Shown here: one piece after another, positions 1-64,000 of the stretch
How the letters are laid out: each line of letters begins with the position of its first letter
Numbering within the stretch: position 1 is the stretch's first letter
Origin: Cyanobium sp. ATX 6A2
GTDB lineage: Bacteria; Cyanobacteriota; Cyanobacteriia; PCC-6307; Cyanobiaceae
Reading direction: 5' to 3'
DNA: 64,000 nucleotides
Assembly (NCBI RefSeq): GCF_024346355.1
Contig: NZ_JAGQCU010000009.1
Location: 1-64,000 of the forward strand
Made by a program: the position numbers and the translations under genes
Notes under the pieces: model-generated
Told to the model about the DNA's origin: nothing
The model's input: only the letters and a program-made list of their open reading frames with translations
The model's database searches: none

Positions 1-51
1 CTCCGAACAGGGTCACAGACCGGCCCACCCATTGCCACAGCTGAGATCTGA

Positions 52-96
52 GGGAGGCGAGCCGTCAGCCCCGGCGTAGCCGGGGCTGATCCTCCC
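52..96. repeat. REP-like extragenic hairpin
   Basis: An 11-bp perfect inverted repeat (arms 65-75 and 79-89, loop GTA) is nested inside an outer GGGAGG/CCTCCC pair (52-57 with 91-96). No T-tract follows, so it is not a classic terminator. It lies directly before a 5'-truncated antitoxin, so it may mark the junction where the gene was cut. A REP-type element is the likeliest reading, but only this copy is recognised here. Confidence 0.45.
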
Positions 97-111
97 GAGT
101 TACACCACTCC

Positions 112-291
112 ATGGGACGCCGCTCGGTGTTGATCACCCGGCACGGCAAACCCGTGGCCCGCCTGACGCCACCTTCTGTGGGAGTTGTAGCGGACTCGCA
201 TCCCTGGGAGCGCTTGCGCGGATCCGGTGTGCTGCACGCCGAACCCGAAGACTCCATGCTGGAAGCCCAGGCCTTTGATGCCCTGCGGTGA
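112..291 (+). pseudogene. Phd/YefM-type antitoxin, 5'-truncated remnant
   Basis: The 59 readable residues contain the family signature SVLITRHGKPVARL followed by a typical acidic antitoxin tail. The 20 or so residues that normally precede it (start, first strand and helix of the DNA-binding fold) are absent, and the upstream frame is unrelated. The stop overlaps a GTG opening a PIN-like fragment (GTGA), the usual coupling of an antitoxin and toxin, so this was once the first gene of a Phd/VapC-type pair. A shortened functional protein starting at the internal ATG cannot be excluded. Confidence 0.6.
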
Positions 292-497
292 GCCAGGCGG
301 CGGCCCCTGGAGTCGTTCAGACGGTGCCGATCGATGTCGACGTCGTCATCGCCCTGGACCGGTTGCCCGATGCCTTTCATGGTGATCCAGCCGATCGGCT
401 GATCGTGGCCACAGGATCCGCAGCAGTGCCTTACTTCCGATCTGGAACGGTTCCGGCTGACACCGAAGGACCGAACCGCTGCGGGCATCACGGCTGA
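288..497 (+). pseudogene. PIN-domain toxin remnant
   Basis: The stretch VDVVIALDRLPDAFHGDPADRLIVAT matches, in pieces, the C-terminal third of VapC-like PIN toxins, including the acidic DPADRLI motif. The N-terminal catalytic half with the first conserved Asp is missing. After IVAT the reading frame no longer resembles the family (GSAAVPYF onward), indicating a frameshift or recombination end. It is coupled to the preceding antitoxin fragment. With most catalytic acids gone it should be inactive. Confidence 0.6.
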
Positions 498-582
498 CGG
501 TCCTCCTGCGGCTCCCAGGGGTTGGCCACGCTGCTGGAGCAGGTGGGTGTTGCGCGCCGGGATGTGCGCCAGCGCCAATCCT

Positions 583-603
583 CGTAATATGAACGTAATA
601 CGT
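583..603. promoter_or_regulatory. probable autoregulatory operator of RHH/PIN operon
   Basis: CGTAATA occurs twice, 11 bp apart (583-589 and 594-600), and the second copy lies inside a small palindrome ACGTA-A-TACGT (593-603). The spacing of about one helical turn suits two ribbon-helix-helix dimers side by side. The site lies 15 bp before the antitoxin start, which has a strong AGGAGG ribosome site. Operator function is inferred from position and symmetry. Confidence 0.45.
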
Positions 604-617
604 GCAGGAGGGGCGCC

Positions 618-908
618 ATGCGGACCATTTCAGTGCGCCTCGATGACGGCAGCGAGGCCAGGCTCAACAACCTCTGCCAGAACCTCGGCCTCAGCCAGAG
701 TGAGGTCGTCAAGGCCGGGCTTGCCCTGCTGCAGCAGCAATCCACAAGCCCGGCAGCTCTTGCGGAACGCCTCGGGCTGGTGGGTAGCTTTTCCAGCGCC
801 ACACCGGACAACGGCACCACCAGCCGGGGCAGGGACCATGCCTCCCTGCTCCGTCAGAAGCTGAGTGATCAGCACAAGCGGGAACGGCAGGCCGGACCGC
901 AGTCGTGA
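618..908 (+). CDS. ribbon-helix-helix (CopG-type) antitoxin
   Basis: A 96-residue protein whose first 45 residues follow the ribbon-helix-helix pattern: a short strand (RTISVRLDD), then two helices with LSQSEVVKAGL at the turn. The charged C-terminal tail (residues 60-96) would be the toxin-binding part. It starts at ATG 618 behind AGGAGG. Its stop overlaps the GTG start of the PIN toxin by 4 nt, so the pair is translationally coupled. It should bind and neutralise the toxin and repress its own promoter through the repeats just upstream. The exact VapB subfamily cannot be assigned. Confidence 0.8.
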   Translation: MRTISVRLDDGSEARLNNLCQNLGLSQSEVVKAGLALLQQQSTSPAALAERLGLVGSFSSATPDNGTTSRGRDHASLLRQKLSDQHKRERQAGPQS

Positions 909-1333
909 GCCGTTCCCTGTTTCGCGGTGCCACCTTGCTGGACACCGGCCCGCTGGTTGCCTGGTTCGACAGCAGTGATCAGGACCATGGGGCCTGTGCT
1001 GGGTTCTTTCAACGGCATCAGGGGGCTTTTGTGTCCACCTGGCCGGTGTTGACCGAGGTCTGCCATCTGATTCCTGCGGATCTGGCACCGCGGTTCCTGT
1101 CCTGGGTATCGCTTGGTGGTCTGAACCTTGCGGAGCTCGATGGATCCGCCCTGGAATGGATGGCCACCTGGATGCGCCAGTACGGCGATTTGCCGATGGA
1201 TCTGGCGGATGCTTCCCTGCTCTGGGTGGCCCAGGAGCATGGGATCCGCCGTGTCGCGACCCTCGATCGACGCGACTTCGGGATCTATCGACTGCCCGGT
1301 GGCGAGGCCCTGGAAAACCTCCTGGATCCCTGA
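905..1333 (+). CDS. PIN-domain ribonuclease toxin (VapC-like)
   Basis: 142 residues with the PIN fold signature: D13 in LLDTGPLVAW, E51 in LTEVCHL, D99 and D102 in MDLADASLLW, and D121/D124 in TLDRRDF. These acids hold the metal that cleaves RNA, so the protein looks catalytically complete. GTG start at 905 inside the antitoxin stop. It is expected to cut tRNA or rRNA when the labile antitoxin is lost; the actual target is unknown. Intact, unlike the PIN fragment 400 bp upstream. Confidence 0.85.
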   Translation: MSRSLFRGATLLDTGPLVAWFDSSDQDHGACAGFFQRHQGAFVSTWPVLTEVCHLIPADLAPRFLSWVSLGGLNLAELDGSALEWMATWMRQYGDLPMDLADASLLWVAQEHGIRRVATLDRRDFGIYRLPGGEALENLLDP

Positions 1334-1345
1334 GATGGGTTGTGA

Positions 1346-1615
1346 TCACCGGTCGTGAACCCTGCAGGCCAGGATCACCAGCAGCCCGTCATCCAGCCGG
1401 TAAACCAGGCGGTGCTCCTCATCGATGCGGCGCGACCAGCAGCCGGCCAGGTTTTCCCTCAGGGGCTCGGGTTTGCCGATGCCATCGAAGGGATCGCGCA
1501 GGCAGTCCTGGATCAACTGGTTGATGCGCCGCAGCTGTTTGCGGTCCTGGCTCTGCCAGTGGACGTAGTCCTCCCAGGCGGCTGCCGTCCAGGCCAGCCG
1601 CTCAATCTTCGGCAT
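1346..1615 (-). CDS. yoeB: YoeB-family mRNA interferase toxin
   Basis: 89 residues with the YoeB/RelE layout: AWEDYVHW near the N-terminus, KPEPL and the basic CWSRRIDEEHRLVY core, and an ACR-x-H C-terminus. It cleaves mRNA in the ribosomal A site. The start is the ATG of MPKIERLAW; a longer frame upstream would run deep into the antitoxin gene. It overlaps the 3' end of yefM by 14 nt. E. coli YoeB ends CRYHY, with His and Tyr both important; here the end is CRVHDR, so the terminal Tyr is replaced and activity may be altered. Confidence 0.88.
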   Translation of the reverse strand: MPKIERLAWTAAAWEDYVHWQSQDRKQLRRINQLIQDCLRDPFDGIGKPEPLRENLAGCWSRRIDEEHRLVYRLDDGLLVILACRVHDR

Positions 1616-1871
1616 CGGCCAGATCTGGATCGAGCAGCCCATGGGAGAGAAGCTCCCCACGCCCGGCCTGCTCCAGCGACTGCTGCAGATGGGCCGCGTT
1701 GGCCGGGGAACGCAGCAGGTGCACCGTTTCCATCAGGCTGTTGTAGGTGTCGAGCGACATCACCACCGCCCCCTTGGCGTGCCGCCGGGTGATCAGGGTC
1801 ACGTCCGCATCGGCCTCCACCCGATCCAGCACGGCCTTGAAGCTCTCCCGGGCCTCCGAAAAGCTCACCAC
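1602..1871 (-). CDS. yefM: YefM-family antitoxin
   Basis: 89 residues: SFSEARESFKAVLDRV forms the N-terminal DNA-binding fold, then LITRRHAKGAVVMSLDTYNSL and an acidic toxin-wrapping tail after LLRSPANA, all diagnostic of YefM. GTG-GTG start region at 1871. It neutralises YoeB and represses its own promoter. The 57-bp upstream gap shared with the divergent DUF429 gene contains a TGTACA core, the recognition element described for YefM-YoeB in E. coli. Confidence 0.88.
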   Translation of the reverse strand: MVSFSEARESFKAVLDRVEADADVTLITRRHAKGAVVMSLDTYNSLMETVHLLRSPANAAHLQQSLEQAGRGELLSHGLLDPDLADAED

Positions 1872-1894
1872 CTACATGGAGTTGTCCAATAACC

Positions 1895-1900
1895 TGTACA
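1895..1900. promoter_or_regulatory. TGTACA core, candidate YefM-YoeB operator
   Basis: The palindromic hexamer TGTACA lies 24 bp upstream of yefM. TGTACA-centred palindromes are the known operator elements of E. coli yefM-yoeB. Only one copy is seen here, with weak flanking symmetry, so the assignment rests on position and core match. Confidence 0.45.
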
Positions 1901-1928
1901 CCAGGCTAGCTGGGATAGAGAGCTTGCC

Positions 1929-2615
1929 TTGGCTGCCCCAACTGTGATCGGTATCGACGTGGGCGGCTCCCGCAAGGGCTTCCATGCCGTGGCGCTCAGC
2001 GCTGGCGCCTGGGCCGGGCAGCTGGCCACATCCGACGTCCAGGAGCTGGCCCACTGGTGCCACAGCGTGATCGGCGCCCAGCTGATCGCCGTCGATGCGC
2101 CCTGCCGCTGGAGCGGGGATGGCCGGGCCCGGCCCTGCGAACGCGAGCTCAATGCCGCCGGCATCCGCTGCTTTGCCTCCCCCTGCCGCACGGCGGCCGT
2201 CAGCCATCCCAGCAACTACTACGGCTGGATGCTGCAGGGCGAAGCGCTCTACCGGGAGCTGGAGGCCAGCCATCCGCTGCTCTCTGGCCTGCCGTCGCCT
2301 GGCCTGCCGCCCAGCGCTCCGGCCTGCTTTGAAACCTTCCCCCACGCCATCACCTGGCAGCTGCGCGGCGGCAACGCCGCTGCTCGCCAGAAGCGGCTGC
2401 AGCGCCGGGCCCTGCTGGAGCAGGCCGGCATCGACACCGCACCGCTCACCAGCATCGACTGGATCGATGCCGCCCTCTGCGCCCAAGCCGCCCACCACCT
2501 GGCCAGCGGCCGCCCCTGCCGGGCCTACGGCGAGCCGGCATCGGGGCTGATCGTGGTGCCGGAGCTCCAGCACTGGAGTGAGGAGGTGCCCGACTGGAGC
2601 GACTGGACGGCGTGA
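1929..2615 (+). CDS. DUF429 family protein
   Basis: 228 residues beginning VIGIDVGGSRKGFHAVAL, a ribonuclease-H-like first strand with an Asp, followed by VDAPCRW and a C-terminal IDWIDAALCAQAA segment typical of DUF429. The family is predicted to have an RNase H-like fold, but its reaction is not established. The start is TTG 1929 or GTG 1944; the latter begins exactly at the conserved strand. It is divergent from yefM-yoeB and inside a defence/toxin patch, which hints at but does not prove a nucleic-acid role. Confidence 0.75.
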   Translation: MAAPTVIGIDVGGSRKGFHAVALSAGAWAGQLATSDVQELAHWCHSVIGAQLIAVDAPCRWSGDGRARPCERELNAAGIRCFASPCRTAAVSHPSNYYGWMLQGEALYRELEASHPLLSGLPSPGLPPSAPACFETFPHAITWQLRGGNAAARQKRLQRRALLEQAGIDTAPLTSIDWIDAALCAQAAHHLASGRPCRAYGEPASGLIVVPELQHWSEEVPDWSDWTA

Positions 2616-2759
2616 GCTGGTGCCGGCCAGGGGCGTGGGCTCGTTGTTTCCTGCATTGGAGGGCCGACTATTTCTGCATTGGACCTGGGATATGCCAAGC
2701 CCGGGCTGCCTTGGGAATGCTTGGCTGCCTAATGGTCGTCCCTGCCATCGCCCCGCCTC

Positions 2760-2865
2760 CGACATCGATCTCTCCGCGCTCAGCGCGATTCGCGATCCCG
2801 CCCTGCTGGCTCACATCGAGCGTGCCGGCGTGGAGCTGGTTCGCCGGCCGGACGCGCCAGACTGA
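2760..2865 (+). pseudogene. nucleotidyltransferase C-terminal remnant
   Basis: The translated segment SDIDLSALSAIRDPALLAHIERAG followed by VELVRRPDAPD matches the second catalytic Asp pair and C-terminal end of MNT-type minimal nucleotidyltransferases. The GSxARG loop that should precede it is missing and the upstream frame is unrelated. It ends 5 bp before an intact MNT gene, so it is a relic of an additional or replaced MNT copy. Confidence 0.5.
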
Positions 2866-2869
2866 TCCC

Positions 2870-3253
2870 ATGGCCGCTTCGTCTCGCCCCTCCAGCTATC
2901 ACTACGTGGTGGATGAGGCGCTGCTGCGCACCATCGCGGCCGAGATCCAGGCGGCGATTCCCGGCGCCGAGGTGCGCCTGTTCGGCTCCCGCGCCCGCGG
3001 CACCGCCCGGCCCGATTCCGATCTCGATCTGCTGGTCACCGTGCCCGACGCCTGGCTGGCCGCGCACTCGCGGTTTGAGGAAACCGATGCCCTGGGTTGG
3101 AAGCTGGCCCATCACCGCCTGCCGATTGAGTTGTTGCTCTTCTCTGCCAGTGAGGTGGAGGAGCGGCGGCATGGGCGGATCAATGTGATCGCCGAGGCCT
3201 TCCGCTATGGCCGGCGGCTGGAGCCAGCGGAGCCTGTGCATGGCGCCGGCTGA
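2870..3253 (+). CDS. MNT-domain nucleotidyltransferase antitoxin
   Basis: 127 residues with the minimal nucleotidyltransferase signature GSRARGTARPDSDLDLLV: the GS loop plus the D-x-D metal pair. In MNT/HEPN modules this protein modifies the HEPN toxin (AMP transfer to a Tyr is known for some pairs) and so inactivates it. The start is ATG 2870, giving a length normal for the family. Its last 14 nt overlap the HEPN gene. A similar C-terminal fragment lies immediately upstream. Confidence 0.85.
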   Translation: MAASSRPSSYHYVVDEALLRTIAAEIQAAIPGAEVRLFGSRARGTARPDSDLDLLVTVPDAWLAAHSRFEETDALGWKLAHHRLPIELLLFSASEVEERRHGRINVIAEAFRYGRRLEPAEPVHGAG

Positions 3254-3623
3254 GACGCCCACCGCTTTTCTGCGCATTGCGCGGCGCGACCTCTCTCCGG
3301 TCATGGCCATGGTCAATCCCTCCGTCTTCGATGAAGCCGTCTGGGAGTTTTATCTGCAGCAAGTCACAGAAAAAGCGCTCAAAGCCTGGTTGCTGGTGCT
3401 GGTGTCAGAACAGCCCCCTTTCAGTCACAATCTCCGGCTGCTGTTCCAGATGCTGCGGGATCAAGGAGCCGCCATCGACCCCTACATCGGGCTCAGCCGC
3501 TTCACCCTGTTCGCTGTGCTGCGCCGCTACGACGAGGAACCGGAGCAGGTCAACCTCGATCGCGCCACCTGGAACCAGATCTGCGCCGATCTCCTCGAGC
3601 ACGTGGCCTCGCTGCTGCCATGA
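3240..3623 (+). CDS. HEPN-domain protein, partner of MNT
   Basis: 127 residues, alpha-helical, with the HEPN pattern FYLQQVTEKALKAWLLVL followed by PFSHNLRLLF, as in the COG1895/COG2250 type. These proteins pair with MNT antitoxins and many are RNases. A clear R-x4-6-H RNase motif is not obvious, so toxicity is uncertain. Overlap with the MNT gene and with the following HsdR-like start (ATGA) shows the three were assembled as one operon. Confidence 0.75.
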   Translation: MAPAETPTAFLRIARRDLSPVMAMVNPSVFDEAVWEFYLQQVTEKALKAWLLVLVSEQPPFSHNLRLLFQMLRDQGAAIDPYIGLSRFTLFAVLRRYDEEPEQVNLDRATWNQICADLLEHVASLLP

Positions 3624-3844
3624 ACGAGGCCGAAACCCGCGCCGAGCTGATCGATCCGCTGCTCGCCGCCGCCGGCTGGGGCGTGGTGGAGGGCCTCAGC
3701 GGTGGTGGGCTGGAGCAGTTGCTGAAGGCCTGCCTGCTTGCCGCCAGCCCGGGGATTGAGAATGTGGGGCGTTTCGCCTCGGGACGATCGACACCCTCAA
3801 CGAGGGAGGTCGCTGCTGATCAGCGCTCCTGCGGGAACCACTGA
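3620..3844 (+). pseudogene. type I restriction HsdR N-terminal fragment
   Basis: MNEAETRAELIDPLLAAAGWG followed by VVEG is the characteristic beginning of type I restriction R subunits, where the family continues for 700-1000 residues. Here resemblance stops after about 25 residues and the frame ends at 74, running antisense into the downstream YkvA gene. No helicase motifs, hsdM or hsdS are present. It starts in the HEPN stop codon, as if an hsd operon had been joined to the MNT/HEPN pair and then deleted. Confidence 0.55.
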
Positions 3845-4182
3845 TTCAGCCTGTGCTCGGCCCGCTCGCGGATCTGTGGCGACACGTAGCGGGTGCACAG
3901 CCCGAGCAGGGCCGTGATCGCCATCAGATCGTCGGAGAAGCCCGCCACCGGGATGAAATCCGGGATCAGATCGAGTGGAACCAGCAGATAGGTCAGCGCC
4001 GCGAGCATCGTGAGGCGTGCCTTGTGCGGTGTCTGGCTGTCGATCGCCATCTCGAAGCATTGGATGGCCGGACGGGCGAGGGTGCGCCCGGCGCGCCGCA
4101 GCAGCCGCTTCAGCAGGCCTTCGTTGATGGCAACGAAATCGCGGCCAGGAGCCGCGACGAGTTCAGTGTTGGCGGCGGACAT
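3820..4182 (-). CDS. DUF1232 (YkvA-type) small membrane protein
   Basis: 120 residues. The core LAALTYLLVPLDLIPDFIPV followed by AGFSDDLMAI is the DUF1232 signature: a short hydrophobic hairpin around a DxIPD turn. The start is ATG of MSAANTELV; longer frames upstream are low-complexity. Function is unknown; members are small inner-membrane-associated proteins. It ends against the HsdR fragment and marks the return to ordinary chromosome. Confidence 0.8.
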   Translation of the reverse strand: MSAANTELVAAPGRDFVAINEGLLKRLLRRAGRTLARPAIQCFEMAIDSQTPHKARLTMLAALTYLLVPLDLIPDFIPVAGFSDDLMAITALLGLCTRYVSPQIRERAEHRLNQWFPQER

Positions 4183-4653
4183 GGGGTGGCCTCGTGAGGC
4201 ATCGACGCCGTGATTCTCAAAGCGCGCACCCTGCCGGCGCCAGGGACGGAATACCACACGGTTCAGGGGGTAAACCGGCCGTCGCTGCTGCTGAGGCAAC
4301 GGAATGCAGTCCTTGAAGGCGACCTCGTCGTGCATGAGGTCGCAGTGAAGGATGATGCGGATTGGCTTCGACCACGGCCAGGGTTCTGCGGTTGTTCCGC
4401 TCGGTGAACACCAACGACCAACTCAAGACCGGGTCTGCGCCGTTTCGACCTGGTCATCGGGCCCTGTGGCCATGGCGTCCAGACGCTTGAGATCACGCCG
4501 ATGCCACCGGTCCTGAGGTCGTTCGCCGCAATGGGCCGGGTTGCATTCATGACGACACGACCCATCACACGGCGAATCGCACGGTTGAGGGTGCGGTCCT
4601 GCCCTCCCTGGAAACCGCGCCTACGGTGGCACCATCACCGGCCCGGCCCCGCC
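4183..4653. other. 471-bp region without a supported gene
   Basis: Short frames here have no recognisable motif, no good ribosome site and atypical composition. It must hold the promoters of the leftward YkvA and rightward VOC genes. No hairpin with a T-tract, tRNA or repeat was seen. It could be decayed coding sequence belonging to the toxin/restriction patch. Confidence 0.5.
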
Positions 4654-5028
4654 ATGATCCGAAACCCCGTCAACTGGTTCGAGATCGCCGTCTCCGATAT
4701 CGAGCGGGCCAAGCGGTTCTATGAGGCCGTGTTCGCGCTCACCCTCACCAACATGCCCACCCCCGAGGGTGGTGATTACTGGACCTTTCCCATGAGCGAC
4801 ACCCTCATGGGAGCCGGCGGCGCCCTCACCACCATGGAGGGCATGCAACCCGGCCCCGGTGGCACCCTGATCTACTTCGCCTGCGACGACTGCGCTGTGG
4901 AACAGGCCCGCGTGGAGCCCGCCGGCGGCAAGGTGCTGCAGCCGAAGATGACGATCGGCGAGTATGGCTTCATCGCCGTCTGCATGGACACCGAAGGCAA
5001 CCCCATCGGCCTGTATTCACAGAGCTGA
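4654..5028 (+). CDS. VOC (glyoxalase/bleomycin-resistance fold) protein
   Basis: 124 residues with the vicinal-oxygen-chelate pattern: NWFEIAVSDIERAKRFYEAVF at the start, then GTLIYFACDD, GEYGFIAVCMDTEGNPIGLYS at the end (two beta-alpha-beta-beta-beta modules). Closest in style to the YbbK/PA0709 kind often annotated as lactoylglutathione lyase-like. Few metal-binding His are present, so enzymatic glyoxalase activity is unlikely to be safe to assign. Start chosen at ATG immediately before IRNPVNWFEI. Confidence 0.8.
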   Translation: MIRNPVNWFEIAVSDIERAKRFYEAVFALTLTNMPTPEGGDYWTFPMSDTLMGAGGALTTMEGMQPGPGGTLIYFACDDCAVEQARVEPAGGKVLQPKMTIGEYGFIAVCMDTEGNPIGLYSQS

Positions 5029-5111
5029 CCAGTGGCGTCACGCACGCCTCATGCCGCCTTCCCTGAGCTCCGCCCCAGGCCCCAAGCCCTGGGCGGCACT
5101 GCACCCACCCC

Positions 5112-5837
5112 ATGACGACCATCACCGAGATCGCTCCCGACCTGTTTCGCCTGTCGATTTATGTGCCGGAGCTGGATCTGCAATTCAATCACTTCCTTGT
5201 GCGAGATGAGCAACCGTTGTTGTTTCATGCAGGCCTCAAGGGGATGTTTCCCAGCCTGAGCGAGGCGGTCGCCGCGCTCATCGACCCTGCCACGCTTCGC
5301 TATGTGGCCTGGAGTCACTTTGAGTCGGATGAAATCGGTGGTCTCAACCACTGGCTTGAGCTGGCGCCGGACGCTGAGCCTGTCTGCACCTTCGTCGGCA
5401 AGGTTGTGAGTGCTGACGACTTTGCCATCAGGCCCGCGCGGGGTATGGGCCCAGACGACCTCCTGGTCACGGGTCAATACCGTTTTCGGTTCTATCGCTC
5501 TCCGCATCTGCCGCATGGCTGGGATGCGGGCCTGTTGTTCGAGGAAACCCAGCGAACCTTGTTCTGTTCAGACCTCTTCCATCATTTCGGAGCTGCAGCC
5601 CCTGTCACATCCAGTGATCTGGTGGGCCCGTCTCTCGAGGCGATGCGGCAGATGCAGCAGGGTCCTCTCTCCTGTTATCTGCCGTATACCCGCCAGACCG
5701 ATCGCCTGCTGGCTTCATTCTCTGAACTGGATCCCAGAACACTGGCTGTGATGCATGGATCGTCGTTTGCTGGTGACGGTCGACGCCAGCTGCACGATCT
5801 GGCGCTGGCCGTGAAGGAGGTCTTTGACGCGGCTTGA
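5112..5837 (+). CDS. metallo-beta-lactamase-fold protein, flavodiiron (ODP) type
   Basis: 241 residues resembling the diiron beta-lactamase domain of flavodiiron proteins without the flavodoxin domain. Candidate ligands are H69, E71 and D73 (SHFESDEIGG), H132/H135 (SPHLPHGW), D154 (FCSDLFHH) and H215 (VMHGSS). The canonical HxExDH has its final His replaced by Glu74, which could change the metal site. Possible roles are oxygen or NO sensing/reduction with a separate electron donor; the substrate is unknown. The gene stands alone between VOC and a Nif11 gene. Confidence 0.7.
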   Translation: MTTITEIAPDLFRLSIYVPELDLQFNHFLVRDEQPLLFHAGLKGMFPSLSEAVAALIDPATLRYVAWSHFESDEIGGLNHWLELAPDAEPVCTFVGKVVSADDFAIRPARGMGPDDLLVTGQYRFRFYRSPHLPHGWDAGLLFEETQRTLFCSDLFHHFGAAAPVTSSDLVGPSLEAMRQMQQGPLSCYLPYTRQTDRLLASFSELDPRTLAVMHGSSFAGDGRRQLHDLALAVKEVFDAA

Positions 5838-5881
5838 CGAACCCCGCGAACCGCCCGGCCTCACGCTCCGGGAGCTGGGGG

Positions 5882-6085
5882 TCAGTCCTGCTCCTCGTCG
5901 TGGATCCTGCTCATCCGCCAGCTCTCCCAGGCCTCGAGGGCGTTGTTGAATTCCTCGAGCGTGATGCTGAATCCCGCCTCGGCCGCGATGGCCACCGGGT
6001 CTGCCCCAGGGGCCTTGAGACGGGCCTCCAGTGCGGGATCGTTGTAGGCCGCTTTCATGAGGCCTTGGAGGCCAGAGGCAGGCAT
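5882..6085 (-). CDS. Nif11-domain small peptide
   Basis: 67 residues; LKAPGADPVAIAAEAGFSIT with following LEEFNNALEAW is the Nif11 leader signature. In cyanobacteria such domains serve as leaders of ribosomally made natural products (prochlorosins and others) or occur as short proteins near nif genes. Here there is no Gly-Gly cleavage site and almost no residues after the domain, so no core peptide is visible, and no lanthionine synthetase or peptidase gene is nearby. ATG start. Confidence 0.75.
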   Translation of the reverse strand: MPASGLQGLMKAAYNDPALEARLKAPGADPVAIAAEAGFSITLEEFNNALEAWESWRMSRIHDEEQD

Positions 6086-6205
6086 GGCGTGAGGTTGCTG
6101 GCTCAGGCCTGTTTAGCTCCATTGGGGCTGCCTTGTCAGTGCCCTGTGCCCGGCCATGTGGGCTGCGACACCTTGTTCAGCTGTTTCGGGCCACCGGGCC
6201 ATCGC

Positions 6206-7489
6206 TCACCCCCCGCGCAGGCTGAGCGCAAACAGCAGCACAAACACGCTCAGCAGCACCAGGCCCAGCCGTGCCACCGCCAGCAGGCCGGGGCCCAGCC
6301 GGTCGGCCGGAGCCACCTGGCGGCCCTGGATCACCCGCAGGTTCATCCAGGCCAGCACCGGTGTCGTCACGAACGACACCACCATCGCCAGCTGCACCAG
6401 GGCGCCCATCGAGCCGGGCCAGAGGCCGAGCACGGCGCCCGCCAGGGCGAAGTGCAGCGCCATCCAGAGCTGGTGGTTGCGGCGGTCGTGCACCGCCGGG
6501 CCCGAAAAGCCCCGCAGCAGCCGCACCCCCGCCGAGGCCGCCCGCGGGTAGCCATCCAGGCAGGTGAGGCTGGTGCTCAACATCGTGGTGAAGGCGGCCG
6601 CGGCGATCAGCGGCTTGGCCCAGCTGCTCAGGCTGGCGGTGTAGAGGCCGATCAGCTGCTGCGCGAAGGCGCCGCCGGCGGCGGAGAAGCTGTCGCCGGT
6701 GCCGTGCATCACCCAGGCGCCCAGCAGCAGAAACAGCACCGCCATCAGCACCGTGACGCCGTAGCCCAGGTTGAAGTCGGCCTCCACCTCGGCGCGGCTG
6801 CCGCGGTGGCCGGAATCCTCCTGGCGGGCGTAGATCCACAGCGATGACCAGGCCGCCAGATCCAGCGGGCAGGGCATCCAACCCATCAACGCCACCAGGA
6901 ACGGCAGCGCCGCCAGGGTCCAGGGGCTGGGGGTGAAGAAGGCCGGGGCCGCGGCCACCGGCCCCTGCCAGAGGATTGCGCCTGTGGCCGCCACCGTGCT
7001 CAGCACCAGCAGCGCCACGATCAGCTTGCTGAAGCGGTCGAGGGTCCGGTAGTGGCCGAGCAGCAGCAGCAGCAGGCAGAGGCTCAGCAGCCCCAGGGCC
7101 AGCTGGTTCGGCGGCCCCGGCAGAAACACGGTGGCCAGGCCGCCGGCCACGGCGGTGACCGCGGCGATGTTGGCCACTCCTGTGGCGAAGGTGATCAGCA
7201 GATACACCGGCAGATACCAGCCCCGCTGGCGCTGGTAGCCCTCCAGCAGGCTCAGGCCGGTGACCGCGGTGAAGCGGCTGCCCACCAGCAGGAACGGGTA
7301 CTTGAACAGGTTGGCCAGCAGCACCAGGGCCAGCAGGCCCAGGCCATAGCGGGCGCCGGCCTGGGTGGAGGCCACCAGGTGGGAGCCGCCGATGGCGGCG
7401 CCGGCCAGCAGGATGCCCGGGCCCAGGGCCTGGGTCAGGCCCCGGCGCGTCAGCGGCCTGGCCGGTTCAGCCCTGGCCGCTGGTGACAC
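6206..7489 (-). CDS. Nramp-like metal transporter with atypical binding motifs
   Basis: 427 residues with about 11 membrane segments in Nramp order, beginning GPGILLAGAAIGGSHLV. In true Nramp Mn/Fe transporters TM1 carries DPGN and TM6 carries MPH; here the equivalents read GAAIGGSH and MPCPLD, so the Asp/Asn and His-type ligands are altered. It is probably a divergent Nramp-related protein with a different substrate. The gene lies 17 bp downstream of hemL on the same strand, so it may be read through from it. Confidence 0.72.
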   Translation of the reverse strand: MSPAARAEPARPLTRRGLTQALGPGILLAGAAIGGSHLVASTQAGARYGLGLLALVLLANLFKYPFLLVGSRFTAVTGLSLLEGYQRQRGWYLPVYLLITFATGVANIAAVTAVAGGLATVFLPGPPNQLALGLLSLCLLLLLLGHYRTLDRFSKLIVALLVLSTVAATGAILWQGPVAAAPAFFTPSPWTLAALPFLVALMGWMPCPLDLAAWSSLWIYARQEDSGHRGSRAEVEADFNLGYGVTVLMAVLFLLLGAWVMHGTGDSFSAAGGAFAQQLIGLYTASLSSWAKPLIAAAAFTTMLSTSLTCLDGYPRAASAGVRLLRGFSGPAVHDRRNHQLWMALHFALAGAVLGLWPGSMGALVQLAMVVSFVTTPVLAWMNLRVIQGRQVAPADRLGPGLLAVARLGLVLLSVFVLLFALSLRGG

Positions 7490-7506
7490 AGGCGTTCAGG
7501 CCCCGT

Positions 7507-8823
7507 TCAGGCCACCGCCGCGAAGCTCTCGCGGAAGGCGGCGATGGTGGCGTCGATGTCCTGGTCGGAATGGGCCAGGGAGGTGAACCCGGCCTCGAAG
7601 GCACTGGGAGCGAGGTACACACCGCGCTCGAGCATGGCGCGGTGCAGCTTGCCGAAGCGGGCCGCGTCGGCGGCCTTGGCCTCCTCGAAGTTGTGCACCG
7701 GACCCTCGCAGAGGAAGAAGCCGAACATGGCGCTGATCGAGCCACCGCAGATCGGCAGCCCGGCCCCGCGGGCGGTCTCCAGGATGCCGGCCACGAGGCG
7801 CTTGGTGATCGCCTCAAGGCGCTCGTAGGTGCCGGGGCGCTGGAGCAGCTCGAGGGTCTTGATGCCGGCGGTCATGGCGAGCGGGTTGCCGCTCAGGGTG
7901 CCGGCCTGATACATCGGCCCGGCCGGCGCCACCATGGCCATGATGTCGGCCCGGCCGCCGTAGGCACCCACTGGCAGGCCGCCGCCGATCACCTTGCCCA
8001 TGGTGGTGAGGTCGGGGGTCACGCCGAACTTCGCCTGGGCGCCGCCGTAGCTGATGCGGAAGCCGGTCATCACCTCGTCGAACACCAGCAGGGCGCCGTG
8101 CTCCTTGGTGACCTCACGGATGCCCTCGAGGAAGCCCGGCACCGGGGTGATGAAACCGGCGTTGCCCACCACCGGCTCGAGGATCACGCCGGCGATCTCA
8201 CCGGGGTTTTCGGCGAACAGCCGCTTCACCGCCTCCAGGTCGTTGTAGGGCGCGGTGAGGGTGGCGGCGGCGGTGCTGCGCGGCACGCCCGGTGAGTCGG
8301 GCAGCCCCAGGGTGGCCACCCCGGAGCCGGCCTTCACCAGGAACATATCGGCGTGGCCGTGGTAGCAGCCCTCGAACTTGATGATCTTCTCCCGTTTGGT
8401 GAAGGCGCGCATCAGCCGCAGCACCGACATGCAGGCCTCGGTGCCGCTGTTCACGAAGCGCACCATCTGCACGCTCGGCACCGCCTCGATCACCAGCTCC
8501 GCCAGCCGGTTCTCGAGCTCGCAGGGGGCGCCGAAACTGGTACCGCGATCGAGCGCCTCGTGCAGGGCGGAAATCACCTCGGGGTGGGAGTGGCCGCAGA
8601 TCGCCGGGCCCCAGCTGCCCACGTAATCGATGTAGCGGTTGCCGTCCACGTCCCAGGCGTAGGCGCCCTTCACCCGCTCGAACACGATCGGATTGCCCCC
8701 CACCGAGCGGAAGGCCCGCACCGGTGAGCTCACTCCCCCGGGCATCAGCTTCTGGGCGGCGCTGAAGAGCTCCTGGGATCGGGTCGTGTTCAAGGCGTGG
8801 GCCGAAACGGGTGCCGAAGTCAA
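7507..8823 (-). CDS. hemL: glutamate-1-semialdehyde 2,1-aminomutase
   Basis: 438 residues, full length. It converts glutamate-1-semialdehyde to 5-aminolevulinate, the committed precursor of chlorophyll, haem and bilins via the C5 pathway. Signatures: [13 protein letters not shown] at the start, [27 protein letters not shown], and the PLP lysine K277 in [13 protein letters not shown] start. Divergent from glcD across 94 bp, with the Nramp-like gene immediately downstream. Confidence 0.97.
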
Positions 8824-8917
8824 AGGGATTCCGCTGGCGAAGGAAAACCGCTAACCATCCTGACCCAGAACCGACCCGGCCGCCGGCCACAGGAGCAGAC
8901 TTGATCCACACGCGCAT

Positions 8918-10411
8918 GTGCAGGCCGTGAATCACGACTGGGCGGCCCTGGAGCGCGGCCTGCGCCGGCTGCTGCCCGGCCGGGCGGTGGTGGCGGCCCG
9001 TCAGGAGCTGCTCACCTACGACTGCGACGGCCTCACCCTCAACCGCCACCAGCCGCCCCTAGTGGTGCTGCCGGAAACCACTGCGCAGGTGGCCGCTGTG
9101 CTGCGGCTCTGCCACGAGCGCGGCGTGCCCTTCGTGGCCCGGGGCAGCGGCACCGGCCTCTCCGGTGGTGCCGTGGCCGAGACCGAGGCCCTGGTGATCG
9201 CCACCAGCCGCATGCGCCGGGTGCTGGAGCTCGACCTGGAGAACCGGCGGGTGGTGGTGCAACCGGGGGTGATCAACAGCTGGGTGACCCGGGCCGTGGC
9301 CGGCGACGGCTTCTATTACGCCCCCGATCCCTCCAGCCAGGTGGCCTGCAGCATCGGCGGCAACGTGGCCGAGAATTCCGGGGGCGTGCACTGCCTCAAG
9401 TACGGCGTCACCAGCAACCATGTGCTGGCCCTGGAGGTGGTGCTGCCCGATGGCACCGTCACCACCCTGGGCAGCGGCCTCGACGAATCCCCCGAACTCG
9501 ATCTGCGCGGGGCGTTCATCGGCAGTGAAGGCACCCTGGGCATCGCCACCGCCATCACCCTGCGGCTGCTGCGGGCGCCCCAGAGCGTGGCCGTGCTGCT
9601 GGCCGACTTCAGCTCCATGGAGGCGGCCGGTGAGGCGGTGCGGCTGGTGACCGCCGCCGGCGTGCTGCCCGCCGGCATGGAAATGATGGACCGGCTCACG
9701 ATCGAGGCCGTCAACGACTACCTCCGGGGCGTCGAGGGGTTCGAGGAGTACCCCGCCGATGCGGCGGCGGTGCTGCTGATCGAGCTCGACGGCCAGGAGC
9801 GGGAGGTGGTGGCCGCCGCCGAGCTGGCTGCCGGGCTCTGCCGCGAGGCCGGCGCCCGGCAGGTGCGCCAGGCCTGGGAGGAGGACGAGCGCGCCCTGCT
9901 CTGGAAGGGCCGCAAGTCGGCGATCTCGGCCCTGGGCCGCCGCTTCCCCAGCTACTACCTCCAGGACGGCGTGGTGCCGCGCAGCGCCCTGCCGCGGGTG
10001 CTGGCGGCCATCGAGGCGCTCAGCGAGCGCTTCGGCCTGCCGGTGGCCAACGTGTTCCACGCCGGCGACGGCAACCTCCACCCGCTGATCCTCTACCGCG
10101 ACGGCGAGGCCGGCGTGCGCGAGCGGGTGCAGGAGCTGGGGGCCGAGATCCTGCGTCTGTGCGTGGACGCCGGCGGCAGCATCACCGGCGAGCACGGGGT
10201 GGGCAGCGACAAGCGCTGCTACCTCGACTGGATGTACGGCCCCGACGATCTGGCCACGATGCAGCTGCTGCGCAATGCCTTCGATCCGCTGCGCCGCGCC
10301 AATCCCGGCAAGATCTTCCCCACCCCGCGCAGCTGCGGCGAGTCCGCCCGGCGGGTGCAGGTGCTGAGGGCCGAGGGGGTGCAGCTGCCCGCTGAGGCGG
10401 TGGTGTTCTAG
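8918..10411 (+). CDS. glcD: glycolate oxidase/dehydrogenase subunit GlcD (FAD)
   Basis: 497 residues of the FAD-linked oxidase family. It oxidises glycolate (or D-lactate) in cyanobacterial photorespiration. Seen: the PCMH FAD domain with ARGSGTGLSGGAV and DPSSQVACSIGGNVAENSGG, then a C-terminal catalytic half with NVFHAGDGNLHP and GEHGVGSDKR. The start is GTG 8918 or GTG 8927. glcE and glcF are not in the window. Divergent promoter region shared with hemL. Confidence 0.9.
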   Translation: MQAVNHDWAALERGLRRLLPGRAVVAARQELLTYDCDGLTLNRHQPPLVVLPETTAQVAAVLRLCHERGVPFVARGSGTGLSGGAVAETEALVIATSRMRRVLELDLENRRVVVQPGVINSWVTRAVAGDGFYYAPDPSSQVACSIGGNVAENSGGVHCLKYGVTSNHVLALEVVLPDGTVTTLGSGLDESPELDLRGAFIGSEGTLGIATAITLRLLRAPQSVAVLLADFSSMEAAGEAVRLVTAAGVLPAGMEMMDRLTIEAVNDYLRGVEGFEEYPADAAAVLLIELDGQEREVVAAAELAAGLCREAGARQVRQAWEEDERALLWKGRKSAISALGRRFPSYYLQDGVVPRSALPRVLAAIEALSERFGLPVANVFHAGDGNLHPLILYRDGEAGVRERVQELGAEILRLCVDAGGSITGEHGVGSDKRCYLDWMYGPDDLATMQLLRNAFDPLRRANPGKIFPTPRSCGESARRVQVLRAEGVQLPAEAVVF

Positions 10412-10467
10412 GGACGCCCGACGGCTGCACCGCGGGGTGGTTCATTCGCGATGGCCCCTCGCAGTGG

Positions 10468-12132
10468 TCACTTCGGATCGGGATAGTCCCTGCGGAATGC
10501 ATCGATGGCATCCACAAGTTTCGGGGTGGAACGTCCGCTGATCATGAAGAGCTTGAACCTCTCATCTTTGCTCAGATACTCAGCGTAGGACGAGCGAAGA
10601 TAGGGTTTGTAGCTGTTGTTCTGACGCAGATAGACCTCGAAGAAGGGTAAGGCCACACCCTTCATGTAGTTGCTGATGACGCCCTGGCTGGGCAGGGTGA
10701 TGTCTGTCATCGATTCGATGGCATCCTTGATGCCGGGGTCGATCTGGGTGAAATTCACGTGGGCCTGACCCTGCACGATCAGCCAGTATTTGTCGGGAGC
10801 AGTCAGCCAGGTGAACGACGCGGCTTGCTCCAGTGCCGGCGGCGTTGCCGGGTCGTAGCTGCCCGAGGCCATCACCACAGGCACCTTGATGGTGCTGATC
10901 CCCTTCCTGCCGAAGATGCTGCGGTTCACCGGATTGGCCGCGAACACTGCGGCGGTGCGGCTGTCCTGAAGGTTGGTGAGCTGCTCCGGGGGGAGCCTCA
11001 GGGCCTGGCACTGGAGCAGAAGTGACACGTTCAGGCCCCCGAACGGGCGCTCACACTCCTTCTTGAGGTAGGCCAGATCCACCGTGGCTCCACCCAGGGC
11101 CAGCACGGTGTATCCGCCGAAGGAATGGCCGACCAAAGCAACCCTCGTCAGGTCCAGCTTGCCGCTGAACTGGCCGGCATTGCGGCGCTCAAGCTCGTCG
11201 ATGACGAAGCTGATGTCCTTGGGGCGATTCGAGAAGTCGTTGATATCGAAGATGTCTTTGTGCAGACCCTTCAGCATCTCCTTGAGCCAGATGGCATCAC
11301 TGCCTGGGTGTTGCGGTGCAGCCACCACGTAGCCATGGGAGGCCAGCTGCCTCATGGCCTCCGAGAAATCCTCCGGCCTCGATGCCAGGCCATGGGAGAA
11401 AACGATCACGGGCAGCTTGCCCTCTGGCGGGTTCCTGGGGCTGTAGACGTCAACGTAGAAGGAGCGGTTGCGCCTGCTGTCCGTCAGGTTCCAGACCTCC
11501 TTGGTCACCGCCAGAGTGCCTGGCTTGCGCAGATCCGCCATGGCGGAGAAGTCGGCTGGCGCATCCCCCTTCGCTTCTTCTGCGGTGAGCTGGCTCATCA
11601 CGGAATCGAGCCGTTCGGTGGCTGCGATCACCCGTTTGGTGGCCTGTTCGGTGGCGAGAACTTTCTCCCCGTGGATCTGAACGTTGGCAGGCAGCTGCTC
11701 CAGCACCGACAGCAGGCTGAGGCCATCATCGGAGAACGCCGCATTCACCAGTGCGGCGCGAAGAATGCTCATCCCGTTGCCGCCGCGGAGCATGGTGATG
11801 GCTTTGCCCAGCCGCTCGAGGGTGTCTTCGCCGATATCGCTGTTGAAGAATCGCGAGACGACCAGGGGGTCGACGTCTGCCTTTTCCGTCAGGGCTTTGC
11901 GCAGACGTGGGTAGTCCTCTGGTTTGACGAGAGCCAGAAAGAAGGCCAGATCCTCTTCAACCGTGCCGTCTTCGGCGAATTTCTGCAGGGAGCTGACCTT
12001 CAGCGAACGAATCAGCGGTCCATAGGAGAAGGACAGCGTTTCGGAGGCGCGGGCGGGCTGGCCGGCCAGGACGGCCGCACTGCTCAGGACGAGACAGAGC
12101 CCCAGCGCCTTGTGGGCCAACTGTCTACCCAT
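10468..12132 (-). CDS. secreted alpha/beta hydrolase with DUF1400 domain
   Basis: 554 residues: signal peptide (LGLCLVLSSAAVLA ... ARA), then a DUF1400 region (SYGPLIRSLKVSSLQKFAEDG and following) common in cyanobacterial lipase-like proteins, then an alpha/beta hydrolase. VIVFSHGLASRPEDF is the oxyanion region, GHSFGG carries the nucleophile Ser, and the late QGQAHVNF supplies a candidate His. PAF-acetylhydrolase/dienelactone-hydrolase-like; the substrate is unknown. The ATG of MGRQL is preferred because AAGG lies about 10 nt upstream; a start 30 nt earlier is possible. Confidence 0.82.
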   Translation of the reverse strand: MGRQLAHKALGLCLVLSSAAVLAGQPARASETLSFSYGPLIRSLKVSSLQKFAEDGTVEEDLAFFLALVKPEDYPRLRKALTEKADVDPLVVSRFFNSDIGEDTLERLGKAITMLRGGNGMSILRAALVNAAFSDDGLSLLSVLEQLPANVQIHGEKVLATEQATKRVIAATERLDSVMSQLTAEEAKGDAPADFSAMADLRKPGTLAVTKEVWNLTDSRRNRSFYVDVYSPRNPPEGKLPVIVFSHGLASRPEDFSEAMRQLASHGYVVAAPQHPGSDAIWLKEMLKGLHKDIFDINDFSNRPKDISFVIDELERRNAGQFSGKLDLTRVALVGHSFGGYTVLALGGATVDLAYLKKECERPFGGLNVSLLLQCQALRLPPEQLTNLQDSRTAAVFAANPVNRSIFGRKGISTIKVPVVMASGSYDPATPPALEQAASFTWLTAPDKYWLIVQGQAHVNFTQIDPGIKDAIESMTDITLPSQGVISNYMKGVALPFFEVYLRQNNSYKPYLRSSYAEYLSKDERFKLFMISGRSTPKLVDAIDAFRRDYPDPK

Positions 12133-12304
12133 TGCCGAAACCTTGTGGAACCGCAGGCGCATTGATGGGCTGATCCGATCACAGGAAACACTACTGATTC
12201 ACGCCTCATGCACCCTTCTGGATCAGGGGGATTCGTGAGGTTTGAAGCCGGTGCTCTGCCGCGGCGCTCCGGCTGGCCCGCGCGGGCGGGACTCAGCCAA
12301 GCTG

Positions 12305-13123
12305 CTAATCCTCCTCTTCATCGTCGGGAGGCCAGGCCAGGTTCACCGCCACCGGCGCGTGGTCGCTGGGCTGGGGGTTGCCGCGGGTGGCCTTGTGGAT
12401 CACACAGCCGGTGGCCAGCTCCAGGAGCTCCCGATCGAGATAGATGTGGTCGATGCGCCAGCCCTGGTCGCGGTCCCAGGCGCCGCTGCGGTAGTCCCAC
12501 CAGCTCCAGTGGCCGCTGGCCGGCTCGAAGGTGCGGAACACGTCGTGCAGGCGCTCCCCCAGCAGCTGCCGCAGGGCCTGGCGCTCCGCTTCGCTGGCCA
12601 TGATTCCGCCGGTCTGCCGCTGCGGTTCGCTCAGATCGCGGTCCTCCGGGCCGATGTTAAAGTCGCCCAGCATGCACAGCAGATCGCCCTGGCGCTCCTG
12701 TACGGCCAGGTAGCGCTCCAGGCAGGCCAGCCACTCCAGCTTGTAGGCGTATTTGTCGCTGGTCACGGCACTGCCGTTGGGCACGTAGAGGTTGAGCACC
12801 CGCACCCCCTCGATCAGGGCGCTGATCACCCGCTTCTGCTCGCTCAGTCGGGTGGCCTGCGCATCGGCGGGCAACAGGGCATCGAGTCCGATCTGCACGT
12901 CCGCCAGGGGCGGACGGCTCACGATCGCCACGCCGTTGTAGGCCTTCTGCCCACTGATGGCGCAGCTGTAGCCCAGGGCCTCAAAGGCCTCCCTGGGGAA
13001 CAGGGCGTCGTCCACCTTGGTTTCCTGGAGGCAGAGCACCTCGGGCTGCTCCCGCTCCAGCCAGGCCAGCACCTGGCTCAGGCGCGTGCGCACCGAATTC
13101 ACGTTCCAGCTGGAGATGCGCAT
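12305..13123 (-). CDS. xthA: exodeoxyribonuclease III
   Basis: 272 residues, standard length. AP endonuclease and 3'-5' exonuclease in base-excision repair. Motifs in order: RISSWNVNSVR, LCLQETK (metal Glu), YNGVAIVS, NLYVPNGS, LGDFNI, WRIDHIYL and the final SDHAPV (catalytic Asp-His). The start is the ATG of MRISSWN. The 53-bp gap to the next gene, which is divergent, must contain both promoters. Confidence 0.96.
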   Translation of the reverse strand: MRISSWNVNSVRTRLSQVLAWLEREQPEVLCLQETKVDDALFPREAFEALGYSCAISGQKAYNGVAIVSRPPLADVQIGLDALLPADAQATRLSEQKRVISALIEGVRVLNLYVPNGSAVTSDKYAYKLEWLACLERYLAVQERQGDLLCMLGDFNIGPEDRDLSEPQRQTGGIMASEAERQALRQLLGERLHDVFRTFEPASGHWSWWDYRSGAWDRDQGWRIDHIYLDRELLELATGCVIHKATRGNPQPSDHAPVAVNLAWPPDDEEED

Positions 13124-13176
13124 GGCCCCACCCTGAGCGCCCTTAGCATGCAACCCAGCTGAGCTGAGGACTTGCC

Positions 13177-13542
13177 ATGGACGCCATACCCCCACGCTCA
13201 CCGGCAGAGGACTGCCCAGCTGCACGGCCCTCGGCTCTGCTGCTGGCGGCCCTGGTGCTGGGCCCACTGGCGCTGAGCGAAGCGCGGGCCCAGCAGGCGG
13301 GCTTCGGGCAGACGATCAACTCCCCCCAGCAGGAGCGGATGCTCGACGAGGGCAGTGGGGCCGGCCCCGGCAGCAACATTCTCGATGCCACCAATCCGAT
13401 TGAGCTGATGAACCGCATCCGGCGGGCCACGGCGCTGGACAACGCCACCCCTCCCCGCGACGCCATCGACGCGGCCCTCAGGGATTTTGATGCGGCTCCC
13501 CAGCCGGCGACGCCGGGTTCTTCGCTGATTCAGGCTCCCTGA
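13177..13542 (+). CDS. small secreted protein of unknown function
   Basis: 121 residues with an N-terminal signal sequence (ALLLAALVLGPLALSEARAQ) and a mature part of about 80 residues rich in Asn, Pro, Asp, with NPIELMNRIRRATALDN as the only regular segment. No known domain recognised. The 3' end overlaps the convergent TPR gene by 65 bp. The signal peptide, clear ATG start and codon pattern support a real gene. Confidence 0.7.
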   Translation: MDAIPPRSPAEDCPAARPSALLLAALVLGPLALSEARAQQAGFGQTINSPQQERMLDEGSGAGPGSNILDATNPIELMNRIRRATALDNATPPRDAIDAALRDFDAAPQPATPGSSLIQAP

Positions 13543-14332
13543 GGGCTTCCAGGCCCCAGGCGGCCGCCAGGCGATCGAGCTGTTCCTGCTGCCTCGGATC
13601 GCTCTGGCGGCTGCGGGCTTCGGCCAGGGTTTCCTGGGCCGCCGTGCGCTTTCCCTGGCTGTGTTGCAACAGGGCCCGGGCCAGCAGGGGCCGGGAATCG
13701 GCGGGGAAGATGGTGGTCAGCCGGATCAGCTGCGCCTCCGCCGGACCACTCTGGCCCATCTGCTCGAGCACATTGGCCAGCAGCAGGCCGATGGGCAGTG
13801 CTTCCGGCCTGAGCTCGGGGGCGATGGCGCGCTGCAGGGCCGCCTCCAGCTGGCTGCGGGCCTCGGCGCCGCGGCCGCTCTCCAGCTGCAGCAGGGCCAT
13901 CAGCTGCAGCGCCTCCACCTGGTCGGGCCGCTGGCTCAACAGCTGACGCAGCTCCCGCTCGGCGCCCGCCGGGTCGTCCTGATCGCGGCGCAGCTCCGCC
14001 AGCAGCAGCCGCAACGACCAGCGCTGGGGGTCTTGATCCGCCAGCCGCTCCAGCAGCGCCGTGGCCTCCGCCTGCCGGTTGAGCGCCACCAGCAGCTCCA
14101 GCAGCCGCTGCTGTTCCTCGGCGCTGGCCTCGCCATCCTCCAGGCGGCGGCGCAGGTCGCTCGCCTGGTTCTCCAGGGCCGGCACGGCACCACCCGCGGC
14201 GCCCGCGAGCTGGCGCTGGCCCAGCCACCAGCCCGCTCCCAGGCACACGGCGGCCAGGCCGGCGGCGGCCAGGGCCAGCCCCAGGGGCCGGGCAGCCAGG
14301 GGCCGGGCAGTTCGTTTGGCGGGGCTGGGCAT
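13478..14332 (-). CDS. membrane-anchored TPR-repeat protein
   Basis: 284 residues: one N-terminal membrane segment (LGLALAAAGLAAVCLGAGWW), a short coiled-coil stretch (LENQASDLRRRLEDGEAS), then about five tetratricopeptide-like helical repeats (for example LLELLVALNRQAEATALLERL). Likely a periplasm- or lumen-facing scaffold; the partner is unknown. ATG start; its stop lies inside the convergent small secreted gene. Confidence 0.75.
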   Translation of the reverse strand: MPSPAKRTARPLAARPLGLALAAAGLAAVCLGAGWWLGQRQLAGAAGGAVPALENQASDLRRRLEDGEASAEEQQRLLELLVALNRQAEATALLERLADQDPQRWSLRLLLAELRRDQDDPAGAERELRQLLSQRPDQVEALQLMALLQLESGRGAEARSQLEAALQRAIAPELRPEALPIGLLLANVLEQMGQSGPAEAQLIRLTTIFPADSRPLLARALLQHSQGKRTAAQETLAEARSRQSDPRQQEQLDRLAAAWGLEALREPESAKNPASPAGEPHQNP

Positions 14333-14399
14333 CGACGCGCAGGCGAGCCAGAGCTGGCGAGTCTGCCTCGGCCCAGGCGGCCGCCATTACATTGGCGGC

Positions 14400-15245
14400 A
14401 TGCGCGACCATCCCATCCCGCCGGTCACCGAACCGCAGCAGTACCGGGCCATCGGTGTGGTGCGTGGCGTCTATGTGCCCGCCGATCCCGAGCAGCTCAC
14501 CCGCGGAGCGATCCACACCGCCGACGGCCAGGAGCTGGAGGCCGTGGTGCTGGGCCGGCTGCTGACGCTGATGCGCCGGCACCTCGACCTGGCCCAGCCC
14601 CACCTCTGGGTGGTGTATCCCCGCAGCCGCGAGGAGGGTGGCCTGCACCTGCAGATGGTGGGGATCTGGGAACCCAGCACCCTCGCCGCCGCGGAGCCCC
14701 CAGCTGACCCCGCGGAGCCTTCAGCCGCCTCCGCGCAGGGCGAGGCCGCCGAACCCACCAGCGCCGAAATCACCCTCCCCGAACCCACCAGCCCCGAACC
14801 CAGCGGCGGTGATGCCCTGCCCGAGGGTGACGACTACTTCTCGGTGCGCGGTGAGCTGGTGTTCACCAAACCGGAAAGTGGCGATCTGGTGGTGAAGGTG
14901 CGTCAGCTGCCCCGGGCCGACCAGCGCCCGGCCCCGTTCAAGTTGCAGCTGCGCGGCGAGGTGCCCCTCGCCCACCTGCGCCACTTCGTGTCGCTCGACC
15001 TGCGCCGCCAGGGGCAGACCCTCAGCGTGGAGGCAGTGGAGGTGCTCGCCCCGGTGGACAAGCGGGGCAGCCGCGGCGGCAAGGACCGGCCGAGCAAAGA
15101 CCGGTCCAGCAAAGATCGGCCCAGCAAAGACCGTTCCGGCAAGGAGCGCGGCCCCCGCCGTGACACCCCCAGGGACGGCCATCAGGGCGGGGATCGCCCC
15201 CAGCCCCAGGCTGCCCGCTCTGCCGTCGTGCGTCCCGGCCGCTGA
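14400..15245 (+). CDS. conserved cyanobacterial protein with KDR-repeat tail
   Basis: 281 residues in three parts: an N-terminal domain (YRAIGVVRGVYVPADPEQLTRG ... LWVVYP, about 1-90), an acidic Pro/Glu linker, and a second domain (YFSVRGELVFTKPE ... LRHFVSLDLRR). The tail holds repeated KDRPSKDRSSKDR-type units, highly basic and suited to RNA or membrane binding. No domain of known function is recognised. First gene of a tight run; DUF554 follows after 2 bp. Confidence 0.75.
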   Translation: MRDHPIPPVTEPQQYRAIGVVRGVYVPADPEQLTRGAIHTADGQELEAVVLGRLLTLMRRHLDLAQPHLWVVYPRSREEGGLHLQMVGIWEPSTLAAAEPPADPAEPSAASAQGEAAEPTSAEITLPEPTSPEPSGGDALPEGDDYFSVRGELVFTKPESGDLVVKVRQLPRADQRPAPFKLQLRGEVPLAHLRHFVSLDLRRQGQTLSVEAVEVLAPVDKRGSRGGKDRPSKDRSSKDRPSKDRSGKERGPRRDTPRDGHQGGDRPQPQAARSAVVRPGR

Positions 15246-15247
15246 CC

Positions 15248-15973
15248 ATGGCCCTCTGGGAGGCCACCAGCGGCACCTGGATCAACCTTCTGGCCGTGGC
15301 CGCCGGCACCCTGGTGGGTGCCGGCCTGGGCGCGCGCATCAGCCTCGACCTGGCCCAGCAATGGCGGCGCTGGCTGGGGGCGGTGACCCTGCTGCTGGCG
15401 GTGCAGATGGTTCAGCCGCTGTGGCAGCAGCGCCTGGGGCCGTTCCCGGCCGTGCTGCCGGCCCTGCTGGCCCTGGTGCTCGGGGTGAGCGCCGGTGAGG
15501 GCCTGGCCCTGGAACGCCGGCTGGGGGCCTGGCTGCACCGTTCCGGCACCCCGGCCCCGGGCTCCAGTCCCCACATTCTGGCCGGCAGCTTCGTGCTCTT
15601 CTGTCTGGGGCCGATGACCCTGGTGGGCTGCCTGCGCAACGGCGCCCTCGGGGATCCCGACCTGTTGCTGGTGAAGGCAGGCCTCGATGGCATCAGCTCC
15701 GCCCTGCTGGCGGCTGGTGTGGGTCTCACCCTGGCCTGGGTGCTGCTGCCCATGGCCGTGCTGCAGTTCAGTCTGTCCGGCCTGGGGATGCAGCTGGCCG
15801 GCGGCCTGGGCGACCCCATGGCCGCCCCCGCCGTGGCCTTCACCGCCGCCCTCGGCGGGCTGCTGGTGCTGAGCCTGGCCCTGGAGCTGCTGGAGCTGCC
15901 CCATCCCTCCAGCGTCAACGCCCTGCCGACCCTGCTGCTCGGCCCGCTGGTGGGCTGGGGGGTGCAGCCATGA
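15248..15973 (+). CDS. DUF554 membrane protein
   Basis: 241 residues, six to seven membrane segments: TWINLLAVAAGTLVGAGLG at the start, LVLGVSAGEGLALE, CLGPMTLVGCLRNG and GLDGISSALLA mark DUF554 (YqgA type). The function of the family is unknown; a transport role is commonly supposed. It overlaps the next gene by ATGA, so translation is coupled. Confidence 0.85.
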   Translation: MALWEATSGTWINLLAVAAGTLVGAGLGARISLDLAQQWRRWLGAVTLLLAVQMVQPLWQQRLGPFPAVLPALLALVLGVSAGEGLALERRLGAWLHRSGTPAPGSSPHILAGSFVLFCLGPMTLVGCLRNGALGDPDLLLVKAGLDGISSALLAAGVGLTLAWVLLPMAVLQFSLSGLGMQLAGGLGDPMAAPAVAFTAALGGLLVLSLALELLELPHPSSVNALPTLLLGPLVGWGVQP

Positions 15974-16614
15974 CCTCCCCCCTCGCCGCCGGGGTGGCGG
16001 TGGCCGTGATCACTCTGCTGGCGGTGGTCGGTCCGCTGCTGGGCCTCTCGACCGCCTGGATCGCCCTGCTGGCCGCCACCGCCCTGGGGGCTCTCACCGT
16101 GGATGCGGCCAGCTTCTCCGGCCGCGGCGGTCACCTGCTGGCCGAGGCCCTGCCCGGTGGCGAGGGTCGCCTGCGGCGCATCGCCGTGCACGAGGCCGGC
16201 CATGTGCTGGTGGCCGCCGAGCAGGGGCTGCCGGTGCGCCGGGTGCTGGTGGGCAGCCTGGCCTGCCTGCGGGCGGGCCAGGCGGTGGGCGGCAGCACGG
16301 AGTTCGACCCCCCGGAGCACGCCAAGCTGCCCCTGGAGGAGCTGCGCCGCTGGAGCCGGGTGCTGCAGGCCGGCATGGCCGCCGAGCAGGTGATCTACGG
16401 GGCCAGCGTGGGCGGCGCCGACGACCGGGCGCTGCTCGGCCGGATGTGGGGCCTCTCCGGCCACGATGTGGCCACCGCCCAGCGGGAACAGCGCCGGGCC
16501 CGCCGCGAGACCGATCAGCTGCTGCGCCGCCGCCAGCAGGAGCTGGAGGCCGAGGCCGCCCGCCTGCTGGCGGAGGCCCCCCGCCTGGGCCGGGTGAGTT
16601 TGCAGGAGGCCTGA
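15970..16614 (+). CDS. stand-alone M41/FtsH-type metallopeptidase-like membrane protein
   Basis: 214 residues: two N-terminal membrane segments (residues 8-50), then IAVHEAGHVLVAAEQGLPV, whose HEAGH is the zinc/catalytic motif of FtsH (M41) peptidases, then a helical domain with DDRALLGRM resembling the third-ligand region and a long charged C-terminal helix. There is no AAA+ ATPase domain, unlike FtsH (about 600 residues). It may be an ATP-independent peptidase or an FtsH partner. Coupled to DUF554 and, 1 bp later, to larC. Confidence 0.75.
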   Translation: MTSPLAAGVAVAVITLLAVVGPLLGLSTAWIALLAATALGALTVDAASFSGRGGHLLAEALPGGEGRLRRIAVHEAGHVLVAAEQGLPVRRVLVGSLACLRAGQAVGGSTEFDPPEHAKLPLEELRRWSRVLQAGMAAEQVIYGASVGGADDRALLGRMWGLSGHDVATAQREQRRARRETDQLLRRRQQELEAEAARLLAEAPRLGRVSLQEA

Positions 16615-16615
16615 G

Positions 16616-17851
16616 GTGGGCCAGCTGGCTCTGCTCGACTGCCCCACCGGTCTGGCCGGCAACATGCTGCTGGCGGCCCTGCTGGATCTGGGCGTGCCCG
16701 AGGCCGTGGTGAGCGAACCCCTGGCCGCCCTGGGGCTGGCCGGGGCCTACGCCCTGGAGATCGAGGAGCGTCGCAGCGGCGGTCTGCGTGGCCTGCACCT
16801 GGCGGTGCGGCTGTTGGAGGCCCAGCCGCCGGAGCGCCACTGGAGCTTGCTGCGGCTCCAGCTGCAGCAGGCTCCCCTGCCCGAGCCCCTGCGGCAGCGG
16901 GTGCTGGCGGTGTTCGGCCTGCTGGCGGACGCCGAGGCGGCGGTGCATGGGCACAGCCCGGAGCGGGTGCACTTCCACGAGGTGGGTGCGGTGGATGCCC
17001 TGGTGGATGTGGTGGGGGTGTGCGCCGCCCTGCTGCATCTGGGGGTGGAGCGGCTGGTGTGCACGCCGCCGCCGGCGGGCCACGGCACGGTGCGCACCGC
17101 CCATGGGCTGCTGCCGCTGCCGGCACCGGCGGTGCTGGAGATCGCCCGGCGGCACGGGGTGCCCCTGGCCGCCGCCGACGGCCTGCCGGCCGGAGAGCTC
17201 ACCACCCCCACCGGCCTGGCCCTGGCGGCCTGCTGGGCGGATCGCTTCGGGCTGCCGCCGGCCCATGTGCCGCGGGCGGTGGGGGTGGGCCTGGGCAGCC
17301 GGGAGCTTGATCGCCCCAACCTGCTGCGCCTGGTGCTGGCCGATGGGGTCGCCGCTGCAGCCACCCCAGCTGCCCCAGATCTGGAGCCCCATCTGGAGAC
17401 GGTGCTGGTGCAGCAGGCCCAGATCGACGACGCCACCCCAGAAGACCTGGCCTTTCTGCTCGACGCCCTGCGCCGGGCCGGCGCCCTGGAGGCCTTCAGC
17501 CAGCCGCTCACCATGAAGAAGGGCCGACCGGGCTGGCTGGTGACCGTCCTGGGGCGGCCCGATCCGGCGGCCGCGGCGGTCCTGCGCCGGGTGTGGTGGC
17601 AGCACGGCAGCAGCCTGGGCCTGCGCGAGCAGGAGCAGCGGCGCTGGGTGCTGCCCCGCCGCCAGCTGGAGCTCCACACCCCCCTCGGCCCGGTGCGGGT
17701 GAAGCAGGCCCGCCGGCCCGATGGACGCTGGAGCGCGAAGCCCGAACATGACGACCTGATCGCCCTGGCCCGCCGCCACGACCTGGCCTTGGAGCAGGTG
17801 CGTGTCAGTGTGCTGCAGGAGTTGGACCGCATCTCCCCGCCCACGCCGTGA
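16616..17851 (+). CDS. larC: LarC family nickel-pincer cofactor protein
   Basis: 411 residues in one uninterrupted frame. Seen: DCPTGLAGNMLLAALLDLGV at the N-terminus, HFHEVGAVDALVDVVG (metal-binding HxHExG motif), GELTTPTG, and a C-terminal DDATPEDLAFLLDALRRAGA. LarC inserts nickel into the lactate racemase cofactor, with LarB and LarE needed upstream. Neither larA, larB nor larE is in the window, so the role here is unproven. GTG start one base after the previous stop. Confidence 0.85.
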   Translation: MGQLALLDCPTGLAGNMLLAALLDLGVPEAVVSEPLAALGLAGAYALEIEERRSGGLRGLHLAVRLLEAQPPERHWSLLRLQLQQAPLPEPLRQRVLAVFGLLADAEAAVHGHSPERVHFHEVGAVDALVDVVGVCAALLHLGVERLVCTPPPAGHGTVRTAHGLLPLPAPAVLEIARRHGVPLAAADGLPAGELTTPTGLALAACWADRFGLPPAHVPRAVGVGLGSRELDRPNLLRLVLADGVAAAATPAAPDLEPHLETVLVQQAQIDDATPEDLAFLLDALRRAGALEAFSQPLTMKKGRPGWLVTVLGRPDPAAAAVLRRVWWQHGSSLGLREQEQRRWVLPRRQLELHTPLGPVRVKQARRPDGRWSAKPEHDDLIALARRHDLALEQVRVSVLQELDRISPPTP

Positions 17852-18855
17852 AGCTCCCCCAACTGCCGCTGCCATCCCCGGGGCCGCACCTGAGCCGCCT
17901 GGCGGCCGCCCTGCGCGGCATGGCGCTGCCGGGAGGCGTGTCCCTGTGGATCACCCTGCTCAGCTTCGGCTTCGTGCTGGCCGCCCTGGTGGGCCATGGC
18001 CGCCGGATGCTGCAGCTCAGCCTCGATCCCCAGGGCTGGTGGTGGCTGCTGCTGGCGGTGGGGTTCAGCCTGCTCAGCCTGGTGGTCAATGCCCTGGGGC
18101 TGGGGGTGGTGCTGCGCTGGCTGCAGCTGCGGCCCCGCTGGGCGCCGTTGGTGACCCTCTACCTCGACACCAACCTGCGCAAGTTTCTGCCCGGCGGTGT
18201 GTGGCATCTGGCCGGTCGCCTCGCTCCCCTGCGGGCCGCCGACGGCCCCCTGCGCCAGCCCGCGCCCCTGGCCCTGGCGCTGCTGGCGGTGCTGCTCGAT
18301 CCCCTGCTGGCGGCCGTGGCGGCCCTGGCCCTGGTGGCGGTGGCGGGCTGGCAGAACGGCCTGGCGCTGGTGTGCCTGCTGCCGCTGGCCCTGCTCTGGC
18401 CGCGCTGGCTGGCGCCACTGCTGGAGCGGCTGGAGCGGCGCCAGGCCCGACGCCTGAAGCTCGAACCTGAAGCCCTGACGGCCCCGGGGGAGGGGCTGCG
18501 GGAGTCCCTGGCCGGGTATCCCTGGCTGCCACTGCTGGTGCAGCTGGTCTTCGTGCTGCTGCGCTTCGCCGGCTTCGCCTGCTGCGTGCTGGCCTTTGAT
18601 CTGCACACCTCCCTGGCCTGGAGCAGCTGGCTGGCGGGCTTCGCCCTGGCCTGGACCATCGGCTTGGTGGTGCCTGGGGCGCCGGGGGGTCTGGGGGTAT
18701 TCGAGGCGGCCCTGCTGCTGCGCCTGGGCGGTGCCATCCCGGAGGCGCCGCTGCTGGCCATCGTCCTCAGCTACCGGCTGGTGGCCACCCTGGCCGATGG
18801 GCTGGGCGCCGGCTGCGCCCGCCTCGATGGCTGGCTGGATCGGCGGGCCACCTGA
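17848..18855 (+). CDS. UPF0104 / LPG-synthase-TM family membrane protein
   Basis: 335 residues, about eight membrane segments. TLYLDTNLRKFLPGGVWHLAGR and VVPGAPGGLGVFEA are the conserved cytoplasmic-loop motifs of the lysylphosphatidylglycerol synthase membrane region/UPF0104 family. It lacks the soluble aminoacyl-transferase domain of MprF, so a flippase-like or lipid-related role is more likely than lipid aminoacylation. GTG start overlaps the larC stop. Confidence 0.82.
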   Translation: MKLPQLPLPSPGPHLSRLAAALRGMALPGGVSLWITLLSFGFVLAALVGHGRRMLQLSLDPQGWWWLLLAVGFSLLSLVVNALGLGVVLRWLQLRPRWAPLVTLYLDTNLRKFLPGGVWHLAGRLAPLRAADGPLRQPAPLALALLAVLLDPLLAAVAALALVAVAGWQNGLALVCLLPLALLWPRWLAPLLERLERRQARRLKLEPEALTAPGEGLRESLAGYPWLPLLVQLVFVLLRFAGFACCVLAFDLHTSLAWSSWLAGFALAWTIGLVVPGAPGGLGVFEAALLLRLGGAIPEAPLLAIVLSYRLVATLADGLGAGCARLDGWLDRRAT

Positions 18856-18897
18856 TTTGCAATTGTGCCTATTATTGAGAGGCCCCCTCAGCCGACC

Positions 18898-19374
18898 ATG
18901 GTTGCTTCCGGTTCGGCCGGCGAGGGTCTGCGCAACAGCCTTCATCACCGCGGCCAGCGCCTCACCCCCCAGCGCCACCGGGTGCTCGATCTGTTCGAGC
19001 GCACCGGCGAGGGCACCCACCTGAGCGCCGAGCAGGTGCACCAGCGGCTGCTGCGCGACCGCGCCCGGGTGTCCCTGGCCACCGTGTATCGCACGCTGCG
19101 GTTGCTGAGTTCCATGGGGCTGCTGCTGGAACTGGAGCTGCCTGAGGGGGGGCGGCGCTTCGAGCTGGCCAGCGACGCCCACCGCGACCACCACCATCTG
19201 GTGTGCATCCGCTGCGGCCGCACGGAGGAGTTTGAGAACCCGGGCGTGCTCGCGGCCGGTCAGGCGGCCGCAGATGGTCGCGGCTTCCGCCTGCTGGAAT
19301 GTGTGCTCAACGTGCGTGCCGTCTGCCCCCGCTGCGCCGCCGACGAGGCCCTGGAGCTGGAAGGCCCGGCCTGA
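18898..19374 (+). CDS. Fur-family metalloregulator
   Basis: 158 residues: winged helix (LTPQRHRVLDLFERTGEGTH ... SLATVYRTLRLLSSMGL), then the metal-binding half with HRDHHHLVCIRCG and a second CPRC zinc pair. The HHH regulatory cluster suits iron or peroxide sensing (Fur or PerR); which of the two cannot be decided from sequence alone. A separate Zur lies at 46.5 kb. The preferred start is ATG 18898; an upstream GTG is possible. The AT-rich leader (CAAT ... ATTG around 18860-18877) may hold an autoregulatory site. Confidence 0.88.
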   Translation: MVASGSAGEGLRNSLHHRGQRLTPQRHRVLDLFERTGEGTHLSAEQVHQRLLRDRARVSLATVYRTLRLLSSMGLLLELELPEGGRRFELASDAHRDHHHLVCIRCGRTEEFENPGVLAAGQAAADGRGFRLLECVLNVRAVCPRCAADEALELEGPA

Positions 19375-19449
19375 TCCCACCATGAACCATGCCTGATCAC
19401 TCCTCCCGGATGACCGATCCGATGTGCTGGCCCAGCAGCCCTGGTCCAC

Positions 19450-19869
19450 GTGGTTGAGCTGCTCGCGGAGCAGTTCTTCGGCCTGGCGGAAGCGCTGCGC
19501 CTGCTGCTCGAGATGCTCTCGGTGATGGCCGTGCTGATGGGCCTGGGGGCGGCCCTGTCCCATGCGGTGCGCCGGCGCATTCGCCGCCATCCTCGCCACA
19601 TCGGCCGCCCGTCCCACGGGGCCCGGCTCACCTTCGCCAGCTGGCTGGCCACGGCCCTGGAGTTCCAGCTCGGCGCTGACATTGTGGCCACCACCATCGC
19701 CCCCACCGGAGAGCATCTGATCCAGCTGGGGGTGGTGGCCGTGATCCGCACGTTCCTCAACGTGTTCCTGGCCCGGGAGATCGAGTCCGAGGCCGCCCAT
19801 GAGGACAGCCTGCGTGCGCACAGCGTCAACCCTGGATCCGCCCACGGCGCCACCACCCTGCCGCCATGA
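19450..19869 (+). CDS. DUF1622 membrane protein (copy 1)
   Basis: 139 residues with three membrane segments and the family core RLTFASWLATALEFQLGADI ... IRTFLNVFLAREIE. Function unknown. GTG start. The stop overlaps the DUF202 start (ATGA), so the two are made together. The same pair recurs at 26.2-27.0 kb with strongly similar protein and DNA, showing a cassette duplication. Confidence 0.82.
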   Translation: MVELLAEQFFGLAEALRLLLEMLSVMAVLMGLGAALSHAVRRRIRRHPRHIGRPSHGARLTFASWLATALEFQLGADIVATTIAPTGEHLIQLGVVAVIRTFLNVFLAREIESEAAHEDSLRAHSVNPGSAHGATTLPP

Positions 19870-20246
19870 ACCTCACCAACGAGCTGGCCAAGGAACGCAA
19901 CCGGGCTGCTGCCGATCGCACCCTGATGGCCTGGATCCGCACCTGTCTGTCGCTGATCAGCTTCGGCTTCGGTCTCGATCAGATCGTGACTGCCCTCCAT
20001 GGCCGCTCCGCCGCCGGCGGCGTTGATACGCCGGGGGTGCGACTCGTGTCGGCGGGGTTTGTGGTCACGGGCGTGCTGGCCCTCAGCCTGGCCACCCGCC
20101 AGCACCGGCTGGATCTGCGGCAGTTGCTGCGCAACGACTACCTCTACAGCCACCGGCCCTCGATCGCCGCGGCCACGGCGGTGGTGGTCACGGCGATCGG
20201 CGTGCTGGCACTGCTGGTGCTGCTTGTGGGGGCCCTCAGCAGCTGA
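19866..20246 (+). CDS. DUF202 (YidH-type) membrane protein (copy 1)
   Basis: 126 residues. NELAKERNRAAADRTLMAWI followed by RTCLSLISFGFGLD is the DUF202 signature: an amphipathic N-terminus then three membrane segments. Function of the family is unknown. Coupled to the DUF1622 gene. Convergent with the degenerate WDRW-type gene 25 bp downstream. Confidence 0.85.
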   Translation: MNLTNELAKERNRAAADRTLMAWIRTCLSLISFGFGLDQIVTALHGRSAAGGVDTPGVRLVSAGFVVTGVLALSLATRQHRLDLRQLLRNDYLYSHRPSIAAATAVVVTAIGVLALLVLLVGALSS

Positions 20247-20271
20247 GGGCCTGGCCCAGCTCCGCCCCGCC

Positions 20272-20828
20272 CTACACCGACCCGTAGGCCACCTGGCAGG
20301 CGGCGTTCAGCAGTTTGGCCTCGGCCAGGGTGCTGGGGGTGCGACCGTTGAGCCTGCCGCCGTTGCAGTCGGCATCCATCACCACCTCCTGGTTGTTGAT
20401 CTCCACCTCGAAGCGCACCGACTGGCTGGTGCTGGGCGCCACCGTGCCGTACAGCAGCTGGTAGTCGCTGTTGGACATGGTGATGGACGTGACGTGGTCG
20501 TTGACCGCGTTGTCCACCGCTGAGTTGATGATGGCGGCCGTGGTCAGGGCGCTGATGCCCCAGGCGGCGGCGTTGGCCCCCCACCAGCCCCAGCCCGGCC
20601 GCGCCCAGCCGGGATAGCGGTCCCAGCGGTCGTCCCAGTGGTGGTGGTGATAGCGATCAGCACGCCGGTTGAGCTTGTCGTCGCGACGCTCGAGCTTGTC
20701 CTTCTGGCTTTGCTTGTTCTTGCTGTCGCTGCTCCCACCTGACCTCCCTTGTGGCCGCCACCGCCACCGCCTTTCTTGGCGAGCAGCAGGCCGAAGGGCC
20801 GCTGACGCTTGCTTGGGGTTCCCATCAC
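20272..20828 (-). pseudogene. degenerate copy of the WDRW/RYPGWARPGW secreted protein
   Basis: The C-terminal 140 residues (WDDRWDRYPGWARPGW, AAAWGISALTTAAIINSAVD, LLYGTV, LLNAACQVAYGSV) match the intact paralogue at 32.6-33.5 kb. The N-terminus is in another frame: RPFGLLLAKKGGGGGGHKGG runs straight from a shortened signal region into the Gly/Lys tract, losing about 40 residues. The frame then shifts around 20731-20748 into SGGSSDSKNKQ. Most of the KRxDR repeat region is also missing. It starts at the ATG within the upstream TGA, as in the intact copy. Confidence 0.65.
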
Positions 20829-21304
20829 TGCACCCCCTCGCAGCCGTCGTCGTAGCAGGGGAGCGACCCGCGGCCATCGGCGGCGAAGCGCACACGCATC
20901 AGGTCACCGCCTTCCGTGGCGGTGGGCCGGTCCTCGCGGATGCTGTTGAGGTGGTTGGGGTTGATGACGCAGAGGTCGGTGCCGTTGAAGCAGATGGTGT
21001 TGGTGGAGAAGCGTGTGGCGACGCTGGTGATGTAGGTCCAGCCCTCGCTCTTCCCGGCGAAGCGGCCCATGCGCACCCGGGCGTCGGAGATGCGGATGGA
21101 TTCGGTGCTGCGGCCGATGGTGTGGCGGCAGGTGGTGAAGCTGCCCTCGTCGATCGCTTCGACAACGCAGGGCTGGGCCGCACCGCCCTCCACGGAGCAG
21201 GTGGTGCTCAGGCGGTAGGGGTCGGTGGATTCGCTCTGGGCTTGCGCCGGGGCCCCGCCGGCTCCCAGCCCCTGTCCCGTCCCGTGTTCACGGCTCGGGA
21301 GGCC
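20825..21304 (-). pseudogene. copy of the small Cys-containing secreted protein, signal peptide lost
   Basis: The mature region (AQSESTDPYRLSTTCS, GGAAQPCVVEAIDEG, FSTNTICFNGTDLCVINPNH, CYDDGCEGVQ) closely matches the intact paralogue at 33.5-34.0 kb with all cysteines kept. Upstream the frame reads back to a TGA at the end of the AraC gene with no ATG, GTG or TTG before the mature part, and the hydrophobic signal segment is gone. The first in-frame start (GTG 21193) would omit the N-terminal Cys. Probably inactive, or cytoplasmic if made. Confidence 0.6.
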
Positions 21305-22438
21305 TCAGGAGGTGCTGAGCGCCCTGGGCCAGAGCTGCCGCCGGCCTTCCCTCAGCACGTCCGAAGGCCGTAGGCCGAAGTGGGCCATGAAAACCCGGCT
21401 GAAGTCACTCTGGCTGGCGAAGCCGTAGTGCTCCGCGACGCTGGCCACGCTCGCGTCCGACGTCGAGTTCAGCAGCTCCTGGCGTGCCTGTTCGAGCCGT
21501 TGTCGACGGAACCACTGCACCGGGCCACAGCCGAAGCGCTGCTTGAAAGCCAGTTGCAGGGTGCGGCGGGAGTAACCGCTGCGCCGCTCCATTTCGGTGA
21601 GGTTGATCGGCGTGTGCAGATTGGCGCGGATCCATTCCAGGAGATCCTCGAAGATGCGCTCCCGGGATGCCACGCCGCCCTGTCGATTCACGGCCAGAAC
21701 GGCGTCAAGCCGCGGGTGCAGCAGCAGCGCGAAGACGCGGTAGATCAGATCGTCCACCTGGAGCACATCCAGATGTCCATGGGTATCCAGATCGGGGTTG
21801 TCGAGCAGCGACAACGTTCGCCGAAACACCTGGATCAGCTGCAGGGTGCGTCGGTTTTCGCACACAAAAACCCTGGCACGCTCCAGGTCGCTGGCGAAGC
21901 GCTGCTGGGAAACCCCGACCCCGGCCATGGCGGCGGCCGTGCTCCTGAGCCGCTCCAGATCGAGGCGCATCACCAGGGCATTGAGGTGATCGGTGGTGAA
22001 GCGATACTCGGCGCCCGGTGAGAACCAGAGGGGTCGCGCCTGATGGATCACCTGGTGAAGACCCTGGGTCTCATAGCGGATGCTGCCGGCAAGGCAGAAC
22101 TGCAGATAGGCGTTGCCTGTCTCCTCGCCCATGGCTCCCTCGATCGGCGAGGTGTAGCCGCTGGTGAGCAGCAGGGACCCTGCCCTGATGGTGTTTGCGC
22201 GATGCACGAACCCCGCCACATGCCCGTGCCGCGGCGCGAAGTCCAGCACCGGGTGGTTCTGGGCCAGGCGTACCGCCAGCGCCTGCGGATCGCGATCGAG
22301 CTGGGTGTGGCGGTTGTGAAACAGCAGGGGGACTGCTGATGCGTTCCCTCCTGGGTTCTCGAGCACGTCAGTTCGCCAGTACGTCAGGTCGCCTCGCCCG
22401 GCCCAGAGCGGCTGGATTTTAGACCGCTCTGGGCGCAT
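21305..22438 (-). CDS. AraC-family transcription regulator
   Basis: About 377 residues. An N-terminal sensor half (from LFHNRHTQLD) is followed by an AraC/XylS DNA-binding domain at the end: two helix-turn-helix units with LTEMERRSGYSRRTLQLAFK and ASVASVAEHYGFASQSDFSRV. ATG 22438 is chosen for its AGGGAAAGG ribosome site, but GTG 22366 is also reasonable. Divergent from the sulfatase gene, so its likely target is the sulfatase/FGE module. The gene's 3' end abuts the truncated secreted-protein copy. Confidence 0.82.
   Translation of the reverse strand: MRPERSKIQPLWAGRGDLTYWRTDVLENPGGNASAVPLLFHNRHTQLDRDPQALAVRLAQNHPVLDFAPRHGHVAGFVHRANTIRAGSLLLTSGYTSPIEGAMGEETGNAYLQFCLAGSIRYETQGLHQVIHQARPLWFSPGAEYRFTTDHLNALVMRLDLERLRSTAAAMAGVGVSQQRFASDLERARVFVCENRRTLQLIQVFRRTLSLLDNPDLDTHGHLDVLQVDDLIYRVFALLLHPRLDAVLAVNRQGGVASRERIFEDLLEWIRANLHTPINLTEMERRSGYSRRTLQLAFKQRFGCGPVQWFRRQRLEQARQELLNSTSDASVASVAEHYGFASQSDFSRVFMAHFGLRPSDVLREGRRQLWPRALSTS
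22401..22434. repeat. 11-bp inverted repeat at AraC gene start
   Basis: GCCCAGAGCGG and its exact complement CCGCTCTGGGC are separated by 12 bp. With the ATG 22438 start it falls in the first codons; with GTG 22366 it lies 35-68 bp upstream, a normal position for an operator or leader hairpin. It therefore bears on the choice of start. It could be an autoregulatory site; nothing proves binding. Confidence 0.5.
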
Positions 22439-22577
22439 CCCTTTCCCTGCCCCCGATTGCAGGGCGTTGCGGCATGGTCCGCAGTCAGCGCCCGGCGCCG
22501 AACTTGACGGTTCACGCAGCATCCATTCGGTAACGGAAGCCACCACTGGGTAGGCGTTTCCGCTCCCCCCTCCCACG

Positions 22578-24110
22578 ATGAAGGCAGTTCGTCCGGCCTT
22601 CCCAGCCATGCCCAACGGCAAGCCCAACATCCTCATCCTCTGGGGCGATGACATCGGCCAGAGCAATCTCAGCTGCTACAGCGATGGCCTGATGGGCTAT
22701 CAGACCCCCAACATCGACCGCGTGGCCAAGGAAGGTGGCCGCTTCATCCACTACTACGCCGAGCAGAGCTGCACCGCCGGCCGTGCCGCCTTCCTCTCCG
22801 GCCAGAGCGTGTTCCGCACCGGCCTCAGCAAGGTGGGTCTGCCCGGCGCTGAACTGGGCTATCGCACCGAGGATCCCACCATCGCCTCTCTGCTGAAGCC
22901 GCTCGGCTACCGCACCGGCCAGTTCGGCAAGAACCACTTCGGCGACCGCGACGAGCACCTGCCCACCAACCAGGGCTTCGATGAGTTCTTCGGCAATCTC
23001 TATCACCTCAACGCCGAGGAGGAGCCCGAGCTGCGGGACTACCCCACGGCTGAAGACCTTCCCGATTTCCGCAAGAACTTCGGGCCTCGGGGCGTGCTGC
23101 ACAGCTGGGCCAACGGCGACGGCAGCCAGCGGATCGAGAACACCGGCCCGCTCACCAAGCAGCGGATGCAGAACTGCGACGAGGAGTTCCTGCGCGAGGC
23201 GAAGCGCTTCATCCGCGACGCGGTGGCCTCCGGAGAGCCCTTCTTCGTGTGGTTCAACACCACCCACATGCACTTCCGCACCCATGCCCGTCCGCAGGAT
23301 CTGGGCCGCTCGGGCCGCTGGCAGTCGGAATACCACGACGTGATGATCTATCACGACGAATGCATCGGCGAGATGCTCGATCTGCTCGATGAGCTGGGCG
23401 TTACCGACGACACGATCGTGATGTACAGCACCGACAACGGGCCGCACATGAACAGCTGGCCCGACGCCGGCATGACCCCCTTCCGCAACGAGAAGAACTC
23501 CAACTGGGAGGGGGCCTACCGGGTGCCTGCCCTGGTGCGCTGGCCCGGCAAGATCGCCCCTGGCACGCTGTTCACCGAGATCGTGAGCCATCTCGACTGG
23601 CTGCCCACCCTGCTGGCCGCCGCTGGAGAGCCGGAGATCAAGGAGAAGCTCAAGGCCGGCCATCAGGCCGGCGATCGCCACTACCACGTGCATCTCGACG
23701 GCTACAACATGCTCGACTACTGGACGGGCCAGAGCGATAAGTGCCCCCGGGTCGAGTTCTTCTACTTCTCCGACGACGGTGACCTGACGGCGCTGCGTTA
23801 CGACAACTGGAAGATCGTGTTCATGGAGCAGCGGGCCGCCGGCACCCTGCAGGTGTGGGCCGAGCCCTTCACCAAGCTGCGGGTGCCGAAGATCTTCAAT
23901 CTCAAGACCGATCCCTACGAGCGGGCCGACATCACCTCCAACACCTACTGGGACTGGATGCTCGACCACGCCTTCATGCTGGTGCCCGCCCAGACCTACG
24001 TGGGCCGCTTCCTGGCCACCTTCCAGGAATTCCCGCCGCGGCAGAAGGCCGCCAGCTTCTCGCTGGAGGAGGTGATGGAGAAGATGATCAGCACCACCGG
24101 CCACTCATAG
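22578..24110 (+). CDS. type I (formylglycine) arylsulfatase-like enzyme
   Basis: 510 residues. The active site lies in YAEQSCTAGRAAFLSG: C65 would become formylglycine, with R69 in the C-x-(P/A)-x-R pattern; Ala replaces the usual Pro. Metal ligands DD at 24-25 and the later YSTDNGPH fit. No signal peptide, so cytoplasmic. It should hydrolyse an organic sulfate ester; the substrate is unknown. A matching formylglycine-generating enzyme lies 1.1 kb downstream and an AraC regulator is divergent. ATG 22578 or the inner ATG before PNGKPNIL. Confidence 0.9.
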   Translation: MKAVRPAFPAMPNGKPNILILWGDDIGQSNLSCYSDGLMGYQTPNIDRVAKEGGRFIHYYAEQSCTAGRAAFLSGQSVFRTGLSKVGLPGAELGYRTEDPTIASLLKPLGYRTGQFGKNHFGDRDEHLPTNQGFDEFFGNLYHLNAEEEPELRDYPTAEDLPDFRKNFGPRGVLHSWANGDGSQRIENTGPLTKQRMQNCDEEFLREAKRFIRDAVASGEPFFVWFNTTHMHFRTHARPQDLGRSGRWQSEYHDVMIYHDECIGEMLDLLDELGVTDDTIVMYSTDNGPHMNSWPDAGMTPFRNEKNSNWEGAYRVPALVRWPGKIAPGTLFTEIVSHLDWLPTLLAAAGEPEIKEKLKAGHQAGDRHYHVHLDGYNMLDYWTGQSDKCPRVEFFYFSDDGDLTALRYDNWKIVFMEQRAAGTLQVWAEPFTKLRVPKIFNLKTDPYERADITSNTYWDWMLDHAFMLVPAQTYVGRFLATFQEFPPRQKAASFSLEEVMEKMISTTGHS

Positions 24111-25124
24111 GCCGTTCCGGCTGGAGGGTGCGAACACCACCCTCCAATCCCGGGCCATGTCCACCACCAGCCAGCCCCGTTCCGGGGCCTGGCGCAGCGC
24201 TTCCACCAGCCGGCCGCTGCTGCGGGAATTGGCATCGTAGGCATACTCCCGCTGCGGGTCGGTGTGGTGGACAAGCAGGCCGAGGGAAGGCCTGGGATTG
24301 GCGATGGTGGTGTACTGCAGCATCTCCAGATCGCCATCGGAGTTGCCGAAGGCGGCGATCGGCCGCCGGCCCATGACGGCATGGATCCCCACCGGCTTAC
24401 CCCCCTTGTCGTCCACGAACAGATGATCGAGCCCTTTCACCAGCACCGGCCGCCCGTCCCGCAGTTCGAAGCGGGTGAGCGCCGTGCTGCCCACCACCTG
24501 CTCCGGCGGGATGCCATAGACCCGTTCCGTCCACACGCGCATGAAGTCGGCCCCGCCGCCGGACACGATCACGGTGCGGAAGCCGTTGCTGCGCAGCAGT
24601 TGCAGCAGTTCCAGCATGGGCTGGTAGGCGAGCTCGTCGAACCGCCGTCCGAAGCGGGGGTGGCGCGCCGTCTCGAGCCAGCGCAGCACCGATGCCCGGT
24701 AGTCCTCGGTGGTCATGCCGGCGTGGGTGAGGGCCAGGATCCGCAGCAGCCCCTCATGACGCTGTCCCGCCACCAGGGCGGCCACGTCGTTGCGCAGGGC
24801 TGCCTGCACCATCGGGTCGCGGCGCAGTTCCGGCTGTTGTTTCACCGCTTCCCGCAGCATGTCCAGCGCATAGAGAAGCTGGAACGGCAGGGGATGCTCC
24901 GGCCACAGGTTGCCGTCGTTGTCGAACACCGCGAGGCGCTCCGCCACGGGCACGAAGTCCGGAGAGTCCTCCCGGCTCACCCGCCGCACGAACGTGAGCA
25001 GGGCCTGCTTGACGGCCCCCTCGTTCCAGGACGGCAATGCATCGGGCTCTGCGGCCCTGGCCGGGCCCCAGCTGGCCAGGGCCATCATGACCAGAACGGC
25101 AGCGGCCCGGCGGGCAGGTTTCAC
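24105..25124 (-). CDS. secreted HAD-superfamily phosphatase
   Basis: 339 residues: a signal sequence (AAVLVMMALASWGPARA), then HAD motifs: AVFDNDGNLW (D68, D70), TVIVSGGG (motif II) and AFGNSDGDLEM (motif IV), with a helical cap between. Phosphoserine-phosphatase-like; the substrate is unknown. It is convergent with the sulfatase and overlaps its last 6 nt, so the two 3' ends are interlocked. Divergent from the formylglycine-generating enzyme gene, placing it inside the sulfatase module. Confidence 0.85.
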   Translation of the reverse strand: MKPARRAAAVLVMMALASWGPARAAEPDALPSWNEGAVKQALLTFVRRVSREDSPDFVPVAERLAVFDNDGNLWPEHPLPFQLLYALDMLREAVKQQPELRRDPMVQAALRNDVAALVAGQRHEGLLRILALTHAGMTTEDYRASVLRWLETARHPRFGRRFDELAYQPMLELLQLLRSNGFRTVIVSGGGADFMRVWTERVYGIPPEQVVGSTALTRFELRDGRPVLVKGLDHLFVDDKGGKPVGIHAVMGRRPIAAFGNSDGDLEMLQYTTIANPRPSLGLLVHHTDPQREYAYDANSRSSGRLVEALRQAPERGWLVVDMARDWRVVFAPSSRNGL

Positions 25125-25188
25125 GAGTCAGCCCCGGTGCGTTGGCTTCCGATCCTGACAAGTCCACAGGCGTCGAGGTGATGCGCCC

Positions 25189-26208
25189 ATGACCATCGAG
25201 CGCGCCATGCCCCAGACCATCGCGGCACCAGACGGTCCCGCCCGCCCGCCCGGGCGGCCCCCGGCCCGCGACATGGTGTGGATCCCGGGTGGCACCTACA
25301 CCATGGGCTCCGATCACCACTATCCCGAGGAGGCCCCCGCCCACCGGGTGCGGGTGGAGGGGTTCTGGATCGATCGGGGTCCGGTCACCAACGCCCAGTT
25401 CCAGAAGTTCGTGAAGGCCACGGGGTATGTGACCCTTCCCCAAAGGTCCGCGGATCCCGCGGATTACCCCGACGCCCGGCCGGAACTGCTGGCACCCGCC
25501 TCGATCGTGTTCGTGCCGCCGGCGGGGCCGGCGGGCACCGCTGATCCCTATCGGTGGTGGCAGTACGTGCCCGGTGCTGACTGGCGGCACCCCGAGGGCC
25601 CGGGCAGTTCCATCAAGGGCCGTGACCAGCACCCCGTTGTTCATGTGGCCTACGCGGATGCCGTGGCCTACGCGACCTGGGCAGGGAAAGCCCTCCCAAG
25701 CGAAGCGGAATGGGAGCGGGCCGCCCGCGGCCGACTCGAAGGGGCCGAATTCGCCTGGGGCGACGAGCTCCACCCCGGCGGCGTTCCCATGGCCAACACC
25801 TTCCAGGGGGACTTCCCGCATCACAACAGCCGCCGCGATGGCTTTGAGCGCACGTCGCCCGTGGGTTCCTTCCCGCCGAACGGCTTCGGGCTGCTCGACA
25901 TGATCGGCAACGTGTGGGAGTGGACCGATGACTGGTATGCCGACCACGGCCGCGTGGTGGCAGACCACAAGGCGGCCGTTGGCTGCTGCACGATCGACAA
26001 CCCCCGCGGATCCACCCGCGAGGCCAGCGTCGAGGCCAGCTCCCAGCACGGCGCCATCCCCCGCAAGGTGGTGAAGGGTGGCTCCTTCCTGTGCGCGCCG
26101 AGCTACTGCCGCCGCTACCGCCCGGCTGCGCGCATGGCCCAGGGCATCGACACCTCCACCTGCCACATGGGCTTCCGCTGCGTGGTGCCTGAGTCCCAAT
26201 CCGCCTGA
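25189..26208 (+). CDS. formylglycine-generating enzyme (sulfatase maturase)
   Basis: 339 residues of the SUMF1/FGE fold. Seen: MVWIPGGTYTMGSDHHYPEE, WIDRGPVTNAQFQKFV, PVVHVAYADAVAYATWAGK, LPSEAEWERAARG, LLDMIGNVWEWT, and GGSFLCAPSYCRRYRP with the copper-binding active-site cysteine pair, then GFRC. It oxidises the sulfatase active Cys to formylglycine, fitting the nearby sulfatase. No signal peptide, so both act in the cytoplasm. DUF1622 follows 5 bp later. Confidence 0.92.
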   Translation: MTIERAMPQTIAAPDGPARPPGRPPARDMVWIPGGTYTMGSDHHYPEEAPAHRVRVEGFWIDRGPVTNAQFQKFVKATGYVTLPQRSADPADYPDARPELLAPASIVFVPPAGPAGTADPYRWWQYVPGADWRHPEGPGSSIKGRDQHPVVHVAYADAVAYATWAGKALPSEAEWERAARGRLEGAEFAWGDELHPGGVPMANTFQGDFPHHNSRRDGFERTSPVGSFPPNGFGLLDMIGNVWEWTDDWYADHGRVVADHKAAVGCCTIDNPRGSTREASVEASSQHGAIPRKVVKGGSFLCAPSYCRRYRPAARMAQGIDTSTCHMGFRCVVPESQSA

Positions 26209-26213
26209 AGCCG

Positions 26214-26609
26214 ATGGAAGCAATGGAAGCAATCGAACAGCTGGACGTTGTCCTCATCGCCGTTGTCGGGGTGATGCGCTTCCTCCTGGAATCCCTCTCC
26301 GTTCTGTGCGTGTTCACCGGCCTGGTGGCGGTGGTCCGCCTGGCCTCTCCCTTTCCCCTCAACCACCGGCGGCGCCACCGGCCCACCACCGGCATCCGCC
26401 TCACCTTCGGCAGCTGGCTGTCGATGGCGCTCGAGTTCCAGCTGGGGGCCGACATCGTGGCCACCACCACCGCAGCCACCGGCCAGAACCTCATCCAGCT
26501 GGCTGTCGTGGCCGTGATCCGCACCTTCCTCAACGTGTTCCTGGCCCGGGAGATCGAAGCGGAGCAGAGGACGGAGGCGGAACTGCAACGCGCAGGGGCG
26601 CAGGACTGA
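26214..26609 (+). CDS. DUF1622 membrane protein (copy 2)
   Basis: 131 residues, three membrane segments, with RLTFGSWLSMALEFQLGADI and IRTFLNVFLAREIE nearly identical to the copy at 19.5 kb. The start directly follows the FGE stop, so this copy is probably in the sulfatase-maturase transcript. Paired with DUF202 after 13 bp. Function unknown. Confidence 0.82.
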   Translation: MEAMEAIEQLDVVLIAVVGVMRFLLESLSVLCVFTGLVAVVRLASPFPLNHRRRHRPTTGIRLTFGSWLSMALEFQLGADIVATTTAATGQNLIQLAVVAVIRTFLNVFLAREIEAEQRTEAELQRAGAQD

Positions 26610-26622
26610 TGCACAACCACCC

Positions 26623-27006
26623 ATGAACCTCACCAACGAACTGGCCAAGCAGCGCAACCGGGCCGCCGCCGAGCGCACGCTGATGGCCTGGATCCGCACC
26701 TGTCTCTCGCTGATCAGCTTCGGTTTCGGCCTCGACAAGATCATCGGCGCCATCAACCGCAGCCGCCTCGAGGGAAGCAACCATGTGGACCTGAGCGTGC
26801 GCCTGTTGGCGATGGGATTCGTGCTCACCGGCATCCTGGCGATGGGGGCGGCCATCCGCCAGCACCGCAGGGACCTCCGCCAGATCCGCCGCGACGATTA
26901 TGTCTACATCGAGGAGACGTCGATCTCAACTGCCACCGCGGCGGCGCTGATCGTGATCGGCGCGATCGCCTTGATCATCCTGATCTCAGGTGCGCTCTCG
27001 GCTTGA
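26623..27006 (+). CDS. DUF202 (YidH-type) membrane protein (copy 2)
   Basis: 127 residues with NELAKQRNRAAAERTLMAWI plus RTCLSLISFGFGLD, then two further membrane segments. The N-terminal 40 codons match copy 1 at most positions. The pair's repeated linkage suggests that DUF1622 and DUF202 form one membrane complex; this is inference. SBF transporter follows within 53 bp. Confidence 0.85.
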   Translation: MNLTNELAKQRNRAAAERTLMAWIRTCLSLISFGFGLDKIIGAINRSRLEGSNHVDLSVRLLAMGFVLTGILAMGAAIRQHRRDLRQIRRDDYVYIEETSISTATAAALIVIGAIALIILISGALSA

Positions 27007-27058
27007 GCGGCCCCACAAGGTTTGCCCAGGATTCCTGTTCATTCCCCTCTTCCTACCC

Positions 27059-27931
27059 ATGGCCCAGGCCGCCGCGCTTCTCGTTCCCGCCACGCTGTTC
27101 GCGATCATGTTCGCGCTCGGCCTGGGACAAACCGAAGGGATCCGCGAGCTGATCAGGGGCCGGCGTGCCCTGCTGCTGCGGGTGCTGTTCGGCAGCTGTG
27201 TGCTCGTCCCCCTGGTGGGGGTGCTCCTTCTCCAGCTGCCCCTCAGTGAGCTGCTCTCCAGTCCCGCCCGCTTCGGCCTGGCCCTGATGGCCGTGTGCCC
27301 CAGCGCGCCCCTCACGCTGCGCAAGGCGGGCAAGGCCGGCGGCAGCAGCGCTCTGGCGGCCACCCTGCAGGTCAGCGCGGCTCTGGTGGCCATCGTGTCC
27401 ATCCCGCTGATGGCCCAGCTGCTCACCACGCTGCAGGGTGTGGAGGGCTGGGACGTTCTGCCGCGCCAGGTGGCCTCCCAGATCGGCCTGGCCCAGATCC
27501 TGCCGCTCTCCCTCGGCATCCTGGTGCGGCGGCGATGGCCGGCCTGGGCCGCCAGCCGCACCGGTTTCTTCGACCGGCTCGCGAACGGGCTGCTGCTGAT
27601 CCTGGTGGTGGTCGTGCTGCTGAAGACCGGCCACCTTCTGATCCCCTTCGTGAGCCGCAATCTCCTGGCCCTCGCCTTCATGGCGGCGATGGTGCTGGCC
27701 TCGATGGCGATCGGCTTCCTGCTGGCCGGACGGGACCGCGAGGACCAGACCACCGCGGCCCTGGTGACCTCGATGCGCAATCCCGGCCTGGCGCTGCTGT
27801 TCGCCGGGATCTACGGCCCCAGCATCGAGGGCCTGAAGTTGGCGATCCTGGTCTACCTGCTCGTCACCGTGGTGGTGCACATCCCCTTCCTGCGGTGGCG
27901 GCGCCAGTTCACTGCCGCCCGATCAACCTGA
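27059..27931 (+). CDS. SBF/BASS-like sodium-dependent transporter
   Basis: 290 residues with about nine membrane segments. ALMAVCPSAPLTLRKAG and LVTSMRNPGLALLFAG resemble the two crossover motifs of the bile-acid:sodium symporter fold. The substrate is probably an organic anion; position after the sulfatase-maturase module makes a sulfated or sulfonated compound possible but unproven. Start at the ATG of MAQAAALLV. The stop codon abuts the stop of the convergent mechanosensitive channel gene. Confidence 0.75.
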   Translation: MAQAAALLVPATLFAIMFALGLGQTEGIRELIRGRRALLLRVLFGSCVLVPLVGVLLLQLPLSELLSSPARFGLALMAVCPSAPLTLRKAGKAGGSSALAATLQVSAALVAIVSIPLMAQLLTTLQGVEGWDVLPRQVASQIGLAQILPLSLGILVRRRWPAWAASRTGFFDRLANGLLLILVVVVLLKTGHLLIPFVSRNLLALAFMAAMVLASMAIGFLLAGRDREDQTTAALVTSMRNPGLALLFAGIYGPSIEGLKLAILVYLLVTVVVHIPFLRWRRQFTAARST

Positions 27932-29680
27932 TCAACGCTGCTGCGGAGGGGAACCCCCGTCCGGGGCTGGGGGCACCGTGCGGGGGTTGCCGTCGCGGAT
28001 GGCGTGGTAGCCCGGGGAGAGGATCTCCACGTCGGCGGCGGCGAACTGATCCTGGAGGGCAGCCAGCACTTCCGAGAGCGTCTGGGGGTAGAGGGCGGGA
28101 TCGCGCACGAAGGCGTTCAGTTCGTAGCTGATGTGGAAGTCGTTGAGCGACGTCTGCAGCACGAAGGGTTCGATCTCATCGGTGATGCCCGGCACGCTGC
28201 GGGCGGCGTCGAGCATGAGCGCGTGCACCTGCCGCCAGGGCACGTCGTAGCCGATGGTGATCGTGGTCATGAGGGCCACCGGCTGCTGGATCTCGCGCCG
28301 CGAGAAGCTGTAGTTCACCACCGACGCGCCGATCACGCTGGCGTTGGGAATGCTCACCAGTTCGTTGCGCGAGGTCTTCAGGCGCGTCACCAGCAGGGCC
28401 CGGTCCTGCACCACCCCCACCACGCCGTTGATCTCCACCCGGTCACCCTCGCGGAAGGCCCGGGTGTAGATCAGCATCAGGCCGCTGATCACGTTGGTGG
28501 CGATGGCGCTGGAGCCCAGGGCCGCCAGCACGCCCACGACCAGGCCGGCGCCCTGGAACACTTGGCTGCCAGAGCCGGGGATGTAGGGGAAGGCTGCCGC
28601 CAGCCCGATCAGTGTGAGCAGGATCGTGGCCAGGCGCGCCGTGGGCAGGGCCCATTCCTGATAGAACCCGGGGATGCGTACGCGACCGAGGTCGAGCGCC
28701 TGGAACCAGGCATTGCTGGCTCGGATCACCAGGAGCGTGATCACCAGGATCACCAGAATCGAGAGCAGGTTGGGAATGGCCTGCACCACCCCGCTCAGGA
28801 AGCCGATCACGAGATCCCTGATCTGACCGCGGAGGCCGGCGGCGATGCTCTGGGTGGGAGGGAACAGACCCAGCAGCAGCGGGATCAGCAGATAGCTGAT
28901 CAGCATCACCACGCTCCAGTGGATTACCTGGCGCAGCAGCTGGGTGAGGGCGCGCACCTGATCGACATCCACGAAGCCGCTCAGGCCGAGCCGACCGAGT
29001 TGCTGGAGGATGAACCGCGGCCGCTGGGCGATCCGCCGGCGCATGCGCTCGTTGAGCATCACCTGGCCGCGCAGCCAGAGGATGTAGATGCCCAGAACGA
29101 GTGCCGCCAGTGCCGTTCCATTAAGCCAGGAGCTGAGGGTGCGGCGGCTTCGGTAGTCGTTGATGGCTGTGCGCAGCTGGTCGCGGTAGCGGATTGCCAG
29201 GCTCTGACGGGTGAGACCGAAACAGGCCGCGGCGCGATCGTCCACGGCCATCTCGGGCGCGAGGTGCCCGTCCCGCTCAAGGATGCCGACCACGGAGAAG
29301 GGCGGATCCGCCTGCACCACCAGCTGGGACGGCTGAATGCTGTAGTTCCTCGCCAGCTGCAGCAACCGCCCCTCGGCACGACGCACGTAGGCATCGAGAT
29401 TCTGGGCGGCCGGTGCGCGCCGAAGCTCCACCACCTTTTGGTCGTCGAGGGTGACGAAACTGGGCGTCTCCGCGCAGCTCTGCTTTTGGTCCACCTCCTG
29501 CGCTCGTGCATCCTTGGCCAGGGCGGCGCTGACGCCATCGACAGCACCGACCGGCTTCTGCGAGGTGAGCAGCATCCCCAGGCACAGGGTGAGGCCCAGA
29601 CAGAGTGAGATGACCCGCAGTCCTTTATGCCTCAAGTGCGCGAACTTCCGACGATGAGACGCCCACGGCATGGCAGCCAT
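27932..29680 (-). CDS. MscS-family mechanosensitive channel
   Basis: About 582 residues. N-terminal signal-like segment (ISLCLGLTLCLGMLL), a periplasmic domain of about 140 residues, four to five membrane segments, then the MscS pore and beta domain: GLVVGVLAALGSSAIATNVI, AFREGDRVEINGVVGVV, LVSIPNASVIG, and a C-terminal alpha/beta domain. It is larger than E. coli MscS because of the extra sensor domain, as is common in cyanobacteria. Start between ATG 29722 and 29671 is uncertain; 29680 is chosen. Confidence 0.85.
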   Translation of the reverse strand: MAAMPWASHRRKFAHLRHKGLRVISLCLGLTLCLGMLLTSQKPVGAVDGVSAALAKDARAQEVDQKQSCAETPSFVTLDDQKVVELRRAPAAQNLDAYVRRAEGRLLQLARNYSIQPSQLVVQADPPFSVVGILERDGHLAPEMAVDDRAAACFGLTRQSLAIRYRDQLRTAINDYRSRRTLSSWLNGTALAALVLGIYILWLRGQVMLNERMRRRIAQRPRFILQQLGRLGLSGFVDVDQVRALTQLLRQVIHWSVVMLISYLLIPLLLGLFPPTQSIAAGLRGQIRDLVIGFLSGVVQAIPNLLSILVILVITLLVIRASNAWFQALDLGRVRIPGFYQEWALPTARLATILLTLIGLAAAFPYIPGSGSQVFQGAGLVVGVLAALGSSAIATNVISGLMLIYTRAFREGDRVEINGVVGVVQDRALLVTRLKTSRNELVSIPNASVIGASVVNYSFSRREIQQPVALMTTITIGYDVPWRQVHALMLDAARSVPGITDEIEPFVLQTSLNDFHISYELNAFVRDPALYPQTLSEVLAALQDQFAAADVEILSPGYHAIRDGNPRTVPPAPDGGSPPQQR

Positions 29681-29853
29681 GCATTCAAGTCCTGCTTGCC
29701 CAGTGCCTGCATCATGCCGCATCGACACTGTCGTCCACCGGAATTCTTCCGTGATCGTTAAGGGCACGGTGGTGTGTCATCTGCGATGGCCCCGCCTCCG
29801 GCAAGAAGCCGAGATGATCTGTACTGCCGTTTGACGAGACTTTCAGGCACCAT

Positions 29854-30861
29854 TCATCGCTTGGACGGAAACAGCAACTTGAAGGTGACGCGTGCCGTGA
29901 AGTCCCCGAAGCCTGAAGGTTTCACCACATTGCCGTAGCCCTCCACCGCCACGCTCATCGGCTGGCCGCCGAGGGTGAAGATACGGCCCAGACCACCGCC
30001 GAGGGGCACGGTCCACTGGTCGCGCCGGCGCTCCCAGTTGGCGGTGATCACCGGCGAGCTGGTGAGATACCACCCACCCGGAAGGTTGTAGTTGAGGAAG
30101 GGCTGCACCAGAAATGAACTCACCGAGCCACGCTCGCCGTCGCCGGCGAACGACCAGATCTGGCTCACCAGCCCACCCGCAACCCAAGGTCCTTGGGTGT
30201 AGACGGCCACGGCGGCGGGACCGGCGGACCATTTGCCCGTGCCCAGCACCTCATCAGTGGCGGTGGGCAGCAGGAAGGTGGGCCCGACGCCGATCGTCCA
30301 GGGGCCCTTGCCGCTGGGCACGAGGAAGAAGGTGGGGTTGATATCACCCAGCCCCCACACCTGACCCTGGCGAACCGTGGGTTTGCTCACCACCGGCACG
30401 ATCGTGCGGGTCACCAGGGTCAGGTCATCGCTGAGCTTGATCGGGATGACGGGCTGGATGTTGAGAACGTTGAGGGTCTCGTCGTTGTAGTTGCGCAGAT
30501 CCTTGCTCAGCTGGCGCAGCTTCTTGGGATCAAGGCTGCGCTGGAGCTTCCTGAGTTGTTCCGAATCAAAATTGAAGACATCATCCAGGCCACCGTTCGA
30601 CACATCGAACCCGCCGGGTCGGTTCAGGCCGAAGGTGGTGTTGTTCTGAAAGGGAACGCTGATGAGATCGGCGATCGGGTTCTGGGATGACGCCGCCAGA
30701 GATCCGGTTTCCGCCTCGCTGCCCTCCTCAGGGCTGGACTGTTCCGTCGGCGTCGCTGCGTCGGCGGCAGGCTCGCCGATCGCTTCGGCAAGCGCCGGGC
30801 CCGGTGTGAGCGTCAGGGCCGCCAAAGCGAGCAGCCAGTGCAGATGACAATTCATGGACAA
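29854..30861 (-). CDS. outer-membrane beta-barrel protein
   Basis: 335 residues: signal peptide (HWLLALAALTLTPGPALA), an acidic Ser/Glu linker, then a series of alternating strands (WTIGVGPTFLLPTAT, WVAGGLVSQIWSF, WYLTSSPVITANWE, VEGYGNV) ending in ARVTFKLLFP with an aromatic near the C-terminus. Similar in layout to the so-called neuromedin U/MetA transporter-like barrels. The short LRKLQRSLDPKKLRQLSKDL helix before the barrel is unusual. Substrate unknown. Confidence 0.72.
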   Translation of the reverse strand: MSMNCHLHWLLALAALTLTPGPALAEAIGEPAADAATPTEQSSPEEGSEAETGSLAASSQNPIADLISVPFQNNTTFGLNRPGGFDVSNGGLDDVFNFDSEQLRKLQRSLDPKKLRQLSKDLRNYNDETLNVLNIQPVIPIKLSDDLTLVTRTIVPVVSKPTVRQGQVWGLGDINPTFFLVPSGKGPWTIGVGPTFLLPTATDEVLGTGKWSAGPAAVAVYTQGPWVAGGLVSQIWSFAGDGERGSVSSFLVQPFLNYNLPGGWYLTSSPVITANWERRRDQWTVPLGGGLGRIFTLGGQPMSVAVEGYGNVVKPSGFGDFTARVTFKLLFPSKR

Positions 30862-31005
30862 CTAGCGGGGGTGGGGACTCCTGTCTCCAGGGCTGTTGGC
30901 TCCTGGGGTATCTCGGATGCAGCCAGCTTCAGGACGGCTTGGAGCTGATCGACCATGGTTCGGATGCTCCTGCTCAGGGCTGGTACAGCGCGCGATCAAC
31001 TGACA

Positions 31006-31923
31006 TCAGAAAAAGAATTTGATGCCCAGCTCGATGCCGTTCTCATCGATGCGGAAGCCACTGCTCGGGCTGCGATCGTTCCGGTAGCGCAACCCCAGAT
31101 AGCGCCAGGAGAGGTTGAGGTGGGTGCTGTCGCCGACGGCGTAGCCCAGACCCACCTGGGCGTTGCCGGAGAGATCCTGATCGCCGCTGAGGTTGAAGCC
31201 GCCGATGTCGGCCCGCGCGAATGCGCGCAGACGGGGCGAGAGAAACACCTGGCCCTGAACGCCCACCAGCGGCTGCGCCCAGGTGCGCCCGAAGGTTCCC
31301 TCCCGCTCGACATCCACCCCCAGTGGCCCCGCACCCAGTACCTCCACATCCACATCGAGAGAGGCATCGATCACTCGCACCCCGGCGTAGGGGATCAGGC
31401 TGAAGGCGCCCGGTTCCGCGACCGCGGTCTCCGGCTCGCCGAAGCGGTAGCGCACGGCCAGGTCGTAGGTGCCCAGCCGCTCGGTCACTTCCGCCTTGCC
31501 CGTGAGGCGGCCCCCCGGGCCGGTGCGCGCCCCCTGGGCGCCTAGCCGCACGTAGCTGAGATCGGTGAGCAGTCCCCAGCGGTCGCGCTCCACGCTGCCT
31601 CGCACGTAGGTGGCCCACTCCAGGGCATCGAGGATGTCGCCCAGGTCCTGGTCCACGTCCGCCTCGAAGCCCCGGATGCGGGTGGTTCCGGTGGCTTTCA
31701 GCGGAGCGAAGCCGTAGAGCTCGAGGGAGCCCCGCCACAAAGCCTCGCCATCACCAACGTCATCGCCTTCACCATCGACATCTGCAGCGGCATCGGCAGT
31801 GGCCGACTGGTCCGTGGATGACTCAGGGGCGGACTCGGCCCTGGCTGCGACCGGGACGAGCAGGCACGGAACCAGTCCAAGGACCGCGGCGAGCCCAGCG
31901 AGGTTGCTGAACACAGGCTGCAT
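31006..31923 (-). CDS. outer-membrane beta-barrel protein
   Basis: 305 residues: signal peptide (LVPCLLVPVAARA), an acidic Asp/Glu linker, then roughly ten strands ending LNLSWRYLGLRYRND ... GIELGIKFFF; the terminal Phe is the classic BamA signal of outer-membrane barrels. Start at the ATG of MQPVFSN. No functional family recognised. It is tandem with the previous barrel but not clearly its paralogue. Confidence 0.75.
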   Translation of the reverse strand: MQPVFSNLAGLAAVLGLVPCLLVPVAARAESAPESSTDQSATADAAADVDGEGDDVGDGEALWRGSLELYGFAPLKATGTTRIRGFEADVDQDLGDILDALEWATYVRGSVERDRWGLLTDLSYVRLGAQGARTGPGGRLTGKAEVTERLGTYDLAVRYRFGEPETAVAEPGAFSLIPYAGVRVIDASLDVDVEVLGAGPLGVDVEREGTFGRTWAQPLVGVQGQVFLSPRLRAFARADIGGFNLSGDQDLSGNAQVGLGYAVGDSTHLNLSWRYLGLRYRNDRSPSSGFRIDENGIELGIKFFF

Positions 31924-32581
31924 GATCGAATCCTGTCGGGTGGCGACTTGATCGGTTCGGGGCGCCCGATCAGATAAGGTTGCGGCCAAGGTGGTTGCCC
32001 GTCGTGGAATGGTCGCGAGTGTTATCACCTTTTGTTGCGGATGTCGAGGGTGGAAAACTGTGCTCAGCCACTAGCGAAGGCGCGGCCAAGGAATCACCGT
32101 CAAGCGAAATATTTTCCGTATTGCGCATCCATGCGGTGTGCCGGCGGCATCGGTCTGCCCTGTTCAGGCCCCTGATCGCAGATCACGGTCGGTTGTGACC
32201 AGGCCACAGCGGGGCCGTGGGCTGGGCGTATTGGATATCCATTTGATATCCAAGGGTTCACTTAGACGTGCTGGCTTGTGCGGCCCATCGACACGTTGCG
32301 TGATCGGGACTCATCGGCTGCCAACACCGGGCCAGCGCTGGAGACTGCGACAAGACAGGCCCAAGCAACTCTCCCGCAGGTGGAAGCAGGCCCTCTAGAG
32401 CAGGTCATTGGGTGCAAGGGTGGAAACAGTTGAGAACCTCATTGAGATCCGTCGCGATATCTCTGCCCTGTGTTGCGGTCCTTCAGTTGTCTGTTCAGTC
32501 CCACCCTTTTCACTGACCTTTGGAGCCAAGGTTGCGATTGGGTCTTGCAGCGAGAAAGGATCCTGCTGTAAGACCCGAACC
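31924..32581. other. 658-bp region without a supported gene
   Basis: No frame here has a recognisable domain or good start. It is more AT-rich than its surroundings and must carry the promoter of the barrel gene on the left and the 3' untranslated part of the secreted-protein gene on the right. The only clear structure is a 23-bp palindrome at 32231-32253. Confidence 0.55.
32231..32253. repeat. 9-bp perfect inverted repeat, operator-like
   Basis: TTGGATATC, spacer CATTT, GATATCCAA. The arms are perfect, AT-rich, with a centre-to-centre spacing that suits a dimeric regulator. It lies 300 bp upstream of the barrel gene on its promoter side, in a region with no gene. Not followed by T residues, so not a terminator. 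Confidence 0.4.
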
Positions 32582-33535
32582 TTAGACGGCCCCGTAAGCC
32601 ACCTGACAGGCCGCGTTCAGGAGTTCGGCTTCGCTGGCACTGCTGGGATTGCGCCCATTGAGTGTGCCTCGGTTGCAGTCAGCATCGAAATAGGTTTCGC
32701 TGCTGCCTGTCTCCACCGCAAACCGCACCGACTGATCGTTGATCGGCTCCACCGTGCCGTACAGGAGTCGGTAGTCGGTGTTGGGCACCACCACGTAGGT
32801 GGTCTGGTTCGACACGGCGTTGTCCACGGCGGAGTTGATGATCGCCGCTGTGGTGAGGGTGGTGAGGCCCCAGGCAGCGGCACTGGCTCCATACCAGCCC
32901 CAGTTGGACGACCTGTAGCCGCTGTCATACCAGCCGTAGTTCCAGGGTCGTGCGTAGCCCCAGCCGGGCCGGGCCCAGCCGGGATAGCGGTCCCAGCGGT
33001 CATCCCAGCGGTCGTTGCGATTGTCCCAGCGCTTGTCGATGTTTTTGGAGCGCTGATCCCAGCGATCATCGATGCGGTCGGCGCGCTTGTCGAGGTTCTT
33101 GTCACGCTGGTCCAGCCGGTCGTCGCGCCGATCCGCCTGCTTCTCCCGCTTGTCGAGCCGGTCGTCACGACGGACCTGCTTGTTCTTGTTGTCTTTGCTG
33201 CTCTGGCTCTTCAGCGAGGGACTGTTCTTGCTGTCGGATTTTTTGCTCCAGCCCCCCTTGGGTTGCTTGTTGCCCTTGCTGAGCCCGGACCCCGCGCTCT
33301 TGAATCCACTGGAACCCTTGGACGACGTCTTGCGGGAGCCTCCTCCTTTTTTCCCCCCGCCGCCCTTGCCACCCTTCTTGGCTAGCCACTCGGCATCGGC
33401 CCCGTGCTCCATGGCCGGTGCATCCGGCAGCTCGGCCATCCACGCTGCTCCTGCGGGAAGGCCCGGCAGGCAGAGGCATCCGGCAAGCAGCAGGGCGAGG
33501 GGCTGCAGCGGGCGTTGCTGGAATGCCTTCATCAC
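32582..33535 (-). CDS. secreted WDRW/RYPGWARPGW-motif protein (intact copy)
   Basis: 317 residues: signal peptide (PLALLLAGCLCLPGLPAGA), a Gly/Lys/Ser tract, then a long run of charged DDRLDKR/DKRADRIDDR-type repeats (about residues 110-175, likely helical), then WDDRWDRYPGWARPGW, a hydrophobic Ala-rich segment (AAAWGLTTLTTAAIINSAVD) and a C-terminal domain with two Cys (DADCNRG, NAACQVAYG). Not recognised as a known family. The stop of the upstream small gene overlaps its start, so both are co-expressed. A broken paralogue lies at 20.3 kb. Confidence 0.75.
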   Translation of the reverse strand: MMKAFQQRPLQPLALLLAGCLCLPGLPAGAAWMAELPDAPAMEHGADAEWLAKKGGKGGGGKKGGGSRKTSSKGSSGFKSAGSGLSKGNKQPKGGWSKKSDSKNSPSLKSQSSKDNKNKQVRRDDRLDKREKQADRRDDRLDQRDKNLDKRADRIDDRWDQRSKNIDKRWDNRNDRWDDRWDRYPGWARPGWGYARPWNYGWYDSGYRSSNWGWYGASAAAWGLTTLTTAAIINSAVDNAVSNQTTYVVVPNTDYRLLYGTVEPINDQSVRFAVETGSSETYFDADCNRGTLNGRNPSSASEAELLNAACQVAYGAV

Positions 33536-34026
33536 TGCAGCTCCTCACAGCCTTCGTCGTAGCAGGCGAGCTTCACCCGGCCGTTGTCAGCGAAGAGCAC
33601 CCGCACCAGGTCGCGCCCATCCATGGCTTCCGGTCTCTCCTCGCGGATGCTGTTGAGGTAGTTGGGATTCACCACGCACAGATCCCTGCCGTTGAAGCAG
33701 ATGGTGTTGGTGGAGAACTGCACTGCGGCCGAGCTGAGGTACAACCAGCTCCTGGTGGCCGGATCGAGGCGGCCCATGCGCACCGGGTTGTCGGCGATGC
33801 GGATGGTTTCGGTGACCGTGCCGATCCTGTGGCGGTAGGTGGTGAAGTTCTCCTCTTCGAAGGCTTCGACCACGCAGGGCTGGGCGGCACCCCCCCGCAG
33901 GGAGCAGGTGGTTTCGAGGGTGTACAGCTCTTCACTCTGGGCCTGAGCCGGCGAGGCGAACAGGGCGGCGCCGAGGCCAAGGGCAAGGCAGGCGCCTGGC
34001 AAGAGCAATGAGAGAGGACGTGGCAT
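33532..34026 (-). CDS. small secreted Cys-containing protein (intact copy)
   Basis: 164 residues: signal peptide (LLLPGACLALGLGAALFASPAQA), mature part of about 135 residues with six cysteines outside the signal (TTCSLRG, QPCVVE, TICFNG, DLCVVN, LACYDEGCEE), suggesting disulfides. Function unknown. Translationally coupled to the WDRW-motif gene; the same two-gene order recurs in degenerate form at 20.3-21.3 kb, so they probably act together in the periplasm or outside. Confidence 0.75.
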   Translation of the reverse strand: MPRPLSLLLPGACLALGLGAALFASPAQAQSEELYTLETTCSLRGGAAQPCVVEAFEEENFTTYRHRIGTVTETIRIADNPVRMGRLDPATRSWLYLSSAAVQFSTNTICFNGRDLCVVNPNYLNSIREERPEAMDGRDLVRVLFADNGRVKLACYDEGCEELQ

Positions 34027-34185
34027 CAGGGAACGGTCCCCGCGCGCGGGCCTGTGCGGCCGCGGGCGACTGGATGGAGTGACGATCCGATCATGACAAT
34101 GCCCCCCTCAGAGCGTCCATGGATCCACGCAAAGTTGTGCCTCCTGCGCAGAACTCGTTACACAGGCGGGTCGCATCGGACACAC

Positions 34186-34204
34186 GCAATTGAGAATCGC
34201 TTGC
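34186..34204. promoter_or_regulatory. Fur-family-type box upstream of small Cys-rich gene
   Basis: GCAATTGAGAATCGCTTGC has GCAA/TTGC ends and an inner TGAGAATCG. Read on the other strand it matches 15 of 19 positions of the site upstream of the 62.7-kb ferritin gene. The core also resembles the left half of the Zur boxes of this window, so Fur versus Zur is undecided. It is 66 bp before the small gene's ATG. Confidence 0.45.
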
Positions 34205-34269
34205 AAAAGCGCTGTGATTCCTCCTAGGTTCTGCCCATCTCCCTCAGGCCAGCCCGCCAGCTGATCTCC

Positions 34270-34425
34270 ATGGCCCAGCCCCTCGGCACCGCCAGTCCCG
34301 ACCTCGCCAACCTCTGCCCCGGCGCCCGCCAGTGCCCGGTGCTCACCACCGGCAAGAAAAAGAGCTGCAAGCAGAAGAAGTGCTCGAACTGGATGGGCGG
34401 CAAGTGCCGCTGCGGCCGCGACTAG
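34270..34425 (+). CDS. 51-residue Cys-rich protein
   Basis: 51 residues with six cysteines: NLCPGARQCP in the first half, then KKKSCKQKKCSNWMGGKCRCGRD. The Lys-rich CxxxxC and CxC spacing suggests metal binding or a small zinc-ribbon-like fold. No family recognised; it is not a SmtA-type metallothionein. Begins at an ATG with no overlapping longer gene, ends 7 bp before the convergent permease stop. The Fur-type box upstream and iron-transport neighbours suggest metal-dependent control. Confidence 0.65.
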   Translation: MAQPLGTASPDLANLCPGARQCPVLTTGKKKSCKQKKCSNWMGGKCRCGRD

Positions 34426-34432
34426 GTTCCGC

Positions 34433-36001
34433 TCAGGAGCCCGAGCGGCGCTCCAGGCTCGGGATCAGGGCGATCGAGGCGACCAGGCCCAGCACCATGA
34501 TCAGCAGGGCCGGAGCCATGGCCGCCTCCACCCGCTCGTCGCTGGCGTACTGGAACACCCGCACAGCCAGCGTGTCGAAGTTGAACGGACGCAGCGCCAG
34601 GGTGAGGGGGAGTTCCTTCACCACATCCACGAACACCAGCAACCCGCCCATCAGCAGCGGTCCCCGCAGCAGGGGCACATGGATGAGCCGCACAACCGCC
34701 AGCCAGGAATGGCCGAGGCTGCTGGCAGTCTCGTCCATGGTCGGAGGCACCCGCTCCAGCGCGGCGTCCAGGCCCTGCTTGCTCACCGCCATGAAGCGGT
34801 CGCTGTAGCCCCAGAACAGCAGCAGCAGTGGACTCATCAGCAGGGGCCCGCCGATGATCAGCAGCCCAACCCCCAGCACGCTTCCCGGCACGGCATACCC
34901 CAGGCCGGCGACGAAGCTGAGCTGGCGGATCAGGGGTTGGGGGCTCCAGCGGCGGATGATCGCCAGCAGCAGGGCACCGCAGCAGGTGAGCACGGTGGCG
35001 CCCAGGGCCAGGGTGAGGCTGCGGCTGGTGAGCCGCGCCAGTTCGCCAAGAGGCTCGGCGCGCAATGCCGGCCAGCCTTCATTGATCCAGAGGGCCGGGA
35101 TGGCCACAGCCATCAGGGGCGGCAGAGCCGTGACCAGCTGCGCCAGGGCCGCACGCCAGCCGTGCAGGGGCCAGCTGAAGGGCCGCTCGTTGTCACTTTC
35201 CAGGTTCCAGCGCTGGCTGCGTCCGCGCAGCTGCCGCTCCAGGGCGATCATCACCCCCACGATCGCGAGAGCCACCAGCGAGAGCAGCGCCGCCCCCTGG
35301 GGGTCACCGTCCACCTGCCAGCGATCGAGAATCCCGGCCGAGAGGCTGGGTACGCCCAGCAGCCGCACGGCCCCCAGCTCGTTCACCACCTCCATGGCAC
35401 TGAGGGCCACGCCGGCGCCGATGGCGGGCAGGGCCACCGGCAGAGCCACACGGAAGAAGCTCGTCCAGGGGCCCAGGCCGAGACTGAGACTGGCCTCCAC
35501 CAGGCGACGACCACCCGCCGAGAAGCTCTCCGTGGTGAGCAGAAACACATAGCTGTAGTTGGCCAGGGTGAGGAGCGCGATGGCCCAGCCGAGCCCGTGG
35601 ATGCGCAGGGCCCGGTGGCTGCCCCAGTCGATCAGGCTTGCGGCCAGCAGATAGGCCGGAAACGCCATCGGCACCAGCTGGGCGATGCGCAGCAGACGCC
35701 TCCCGGGAAAGCGGCACACCGCGGTGAGCCAGCCGATCCCCGTGCCCAGCAGCGCCCCCAGCACGCCCTCGCCGCCCACCAGCAGCAGGGTGCCGCGGAT
35801 CTGGGCGGCCCCATCAAGCCCCAGTCCCAGAGGGCTGGTCTGCGCGGCGAAGAGCGCGTCCCAGAACAGGGCGAGCAGGGGAAGCAGGGCCAGAAGGCCG
35901 ATGCCCAGGGCCGCGAGGATGAGCCCCGAGCGGCCCTGACCGGCCGCCGGGGACACGCCTGTGGGTTGAGGTGCGGCAAGCGCTGTTGATTCCATCGCCA
36001 C
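34433..36001 (-). CDS. futB: ferric iron ABC transporter permease (FutB-like, copy 1)
   Basis: 522 residues with about 12 membrane segments and two ABC permease EAA loops: VEASLSLGLGPWTSFFRVALPVALP and METASSLGHSWLAVVRLIHV region. This fused double-permease layout is that of FbpB/FutB. It moves Fe3+ handed over by the periplasmic FutA across the inner membrane. 18 bp after futA on the same strand. No ATPase follows; the FutC at 40-41 kb probably serves it. Confidence 0.88.
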   Translation of the reverse strand: MAMESTALAAPQPTGVSPAAGQGRSGLILAALGIGLLALLPLLALFWDALFAAQTSPLGLGLDGAAQIRGTLLLVGGEGVLGALLGTGIGWLTAVCRFPGRRLLRIAQLVPMAFPAYLLAASLIDWGSHRALRIHGLGWAIALLTLANYSYVFLLTTESFSAGGRRLVEASLSLGLGPWTSFFRVALPVALPAIGAGVALSAMEVVNELGAVRLLGVPSLSAGILDRWQVDGDPQGAALLSLVALAIVGVMIALERQLRGRSQRWNLESDNERPFSWPLHGWRAALAQLVTALPPLMAVAIPALWINEGWPALRAEPLGELARLTSRSLTLALGATVLTCCGALLLAIIRRWSPQPLIRQLSFVAGLGYAVPGSVLGVGLLIIGGPLLMSPLLLLFWGYSDRFMAVSKQGLDAALERVPPTMDETASSLGHSWLAVVRLIHVPLLRGPLLMGGLLVFVDVVKELPLTLALRPFNFDTLAVRVFQYASDERVEAAMAPALLIMVLGLVASIALIPSLERRSGS

Positions 36002-36019
36002 TGTGCGGGACGCCTGGAC

Positions 36020-37066
36020 CTATTTCCAGCCACCCTGTTGCATCAGCTGCACGGCTTCGCGGTTGCGCTGACCGAGCTGCTGGATCGTCACCGGAGTGGC
36101 CTTGAACGTGCCAAAGCTCTGCAGCGTGGGGTTGTTGCCCCATCCCTTCACGGGGTATTCGTTGTTCGCCCCGGCGTAGCCTTCGCCCGCGGTGGGGGAG
36201 GAGAGAAACTCCAGCAGCCTGCGGGCCCCCTCCGGATTGCCGGACGTTCTGGTCACCCCACCGCCGGTGACATTCACGTGGGTGGGATCGACCCACACCA
36301 CCTTCACCTTGCGGGCATTCGCCTTGTCGGTGGCGTTGTCGGAGGTGAGCAGGCGGGCGAGATAGTAGGTGTTGGCCACGGTGGCGCCGCAATCGCCCTG
36401 GCCCACCGCGCGCACCATGGTGGTGTCGGAGGTGAAGAAGGGCTGCTTGACGTTGGCGACCATGCCCTTCAGCCAGCGCTCGGTGGTGGCTTTGCCGGCA
36501 CGCTGCAGCACATCGGCGGTGAGGGACTGGCTGTAGACGCTGGAGCGGTCGCGCATGCAGAGCTTGCCCTTCAGTTCCGCCCGGGTGAGATCGCCGTAGG
36601 TACGGATCAGACTGGGATTCACCTGCGCGGGATTGACCATCACCGGCCGTGCCCGGCGGGTGAGCGCGAACCAGTGGCCGTTGGGGTCGCGCAGATTAGC
36701 CGGTACGTCTCTCTTGAGCGCGGCCGAGTTGATCGGGCGGAACAGATTCAGCTCCTGGGCTCTGATCAGGCGAGCGGCATCCACTGTCACGAGCACGTCG
36801 GCGGGGCTGTTGGCACCCTCTCGGCGCAGGCGCTCGATCATCGCATCATCTTTTCCTTCAATGAGATTCACCTTGATTCCCGTTTGACGGGTGAACTGTG
36901 CGTAGAGTTCTTTGTCGGTGTTGTAGTGGCGGCCGGAATAGACATTCACAACCTTGTTGCGACTCTGGGCTTGGGCCGTGGCGGTGATGGCACCCAGCAA
37001 ACTCAGACTGCTCACGGCAGCCAGGCCAAGGCGGAATGGCCTGGCGTTGAAGAGGAACTTGATCAT
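36020..37066 (-). CDS. futA: periplasmic ferric-iron-binding protein FutA/IdiA
   Basis: 348 residues: signal peptide (LAAVSSLSLLGAITATAQA) then VVNVYSGRHYNTDKELYAQF with the first iron-ligand Tyr region, and YSQSL, NTYYLARL supplying the later tyrosines of the FutA/FbpA site. It captures Fe3+ in the periplasm for FutB; IdiA homologues also protect photosystem II under iron shortage. Start at the ATG of MIKFLFN. Upstream lies the tandem porin gene. Confidence 0.92.
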   Translation of the reverse strand: MIKFLFNARPFRLGLAAVSSLSLLGAITATAQAQSRNKVVNVYSGRHYNTDKELYAQFTRQTGIKVNLIEGKDDAMIERLRREGANSPADVLVTVDAARLIRAQELNLFRPINSAALKRDVPANLRDPNGHWFALTRRARPVMVNPAQVNPSLIRTYGDLTRAELKGKLCMRDRSSVYSQSLTADVLQRAGKATTERWLKGMVANVKQPFFTSDTTMVRAVGQGDCGATVANTYYLARLLTSDNATDKANARKVKVVWVDPTHVNVTGGGVTRTSGNPEGARRLLEFLSSPTAGEGYAGANNEYPVKGWGNNPTLQSFGTFKATPVTIQQLGQRNREAVQLMQQGGWK

Positions 37067-37085
37067 GATTGTGGGGGAATGAACG

Positions 37086-37113
37086 CCAGGGGCCGAGACG
37101 AATCGCCCCCTGG
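37086..37113 (-). terminator. hairpin between porin and futA
   Basis: CCAGGGG (37086-37092) pairs with CCCCTGG (37107-37113) around a 14-nt loop, 20 bp upstream of futA and 48 bp after the porin stop. No T-tract, so it is a weak terminator at best; it may instead act as an RNA processing or stabilising element that sets different porin and futA levels from one transcript. Confidence 0.35.
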
Positions 37114-37161
37114 TCATGAGGGGGAGTGAGGAGAGGGGAAGAGGTGCTTTGCGGCTCTGGA

Positions 37162-38661
37162 TCAGAACCGGAACGTGGTCTGGATCACGCCGCCCCAGGC
37201 GTCGTTGCCGCTGTTGCTAGCCACGTCGCTGCCGTAGAACACGGCCGGGGTGATGGTGATGTTGTCGGTCACCCGGAAGCGGTAGAACAGCTCGTAGAGC
37301 ATGGAGTTGTTCTCGCCGCCGGTGAAGGGAGGCTGGCCCAAGGCGAAGCCAGCGGCATTGCCGGCCCAGCCCACATCGCTCCACTGCAGACCGGCCATCC
37401 AGGACTGGGAATCATCCAGTCCGCCGCTGGCCCAGTTGTAGCCGTAGCCCAGGCTGATCGAGGGGATCCAGGTGCTCTCGATCGGGCTCCAGTAGCCAGC
37501 GAGCGAGAGGCTATTGTTGTTGCCCCCATCCGGCACCCGGCTGCTGAAGTTGGCATTTCGCAGGCTGGAGTTCTCGGTGCCGTAGCGGTAGCCCAGGGCC
37601 ACACCCCAGTTGCGGCCCCGGTAGCCCAGCTGTGTGAGGGCGTTGATGCCGCTGTCGGAGCTGAAGGCGCCGACGCTGGAATCGGCGAAGCCATTGTTGG
37701 CCACGTAGTTGGTGTCGAACGTGACGTAGGGATTGCCCTTCTCCACCTGCTGGCGCCAGCTCAGGCCCACGCCGGCACCGGTCGCTTTGTTGTAGGTGCC
37801 GGAGGCTCCGGCGAGGCCAAAGAAATCGAGGATGTCTGACTTGTAGGCGCTGGGGATGAAGGAGAGCATCTCGGTGTTGCGGGCCAGGGGACCCACCGTG
37901 ACGTTGAAGCTCTCGCCCACCGGGAAGCGGTAGAAGAGGCGATCGATCTCGACGCTGTCGTCGGTGCCGGTGGCCTTGTCGAGGGTGAAGATCCCGCTGC
38001 GGAAGGGCAGGGAGCTGAAGTTGCCGGAGCGCAGGCGGGTGCGCAGCAGGTCCTTGCCCGTGAAGCTGGTGTCGAGGACGAGCCGCAGGTCGTAGTTGAA
38101 CGTGGTCTCGTTCGGGCGGGCCGGGCGGCTGCCGTCGGAGGCGCGCAGCGGGCTGTCGAAGTCGGGGGAGCCAGCCAGGATGAAGCTGGCCTCACCGCGC
38201 AGCTTGGTGGTGGTGGAGAACTGGTTGGCCTCCAGCTCCCCCACCTTGGCCTCGAGGCCATCGACGCGGCCCTTGAGGATGGCGAGTTCCCGCTCGAACT
38301 CGGCCATCAGGCGCTTGAGCTCGTCGGTCACCTCGGTGACGCGATCGAGGCAGGCATTGAGCAGGGCGGCGGCCTCGAAGCGGGTCATGGCCCGCTGGCC
38401 CTTGAAGGTGCCGTCGGGGTAGCCGGCCACGCAGCCGTAGCGCTCGATCAGGTTGGCGAGCGCCTGGTAGGCCCAGTCCGTGGGGCGCACGTCGGGGAAC
38501 TGGGAGATGCTGGTGACCTGATCCAGTGAGCCCGAATCGCCGTAGCGACTCAGCTCTTCGAGCGCCAGATCGCGGCCGCCCAGATCAGCGGCACTGGCCA
38601 GGCACGGGGTGAACAGGCCGGCGCTGATCAGCGCCAGGGCCAGGGATTGGCTTGAAGCCAT
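37162..38661 (-). CDS. SLH-domain porin (OprB type), copy 1
   Basis: 499 residues: signal peptide, SLH domain (FPDVRPTDWAYQALANLIERYGC ... FKGQRAMTRFEAAALLNACL), a coiled-coil stalk (VTDELKRLMAEFERELAILK, GLEAKVGELEANQFSTTTKL), then a 16-strand-type barrel ending WGGVIQTTFRF with terminal Phe. Typical cyanobacterial outer-membrane porin tethered to peptidoglycan by SLH. Tandem with copy 2 and inside the iron operon; porins of this kind (for example Slr1908) have been linked to iron passage in Synechocystis. Confidence 0.92.
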   Translation of the reverse strand: MASSQSLALALISAGLFTPCLASAADLGGRDLALEELSRYGDSGSLDQVTSISQFPDVRPTDWAYQALANLIERYGCVAGYPDGTFKGQRAMTRFEAAALLNACLDRVTEVTDELKRLMAEFERELAILKGRVDGLEAKVGELEANQFSTTTKLRGEASFILAGSPDFDSPLRASDGSRPARPNETTFNYDLRLVLDTSFTGKDLLRTRLRSGNFSSLPFRSGIFTLDKATGTDDSVEIDRLFYRFPVGESFNVTVGPLARNTEMLSFIPSAYKSDILDFFGLAGASGTYNKATGAGVGLSWRQQVEKGNPYVTFDTNYVANNGFADSSVGAFSSDSGINALTQLGYRGRNWGVALGYRYGTENSSLRNANFSSRVPDGGNNNSLSLAGYWSPIESTWIPSISLGYGYNWASGGLDDSQSWMAGLQWSDVGWAGNAAGFALGQPPFTGGENNSMLYELFYRFRVTDNITITPAVFYGSDVASNSGNDAWGGVIQTTFRF

Positions 38662-38838
38662 GGAAATCCTCACAACGACAGATCGTGACTTACCCCTTCG
38701 GGAAGCAGCGACCGCCACTCTTTTAGCTGCCTCGGCTATGGCGAACTTCCAGGTCTGTCACGATCCCGTGTGATCAATGTTGCACCGACACGTTCCGATC
38801 CGGGTGCGTCTGCCGGGCTCCAGCCTTTGCCGCGCTGT

Positions 38839-40254
38839 TCAGAAGCGAAAGGTGGTCTGCAGTACTCCACCCCAGGCGTCATTGCCGCTGTTGGTGGCCA
38901 CATCACGACCGTAGAAGAGGCCCGGGGTGATGGTGATGTGGTCGCTCAGGTGAATGCGAACGAAGAGTTCGTAGAGCACCCCGTTGTCTGCGCTGCCAGT
39001 GAACGGTGGCTGTCCCACGGCGATGCCGGCGGTGGTTCCAGGCCAGATCAGATCGTTCCACTGCAGGCCGGCCATCCACGACTGGGAATCGCCCACTGAG
39101 GAGATGGTCCAGTTGTAGCCATAGCCGAGGCTGATCGAGGGGATCCAACTGGTGTCCATCGGGCTCCAGGTCCCAGCGACGGCCAGGCTGTTGCTGTAAG
39201 CGCCAGCGGGCACAGTGGCGTTGAAGTTGGCATCTGCAAGCCTGGAATTCTGGGAGCCATAGCGATAGCTCAGGGCCAGGCCCCAGTTGCTGCCGTGGTA
39301 GCCCAACTGGCTGAGGGCGTTGAGGCCACTCTGGCGGTTGAGCACACCAACGCTGGCGTCGGCGAAGCCGTTGTTCGCCACCACGCTGGCATCCACGGTG
39401 AATGTGGCGGTGCTCGGTTTCGGATGCTGTCGCCAGCTGAAGCCGACGCCAGCCCCGGTGGCCTTGTTGTAGGTGCCGGAGGCGCCCGCCAATGAAAAGA
39501 AGTCGAGCACTTCACTCCTGTACACCGAGGGGAAGAAGGAGAGCATGTCGGTGTTGCGCACAAGGCCACCCACGGTGATGCGCACGTGCTCACCGGCCGG
39601 AAATCCGTAGAAGAGACGATCGACGCGCACGCTGTCGTCGCTGCCCGAGGCCCTGTCGAGGATGAAGATCCCTTCGCGGAAGGGCAGTCTGGAGAAGTTG
39701 CCGGAGCGCAGGCGGGTGCGCAGCAGGTCCTTGCCGGTGAAGCTGGTGTCGAGGACGAGCCGCAGGTCGTAGTTGACGGTGGTTTCGTTCGGCCGGACCG
39801 GGCGGGTGCCGTCGGAGTTGCGCAGCGGGCTCTTGAAGTCGGGGGAGCCGCCCAGGATGAAGCTGGCTTCACCGCGCAGCTTGGTGGTGGTGGAGAACTG
39901 GTTGGCCTCCAGCTCACCCACCTTGGCCTCGAGGCCATCGACGCGGCCCTTGAGGATGGCGAGTTCCCGCTCGAACTCGGCCATCAGGCGCTTGAGCTCG
40001 TCGGTCACCTCGGTGACGCGATCGAGGCAGGCGTTGAGGAGAGCGGCGGCCTCGAAGCGGGTCATGGCCCGCTGGCCTTTGAAGGTGCCGTCGGGGTAGC
40101 CGGCCACGCAGCCGTAGCGCTCGATCAGGTTGGCGAGCGCCTGGTAGGTCCAGTCCGTGGGACGGACGTCCCCGAGCCCGTCCACTGGTGTGGCCCATGC
40201 TGGGCTGGCCAGTGCGGTGCAGGTGAGGGCCAGCGCTGCGGAGCCCGCATTCAT
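38839..40254 (-). CDS. SLH-domain porin (OprB type), copy 2
   Basis: 471 residues with the same signal-SLH-stalk-barrel order as copy 1, ending WGGVLQTTFRF. The SLH/stalk block and part of the barrel are almost identical at DNA level to copy 1, while the loops and signal region differ. Its ATG (40252-40254) overlaps the futC stop (ATGA), so translation is coupled to the iron ATPase. That makes a role in iron entry across the outer membrane plausible. The signal peptide is short (LALTCTALASPAWA). Confidence 0.92.
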   Translation of the reverse strand: MNAGSAALALTCTALASPAWATPVDGLGDVRPTDWTYQALANLIERYGCVAGYPDGTFKGQRAMTRFEAAALLNACLDRVTEVTDELKRLMAEFERELAILKGRVDGLEAKVGELEANQFSTTTKLRGEASFILGGSPDFKSPLRNSDGTRPVRPNETTVNYDLRLVLDTSFTGKDLLRTRLRSGNFSRLPFREGIFILDRASGSDDSVRVDRLFYGFPAGEHVRITVGGLVRNTDMLSFFPSVYRSEVLDFFSLAGASGTYNKATGAGVGFSWRQHPKPSTATFTVDASVVANNGFADASVGVLNRQSGLNALSQLGYHGSNWGLALSYRYGSQNSRLADANFNATVPAGAYSNSLAVAGTWSPMDTSWIPSISLGYGYNWTISSVGDSQSWMAGLQWNDLIWPGTTAGIAVGQPPFTGSADNGVLYELFVRIHLSDHITITPGLFYGRDVATNSGNDAWGGVLQTTFRF

Positions 40255-41288
40255 GCCGGCAGCGCCACCACCTGCTCGCTCACCTCCAGCCGCACCCGCT
40301 CGCCTTCCTGCAGCGCATCCGTGTTGGTACTGATCACCGTCAGGGCGATGTCACCCACGCGTACGCGGTAGAGCTGATCGTGGCCGCGGAATTCGCGCAT
40401 CTCCACCGTCGCCGCGGCCTGGGCATCGGCCACCAGCCGGATCTGTTCGGGGCGCACGGCGATGGTGGTGGGACCCTGGGCCGGAGTCACCAGGGCCAGG
40501 CAGCCCAGCGCCGTGTCCACCGCTGAGCCGTGGGCCTGGCCGCGCAGCAGGTTGGAGCGTCCCAGAAAACTGGCCACGAAGGCGCTGGCCGGCCGCCGGT
40601 AGATGGCATCGGGTGTGCCGCACTGCAGTAGCCGACCCCGCTCCATCACCGCCAGGCGATCGGCCATCACCATGGCCTCCTCCTGGTCGTGCGTCACCAG
40701 AATTGCCGCCGCCCCGGCCCGCTGCAGCAGCCGGCGAACCTCCTGGCGCATCTCCAGGCGCATGGCGGCATCGAGGTTGGAGAAGGGCTCATCGAGCAGC
40801 ACCAGTTCCGGCTGCGGTGCCAGGGTGCGGGCCAGGGCCACCCGCTGCTGCTGGCCGCCGGAGAGCTCATGGGGATAGCGGCGCGCCAGGGCCGTGAGCC
40901 CCACCAGCTCCAGCATGTCTTCGCTGCGGGCCGCCGCCTTGGAGCGGGGCCAGCGGTGCAGGCCGAAGCGCACGTTCTCGCCCACGGTGAGATGGGGGAA
41001 CAGGGCATAGTCCTGAAACACCAGGCCGATGCCGCGCCGCTCCGGTCGCCAGCCGGTGATCTCGATGCCGTGCTGCCACACCGAGCCGGCGTCCACCGTT
41101 TCCAGGCCGGCGATCATCCGCAGGGTGGTGGTCTTGCCGCAGCCGGAGGGGCCCAGCAGGGCCATCAGTTCGCCCTGCTCCAGGCTGAAGCTCACGCTGT
41201 CCACGGCGGGGCTGCCGTTGGCGAACTGGCGGCAGAGGCCCCGCACCTCCAGGAGTGGAATTGAGTGGGACGAAGCGTTCATCGGCAT
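40251..41288 (-). CDS. futC: ferric iron ABC transporter ATPase FutC
   Basis: 345 residues: Walker A GPSGCGKTTT, Q-loop VFQDYALFPH, signature LSGGQQQRVALART, Walker B LVLLDEPFSNLD, H-loop VTHDQEEA, then a C-terminal regulatory OB-type domain (TIAVRPEQIRL ... DQLYRVRVGDIAL). FbpC/FutC type. The start overlaps the permease stop by 10 nt; its stop overlaps the porin start. It is the only iron-type ATPase in the island and could power both permeases. Confidence 0.92.
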   Translation of the reverse strand: MPMNASSHSIPLLEVRGLCRQFANGSPAVDSVSFSLEQGELMALLGPSGCGKTTTLRMIAGLETVDAGSVWQHGIEITGWRPERRGIGLVFQDYALFPHLTVGENVRFGLHRWPRSKAAARSEDMLELVGLTALARRYPHELSGGQQQRVALARTLAPQPELVLLDEPFSNLDAAMRLEMRQEVRRLLQRAGAAAILVTHDQEEAMVMADRLAVMERGRLLQCGTPDAIYRRPASAFVASFLGRSNLLRGQAHGSAVDTALGCLALVTPAQGPTTIAVRPEQIRLVADAQAAATVEMREFRGHDQLYRVRVGDIALTVISTNTDALQEGERVRLEVSEQVVALPA

Positions 41289-42946
41289 GGCGGAGGGGAT
41301 GTCGACAGGGATGGAGCCGGAGCTGCGGGCATCGCGGTGGTCTGCGGCCGCTCCCGATCGCGCCGCAGCACCACGCCCACGGCCAGGGCCGAGAAGGCGA
41401 TGATTGCCGCGGCGTAGGGCGCCGCCTCCACCAGCATTCCCTCCGAGGTGCGCGAGAACATCTGGATCGCCAGGGGTCTGAATCCAGGTGGTGCCAGCAG
41501 GAAGGCGATGGGGAGCTCCTTCATCACGGTGACGAACACCAGCACCACCGCCGCCACCAGCCCCGGCTGGATCAGCGGCAGGGTGGCTCGCCGGAAACTG
41601 GCCAGGGGCCCGAGGCCGAGGGCGCGGGCTGCCTCCTCGATCGCCGGCCGGGCCTGATACAGGGCGCTGCGGATCGGGCCGATGGCCAGCGCCAGGAAGG
41701 CCAGGGCATACACCAGCACCAGCAGGCCGTGGGTCTGGTAGAGCCAGGGGGCGCTGCGCAGCGTGAAGAACACGAAGGCCAGGGCGAAGGCCAGGGCGGG
41801 CACGGCATAGCCCACGAACGACAACCGGTTCACCCAGCGCGACAGGCGCCCGGGGAAGCGCACCGCCAGCACGGCCACCGGAATCGCCATCAGGCCGGCC
41901 AGCAGGGCTGCGGGGGCAGCCACGCTCAGCGACTGGCCAAAGCTGCCCAGCAACCCCTGCCAGGTGGCCTGGGAGACGCCACGGCTGATCCAGAAGCTGA
42001 GCACGGCCACGGGCAGGCCGAGGGCCGCGGTGGCCACGGCGATGGCGAACAGCAGACCCAGCACCTGCCCCCAGGCCGGCAGCCGCAGCGGGGCCAGGGG
42101 CCGGCCACTGCCGGTGCCACTGCCGCTGTAGTGCTGCCCCTGGCGCAGCCGGCTCTCGACCCACACCACCAGCAGGGCGATGGCGATCAGGATCAGCGAC
42201 AGCCAGGCCGAATAGAGGAGGTCGTAGGCGATGGCGTACTGCTGGTAGATCACGTAGGAGAACACCCGGAAGCGCATCAGCGCCACGGCGCCGAAGTCGC
42301 CGAGCACGTAGAGCCCCACCACCAGCCAGCCGGCCATCAGAGCCGGCATCAGGTGCGGCAGGGTGACCCGACGGAACACCTGGCGGGGGCTGGCCCCCAG
42401 GGCCCGGGCCGTTTCCTCCAGGCTGGCCTCGAGGCCGGCGAAGGCCGCCCGCAGGTTGAGGTAGAGGTAGGGATAGCAATAGAGGCTCAGGGCCAGGGTG
42501 GCGCCCCACAAGCCCTGGGGCCTGGGGATGGTGACGCCGATGGTCTGGTTGAGAAAGCCGTAGTTGCCGGCCAGGCCGATCAGGGCGTAGGCCATCACGT
42601 AGCCCGGCACCGCCAGGGGCAGCACCGCCAGCAGGTTGAGCCAGCGGCGGCCGTGCAGGTTGGTGCGGCTCAACAGCCAGGCCAGCGGCAGGGCGATCAG
42701 GGTGCTGAGCGTGAGCACGCCCACGGTGAGGGCAGCGGTGTTGGCCAACAGCTCCACGGTGCGCCAGCGCCACAGCAGCGCCGCCACCTGGGCTGGCTCG
42801 GCCTCGCTGGCCCGCAGCAGCAGGTACACCAGCGGCAGCACCATCAGCCCGGCCACCGCCAGCCCCAGGCCGCTGAACAGCAGCCTGGCCAGCGGCAGGC
42901 TGGGGCGTCGACGCGCGGAACGCTGTGGCGGGGCTGCGATCAGCAA
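41279..42946 (-). CDS. futB: ferric iron ABC transporter permease (FutB-like, copy 2)
   Basis: 555 residues, about 12 membrane segments with two EAA loops (EETARALGASPRQVFRRVTLP and EEAARALGLGPLASFRRATLP). Same fused arrangement as copy 1. Three bp after the binding-protein gene and overlapping futC, so it forms a full importer with its neighbours. Substrate Fe3+ by context. Confidence 0.9.
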   Translation of the reverse strand: MLIAAPPQRSARRRPSLPLARLLFSGLGLAVAGLMVLPLVYLLLRASEAEPAQVAALLWRWRTVELLANTAALTVGVLTLSTLIALPLAWLLSRTNLHGRRWLNLLAVLPLAVPGYVMAYALIGLAGNYGFLNQTIGVTIPRPQGLWGATLALSLYCYPYLYLNLRAAFAGLEASLEETARALGASPRQVFRRVTLPHLMPALMAGWLVVGLYVLGDFGAVALMRFRVFSYVIYQQYAIAYDLLYSAWLSLILIAIALLVVWVESRLRQGQHYSGSGTGSGRPLAPLRLPAWGQVLGLLFAIAVATAALGLPVAVLSFWISRGVSQATWQGLLGSFGQSLSVAAPAALLAGLMAIPVAVLAVRFPGRLSRWVNRLSFVGYAVPALAFALAFVFFTLRSAPWLYQTHGLLVLVYALAFLALAIGPIRSALYQARPAIEEAARALGLGPLASFRRATLPLIQPGLVAAVVLVFVTVMKELPIAFLLAPPGFRPLAIQMFSRTSEGMLVEAAPYAAAIIAFSALAVGVVLRRDRERPQTTAMPAAPAPSLSTSPPPCR

Positions 42947-42949
42947 GCG

Positions 42950-43960
42950 CTAGTTGAGGTGCTTGTTGATCAGGGCCAGGGTGCCCTGCATATCCGTGAG
43001 GTCGTTGAGATCAACCTTGGGGGCATTGGCGGCGGCGGTGGCGTAGTCCACGCCGGCGGTGCCCTCCGGCACGATCGAGATACCCGTGACCGGATACTCG
43101 AACACGCTGCCCGTGAAGTACTGCTGGGCCGTGGGGCTGGCCAGAAAGTCCATGAACATCTGGGCTGCGGGTTTGTTGTTGCAGCTCTCCAGGATGCCCG
43201 CACCGGCCACCAGCATCAGGTTGCCGATGTCGCCCGGCTCGAACTGGGTCTGGGCCACGGGGAAGTTGGGATCGCTGGCCTTGAACCGGCCCAGGTAGTA
43301 GTTGTTGGTGGAGGCCAGGTCGGCTTCGCCATCGGCGATGGCCTGGTGCTGTGCCGTGTTGTTGCGCACGATCACCGGCTCGTTGGCGGCGATGCCCTGG
43401 AGCCAGGCCTCGGCGGCCGCATCGCCCTGGCTGAGCCGCAGGGCGGCCACGTGGGCCACGAACGAGCCGTTGGTGGGCGCCACGGCCAGTCGGCCCTTGA
43501 ATTTCGGATCGGCGAGTTCGGCCATGGTGGAGGGCAGATCCCCCTCCTGCAGGCGCTCGGGGGAATAGATCAGCAGCCGGGCCCGGCCAGAGGTGCCGAT
43601 CCACTTGCCGTCCCGGTCGCGGAACACCGGTTCCACCTTGTCGGTGATCGAGGCCGGCAGGACCTTGAAAAGCGGCTTGGTGGTGCCGAGGGCGGCCACG
43701 TCCTGGGCCCAGAACACGCACGCAGGGCTCTGGCCGCCCTCCTCCTGAAGCAGGTTGGCCAGTTCGGCGGTACCGCCGTAGCGCACATCCACCGTGATGC
43801 CGGTTTCGCGCTCGAAGGCTTCGATCAGCGGTGCCACCAGGGGTTCGCCGCGGCCGGAGTAAAGGGTGAGGGAGTCTCCCCCGGTGCTGTCCTGCTGGCA
43901 GCCGGCCAGCAGCAGCGAGCCCGAGAGCAGCGCGGCACTGAACAGATGGCGTTGACGCAT
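42950..43960 (-). CDS. iron ABC transporter binding lipoprotein (FutA-like)
   Basis: 336 residues: lipoprotein signal LLAGC (lipobox), then LTLYSGRGEPLVAPLIEAFE, RYGGTAELANLLQEEG and STNNYYLGRF, the paired Tyr being the iron-ligand region of FbpA-type proteins. Divergent from FutA1 of the same island: the RHYNTD loop is replaced by RGEPLV, so ligand set or substrate form may differ. Heads the operon with permease, ATPase and porins; its promoter is in the 368-bp region upstream. Confidence 0.85.
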   Translation of the reverse strand: MRQRHLFSAALLSGSLLLAGCQQDSTGGDSLTLYSGRGEPLVAPLIEAFERETGITVDVRYGGTAELANLLQEEGGQSPACVFWAQDVAALGTTKPLFKVLPASITDKVEPVFRDRDGKWIGTSGRARLLIYSPERLQEGDLPSTMAELADPKFKGRLAVAPTNGSFVAHVAALRLSQGDAAAEAWLQGIAANEPVIVRNNTAQHQAIADGEADLASTNNYYLGRFKASDPNFPVAQTQFEPGDIGNLMLVAGAGILESCNNKPAAQMFMDFLASPTAQQYFTGSVFEYPVTGISIVPEGTAGVDYATAAANAPKVDLNDLTDMQGTLALINKHLN

Positions 43961-44328
43961 GGTGCGGTGACGGGAAGGGTGGAACGACGGTGATCAGCGC
44001 CGCCGGCGGCAGGCCGGCATCGCAGCGTCCTTAAACCACGCCAACGGGGGTTGCAGCGACCCTAGGGATCGCTCGCCCAGCACCATGTGACCGATCTGCT
44101 GAGATCGGGTGACATTTGCTACCAACCTCCAGGCCAGGGCCCGGCGCTGTTGGCTTCCCCGTGAAGCTTGTGGCGACGCTCACCGGTGGGCCCGCCATCG
44201 AAGGGGGCGGCCGGTGGGAGTGTTCTATCGGGGAAGCTGGTTGCCAAAGCGGCAGCGGGAATCACCTGGCCGTAGCCGATGGCACAGGTTGACGTTCCGA
44301 CCCTCGGGCCAAGGGATGAGCCAGGGGC
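43961..44328. other. 368-bp region without a gene
   Basis: Carries the promoter of the iron operon. A 7-bp hairpin (CCGATCT/AGATCGG, 44091-44108) lies about 130 bp upstream of the binding-protein gene. No clear Fur box, tRNA or riboswitch was recognised, although iron control would be expected here. Confidence 0.5.
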
Positions 44329-44472
44329 TCAGCGGTGACGCTGAACCCGCACCGGCACCAGCGCGGGTTGCATCAGGCCACCGCCGCCATTGTCGTCGTC
44401 GGAGTCGATGGTGAGCCAGAAAGCCAGGCCGAACAGGGCGATCACGCCCGAGAGCAGAAGCAGTTCGGCCAT
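44329..44472 (-). CDS. 47-residue single-span membrane protein
   Basis: MAELLLLSGVIALFGLAFWLTIDSD gives one membrane helix, followed by an Asp/Gly-rich turn and a short basic tail (VPVRVQRHR). ATG start. Lies 96 bp downstream of hupE on the same strand. No known family; small one-helix proteins are common accessory subunits in cyanobacteria. Called because the helix plus topology is gene-like; expression is unknown. Confidence 0.45.
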   Translation of the reverse strand: MAELLLLSGVIALFGLAFWLTIDSDDDNGGGGLMQPALVPVRVQRHR

Positions 44473-44568
44473 GGAACAGTTGTAACTCGACTCACCGTAG
44501 CCAGAAGGCACGGCTGTGGTGTAGCAAAGCTGGCCGTTCGCCCCTGGCTGTTCCTCTACGCAAACCCT

Positions 44569-45144
44569 CTACGCAAACGCCAGCACCACGCCGGACACTG
44601 CGAGCACGGCTGCCACCACAACGGTCCAGCGGATGTGGGCCTGGCGCAGCACCCCATAGCTCACGGCCACCGCCAGGGTGGAGCCCAGGGCGGCCCCCAG
44701 CCACCAGCTGGCGCCGCCGCTGGCCTCCTGGCCGTGCAGCAGGGCGTGGACGGCGATGGCCAGGGCCACCAGGGTGCCGATGAGCCCCAGCCGCGGGCTG
44801 CGGCCGCTGCGCTGGCTGGCCAGGATCACCACCCCCAGGGCCGAGATCGCCAGGGCTGCAAGCAGTTCGGCGCCGGGCAGATCGCCGCCCAGGGAGCCCA
44901 CCACCGCTCCGGCCACGGCTCCCACCAGGGCAAAGAGCAGCACGGAGCCGCCCATGAAGGCGGCCACGCCACCCACGCCCACCAGCAGCAGCAGGTGGTC
45001 GAGACCGGTGATCGGGTGGCTGAAGCCGGTGCTGAAGCCGGCATCGGCGATGCCGTGGGCCTGGGCGGGCAGGCCGGAGAGCAGGCTCAGGCCCAGCCCT
45101 GCCGTCACCGGAAGGAGCAGGGGACGCAGGGTGGAGAAACGCAT
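44569..45144 (-). CDS. hupE: HupE/UreJ-type cobalt or nickel permease
   Basis: 191 residues, signal-like first segment then six membrane helices. FSHPITGLDHLLLLVGVGG holds the HP...GLDH metal-binding motif of HupE/UreJ. The cobalamin riboswitch in its leader points to Co2+ import for B12 rather than Ni2+ for hydrogenase or urease, none of whose genes are in the window. ATG start 45144. Lies downstream of the His-rich COG0523 gene on the same strand. Confidence 0.88.
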   Translation of the reverse strand: MRFSTLRPLLLPVTAGLGLSLLSGLPAQAHGIADAGFSTGFSHPITGLDHLLLLVGVGGVAAFMGGSVLLFALVGAVAGAVVGSLGGDLPGAELLAALAISALGVVILASQRSGRSPRLGLIGTLVALAIAVHALLHGQEASGGASWWLGAALGSTLAVAVSYGVLRQAHIRWTVVVAAVLAVSGVVLAFA

Positions 45145-45189
45145 GGAGAGGCCGGTCCGCGCCGGAAGGAATGGAGGTGAGGCGGGGGT

Positions 45190-45340
45190 GAGCGTTCTGG
45201 CTCAGGCGCGGGCCGGAGCGGCCGGGGCGCCATCACAGCTGCGGGACAGCGCCGGAGTGGGGATGGACTCCCGGCACCGGACTTTCCTCGTTGCCTTCCC
45301 GGGCTGAATCCGGGAAACCCTTGGCGCCATTATTGATGCA
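45190..45340 (-). promoter_or_regulatory. cobalamin riboswitch
   Basis: Read on the minus strand the leader contains GGAAAGTCCGGTG (45275-45287), then the B12-box-like GCTGTCCCGCAGCTGTGA (45233-45250), preceded by a TCCCGG ... CCGGGA hairpin (around 45297-45315). These are the conserved elements of adenosylcobalamin riboswitches in the right order. It ends about 45 nt before hupE, so binding of B12 would shut off hupE expression. The exact ends are estimated. Confidence 0.78.
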
Positions 45341-45383
45341 GGAGCCCGGTTTGGCTGCGGGCTGCTTGCGTTTCCGGGCCGTT

Positions 45384-46514
45384 TCAGGCGAATCCCTTGC
45401 CGGCGTCCCTGGCCACGCAGGCCTGGAGCTGGCTGCGCAGTTTGGCGTGATCGAGGTCGCGGCCGATCAGCACCACGTTGTTCTTGCGCTGGTCGCTGGG
45501 CCAGTCGGAATCGTCGATCGAGAAGCGCTTGCCGGCCAGGTGGAACACGTGCCGGCGCGCGCTCTCGTTGAACCAGAGGATGCCCTTGGCCCGGAACACG
45601 CTCTCGGGGAGCTGGTTGTCGAGGAAGTGCTGGAACTTGCGCAGGGCGAAGGGGCCATCGGCGGCGAAGGAGAGCGAGGTGTAGCCCTCGATGGCGGCGT
45701 GATCGGGATGGGCGTCGTGGCTGTGGTCGTGGTGGGCGTGGCTGTGGGCGTGATCGTGATGGCTGTGCTCGTGCTCGTGCTCGCAGTGGCCGTGGTCGTG
45801 GTCGCAGGCGCTGTGGTCGAGGGCAGGATCGTTCTCGATGGAGTCGGCCACCACCCGGTCGCTCTCGAACAGCCCCACGCTGAGCAGCAGCGGCAGGGGC
45901 ACGGCGCCCTTCACCGAGCGCAGGATGCGGGCGTCGGTCTTGATCTGGCGCAGGCGGCTCTCGAGGGCTTTGAGCCGCTCCTCGGCCACCAGGTCGCACT
46001 TGTTGAGCAGGATCATGTCGCCGTACACGATCTGGGCCCGGGCCACCTCCCCCTCCAGCAGCTCGTCGCTGAAGTTCTCGGCATCCACCAGGGTGATGAT
46101 CGAATCGAGGCGGGTGGCATCGCGCAGGTCGCTGCCCAGGAAGGTCATGGCCACCGGCAGGGGATCGGCCAGGCCGGTGGTCTCCACCACCAGGTAGTCC
46201 ACCGGGTTGGGGCGCTCCAGGATCCGATACACGGCCTCCAGCAGCTCGCCGTTGATCGAGCAGCAGATGCAGCCGTTGCTCAGCTCCACCATGTCGTCGG
46301 CGGTGGCCACCACCAGGTCGTTGTCGATGCCGATCTCGCCGAACTCGTTCACCAGCACGGCGGTCTTGAGGCCCTCCTGGTTGCTGAGGATGTGGTTGAG
46401 CAGGGTCGTTTTGCCGGCCCCCAGAAAGCCGGTGAGGATGGTCACAGGCAGAGGCCTGGACTCGGCCTCGAGCGTGTCCTGCAGGGCAGGTGTGGCGGTG
46501 GTGCTGGACCCCAT
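45384..46514 (-). CDS. COG0523 (CobW/ZagA-like) GTPase with His-rich loop
   Basis: 376 residues: Walker [23 protein letters not shown], the CICC metal motif, [14 protein letters not shown] GTPase specificity, then an exceptionally His/Asp-rich stretch (DHDHGHCEHEHEHSHHDHAH and on, about 35 residues) and a CobW C-terminal domain. Such proteins are zinc or cobalt metallochaperones. A perfect Zur-like box lies 9 bp upstream, arguing for zinc; the downstream B12-controlled hupE leaves cobalt possible. Confidence 0.9.
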   Translation of the reverse strand: MGSSTTATPALQDTLEAESRPLPVTILTGFLGAGKTTLLNHILSNQEGLKTAVLVNEFGEIGIDNDLVVATADDMVELSNGCICCSINGELLEAVYRILERPNPVDYLVVETTGLADPLPVAMTFLGSDLRDATRLDSIITLVDAENFSDELLEGEVARAQIVYGDMILLNKCDLVAEERLKALESRLRQIKTDARILRSVKGAVPLPLLLSVGLFESDRVVADSIENDPALDHSACDHDHGHCEHEHEHSHHDHAHSHAHHDHSHDAHPDHAAIEGYTSLSFAADGPFALRKFQHFLDNQLPESVFRAKGILWFNESARRHVFHLAGKRFSIDDSDWPSDQRKNNVVLIGRDLDHAKLRSQLQACVARDAGKGFA

Positions 46515-46522
46515 GGCGGCGG

Positions 46523-46537
46523 CGAGAACGGTTCTCA
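46523..46537 (-). promoter_or_regulatory. Zur box D
   Basis: CGAGAACGGTTCTCA; the inner GAGAAC-G-GTTCTC is a perfect palindrome. It lies between the zur stop and the COG0523 start and fits the pattern of the other three boxes (Y-G-R-GAA-Y ... YCTCA). Close to the start codon, so either the transcript has a very short leader or the real start is further in. Confidence 0.7.
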
Positions 46538-46541
46538 GACG

Positions 46542-46988
46542 TTAGACAGACGGCGACGGGGTGGCCTGGCCGGCCACCTCGCCCACCTCAGTCTCACTCC
46601 GCCGCTGGCGGCGCTGGCAGTCGGGGCAGAGGCCGTAGAACTCCAGGGTGTGGAACAGGGGCAGGTAGCCCCGCAGTTCCTCGTCGTTGAGCTCCAGGGC
46701 ATGCACCGGACAGCGGTCGAGCCGGTGGGTCTGGCCGCAGTCCACACAGGTGAGGTGGTGTTCGTCGCGCTCGGTGGGGGCGAACAGGGCCTCGCCGCTG
46801 GGCAGATGGCGGCAGCGCACCCGGCCCCACTGCTGCAGCTGGCGCAGATGGCGATACACGGTGGCCAGTCCCATGGGGGTGGCGCTGGCCCGCAGGCAGG
46901 CGTGAAGATCCTGGCCCGAGAGCTCGCGTCCGGCGCGGCGCAGGGCCTCCAGCAGTTGTTCCTGACGGGAGCTGAGAGTGGTAGCCAC
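46542..46988 (-). CDS. zur: zinc-uptake regulator Zur (Fur family)
   Basis: 148 residues: helix-turn-helix (ATPMGLATVYRHLRQLQQWG), then ERDEHHLTCVDCGQTHRLD and FYGLCPDCQ, two CxxC zinc sites, and a His-containing sensor site. Zur type rather than Fur because of the short HH motif and the zinc-gene surroundings. The start is GTG 46988; a longer frame would overlap the upstream gene. It should repress genes behind the four boxes in this window. Confidence 0.85.
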   Translation of the reverse strand: MATTLSSRQEQLLEALRRAGRELSGQDLHACLRASATPMGLATVYRHLRQLQQWGRVRCRHLPSGEALFAPTERDEHHLTCVDCGQTHRLDRCPVHALELNDEELRGYLPLFHTLEFYGLCPDCQRRQRRSETEVGEVAGQATPSPSV

Positions 46989-47029
46989 GGTGGCCAGGGA
47001 GGATCGGCGGGCCGTTCGGTGAGGCCGTT

Positions 47030-48391
47030 CTAACCGGCCACCAGCCACTGGGCCCGCTTCACCGGCGCCTGCAGGGGCCGCAGCTCCAGGCTGGTGGCGT
47101 CGATCAGCACCGCCCGGGCCGGTGGTGGGGCGGCATCACCGCGGGCCCTGGGCCGCAGGGTGGTGAGCAGCTGATCGCCGGTGGCGTCCCAGTGCAGTCC
47201 GCTGCCGGGCTCCAGTTCCCAGCCGCTCAGGAGGCGCCGCCCCAGCTCGACGCCCTGCCGGTTCAGGGCCAGCAGGGTGAGGCGTGGCTCCACGCTGCCC
47301 TCCATCAGCAGGGCCCACACCCGATCGCCGCTGCGGCTGCAGGCGCTGGCCACCAGGGCCTGTTCGCCCAGCCATAACTGCTTCGGCGGCTGTCCCGGTT
47401 CCAGCAGCTCCAGCGAGCGGCGGAAGTCGGGCCAGTGGCGCTGCAGCAGGGCCCGCCCGGCCTGGGGGCAGAAGCTGCTCAGATCCCGGCTGCCCGGCAG
47501 GGTCTGGCGGCGCGGCGCCTGGGGCGGCAGGGTTTCCAGGTGCAGGCCATCGGTGTCGGGCACCACCACCGCGCCCCCCTCGGGCAGCAGCAGCATCGGT
47601 CCGCTGGCGCTCCAGGGCAGCCGCCGCCAGCGCCAGCCCCCGCCCCGCTGCAGCCGGGCCTGGCTGCTGCCGGGCTCCAGCTGGCCGCTCTGCACCAGCA
47701 GATCACCCTGGCGGTTGCTGCTCAGGTGGGCGAACAGCACCGGCCCGGCCTGCAGGGGCTGGGGGTCTTCGGCGCGCACCGCCTGGGTCGGCTCGTCGGC
47801 CGGCCGCAGGTTGCGCTGGCGCAGGGGAATGCGCCACAGCCGCAGCTGGCCGTCCGGTTCGCGGCTGGCGGCCGCCACCCCGGAGCCATCGCCGAGGGGC
47901 AGCACATGGGGGATCTCCGGCCACACCGGACTGATCGGCCGCCAGCTGCCGTCGTGCTCGCGCAGCTGCAGCTGCTCGCCGCCCGCCGCCCCCACCACCG
48001 CCAGCACCCGCGGGCGGGGATCCCAGTGCCAGCTGCTGGGCTGCAGGGTCAGGCCCCGTTCATCCCGCCCGGCCAGCTGCAGCTCCAGGGGGGCCTCGAT
48101 GCGCTGGCCCTCGGCGAGGCTGAGCAGCAGGTTGCTGCCGCTGCCCAGCCAGCTGTGGGCCAGGGGAGGGGTGAGGCGGCTGGCCTGCTGCAGGCTGGCG
48201 GCCTGCATCGGCCGGCTGAAGCGGGCCTGCAGGGCCGCCGGCCCGGAGCTGGCCGGGGCGTTGCCCAGCTCTTCGAGCTGTGGCGCCTGGCGCACCAGCA
48301 GCTGCTGCTGGGCCACCACCAGCAGGGCCGGCAGCCCCAGGGCCAGCAGCAGGGGCCGGGAGGGCCGGGGAAGGGAGGGAATGCCGGTCAT
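47030..48391 (-). CDS. membrane-anchored beta-propeller-like protein
   Basis: 453 residues: one N-terminal membrane anchor (PLLLALGLPALLVVAQQQLLV), a short Q/A-rich region, then repeated four-stranded blade-like units (DGQLRLWRIPL, GDLLVQSGQLEPG, DTDGLHLETLP, GDRVWALLMEG, GDQLLTTLRP), consistent with a periplasmic propeller. No recognised family. Its start overlaps the TIGR03943 stop, so it is the last gene of a coupled four-gene operon that opens with a Zur box. Confidence 0.72.
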   Translation of the reverse strand: MTGIPSLPRPSRPLLLALGLPALLVVAQQQLLVRQAPQLEELGNAPASSGPAALQARFSRPMQAASLQQASRLTPPLAHSWLGSGSNLLLSLAEGQRIEAPLELQLAGRDERGLTLQPSSWHWDPRPRVLAVVGAAGGEQLQLREHDGSWRPISPVWPEIPHVLPLGDGSGVAAASREPDGQLRLWRIPLRQRNLRPADEPTQAVRAEDPQPLQAGPVLFAHLSSNRQGDLLVQSGQLEPGSSQARLQRGGGWRWRRLPWSASGPMLLLPEGGAVVVPDTDGLHLETLPPQAPRRQTLPGSRDLSSFCPQAGRALLQRHWPDFRRSLELLEPGQPPKQLWLGEQALVASACSRSGDRVWALLMEGSVEPRLTLLALNRQGVELGRRLLSGWELEPGSGLHWDATGDQLLTTLRPRARGDAAPPPARAVLIDATSLELRPLQAPVKRAQWLVAG

Positions 48392-49065
48392 GGTTCCAGC
48401 GGGCGGGCCGGCCGGGGGATCGGCTGGTTGCGCTCGGGCACCACCTCCAGCTGCTTGTTCTGGATCGCCATGCGGCCCTCGATGGCCAGCCACTGATCGG
48501 CCCGGGGCAGGGGCTCGCCTGCGGGCCAGCGCACCGGCAGCCCCACCGGTGTGGCGTCCGCCAGGCAGCAGCGCACGAGCAGTCGGGCCAGCTGGGGCGG
48601 ACCCTCCGCCATAGGCAGCACGAAGCCGCTGATGCGCACCGGATCGCCCTCGAACAGCTGGGGATCGGGCTGGCTGCGCAGCATCCGCACCCAGTCAGTG
48701 AGGCTGCGCTGGGCCGGCGGCAGCACGAAGCTGAGGGTGTCGTTGCCGGTGTCGTCCGCCGGTCGCTGGCTGGCCAGATCGGCGAAGGAGGGATTGGCCG
48801 GCAGGGCGATGAGCAGCGCGGCGATCAGCGCCGTGGCCATACTCAGGCGGCGCTCCTGGCGGCTGGCGGGATCGGCGCCCTGGCCCCATTGCCGCACTCC
48901 CACCAGCACCTGCACCACCGCCAGCATCAGCAGCACGCCGCCGGCGCTGCTCACCAGGGGGTGGAAGGCGGCCCGCAGCAGCAGATCCAGCCGTCCGTCG
49001 ACGCTGCTCTGCAGCAGCACCACGGCCCACAGGCCCAGGGCCACGCCGCGGATCAGAGCCGCCAC
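48388..49065 (-). CDS. TIGR03943/DUF1980 (YcgQ-type) membrane protein
   Basis: 225 residues: two to three membrane helices, a charged loop, then a soluble domain with GFVLP, ARLLVRCCLADATPVGLPV and WLAIEGRMAI, the TIGR03943 signature. The paired Cys (RCC) may bind metal. In Bacillus the homologue YcgQ is encoded with the permease YcgR; both belong to the Zur regulon. Same pairing here. GTG start inside the permease gene (13-nt overlap). Confidence 0.82.
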   Translation of the reverse strand: MAALIRGVALGLWAVVLLQSSVDGRLDLLLRAAFHPLVSSAGGVLLMLAVVQVLVGVRQWGQGADPASRQERRLSMATALIAALLIALPANPSFADLASQRPADDTGNDTLSFVLPPAQRSLTDWVRMLRSQPDPQLFEGDPVRISGFVLPMAEGPPQLARLLVRCCLADATPVGLPVRWPAGEPLPRADQWLAIEGRMAIQNKQLEVVPERNQPIPRPARPLEP

Positions 49066-50027
49066 AGGTTCACCCACTGACCGATCAGCAGCACCAGCAC
49101 CCCGGAGCCGGCTGCCGTGAGCAGCAGCCCCTTGCCGCGGAACAGCAGGCTCAGCAGCCCCACCAGCTTGATGTCGATCACCGGGCCCAGCAGCAGGAAG
49201 GCCAGCAGGGCGCCGGGGGTGACCTGGGCGGCGAAGCCGAGGGCCAGGAAGGCGTCCACGCTCGAGCACACCGAAAGCACCAGGCTGAGGGCCATCAGGG
49301 CCACGATCGAGAGCGTGGGGGCGCCGCCCACCGCCAGCAGCCACTGGCGCGGCAGCGTCGCCTGCACCAGGGCGGCCACGGCGCAGCCGGCCACCAGCAG
49401 CAGGGCCAGGTTGAGGAACTCGCGACTGCCGTGGCGCAGCACCTCCTGCCAGCTGGACGGCAGCTGGCTGGGCAGGTTGGGGGGTGCGTCCTCGGGCAGG
49501 CCGATCACACCGGTGCGGCGCTCCAGCAGGCTGACGCTGGCCAGGGGCTGGTTGAGACGGCGCTCCTCCAGGAGATCCGTGCGCAGCAGGGTGGCCTCGG
49601 GCAGGAGGCGCAGCAGCAGGGCCAGACCCAGGGCCACCAGCACCGCCCCCGCCGGCCGCGCCAGCAGCAGCCAGGGTTGATCGGGGAACGCCGCCCAGGT
49701 GCTGGCGATCACGATCGGGTTGAGCACCGGCGCCGCGAACAGGAAGCCGAGAGCGGTGCCCACCGGCGCTCCCCCCACCAGCAGCCGCCGGGCCACCGGC
49801 ACATTGCCGCACTCGCAGGCGGGCAGGGCGAATCCGAGGGCCGCGCCGGTGAGCGGCCCGGCCACCGGGTGGTCGGGCAGACGGCGCAGCCAGGCGCCCC
49901 CGGGGCTGAACCAGCGGGCCAGCGAGGCGATCAGCACGCCGATCAGCAGGAACGGCAGGGCCTCCAGCAGCAGGCCCTGGAACAGGGCCCAGGCCGTGTT
50001 GAGGCGCGTCAGAACGGCGCTGGTCAT
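49053..50027 (-). CDS. UPF0718 (DUF318, YcgR-type) permease
   Basis: 324 residues, eight or so membrane segments with the family motif PACECGNVPVARRL and FLFAAPVLNPIVI, and a second half GPVIDIKLVGLL. The CECG pair is thought to be functional. The transported species is not known; homologues are linked to zinc control (YcgR) or to arsenic. Overlaps both neighbours, so it is in an operon with the FAD protein before and TIGR03943 after. Confidence 0.85.
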   Translation of the reverse strand: MTSAVLTRLNTAWALFQGLLLEALPFLLIGVLIASLARWFSPGGAWLRRLPDHPVAGPLTGAALGFALPACECGNVPVARRLLVGGAPVGTALGFLFAAPVLNPIVIASTWAAFPDQPWLLLARPAGAVLVALGLALLLRLLPEATLLRTDLLEERRLNQPLASVSLLERRTGVIGLPEDAPPNLPSQLPSSWQEVLRHGSREFLNLALLLVAGCAVAALVQATLPRQWLLAVGGAPTLSIVALMALSLVLSVCSSVDAFLALGFAAQVTPGALLAFLLLGPVIDIKLVGLLSLLFRGKGLLLTAAGSGVLVLLIGQWVNLWRL

Positions 50028-51301
50028 CGCTCCGGGGCTGCGCGCAGCGATTCTGCACCGCTCCCCAGGACGGTGGCCGATGCCGGGGGGCAGCGGTGCA
50101 GCAGGCCGGCCGTGATCCGCCGCGCCCCCTCCCGGCCGCCGTGGATGGTGGCCGCGGCCGGGCCCAGCTGCAGGGCGCTGAGGCCCCCCATCACGAACAC
50201 ACCCGCTCCGCCCCAGCCCAGCTCGGGGCTGAGCACGGGCCAGTCGTCCACCAGCTCCAGGGGCCGCTGCCGTTGGAGCTGCCGCAGCAGGGGCTGGTGG
50301 CTGACGCCCTGCTGATGGCCGGTGGCCAGCCAGATGCGCTCCACCGTCAGGGCGCTGCCATCGCTGCAGGCCACCTGCCAGTGGCTGCCGCCCCAGTGCA
50401 GCTGCCGCACCTCGATCTGTTCGTGCAGCCGCAGCCGGCCGCCGCGGCGGGCCTGCTCCAGCCGGTGGCGCACCTCGGGGGTGAGGGAGCCGCCGCCGCG
50501 GGCCTGCCGCACCAGCTGCCGGCGCCGCTGCCAGCTGGGTTCGGCTGCGAAGGCCTTGAGCCGCTTCGGGCCCAGCCAGCCCGGGTCGCTGTCGAAGGGC
50601 TGCGCCCGCAGCCGGCGGCGGCAGAGCAGCTCCACCGTTGCTCCCCGCTCCAGGGCGCCGAGGGCCAGATGGCCGCTGGTGAGGCCGCCTCCCACCACCA
50701 GCACGCGCTGCCCATCCAGCCGCCCCAGGGCGGGCAGGTTGAGTGTGCGGCTGTGCTGCAGCGCTGCTGGCGGATGCAGCGGCGGCAGATCCAGGGCCCA
50801 GGCCGGCCAGCGGGGCTCTCCCGGCCCGCAGGCCAGCACCAGCTGGCGGGCCTGCAGCCGCTCACCGCTGGCCAGGCTGAGCTCCAGGGGGCCGCTGCGG
50901 CAGGGAGCCAGCCGCAGCTCCCGCACCTGCCCGGGACGCACCAGGGCGGCCAGGTTCTCGCTGTCGATCAGCTGCTGGCAGAAATCGCTGAACAGGCCGG
51001 TGTGGGGCTGGCCGAAGGGGCCGTGCAGCTGGTGGCCGCGCCCCCGTCCGTGGGCGTAGTCGCGCAGGGCGTTGGGGTTGGGATGGGGATGGTGGGGGGC
51101 CGGCGAGCGCAGCATCGGCACCTCAAGGCGGTGCATCTGCCGGCGCCAGCGGCTGAGCCAGGCGCCGGCCGGATCGATCACCCGCAGGTGGCGCCGCCAG
51201 CGGGGCCGTTTGCGCAGCAGCTGGGCGCAGAGGCAGAGGGCCTGGGGCCCGGCGCCCACCACCACGATGGCCGCCCCGCCGGCGGTCAGCTCACAACCCA
51301 T
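50024..51301 (-). CDS. FAD/NAD(P)-binding oxidoreductase, N-hydroxylase-like
   Basis: 425 residues. Two dinucleotide folds: IVVVGAGPQALCLCAQLL (FAD) near residue 11 and VLVVGGGLTSGHLALGALE (NADPH) mid-way, with LATGHQ near the C-terminal third. This is the order of L-lysine/ornithine N-hydroxylases and related SidA/PvdA-like enzymes, but the substrate is unknown. Divergent from znuA across a shared Zur box; first gene of the permease/TIGR03943/propeller operon. Confidence 0.78.
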   Translation of the reverse strand: MGCELTAGGAAIVVVGAGPQALCLCAQLLRKRPRWRRHLRVIDPAGAWLSRWRRQMHRLEVPMLRSPAPHHPHPNPNALRDYAHGRGRGHQLHGPFGQPHTGLFSDFCQQLIDSENLAALVRPGQVRELRLAPCRSGPLELSLASGERLQARQLVLACGPGEPRWPAWALDLPPLHPPAALQHSRTLNLPALGRLDGQRVLVVGGGLTSGHLALGALERGATVELLCRRRLRAQPFDSDPGWLGPKRLKAFAAEPSWQRRRQLVRQARGGGSLTPEVRHRLEQARRGGRLRLHEQIEVRQLHWGGSHWQVACSDGSALTVERIWLATGHQQGVSHQPLLRQLQRQRPLELVDDWPVLSPELGWGGAGVFVMGGLSALQLGPAAATIHGGREGARRITAGLLHRCPPASATVLGSGAESLRAAPER

Positions 51302-51316
51302 GAAGCGGGCTCAATC

Positions 51317-51331
51317 TGGGAATCATTCTCA
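51317..51331. promoter_or_regulatory. Zur box A (znuA / FAD-operon divergent promoter)
   Basis: TGGGAATCATTCTCA, matching the other three boxes at all key positions. It sits in the 64-bp gap between the two divergent start codons, 16 bp from the FAD gene and 35 bp from znuA, so one site can repress both directions. Confidence 0.75.
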
Positions 51332-51365
51332 TTTAAGGTGGTGCCCACGCCCGTGCCCCTGTTCC

Positions 51366-52352
51366 ATGCCCTCTCCCTTCCGCTCCCTGCTGGGGGGTGC
51401 CCCGCGGCTGCTGCTGGTGGCCGCCTCGGCCCTGGGCCTGCTGCTCGCCTCCTGCGCCCCTGCCACCGGCCCCGGCGCTGATGGAGGCCAGAACGGCGAG
51501 GCCAGCGGTGATCTCAAGGTGGTCACCACCTTCCTGCCGATCACCCTGTTCACCCGGGCGGTGGCCGCAGGCTGCGCCGAGGTGAGCGCCCTGATCCCCC
51601 CCAGCACCGGTCCCCACGATTTCCAGTCGCGCCCCGGCGATCTGGTGGCCCTGCGCGAGGCCCAGGTGCTGGTGAAGAACGGTCTGGAGGTGGAGGACTT
51701 CCTCGACAAGCTGGTGGAGTCGGCGGAGAACCCCGAGCTCACGGTGATCGACAGCAGCCGCGGCGTGGCCACCATCGAGAGCGACGACCACGGCCACAGC
51801 CAGGGCCACAGCCATGGCCACAGCCACGGGGCGGTGAACCCCCACATCTGGCTGGATCCCCAGCGGGCCGTGCAGCAGGTGGAGAGCATCCGTGATGGCC
51901 TCGTGGCTGCCGACCCCAGCTGCGCCGATGGCTACCGCCGCAACGCCGAGGCCTACATCGCCGAGCTGCGGGCTCTGGATGAGGTCATCGCCGCCGAGCT
52001 GGCCCCGTTCAGCGGCAAAACCTTCGTGGCCTTCCACGATTTCGCCCCCTACTTCGCCGAGCGTTACAACCTCAAGGCGGAGTTTGTGGTGGATGTGCCC
52101 GCGATGAATCCCACCCCCGCCGACCTGCGCCGGGTGAGCGAGATCGTGGAGCGCAGCGACCTGCGGGCCCTGCTCAGCGAACCCCAGGAGGGCAACCGGT
52201 CGTTCAATGCCCTGGCCAGGGATCTGGGGGTGCGCGTGAGCGTGTTTGATCCCCTGGAAACCGGCTCGGAGGAGGACGCCCGCGATCCATCCACCTACCT
52301 GCGGGTGATGCGCGGCAACGTGGAGGAGCTGCGCCAGGCCTTCGCGGGCTGA
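51366..52352 (+). CDS. znuA: zinc ABC transporter binding lipoprotein ZnuA
   Basis: 328 residues: lipoprotein signal (LGLLLASC), then VVTTFLPITLFTRAVA, GPHDFQSRPGDL (first His ligand), KNGLEVEDFLDKL, a His-rich loop (DDHGHSQGHSHGHSHG), NPHIWLDP (second His) and FVAFHDFAPYFAERY (third His), the ZnuA set for zinc. It feeds ZnuCB, whose genes are 5 kb away. ATG start. Zur box directly upstream. Confidence 0.93.
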   Translation: MPSPFRSLLGGAPRLLLVAASALGLLLASCAPATGPGADGGQNGEASGDLKVVTTFLPITLFTRAVAAGCAEVSALIPPSTGPHDFQSRPGDLVALREAQVLVKNGLEVEDFLDKLVESAENPELTVIDSSRGVATIESDDHGHSQGHSHGHSHGAVNPHIWLDPQRAVQQVESIRDGLVAADPSCADGYRRNAEAYIAELRALDEVIAAELAPFSGKTFVAFHDFAPYFAERYNLKAEFVVDVPAMNPTPADLRRVSEIVERSDLRALLSEPQEGNRSFNALARDLGVRVSVFDPLETGSEEDARDPSTYLRVMRGNVEELRQAFAG

Positions 52353-52353
52353 G

Positions 52354-52369
52354 CCCGGCTGGTGCCGGG
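52354..52369 (+). terminator. hairpin downstream of znuA
   Basis: CCCGGC-TGGT-GCCGGG immediately after the znuA stop, followed by a G/T-rich stretch rather than a pure T-run. It would separate znuA from mntC; weak support because the U-tract is poor. Confidence 0.4.
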
Positions 52370-52447
52370 GGTTGGGTCGGGTGTCTAGCGTCGTCGCAGA
52401 CGCCTCCGGCCCACTCCCGGCCCCGGCTCACAGCCCCACGCGACCCC

Positions 52448-53449
52448 TTGCCCTTCCAGCTTTCCCACCCGTGTGGCCGCCAGCGGCCGGCGCCGCGAAG
52501 GCCCCGCCATGGGCTCGCCGCCACCCGCTGGGCTGGGGCGTTGTTGGCCCTGCTGCTCACAGGCTGCGGCGCTCCCGGGGCCGGGCCAGACCGCGCTGAC
52601 GGCGGCACCGACGGCAAGGACCGTCCCCTGGTGCTCACCAGCTTCACCGTGCTGGCCGACATGGCGTCCGAGGTGGCCTGCGGCCAGTTGCGGGTTGAGT
52701 CGATCACCCGGCCGGGCGCCGAGATCCACAGCTATGAGCCCACCCCCAGCGATCTGCGCCGCGCCCAGGACGCCCAGCTGGTGCTGATCAATGGCCTCAA
52801 TCTGGAGCTCTGGGCGCAGCGCTTCCTGGCCAGCGCCACCGCCGCCGAGCGGGCCGTGGTGAGCGAGGGTGTGACGCTGATCCCGATCAGCTCGGACGCC
52901 GGCGCCGGCAAGCCCAACCCCCATGCCTGGATGTCACCGCTGCAGGCGCGCACCTATGTGGCCAACATCCGCGAGGCCTTCATCCGCCTCGATCCCGCCA
53001 ACGCCGACACCTACCGCGGCTGTGCAGCCGACTACAACGCCCAGCTGGAGGCCCTGGATGGGGAGCTGCGTGAGCAGCTGGCGGTGCTGCCTCCCGAACG
53101 CAGGCTGCTGGTGAGCTGTGAGGGTGCCCTCAGCTACATGGCGGCCGACTACGACCTGGAGGAGGCCTACCTCTGGCCGGTGAACGCGGAGTCGGAGGTC
53201 ACTCCCCAGCGCATGGAACGGGTGATCCGCACGGTGCGGCAGCGGCAGGTGCCGGCGGTGTTCTGTGAGAGCACGGTGGACGACAGGTCCCAGCGGCGGG
53301 TGGCCGAGGAGACCGGCGCCCGCTTCGGCGGGGTGTTCTACGTGGATTCTCTGTCGGAGCCCGATGGTCCGGCGCCCACCTATCTCGACATGCTCCGCCA
53401 CAACGCCGACACCCTGGTGCAGGGTCTCCGTGCCGATGGCCAGGGCTGA
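52448..53449 (+). CDS. mntC: manganese ABC transporter binding lipoprotein MntC
   Basis: 333 residues: lipobox LLLTGC, then SFTVLADMASEVACG, HSYEPTPSD (H ligand), NPHAWMSP (H), SCEGALSYMAADY (E) and CESTVDDR (D). The two-His, Glu, Asp set is that of manganese-binding MntC/PsaA, distinct from the three-His ZnuA. TTG start at 52448 is the only in-frame start before the signal region. It overlaps the ATPase gene by 14 nt. Confidence 0.85.
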   Translation: MPFQLSHPCGRQRPAPRRPRHGLAATRWAGALLALLLTGCGAPGAGPDRADGGTDGKDRPLVLTSFTVLADMASEVACGQLRVESITRPGAEIHSYEPTPSDLRRAQDAQLVLINGLNLELWAQRFLASATAAERAVVSEGVTLIPISSDAGAGKPNPHAWMSPLQARTYVANIREAFIRLDPANADTYRGCAADYNAQLEALDGELREQLAVLPPERRLLVSCEGALSYMAADYDLEEAYLWPVNAESEVTPQRMERVIRTVRQRQVPAVFCESTVDDRSQRRVAEETGARFGGVFYVDSLSEPDGPAPTYLDMLRHNADTLVQGLRADGQG

Positions 53450-54221
53450 GCGCCACCTGGATCACGTGCCCGCCGCCGCAGGCAGGGTGCCTGGCATCGC
53501 CGTGGACAACCTCACGGTGGGTTACAACGGCCGGCCGGCGGTGGTGGATGTGAGCCTGGAGCTGAGCTCCGGCAGCATCTGCGCCCTGGTGGGCATGAAC
53601 GGGGCCGGCAAGTCCACCCTGTTCAAGGCGTTGATGGGCTTCCTCAAGCCCAGCAGCGGCAGCATTCGCATCGCCGGCAGCGGCCTGCGCCAGGCCCAGC
53701 GCCGCCAGCTGGTGGCCTACGTGCCCCAGAGCGAGCAGGTGGACTGGGACTTCCCGATCCGCGTGTGGGATGTGGTGATGATGGGCCGCTACGGCGCCAT
53801 GGGGCTGCTGCGCTGGCCCTCGGCCGATGACCGGCGCCAGGTGCGGCGCGCCCTCGAGCGCGTTGACCTCTGGCCCCTGCGGCAGCGCCAGATCGGTGCC
53901 CTCTCCGGCGGCCAGCGCAAGCGGGCCTTCCTGGCCCGGGCCCTGGCCCAGGGAGCCCGGGTGCTGCTGCTCGATGAGCCCCTCAGCGGCGTGGACATCA
54001 GCACCGAGCGGCTGATCATCGACCTGCTGATCGAGTTGCGCGACCAGGGCGCCACCGTGCTGCTGGCCACCCACGATCTGGAGTCGATTCCCAGCTTCTG
54101 CGACCGGGTGGTGCTGATCAACCGCACCGTGCTGGCCTACGGCGACACCTCGGAGGTGTTCACCCAGGCCAACCTGCTGCGCACCTTCACCACCCCAGCC
54201 CCTGCGGCCCCCAACCTCTGA
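53436..54221 (+). CDS. mntA: manganese ABC transporter ATPase
   Basis: 261 residues: Walker A GMNGAGKSTL, Q-loop YVPQSEQVDWDFPI, signature LSGGQRKRAFLAR, Walker B VLLLDEPLSGVD, switch ATHDLES. Mn/Zn/Fe-type ATPase of the MntA class. The ATG start lies inside mntC and its stop abuts the permease start, so mntCAB is one operon. A Walker A Asn (MNGAGKS) is normal for the family. Confidence 0.9.
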   Translation: MARAERHLDHVPAAAGRVPGIAVDNLTVGYNGRPAVVDVSLELSSGSICALVGMNGAGKSTLFKALMGFLKPSSGSIRIAGSGLRQAQRRQLVAYVPQSEQVDWDFPIRVWDVVMMGRYGAMGLLRWPSADDRRQVRRALERVDLWPLRQRQIGALSGGQRKRAFLARALAQGARVLLLDEPLSGVDISTERLIIDLLIELRDQGATVLLATHDLESIPSFCDRVVLINRTVLAYGDTSEVFTQANLLRTFTTPAPAAPNL

Positions 54222-55066
54222 TGGACCTCCTGCTGGCACCGCTGCTGCAGCCGATGGAGATGGTGTTCATGCAGCGGGCCCTGGCCATCGGCGTGGTGGT
54301 GGCGGTGGTGTGCGCGGTGCTCTCCTGCTTCATGACCCTCAAGGGCTGGGCCCTGATGGGCGATGCGGTGTCCCATGCCGTGCTGCCCGGCGTGGTGATC
54401 GCCTACGCCCTGGGCCTGCCCTTCGCCCTGGGCGCGTTCGTGTTCGGCGTGGGCTCGGTGGGGGTGATCGGCACCATCAAGCAGCACACCCGTGTCAAGG
54501 AGGACACGGTGATCGGGCTGGTGTTCACCGGCTTCTTCGCCCTGGGGCTGGTGCTGATCTCCAAGATTCGCAGCAGCGTTGACCTCACCCACATCCTGTT
54601 CGGCAACCTGCTGGGCATCACCGACGCCGACCTGGTGCAGACCCTGGTGATCAGTGCGGTGTGCTTGCTGGTGCTGCTGCTGCTGCGCCGCGATCTGCTG
54701 CTGTTCTGCTTCGATCCCACCCACGCCCGCACCATCGGGCTGAACACCGGGGTGCTGCACTACCTGCTGCTCACGCTGGTGAGCCTCACCGCCGTGGCCG
54801 GCCTGCAGACCGTGGGCATCATCCTGGTGGTGGCGATGCTGGTGACGCCTGGGGCCACGGCCTATCTGCTCAGCGACCGCTTCGATCGCATGACCTGGCT
54901 GGCCGTGCTTTCGGCGGTGAGTGCCACGGTGCTGGGGATCTATGCCAGCTACTGGTTCGATGCCTCCACGGCCGGCTGCATCGTGGTGGTGCAGACGCTG
55001 CAGTTTCTGCTGGTGATGGTGCTGGCCCCCCGGCACGGCCTGCTGGCACGGCGGCGTTCGCCCTGA
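54221..55066 (+). CDS. mntB: manganese ABC transporter permease
   Basis: 281 residues, eight membrane segments of the ABC-3 family: GDAVSHAVLPGVVIAY, ILFGNLLGI, FDPTHARTIGLNT and IILVVAMLVTPGATAYLL. Partner of MntC and the ATPase, bringing Mn2+ for photosystem II. The start overlaps the ATPase stop. Confidence 0.9.
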   Translation: MDLLLAPLLQPMEMVFMQRALAIGVVVAVVCAVLSCFMTLKGWALMGDAVSHAVLPGVVIAYALGLPFALGAFVFGVGSVGVIGTIKQHTRVKEDTVIGLVFTGFFALGLVLISKIRSSVDLTHILFGNLLGITDADLVQTLVISAVCLLVLLLLRRDLLLFCFDPTHARTIGLNTGVLHYLLLTLVSLTAVAGLQTVGIILVVAMLVTPGATAYLLSDRFDRMTWLAVLSAVSATVLGIYASYWFDASTAGCIVVVQTLQFLLVMVLAPRHGLLARRRSP

Positions 55067-55115
55067 AGATCTGCGGGCTGGAGGGCCCCTCCCCCCTGCG
55101 CTATTCCGGCTAGAA

Positions 55116-55130
55116 CGGGAACGATCCTCA
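55116..55130 (+). promoter_or_regulatory. Zur box B (COG0523 / WD40 genes)
   Basis: CGGGAACGATCCTCA, 13 bp before the COG0523 start. Same pattern as boxes A, C and D. It is the weakest palindrome of the four but keeps GGGAA and CTCA. Confidence 0.6.
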
Positions 55131-55143
55131 TTCCAGACCCGGC

Positions 55144-56127
55144 ATGGCCTTCTCCACCGCCGTCCCCGCCGGCGAGCGCCTGCCGGTGACCGTGCTCACC
55201 GGCTACCTCGGCGCCGGCAAAACCACGCTGCTCAACCGCATCCTCACCCATGAGCACGGCCTCAAGGTGGCGGTGATCGTGAATGAATTCGGCGAGGTGG
55301 GTATCGACAATCAGCTGGTGATTGATGCCGATGAGGAGATCTTCGAAATGAATAACGGCTGCATCTGTTGCACCGTTCGTGGCGATCTGATCCGCATCAT
55401 CGGCAATCTCATGAAGCGCCGTGATCGCTTCGACCACCTCGTGATTGAAACCACCGGTCTGGCGGATCCCGCCCCCGTGATCCAGACCTTCTTCGTCGAC
55501 GACGACCTGCGCGATGAGTTGCGGCTCGATGCAGTGGTGACCCTGGTGGATCTGCGCCACGTGCTGCAGCACTGGCAGGCCGACGAGGTGCAGGAGCAGC
55601 TGGCCTTTGCCGATGTGCTGCTGCTGAACAAGGCCGATCTCGTGGACGAGGCCGAGCGGGCGGCGATCGAGCAGCGGGTGCGGGCGATCAACCCGATGGC
55701 GCGGCTGCTCACCAGCACCAACGCCGATGTGCCGATGCAGCAGATTCTCGGGGTGGAGGCCTTCGAACTGGAGCGGGCCCTGAGCCTGGACCCCGGCTTC
55801 CTGGTCGACGACCACGACCATGAGCACGACGCAACGGTGGGCTCACTGGCGCTGGTGGAGGAGCGGCCCATGGATCTTGACAAGCTCGGCAGCTGGCTCT
55901 CCGAGTTGGTGGCGCAGCGCGGCCCCGACCTGTTCCGGATGAAAGGGATCATCCAGCTGGCCGGTGAAGACTGCCGCTACGTGTTCCAGTCGGTGCACAT
56001 GCTGCTCGACGGTGACTTCGATCGCCCCTGGAAACCAGGCGAGCGGCGGCGCACCGAATTCGTGATCATCGGCCGCGATCTCGATGCCGCTGGCCTGCGG
56101 GCGGGCTTCGCCGCCTGTGGGGCCTGA
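55144..56127 (+). CDS. COG0523 zinc-type GTPase metallochaperone
   Basis: 327 residues: [26 protein letters not shown] motif, [14 protein letters not shown], then a short His loop (DDHDHEHDA) and CobW C-terminal domain. Smaller His loop than the 45.4-kb paralogue. Zur-controlled members of this family deliver zinc to client proteins under shortage. The WD40 gene follows 6 bp later and is probably co-transcribed. Confidence 0.9.
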
Positions 56128-56133
56128 GCGGGT

Positions 56134-57186
56134 ATGGCAGCTGAGCCGGTGCTGGTGAACGAGCAGCTCAGTGGGGCGCTGCAGCAGCCGATCACGGCGC
56201 TGGCCTGGAGCCCGGATGGGGAGTTGGTGGCCATCGCCAGTGGTGGCGGTGAGCTGCTGCTGCTGGATTTCCGGGCGGGTTGCGAGGAACTCCTGCGCGG
56301 CGACCGCGACCAGAGCCTCGATGCCATCGGCTTCAGCAGCGACGGCCAGTTCCTGATGGCTGTGGGACAGGCCGGCGAGCTGCTGCTCTGGGAACTGGGC
56401 GGCAGCGGTGTGCGGCCCCTGGCCCTTGAGCCCCTCGCCCTCGGCGCCGGCTGGCTGGATGCGGCGGCGTGGCGGCCTTTGGGCCTGCTGCTGGCGGTGG
56501 CGGCGGGCCGTGAGGTGCGGCTCTGGGATGGGGCCAGCCGCCAGTGGTGCCCCCAGGTGCTCGATCTTCCCGGCACGGTGCAGGCCCTGGCCTGGAGCGC
56601 CGATGGCGCGCTGATGGCCGCCAGCTGCAACGGCGAGCTGGCCCTGTGGCAGCCCCTGGCCTCCCCAGCCCCGCCGCCGTTTCGTCTGGCCACCGCTTCG
56701 GCAGGGCTGGGGCTGGCCTTCTCGCCCCGGGCTGGGCTGCTGGCTGCTGGCCAGATGGACCGCTCGCTGCTGCTGTGGCCGGAGCTTGGCCAGGGCACCC
56801 CCTGGCAGTTCAGTGGCTTTCCGGCCAAGGTGCGCCTGCTCGCCTGGAGTGATCAGCTGGGCTCGCTGGCGCCGCCCCTGGCTGTGGCGTCGGGCGACAC
56901 CGTGGTGCTCTGGAGCCAGCACGACACCGGCTCCCGCGGCTGGCGACCGCAACCCCTGCTCTGGCATGGAGCCCGGGTGAATGCTCTGGCCTTCGCCCCC
57001 GGCCGCCCGCTTCTGGCCACGGCCTCCGGCGATGGCACGGTGGCGCTCTGGGATGGCAACGGCGCCCTGCGTCAGTCGCTGGAGGGGGATGGCCAGGGCT
57101 TCAATGCCCTGGCCTGGCGGCCCGATGGCCAGCACCTCCTGGCTGGGGGCGATCAGGGGCGCTGGTGGCTGTGGCCGGTGGCGTAG
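56134..57186 (+). CDS. WD40-repeat protein
   Basis: 350 residues, seven WD-like blades: ITALAWSPDGELVAIASGGG, IGFSSDGQFLMAVGQAG, VQALAWSADGALMAASCNG, VNALAFAPGRPLLATASGDG, FNALAWRPDGQHLLAGG, each ending in a W-like strand. No signal peptide, so cytoplasmic. A WD40 scaffold behind a Zur-box COG0523 gene may be the metallochaperone's partner or client adaptor; this is inferred from linkage only. Confidence 0.88.
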   Translation: MAAEPVLVNEQLSGALQQPITALAWSPDGELVAIASGGGELLLLDFRAGCEELLRGDRDQSLDAIGFSSDGQFLMAVGQAGELLLWELGGSGVRPLALEPLALGAGWLDAAAWRPLGLLLAVAAGREVRLWDGASRQWCPQVLDLPGTVQALAWSADGALMAASCNGELALWQPLASPAPPPFRLATASAGLGLAFSPRAGLLAAGQMDRSLLLWPELGQGTPWQFSGFPAKVRLLAWSDQLGSLAPPLAVASGDTVVLWSQHDTGSRGWRPQPLLWHGARVNALAFAPGRPLLATASGDGTVALWDGNGALRQSLEGDGQGFNALAWRPDGQHLLAGGDQGRWWLWPVA

Positions 57187-57223
57187 GCACTCGATGGCAG
57201 CGGCACCGAGCGCCTAGGCTCCA

Positions 57224-57238
57224 TGAGAATCGTTCTCA
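57224..57238 (+). promoter_or_regulatory. Zur box C (znuCB)
   Basis: TGAGAATCGTTCTCA: six-base arms TGAGAA/TTCTCA around TCG, the most symmetric of the four boxes. It lies 103 bp before the znuC ATG and just after the WD40 gene. Confidence 0.75.
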
Positions 57239-57341
57239 CGGGCTCTGGTCGCCGGGATGACTGACGGTTGTGAATGCTCTTGTGCTTGCTGCTTGGTTCC
57301 TCCAGTGATGGCTCCAGCGATGGCTCACGCCTGGGCGGCCC

Positions 57342-58118
57342 ATGGCTGAGCTGGTGCTGCAGGTGAGGGGGCTGCGGGTGCTGCGCGACGGCGTGCCCGT
57401 GGTGGATGACGTGAGCTTTGCGTTGCCCGCGGAGAGCGACACGGCCCTGGTGGGCCCCAACGGCGCCGGCAAGAGCACAGTGGTGGCGGCCGTGCTGGGG
57501 TTGCTGCCCCGTCAGGCCGGCGATGTGAGGCTCCTGGGCCAGCCCCTCAGCCCCCAGGGGCGCTGGCCCCGCTCCGTGCGCACCCAGGTGGCCTATCTCC
57601 CCCAGAGCCTGGCGGTGGAGGGAAGGTTTCCCCTCACGGTGCGGGACTTTGTGGGCTTCGGGTTTGATCCGGCCGGCCCGCGCTGGCCCTGGAGTGGCGC
57701 TGCCGGGCGCCGCCAGGCGATCGAGCGGGCCCTGGAGCGCACCCAGTGCAGTGCCCTGAGCGCCCGCTTGATCAGCGAGCTCTCCGGCGGCCAGTGGAAG
57801 CGGGTGCAGCTCGCCTTCTGCGTGGTGAGGCCCCGCCGCCTGCTGGTGCTCGATGAGGCCCAGGCGGGTCTGGATGCCCCCTCCAGCGAGCGCTTTCAAC
57901 AGCTGTTGCTGGATCTGCGCCGCCAGGAGGGCTGGACCGTGCTGCAGGTGTCCCACGACCTGGAGATGGTGCGGCGCAGCTGCGATCAGGTGCTGTGCCT
58001 CAACCGCCAGCTGCGCTGCAGCGGCAGCCCCGACCACGCCCTCAGTGCGCAGCGGCTGGCGGAGCTCTACGGACCCGGCTACGTGCCCTACCAGCATCAC
58101 CACGCTCCCCTGCCCTGA
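57342..58118 (+). CDS. znuC: zinc ABC transporter ATPase ZnuC
   Basis: 258 residues: Walker A GPNGAGKSTVV, Q-loop YLPQSLAVEGRFPLTV, signature ELSGGQWKRVQLAF, Walker B LLVLDEAQAGLD (Ala instead of Pro after DE), switch VSHDLEM, and a His-rich end (YQHHHAPLP). ZnuC type by length, His end and the Zur box. The stop overlaps the znuB start. Confidence 0.9.
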   Translation: MAELVLQVRGLRVLRDGVPVVDDVSFALPAESDTALVGPNGAGKSTVVAAVLGLLPRQAGDVRLLGQPLSPQGRWPRSVRTQVAYLPQSLAVEGRFPLTVRDFVGFGFDPAGPRWPWSGAAGRRQAIERALERTQCSALSARLISELSGGQWKRVQLAFCVVRPRRLLVLDEAQAGLDAPSSERFQQLLLDLRRQEGWTVLQVSHDLEMVRRSCDQVLCLNRQLRCSGSPDHALSAQRLAELYGPGYVPYQHHHAPLP

Positions 58119-58945
58119 TGGCTGCTGTTGAGGCTCTGCCGGCGCTTCTGGCGCTGCCGTTCATGCAGCGGGCCCTGCTGGGCGGGCTGCTCACCGGGGC
58201 CCTGGGCGGGCTGCTGGGCAGCGTGGCCGTGCTGCGTCAGCTCTCCTTCTTCAGCGACGCCCTCGGCCATTCGGCCCTCCTCGGCATCAGCCTGGGCATC
58301 CTGCTGGGGGTCAACCCCACGCTGGTGCTCGTGCCCTTCGCCGTGCTGTTCGCCCTGCTGGTGAACCAGCTGGTGCAGCGCAGCCGCCTGCCCACGGATG
58401 CCCTGCTGAACATCGTGTACTCCACCTCCCTGGCGTTGGCCGTGCTGGCCCTGAGCCTGGTGGACACCTACCGCGGCAACATCCAGCCGTTGCTGTTCGG
58501 CGACATCCTCGGCATCAGCTGGCCGGATCTCTGGGTGATCGCCGGCCTCTCCGTGCTGGCCCTGGGCTACCTGATCGTGAGCCTGAGGGCCCAGGTGCTG
58601 GTCATTCTCAGCGACGACCTGGCCGGGGCCTTCGGGGTTCAGATCAGCGCCCACCGGCTGGCGTTCATCGTGCTGCTGGCCGTGGTTGTGGCGGTGTCGA
58701 TCAAGGCGGTGGGGGTGCTGTTGATCAGCGCCTTCGTGGTGATCCCCGCCTGCGCCGCGCGGCTGGTGAGCCGGCGCTTCTCCTCCTATGTGCTCACCTC
58801 GGTGCTGCTGGGGGGCAGTTGCGCGGTGCTGGGCCTGCTCGGTTCCGGACTCACCAACCTGCCTTCCGGCCCCTGCGTGGTGGTCGTTCAGTTCGCAGGC
58901 TTCCTGCTGGCCCTGCTCTGGAGCCGTCTGGTGGTGCGCACCTGA
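58118..58945 (+). CDS. znuB: zinc ABC transporter permease ZnuB
   Basis: 275 residues, eight membrane segments, ABC-3 family: SDALGHSALLGISLG, LLFGDILGI, DLAGAFGVQISAHRLAF, LLISAFVVIPACAARLV. Works with ZnuC and the ZnuA made 5 kb upstream. ATG start in the znuC stop. Confidence 0.9.
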   Translation: MAAVEALPALLALPFMQRALLGGLLTGALGGLLGSVAVLRQLSFFSDALGHSALLGISLGILLGVNPTLVLVPFAVLFALLVNQLVQRSRLPTDALLNIVYSTSLALAVLALSLVDTYRGNIQPLLFGDILGISWPDLWVIAGLSVLALGYLIVSLRAQVLVILSDDLAGAFGVQISAHRLAFIVLLAVVVAVSIKAVGVLLISAFVVIPACAARLVSRRFSSYVLTSVLLGGSCAVLGLLGSGLTNLPSGPCVVVVQFAGFLLALLWSRLVVRT

Positions 58946-58946
58946 T

Positions 58947-59138
58947 TCACTTGCCGGCCTCGATCGTGATCCAGAGGGTGTGGTGGGCATCCACCACCTC
59001 CAGGGCCTCGAGATGCTCGGCCGTGAGGGCACGGGCATCGTCCAGCCGCCATTGCAGGCTGAGCTTGGAGAGCCGTTGCATGCACCAGTCGCGCAGCTGG
59101 GTGAGCTGCAGGGTGCGGTTGAGATGGTTGGACGCCAT
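58947..59138 (-). CDS. 63-residue conserved-looking small protein
   Basis: MASNHLNRTLQLTQLRDWCM to HHTLWITIEAGK: an amphipathic helix then a strand-rich end, no signal peptide. ATG 59138 is chosen; the frame extends 60 codons upstream to 59318 with an unstructured Asn/Ser/Pro-rich part. Convergent with znuB, one base between the stops. No known family; reality is moderately supported by codon use. Confidence 0.45.
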   Translation of the reverse strand: MASNHLNRTLQLTQLRDWCMQRLSKLSLQWRLDDARALTAEHLEALEVVDAHHTLWITIEAGK

Positions 59139-59440
59139 CAGCCCAGGGGAGGCGGGTTGATTCAGTGTGCTGGCGGGCGACGACCGCGGCTGATCCGATT
59201 GCACAGCAGCGTGTGCCATTTGTTGCTCGGCACCGCCACCGGTGCCATGGATCACGCTCTCTTCACGATTTCTTCGCGCCCGCGGGTTGGGCGATCCGTT
59301 AGAAGAGTTTATGGACATGTTGCGCCATTCTCAGCCCAGCTTTCAACGTAGCAGTGTCGTTGCAGGGCTGCCTTGGGTGCTGCTCAAATGTTGATAGCCC
59401 GCACTGTTTTAGAGTTCTCCCAGTTTTATACACCCCACCG
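59139..59440. other. 302-bp divergent promoter region
   Basis: Between the small leftward gene and ferritin. Contains AT-rich segments near the ferritin start (for example TTTTATACA around 59424-59432), too close to the ATG for a normal -10. No Fur-type box like that at 62.8 kb is seen here. Confidence 0.45.
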
Positions 59441-59962
59441 ATGCAAGATCTCACCCAGGCCATCAACAGCCACCTCGCGTCCGAATTCCAGGCCAGCCAC
59501 ACCTATCTGGCGATGTCGATCTGGCTGCGGGAGAAGGATCTTGCCGGCTTCTCGCAGTACATGCTCGAGAAGAGCAATGAGGAGCGGGGCCATGCCGCCC
59601 GCATGATTTCCTACCTGGTGGATTGCGATGAGCCGGTGGAGCTGCCCACCATCGAAGCTCCGGAGCGCAGCTGGCCCTCGGTGCAGCAGCTGTTCGATCG
59701 GGTGTTCGAGATGGAGAAGCAGGTCACCGCCTCGATCAACGGCCTCTACTCCCTGGCCGAGGAGGCGGGCGAGCGCAGCGCCTCAGCGATGCTCGACTGG
59801 TTTGTGAACGAGCAGATCCAGGAGGAGGCGGAAGCCCGCTTCGTGCTCAAGCGGCTGCGGCTGGCCGGCGACAACAGCGCCGCCCTGTTGCTGCTCGACC
59901 AGCAGTTCCTCGAGGGCAATGCCCTGGCCCACGTGAAGACGGGCATCCCAGGGGGGCGCTGA
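59441..59962 (+). CDS. ftn: ferritin (FtnA-like)
   Basis: 173 residues, four-helix bundle: SHLASEFQASHTYLAMSIWL with the first ferroxidase Glu and Tyr, EKSNEERGHAARM with the ExxH pair, and a C-terminal WFVNEQIQEEAEARFVLKRL with further ligands. Stores iron after Fe2+ oxidation. Start at the ATG of MQDLTQA. feoB follows 7 bp later, so Fe2+ import and storage are probably co-expressed. Confidence 0.92.
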   Translation: MQDLTQAINSHLASEFQASHTYLAMSIWLREKDLAGFSQYMLEKSNEERGHAARMISYLVDCDEPVELPTIEAPERSWPSVQQLFDRVFEMEKQVTASINGLYSLAEEAGERSASAMLDWFVNEQIQEEAEARFVLKRLRLAGDNSAALLLLDQQFLEGNALAHVKTGIPGGR

Positions 59963-59969
59963 TCTCCCC

Positions 59970-61799
59970 GTGACCCAGGCTCCAGCCCTCACGGTGGCCC
60001 TGGTGGGCATGCCCAACACCGGCAAGTCCACCCTCTACAACCGCCTCACCGGCGGCCATGCGGTGATCGCCAACTGGCCCGGGCTCACGGTGGAGCTGCT
60101 GCGCGGGGCGATGCCGGCCGACCGCCGGGGGCAGCGCTACACCCTGGTGGATCTGCCCGGCATCCACGACCTCAGCGGCAGCAGTGAAGATGAGGCGGTG
60201 GTGCAGCGCTTTCTGCGCCACACGCCTCCGGCGCTGCTGCTGGTGGTGGTGAACGCCAGTCAGATCGCCAATCAGCTGCGCTTCGTGCTGCAGATGCGCC
60301 AGCAGGGGTTTCCCATGGTGGTGGCCCTGAACATGAGCGATGAGTCGAGACAGCTGGGCATCGGCATCGACCACCAGCGGCTCAGCGTCGAGCTGGGCCT
60401 GCCGGTGCTGCCGATCAGCGCCAAGCGCAATCAGGGCATCCATGACCTGGTCGATGCCGTGCACCAGCTCGGCGAGCGGCTCCCCGCCGCCGCCCGGCCC
60501 CAGCCCGCTGATCGGCCCCAGGTCTGCGCGGAGGATCTCGATGCCCAGGCCGAAGCGCTGGCCGCCTCCGCCGTCACCATGCCGGAGCGGCTGATCAACC
60601 GCGGCACCCGCCGGGCGGATCGCCTGCTGATGCATCCCGTGGTGGGCCTGGTGGCCTTTCTGGGGATCGTGCTGGCGATGTTCCAGCTGCTCTATGCCGT
60701 GGGCGCGCCGCTGCAGGATCTGCTTGGCCACCTGATCGACCGGACCCAGACGGCCGTGCTGGAGCCGCTGCTGGCCGCTCTCGGTGCTCCGGAGTTTGTG
60801 CGCGGCTTTCTGGTGGATGGGGTGTGGCTGGGCGTGGGCACGGTGGCCACGTTCCTGCCGATCATCTTTCTCTTCTACGTGATCATGGCGGTGGTGGAGG
60901 ATTCGGGCTATCTGCCCCGCGCCGCCTTCCTGATGGACGGCTTCATGCGCTGGCTGGGGCTTGATGGCCGGGCCTTCGTGCTGCAGGTGATGGGCTTCGG
61001 CTGCAATGTGCCCTCGATCATGGGCACCCGGGTGATCCGGGATCGCGGCATGCGGCTGCTGGCCATGCTCTGCATTCCCTTCTCGCTCTGCCAGGCCCGC
61101 CTCACGGTGTTCATCTTCATGGCGGCGGTGTTCTTTCCGCGGCCCTGGTGGGCACCGGGCCTGGTGGTGTTCAGCTTTTACGTGCTCAGTTTCCTGGCGG
61201 CGGTGATCACCGGCCTGGTGTTCCAGCGCGCCTTCCCCAGCCGCGAGGCCTTCATTCTCGAACTGCCGCCCTATCGCTCCCCGAGCGTGGCCACGATCCT
61301 GCGCCGCGGCTGGACCTCGATGCTCAATTTCCTGGTGACCACGCGCGTGTTGATTGTGGTGGGGGCAGCGGCCATCTGGCTGCTCACCCACCTGCCGCCA
61401 GGGGCGGTGCAGGGCTCGGGCGACACCATCGCCGATGCCATCGGTGCGTTCTTCCAGCCCGTGCTGGGACCGATCGGCATGAATCCATCCCTCACCGTGT
61501 CGCTGTTTTTCGGCTTCATCGCCAAGGAGATCCTGCTGGGGGCGATGGCGGTGATCTATGCCACCAGCGAAACCGATCTGGGTGGTGTGATCAGCCAGAC
61601 GATCACCCCCCTGCAAGCCCTGAGCTTCATGACCTTCGTGCTGCTCTACACCCCTTGCCTGGGAACGGTGGCTGCCCAGTTGCAGGAATCAAAAAGCCGC
61701 AGGTTCACCCTGCTGTCCCTGGGCTGGTCGCTGGCTCTGGCCTGGATTCTGGCCTTTGTGGTGTTTCAGGGAGGGCGCTTGTTTCACCCTGTCGCCTGA
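59970..61799 (+). CDS. feoB: ferrous iron transporter FeoB
   Basis: 609 residues: N-terminal G domain (G1 GMPNTGKST, G3 DLPGIHDL, G4-like NMSD), GDI-like spacer, then two gate domains with about eight membrane segments (YLPRAAFLMD, GCNVPSIMGTR, and LYTPCLGTVAA). Shorter than the E. coli protein (773). GTG start. It imports Fe2+. Unlike the usual feoA-feoB operon, feoA is convergent here. Confidence 0.95.
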   Translation: MTQAPALTVALVGMPNTGKSTLYNRLTGGHAVIANWPGLTVELLRGAMPADRRGQRYTLVDLPGIHDLSGSSEDEAVVQRFLRHTPPALLLVVVNASQIANQLRFVLQMRQQGFPMVVALNMSDESRQLGIGIDHQRLSVELGLPVLPISAKRNQGIHDLVDAVHQLGERLPAAARPQPADRPQVCAEDLDAQAEALAASAVTMPERLINRGTRRADRLLMHPVVGLVAFLGIVLAMFQLLYAVGAPLQDLLGHLIDRTQTAVLEPLLAALGAPEFVRGFLVDGVWLGVGTVATFLPIIFLFYVIMAVVEDSGYLPRAAFLMDGFMRWLGLDGRAFVLQVMGFGCNVPSIMGTRVIRDRGMRLLAMLCIPFSLCQARLTVFIFMAAVFFPRPWWAPGLVVFSFYVLSFLAAVITGLVFQRAFPSREAFILELPPYRSPSVATILRRGWTSMLNFLVTTRVLIVVGAAAIWLLTHLPPGAVQGSGDTIADAIGAFFQPVLGPIGMNPSLTVSLFFGFIAKEILLGAMAVIYATSETDLGGVISQTITPLQALSFMTFVLLYTPCLGTVAAQLQESKSRRFTLLSLGWSLALAWILAFVVFQGGRLFHPVA

Positions 61800-61812
61800 G
61801 GCTGAGCCTCAG
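61796..61812. terminator. 17-bp palindrome over feoB and feoA stops
   Basis: CTGAGGCT-G-AGCCTCAG, perfect 8-bp arms. It covers the feoB TGA (61797-61799) and the feoA stop (61809-61811). As both RNAs could fold it, it may act as a bidirectional end signal; a one-base loop and no T-run make a standard terminator doubtful, and a protein site or cruciform is possible. Confidence 0.45.
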
Positions 61813-62030
61813 ACACTCACCTCCATCTCGGCGGCATGTTCGTGGCGGATCATGAATTCCATGATGCCGCAGGCCACATGCAGGATGCCTCCCGGCTGGC
61901 CGCGTCGCAGCACCTGAACCCGGGCTCCTGGCTTGATCCCGATCGCCATCAGGCGGGCCTGAATGCTGGGCTGCGAGGGCAGCGATTCAATGCAGATGGA
62001 ACAACCTGCTGGAGCGGCGCTCAGGGGCAT
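61809..62030 (-). CDS. feoA: FeoA-domain protein
   Basis: 73 residues: LMAIGIKPGARVQVLRRGQPGG and the following HVACGIMEFMIRHEHA form the SH3-like FeoA fold. Helps FeoB by an unknown contact. An N-terminal pair CSIC is extra and could bind metal. ATG start. Convergent to feoB and not upstream of it. Confidence 0.9.
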   Translation of the reverse strand: MPLSAAPAGCSICIESLPSQPSIQARLMAIGIKPGARVQVLRRGQPGGILHVACGIMEFMIRHEHAAEMEVSV

Positions 62031-62085
62031 GGACTGGGGTGATCTATGGCTTCACCCTAGGCGCATACCGTTGTGCGAAGCGGCC

Positions 62086-62688
62086 TCAGGCCAGCTTGGT
62101 GGTTTCGTGCTTGCCGTCGCTGAGTTCCCCGTCGATGAGCAGCAGGGCGGCGGGCTGGTTCTGGGCAAACCGCACCCGGCCCAGTAGATGGGCGAAGGTG
62201 TTTTCGGAGTTCACCTGGTTGTCCACCAGGGGGTCGAGGAACACGGTGGTGCGGGTGTCGCCCGCGCGCTCGGCCATGGCGTAGAGCTGCTGGAGCGAAC
62301 TGGTGACATCGGCTTCCATGGAAAAGGAGGCCGCCACGATCTCCTCCACGGAGGCCCAGGACTGGCGGGGAGCGGGGATGTCCTGGAGCACCACGGTCTG
62401 GCCCCGTGCAATCAGGTAATCGGCCACGGTGCCGGCATGCTCCTGCTCGTCCTGAGCCTCCTGCTTGAAGAAGTGGCCGAAGCCCCGCAGTTCCCGCTCG
62501 GCAAACCAGATGGCCATGGCGAAATAGGCCGCACTGGCCTGGCGCTCCATGGTGAGGTGCTGCTGCAGGGCCTCCACCAGCTCGGTTTCCATGGGCTGGG
62601 CCATGGCCCGGCCGGCTGGACCGGTGCTGATGCTGATCGCGGCTGAGGCGTTGGCGACTGGTGTGTTGGTGGCGTCGGGGGAGAGCAT
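62086..62688 (-). CDS. ftn: ferritin (SynFtn-like)
   Basis: 200 residues including a 30-residue Ser/Thr/Ala N-terminal extension (ISTGPAGRAMAQP), as in marine Synechococcus ferritins. The bundle: MERQASAAYFAMAIWFAERE, KQEAQDEQEHAG (ExxH), and RTTVFLDPLVDNQVNSENTF ... RVRFAQNQPAALLLID near the C-terminus, matching the SynFtn pattern rather than FtnA. A Fur-type box lies 96 bp upstream. An internal ATG at 62604 would give a standard 172-residue protein. Confidence 0.9.
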   Translation of the reverse strand: MLSPDATNTPVANASAAISISTGPAGRAMAQPMETELVEALQQHLTMERQASAAYFAMAIWFAERELRGFGHFFKQEAQDEQEHAGTVADYLIARGQTVVLQDIPAPRQSWASVEEIVAASFSMEADVTSSLQQLYAMAERAGDTRTTVFLDPLVDNQVNSENTFAHLLGRVRFAQNQPAALLLIDGELSDGKHETTKLA

Positions 62689-62783
62689 CGGACGAGGTAT
62701 GGGCAGGGTTTCGTGTACCAAATGTTACAGGCGTCTGTGATGGTTGGTGGGCTGATGGTGTGTGCGATTTCGACCACCGGATT

Positions 62784-62802
62784 GCAAATGATTCGCAGTT
62801 GC
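62784..62802. promoter_or_regulatory. Fur-type box upstream of SynFtn-like ferritin
   Basis: GCAAATGATTCGCAGTTGC, GCAA/TTGC ends. Matches 15 of 19 positions with the complement of the site at 34186-34204. Location 96 bp before the ferritin ATG fits a Fur-controlled promoter. Fur versus another family member is inferred. Confidence 0.5.
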
Positions 62803-62863
62803 CGCACTGGCCGACGTCCTTCGGCCCGGCGCGCTGGGGGGAACTGAATCTGTGTTGGATTCG

Positions 62864-63349
62864 TTAGTGTTGCCTGGGTATTTGATTGGTGCCAAACCAC
62901 TCCGGCAGGGCTTCGAAGCAGGCCGCGTTCTTCTCGTTTTCCCGGGCCTCTGTTTTCCAGCAGCAACTGCGACCGCCATCGCGCTTCAGCAGCAGCTCGT
63001 TGGCCCAGCCCCACACGAGCTCGGCGCTGGCTTCCATGCCCACGTTGGCCATCACGCGCAGATCCAGTGCCCCCTGTTCGTGCAGCTCCCGCCAGCTGGG
63101 CAGCAGGGGGTCGTCGGCACTGGCCAGAAAGGTGTGATCGAACTGGCCCGCCAGCCGCACCTCCAGGGCCTTGAGCCCGGAGAAATCCACCACGAAGCCG
63201 TTCTCATCGAGGTGGGTGGCCCGGAACCAGAAGCGGAAGCTGCGGCTGTAGCCGTGCACGAAGCGGCAGTGGCCGTGGTGGCGCCACTGGCGATGGGTGC
63301 AGGGGTAGCCGCTGAAGGTTTTGCTGCAGGTGTGCACCGGGGACGACAT
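62864..63349 (-). CDS. queD: 6-carboxytetrahydropterin synthase-like protein (QueD family)
   Basis: 161 residues: PCTHRQWRHHGHCRFVHGYS with the three zinc His (HxH ... H pattern HGHC/HGY), FVVDFSGLKALE, FDHTFL. Family of queuosine/pterin synthases; members of this cyanobacterial branch have a longer C-terminal part (KTEARENEKNAAC). Its ATG shares two bases with the hisIE ATG on the other strand (CATG at 63347-63350). Confidence 0.85.
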   Translation of the reverse strand: MSSPVHTCSKTFSGYPCTHRQWRHHGHCRFVHGYSRSFRFWFRATHLDENGFVVDFSGLKALEVRLAGQFDHTFLASADDPLLPSWRELHEQGALDLRVMANVGMEASAELVWGWANELLLKRDGGRSCCWKTEARENEKNAACFEALPEWFGTNQIPRQH

Positions 63350-64000
63350 GGGAGAAGATCGGGTCAGCGGCAGCGGCAGGGCCTTGCAGGCATCATTTCA
63401 GTCGTCCGATCCGGGTTTTCCGGATCCTGGCTTCATCGAGGCCCTGCGGTTCAACGAGGCCGGCCTGATTCCGGCCGTGGCCCAGGACTGGCTGGACGGC
63501 GCCGTGCTGATGGTGGCCTGGATGAACCGGGAGGCGATCGAGAGCACCTGCGCCAGCGGTGAGGTGCACTACTGGAGCCGCTCCCGCCAGGAGCTCTGGC
63601 ACAAGGGCGCCACCAGCGGCCATGTCCAGCGGCTGCGGAGCCTCCGCTACGACTGCGATGCCGACGTGCTGCTGCTCACGGTGGAGCAGAGCGGTGAGGT
63701 GGCTTGCCACACCGGCGCCCGCAGCTGTTTCTACGAGCAGGGGCGCGAGCCCAGTGCCGGTGGCCCTGGCGCCGCGCCACCGCCCGCCGATGCCTGCACC
63801 GAACTGATGCGGGTGATCGAGGGCCGGCGCAACCACCCAGAGCCGGGCAGCTACACCAACACGTTGCTGGAGGGGGGCGACAACCGCATCCTGAAGAAGA
63901 TCGGTGAGGAGAGCGCCGAATTCGTGATGGCCTGCAAGGACGATGAGGCCGGCGCCATCGCTGGCGAGGCCGCCGATCTGGTGTTTCACCTGCAGGTGGC
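63348..64000 (+). CDS. hisI: histidine biosynthesis HisIE, 3' end beyond window
   Basis: At least 217 residues. HisI half: GLIPAVAQDWLDGAVLMVAW, MNREAIEST, WSRSRQELWHKGATSG, YDCDADVLLL, CHTGARSCFY (zinc and metal ligands). HisE half begins at ELMRVIEGRRNHPEPGSYTN and GEESAEFVMA. Catalyses the second and third steps of histidine synthesis (phosphoribosyl-ATP to ProFAR). The start may be ATG 63348 or a later TTG; the first 20 residues are not conserved. The gene is cut by the window end. Confidence 0.93.
   Translation, partial: MGEDRVSGSGRALQASFQSSDPGFPDPGFIEALRFNEAGLIPAVAQDWLDGAVLMVAWMNREAIESTCASGEVHYWSRSRQELWHKGATSGHVQRLRSLRYDCDADVLLLTVEQSGEVACHTGARSCFYEQGREPSAGGPGAAPPPADACTELMRVIEGRRNHPEPGSYTNTLLEGGDNRILKKIGEESAEFVMACKDDEAGAIAGEAADLVFHLQV

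Follow-up and report, generated by a model that had tools for sequence, protein, structure and literature searches.

On the minus strand of the window (the whole 64,000-nucleotide stretch analysed), between 47030 and 51301, a gene for a FAD enzyme is followed by genes for a UPF0718 permease, a TIGR03943 protein and a membrane-anchored propeller protein, which overlap by 4, 13 and 4 nt, respectively (Table 1). These overlap-chained ORFs are as the preliminary description had them, but it let the row end at the propeller gene, whereas zur continues the same directon: zur lies 41 nt past the propeller gene on the same strand, so the directon comprises at least five genes. A COG0523 gene with its own Zur box comes after zur.

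Table 1. Features of the zinc-related region of the window (dot: no strand assigned).
Feature	Position	Strand	Evidence
COG0523 GTPase, His-rich	45384..46514	-	cobW 193.7 bits
Second Zur box, ahead of COG0523 gene	46523..46537	.	19.5 bits
zur, fifth directon gene	46542..46988	-	FUR 54.6 bits; GTG start at 46988 by reading
Propeller protein: membrane helix, small beta domain, beta-propeller	47030..48391	-	Model pLDDT 91.4; propeller matches
TIGR03943 partner	48388..49065	-	TIGR03943 142.7 bits (cut-off 88.8); GTG start at 49065 by reading
UPF0718/ArsP_1 permease	49053..50027	-	PF03773 188.9 bits (cut-off 32.3); CEC and CSS motifs invariant in 41 UPF0718 sequences
FAD/NAD(P) flavoprotein, predicted N-hydroxylating-monooxygenase fold	50024..51301	-	PF13454 51.4 bits (cut-off 21.8); PF13434 22.9 bits (cut-off 21.3, thin margin); PvdA Z 32.3
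Zur box common to FAD gene and divergent znuA	51317..51331	.	1 mismatch to palindrome; 24.0 bits (circular, see text)
znuA-like binding protein, divergent from FAD gene	51366..52352	+	PF01297 238 bits
Second ZnuA-type binding protein	52448..53449	+	PF01297 279 bits
znuC-like ATPase	53436..54221	+	ORF; named by inspection
znuB-like permease	54221..55066	+	ORF; named by inspection
Third Zur box, ahead of second COG0523 gene	55116..55130	.	16.6 bits
Second COG0523 GTPase	55144..56127	+	cobW 206.2 bits
Perfect Zur box ahead of second zinc-type ABC pair	57224..57238	.	0 mismatches; 25.6 bits

The box that opens the row, 15 nt before the FAD start, differs by one base from the palindrome searched, and this match confirmed the earlier claim of a Zur box shared with znuA. 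Across the 3.0-Mb genome five sites had no or one mismatch, three of them in the window and ahead of zinc genes; when up to two mismatches were allowed, 29 sites were found versus 12 with a reversed control pattern, so the two-mismatch sites are mostly noise. The weight matrix revealed four boxes of at least 14 bits in the 64 kb (17-mers starting at 46522, 51316, 55115 and 57223), every one ahead of zinc genes, and none in ten Markov-1 shuffles. The seed of this matrix was a consensus derived from the box of the window, and its training set included FAD upstream regions, that of the window among them; its score at that box is therefore circular. The sequence supports Zur control and a zinc setting.

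The permease is the only PF03773 match in its genome. Genes of the TIGR03943 and PF03773 families were also present in Synechococcus elongatus and in Bacillus subtilis 168. The TIGR03943 protein has N-terminal membrane segments and a soluble domain with a CC pair that is invariant in 24 of 24 sequences. Searched against Pfam and NCBIfam, the propeller protein gave no match at E 0.1; its predicted structure and the propeller-fold matches from structure comparison agree with the membrane-anchored propeller proposed earlier. Foldseek placed TolB at the top (TMq about 0.4) and VIA-align put other propellers first; a reading of the protein as TolB was not favoured, since the similarity appears generic to propellers.

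To relate the permease, TIGR03943 and propeller genes (the trio) to zinc genes, we used 41 picocyanobacterial trio loci, hand-picked from 164 matches for genus spread. A zur, znu or COG0523 gene lay within 8 kb in 38 of the 41 by a lenient count, which admits ABC ATPase matches, and in 35 by a strict one; zur itself lay within that distance in 32. No box above 12 bits was present within 200 bp of 37 of the 42 picocyanobacterial UPF0718 genes, and two of these 37 (window and L020) gain a box through the FAD gene. Outside the family, the UPF0718 genes examined had no box above 5.8 bits, and a zur-like neighbour was found at one of 22 TIGR03943-centred loci; the Pontibacillus and Enterococcus TIGR03943 loci contained neither box nor zinc gene, and the Priestia UPF0718-TIGR03943 pair adjoins copper genes. 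In WH8102, synw0973 was derepressed together with znuA, according to the available part of the report (PMC9337993). Gene order in four marine genomes (L064, L078, L080 and L081, WH8102 not among them) suggests that synw0973 is the propeller gene. A fifth marine genome (L063) has a different gene order. Transcription that runs on from znuA, which is convergent, could also account for the synw0973 derepression.

The full row was rare. Of the cyanobacterial loci examined, only three had the FAD gene ahead of the trio: the window, L112 and G012 (same contig as PLM2.Bin73, L091). The trio occurred together without the FAD gene in 40 of the 41 fetched picocyanobacterial loci, so that one conserved unit of four genes is not supported. 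The earlier interpretation holds in part; the row joins two modules, the FAD gene and the trio. On a Bacillota plasmid, of Pseudalkalibacillus, COG0523, UPF0718, TIGR03943 and FAD genes are consecutive.

The description of the first gene product as an N-hydroxylase-like FAD/NAD(P) enzyme was borne out by its predicted fold and by PF13434, the N-hydroxylating monooxygenase profile, above its cut-off. The predicted structure matched PvdA over its whole length (rmsd 3.2, 370 aligned), N-hydroxylases made up all of the 50 Foldseek matches listed, and other flavin monooxygenases and bacillithiol disulfide reductase gave Z of 27–28.5. The protein also contains GxGPxxL and ATG motifs, which we take to be those of N-hydroxylating monooxygenases.

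Zur boxes accompanied the FAD gene well beyond the window. Of 78 named cyanobacterial FAD loci, 66 had one directly or via zur: 55 of the 78 had an upstream box of at least 14 bits, and 12 further zur-FAD loci had a box in the COG0523/zur spacer (11 of these reached 14 bits, the other 13.5); 11 of the 78 had no box by either route. The control, with real boxes left in, gave 35 of 800 random windows; the genomes used in matrix training apparently include those of about five of the named FAD loci (80 in all). Bacillus-type boxes were found in three of four tested Bacillota plasmid relatives, upstream of FAD by 24 bp in Metabacillus, 16 bp in Pseudalkalibacillus and 23 bp in Staphylococcus; these were equalled by 0, 1 and 3 of 1000 Markov controls, respectively, and two mismatches were reached in 30 of 2100 random windows of these loci. 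Within 8 kb of 80 FAD loci, the neighbours comprised COG0523 (36), metallophosphoesterase (29), ZnuA (18), HemB (16), Zur (13) and FolE (9); for metallophosphoesterase, HemB and FolE, a single inspected sequence gave the name. The copies in Bacillota and haloarchaea, sampled through plasmids (8 of 10 haloarchaeal plasmid records examined), adjoin zinc-type ABC genes, GTP-binding proteins or S14. Two distant relatives had no zinc gene nearby, one of which, in Salimicrobium, also had no box; the Staphylococcus copy has a box and no zinc neighbour. In the PCC 7002 zur mutant, a 'FAD-dependent oxidoreductase' of the hemB-II/folE-II cluster was derepressed, according to the part of the study available (PMC4628125). 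The pAQ7 homologue of the window enzyme (42.7% identity) carries a box of 18.6 bits; its gene order and product suggest that it is this gene, SYNPCC7002_G0132. We located no function for the family in the open-licence literature. Since relatives recur in zinc-starvation gene sets of other bacteria and haloarchaea, the enzyme probably represents a widespread and so far unstudied component of microbial survival without zinc.

On balance, we lean towards a Zur-repressed zinc-starvation directon, FAD-UPF0718-TIGR03943-propeller-zur, in which the permease pair is a metal path and the FAD enzyme a zinc-sparing oxygenase; the analysis shows the order of the genes, their boxes and families, the predicted folds and the association across lineages, whereas the repression, the metal path and the oxygenase role are inferred. 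Under zinc scarcity, Zur would leave the common box, and ZnuABC and the directon would be made together. TIGR03943 and UPF0718 may together provide a single metal route in the inner membrane. The Cys-Cys pair that is invariant in TIGR03943 would pass metal, most likely Zn2+, to the permease's invariant Cys-x-Cys, and the anchored propeller would be a putative periplasmic docking part. The FAD enzyme would act in the cytosol as an N- or S-oxygenase that uses NADPH and O2 and belongs to the zinc-sparing response. Its substrate would most likely be a small amine or thiol compound, the alteration of which frees or spares zinc; it would not assemble a secreted metallophore. A broader and distinctly tentative proposal is a zinc-starvation system that spans domains, in which the N-hydroxylase-fold flavoenzyme, with COG0523 GTPases and in some lineages UPF0718-TIGR03943, would oxygenate a thiol or amine ligand and thereby free zinc; no such redox route to zinc mobilisation was found in the open-licence literature.

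The FAD enzyme might instead be a zinc-independent stand-in for a zinc enzyme, comparable to HemB2, FolE2 and the S14 paralogues, with no role in transport. The HemB and FolE neighbours (16 and 9 of 80 loci) are consistent with this, as is the company of S14 in Metabacillus and several haloarchaea, the five S14 sequences inspected being without a CxxC pair; but Pfam and NCBIfam family searches showed no paralogy to a known zinc enzyme, and the FAD gene is joined to UPF0718-TIGR03943 in two phyla, so that this alternative, although a serious one, seems unlikely. Export of Cu/Zn by the permease pair, as by Shewanella SO_0444, with the zinc neighbourhood reflecting a balancing of uptake, is rather unlikely as well. 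In its favour, the window permease matched the SO_0444 Cu/Zn efflux profile NF033936 at 79.3 bits, growth under Zn or Cu stress requires SO_0444 (PMC3219624, as far as available), the Priestia pair lies by copper genes, and the two B. anthracis boxes upstream of the -35 element were taken as a sign of activation in the accessible part of PMC6336718. Against it, the 79.3 bits are far under the profile's cut-off of 300, and the window box, which is common to znuA and lies 15 nt from the row's first start codon, has the position of a repressor site.

Chance neighbourhood, in which an envelope trio with housekeeping duties and a FAD gene that is mobile landed by znu and zur, would fit the rarity of the full row and the slight association of the trio with zinc genes elsewhere in the class, but is improbable given the Pseudalkalibacillus and L112 rows and the proximity of 35 to 38 of 41 family trio loci to zinc genes, a figure inflated by relatedness. 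A secreted metallophore is unlikely, judged from the genome, because it contains no PF00593 TonB-dependent receptor barrel and no PF04183 IucA/C (NIS) synthetase (searches that gave PF04183 and PF00593 matches in 2 and 3 of 14 control genomes, respectively). No siderophore-assembly family was seen among neighbour clusters present in at least 6 of the 80 FAD loci (one representative each inspected), and with no recognisable partner enzymes either, metallophore synthesis was dropped as the main idea. A metallophore operon, in line with the small metal-binding molecule of the preliminary description, would have the N-hydroxylase produce a zinc ligand for export by UPF0718; this is disfavoured and very improbable, despite the predicted N-hydroxylase fold, an NRPS cluster with four condensation domains on another contig and three cyanobacterial plasmid FAD copies near ExbB/ExbD or TonB genes, as the trio is also common without the FAD gene.

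In cyanobacteria, Bacillota and haloarchaea alike, the FAD family appears to be a zinc-starvation gene; it can be tested in PCC 7002, for which a zur response is already published. For the UPF0718-TIGR03943 pair, which has streptococcal phenotypes and no known function, the recurring zinc link provides a first testable substrate.

The FAD enzyme has its whole-length predicted fold in common with PvdA, SidA, KtzI and DesB (Z 29–32), but shares only about 16% identity with them, keeps invariants of its own across domains (R65, S66, H71, W242, R260 and R268) and, unlike that set, has no recognised siderophore genes nearby. G0132 of the PCC 7002 Zur regulon is presumably the homologous protein, in a zinc-sparing neighbourhood with control evident from the zur-mutant transcriptome; unlike the window gene, it is not beside UPF0718-TIGR03943, and the part of the source available gives just its name (PMC4628125). 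In TolB and other extracytoplasmic propellers, too, the propeller follows a membrane or signal segment. The main text of the ZepA exoprotein paper mentions no permease, FAD, flavin or oxidase. SO_0444 has the same kind of permease profile, but a ZntR-like regulator, unlike the window permease (PMC3219624, in the part available). YcgR/YcgQ, or ScfA/ScfB, are also a UPF0718 and TIGR03943-type pair (PMC5584981). The earlier assignment of YcgR/YcgQ to the Bacillus Zur regulon holds only in part: ycgR and ycgQ are absent from the main text of the B. subtilis Zur-site paper (PMC4324032), whereas in B. anthracis Zur bound, in vitro, the DNA upstream of BAS1632, an ArsP_1-type permease gene. This fragment and that of yciC are listed with one and the same pair of primers, and BAS1632 and the COG0523 gene yciC therefore appear to have one upstream region; in contrast to the window directon, the available part of that report mentions no propeller, FAD or zur gene in the BAS1632 unit and infers positive regulation (PMC6336718).

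The preliminary description had proposed a single four-gene zinc operon, but this order did not hold up as a conserved unit, and the FAD/NAD(P) flavoprotein gene (FAD) and the trio of UPF0718 permease, TIGR03943 and anchored propeller genes are two modules. FAD matches were found in 17 of 99 genomes (own included; 13 near full length), and only the window and the cyanobacterial genome G012 among these had FAD with all three trio genes; a further cyanobacterial locus, L112, was the third case. The trio alone is common: its genes adjoined one another in all 41 fetched picocyanobacterial loci, hand-chosen among the 164 genomes that carry TIGR03943 out of 300 family genomes. Of 242 genomes of the class, 209 had TIGR03943 and 139 gave a propeller-profile match, many of these matches being weak or partial and some lying away from TIGR03943. 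Of 22 TIGR03943-centred loci outside the family (L199, L202–L222), 14 had a recognizable UPF0718 gene alongside and 8 a propeller gene.

Features in and around the zinc island of the window
Feature	Position	Strand	Remark
FAD	50024-51301	minus	
UPF0718	49053-50027	minus	
TIGR03943	48388-49065	minus	
Anchored propeller	47030-48391	minus	
zur	46542-46988	minus	after propeller
Zur box	51317-51331		15 nt before FAD ATG, 34 nt before znuA
WD40-like propeller	56134-57186	plus	immediately after second COG0523 gene
Cobalamin riboswitch RF00174	45170-45337	minus	39.5 bits, upstream of HupE/UreJ
HupE/UreJ	44569-45144		probably a transporter linked to cobalt or B12
FeoB-like gene between two ferritin-like genes	59354-62721		adjoining zinc island; names by inspection

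The four genes are co-oriented, and after zur, on the same strand, comes a COG0523 gene preceded by a Zur box of its own. On the plus strand, from 51366 on, lie genes for two ZnuA-type proteins, then znuC- and znuB-like genes, the second COG0523 gene, that for the WD40-like protein and a further zinc-type ABC pair (some names by inspection). Four boxes of at least 14 bits, each preceding zinc genes, were found in the window and none in ten shuffles, with a matrix trained partly on FAD upstream regions including the window's own; of five sites genome-wide with at most one mismatch, three lie inside the window. A WD40 protein is encoded close to FAD at 22 of the 80 named loci and follows COG0523 in L022 and L023; the window's WD40-like protein is possibly a COG0523 partner, so far unstudied.

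A genome scan gave at least 521 FAD relatives, the best 80 of which were studied; all are cyanobacterial by title except L143, a contig labelled Candidatus Gracilibacteria that may be a misbinned cyanobacterial one. A box of at least 14 bits lay within 320 bp upstream of FAD in 55 of the 78 loci having sequence there (random windows of the same loci, 35/800), in 12 further loci zur came directly before FAD and the COG0523/zur spacer contained a box (11 of at least 14 bits, one of 13.5), and 11 of the 78 had no box by either route. Recurring FAD neighbours were a metallophosphoesterase (29/80 loci) and a small P-loop protein (26/80), with examples at L122 8045-8854 and L180 2383-3950, and at L141 1889-2668.

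For the trio, 32 of 41 family loci had zur no more than 8 kb away, and 38 by a lenient or 35 by a strict count had at least one of zur, znu and COG0523 there; under the lenient count, L050, L073 and L084 had none of these within 8 kb. A Zur box directly preceded UPF0718 in only 5 of 42 genes (one at 12.8 bits), while in the window and locus L020 UPF0718 comes under a box via FAD. Zinc neighbours abound in the family, although direct boxes are few, and the link fades at the 22 outside loci; a zinc role for the trio is thus likely within this family and no more than possible elsewhere. At four marine loci (L064, L078, L080, L081), the gene behind znuA is His/Gly-rich and either convergent with the propeller gene or facing it; judged by gene order it may be WH8102 synw0972, reported as Zur-responsive (PMC9337993).

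FAD relatives also occur on plasmids, among them plasmids of Bacillota and haloarchaea (in the whole plasmid collection, 19 records with the window protein as query, 20 with that of Pseudalkalibacillus). Pseudalkalibacillus has the order COG0523, UPF0718, TIGR03943, FAD, with pairwise E values against the window of 6e-43 (permease), 5e-7 (TIGR03943) and 2e-51 (FAD); in Metabacillus, FAD is followed by COG0523 and an S14 without CxxC. Bacillus-type boxes stood upstream of FAD in Metabacillus (24 bp; Markov controls reaching the match, 0/1000), Pseudalkalibacillus (16 bp; 1/1000) and Staphylococcus (23 bp; 3/1000), and likewise of both COG0523 genes and the Pseudalkalibacillus permease. One Priestia permease had a box with two mismatches (controls 3/1000) and a second Priestia plasmid a three-mismatch site (35/1000); the search found none at the start of S14 or TIGR03943, before the Priestia plasmid's second permease, at the Pontibacillus and Enterococcus loci, or before the distant FAD relative of Salimicrobium (24% identity). 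Among 8 of 10 haloarchaeal records (a second Haloferax and Haloarcula rara lying outside this set), FAD was near metal-type ABC genes, GTP-binding proteins or S14 in Haloferax LR2-5, Halorubrum, Halorientalis, Natrialba, Natronosalvus, Halovenus and Haloarcula halophila, and none of the three stood alongside in Salinigranum; the COG0523-type CxCC motif was checked in Haloferax.

The FAD model (pLDDT 84.7) was matched along its whole length by N-hydroxylating monooxygenases in all 50 Foldseek rows listed, and aligned with PvdA at Z 32.3 (rmsd 3.2, 370 aligned). Because flavin monooxygenases and bacillithiol reductase reached Z 27–28.5, and Baeyer-Villiger monooxygenases and reductases ranked ahead of PvdA (1.2e-8) in the sequence profile, N-hydroxylation is a candidate chemistry, not a settled one. 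R65, S66, H71, W242, R260, R268 and A326-T327-G328 were invariant in 21 FAD sequences across domains. In the propeller model (pLDDT 91.4), a membrane helix (12–34) precedes a beta domain and the propeller, and the structural matches are generic only. The sole two Cys of TIGR03943 form an invariant pair, and UPF0718 has conserved CEC and CSS motifs; Pseudalkalibacillus keeps the pair and CEC, and its CSS is CSE.

In the mechanism we propose, Zur would repress the row, the TIGR03943 Cys pair would pass metal to the UPF0718 permease, and FAD may oxygenate a small amine or thiol in the cytosol. Export by the permease is a live alternative, since a related permease is reported to confer Cu/Zn tolerance (PMC3219624). 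The making of a metallophore, suggested earlier, is unlikely in a genome with 0 matches to IucA/C synthetases and 0 to TonB-dependent receptor barrels, searches that gave matches in control genomes. One NRPS cluster, a possible point in its favour, is on another contig. The FAD homologue of PCC 7002 sits in the hemB-folE cluster of pAQ7, and hemB-II, folE-II, G0131 and G0132, the last named an FAD-dependent oxidoreductase, are reported as derepressed in a zur mutant of that strain (PMC4628125).
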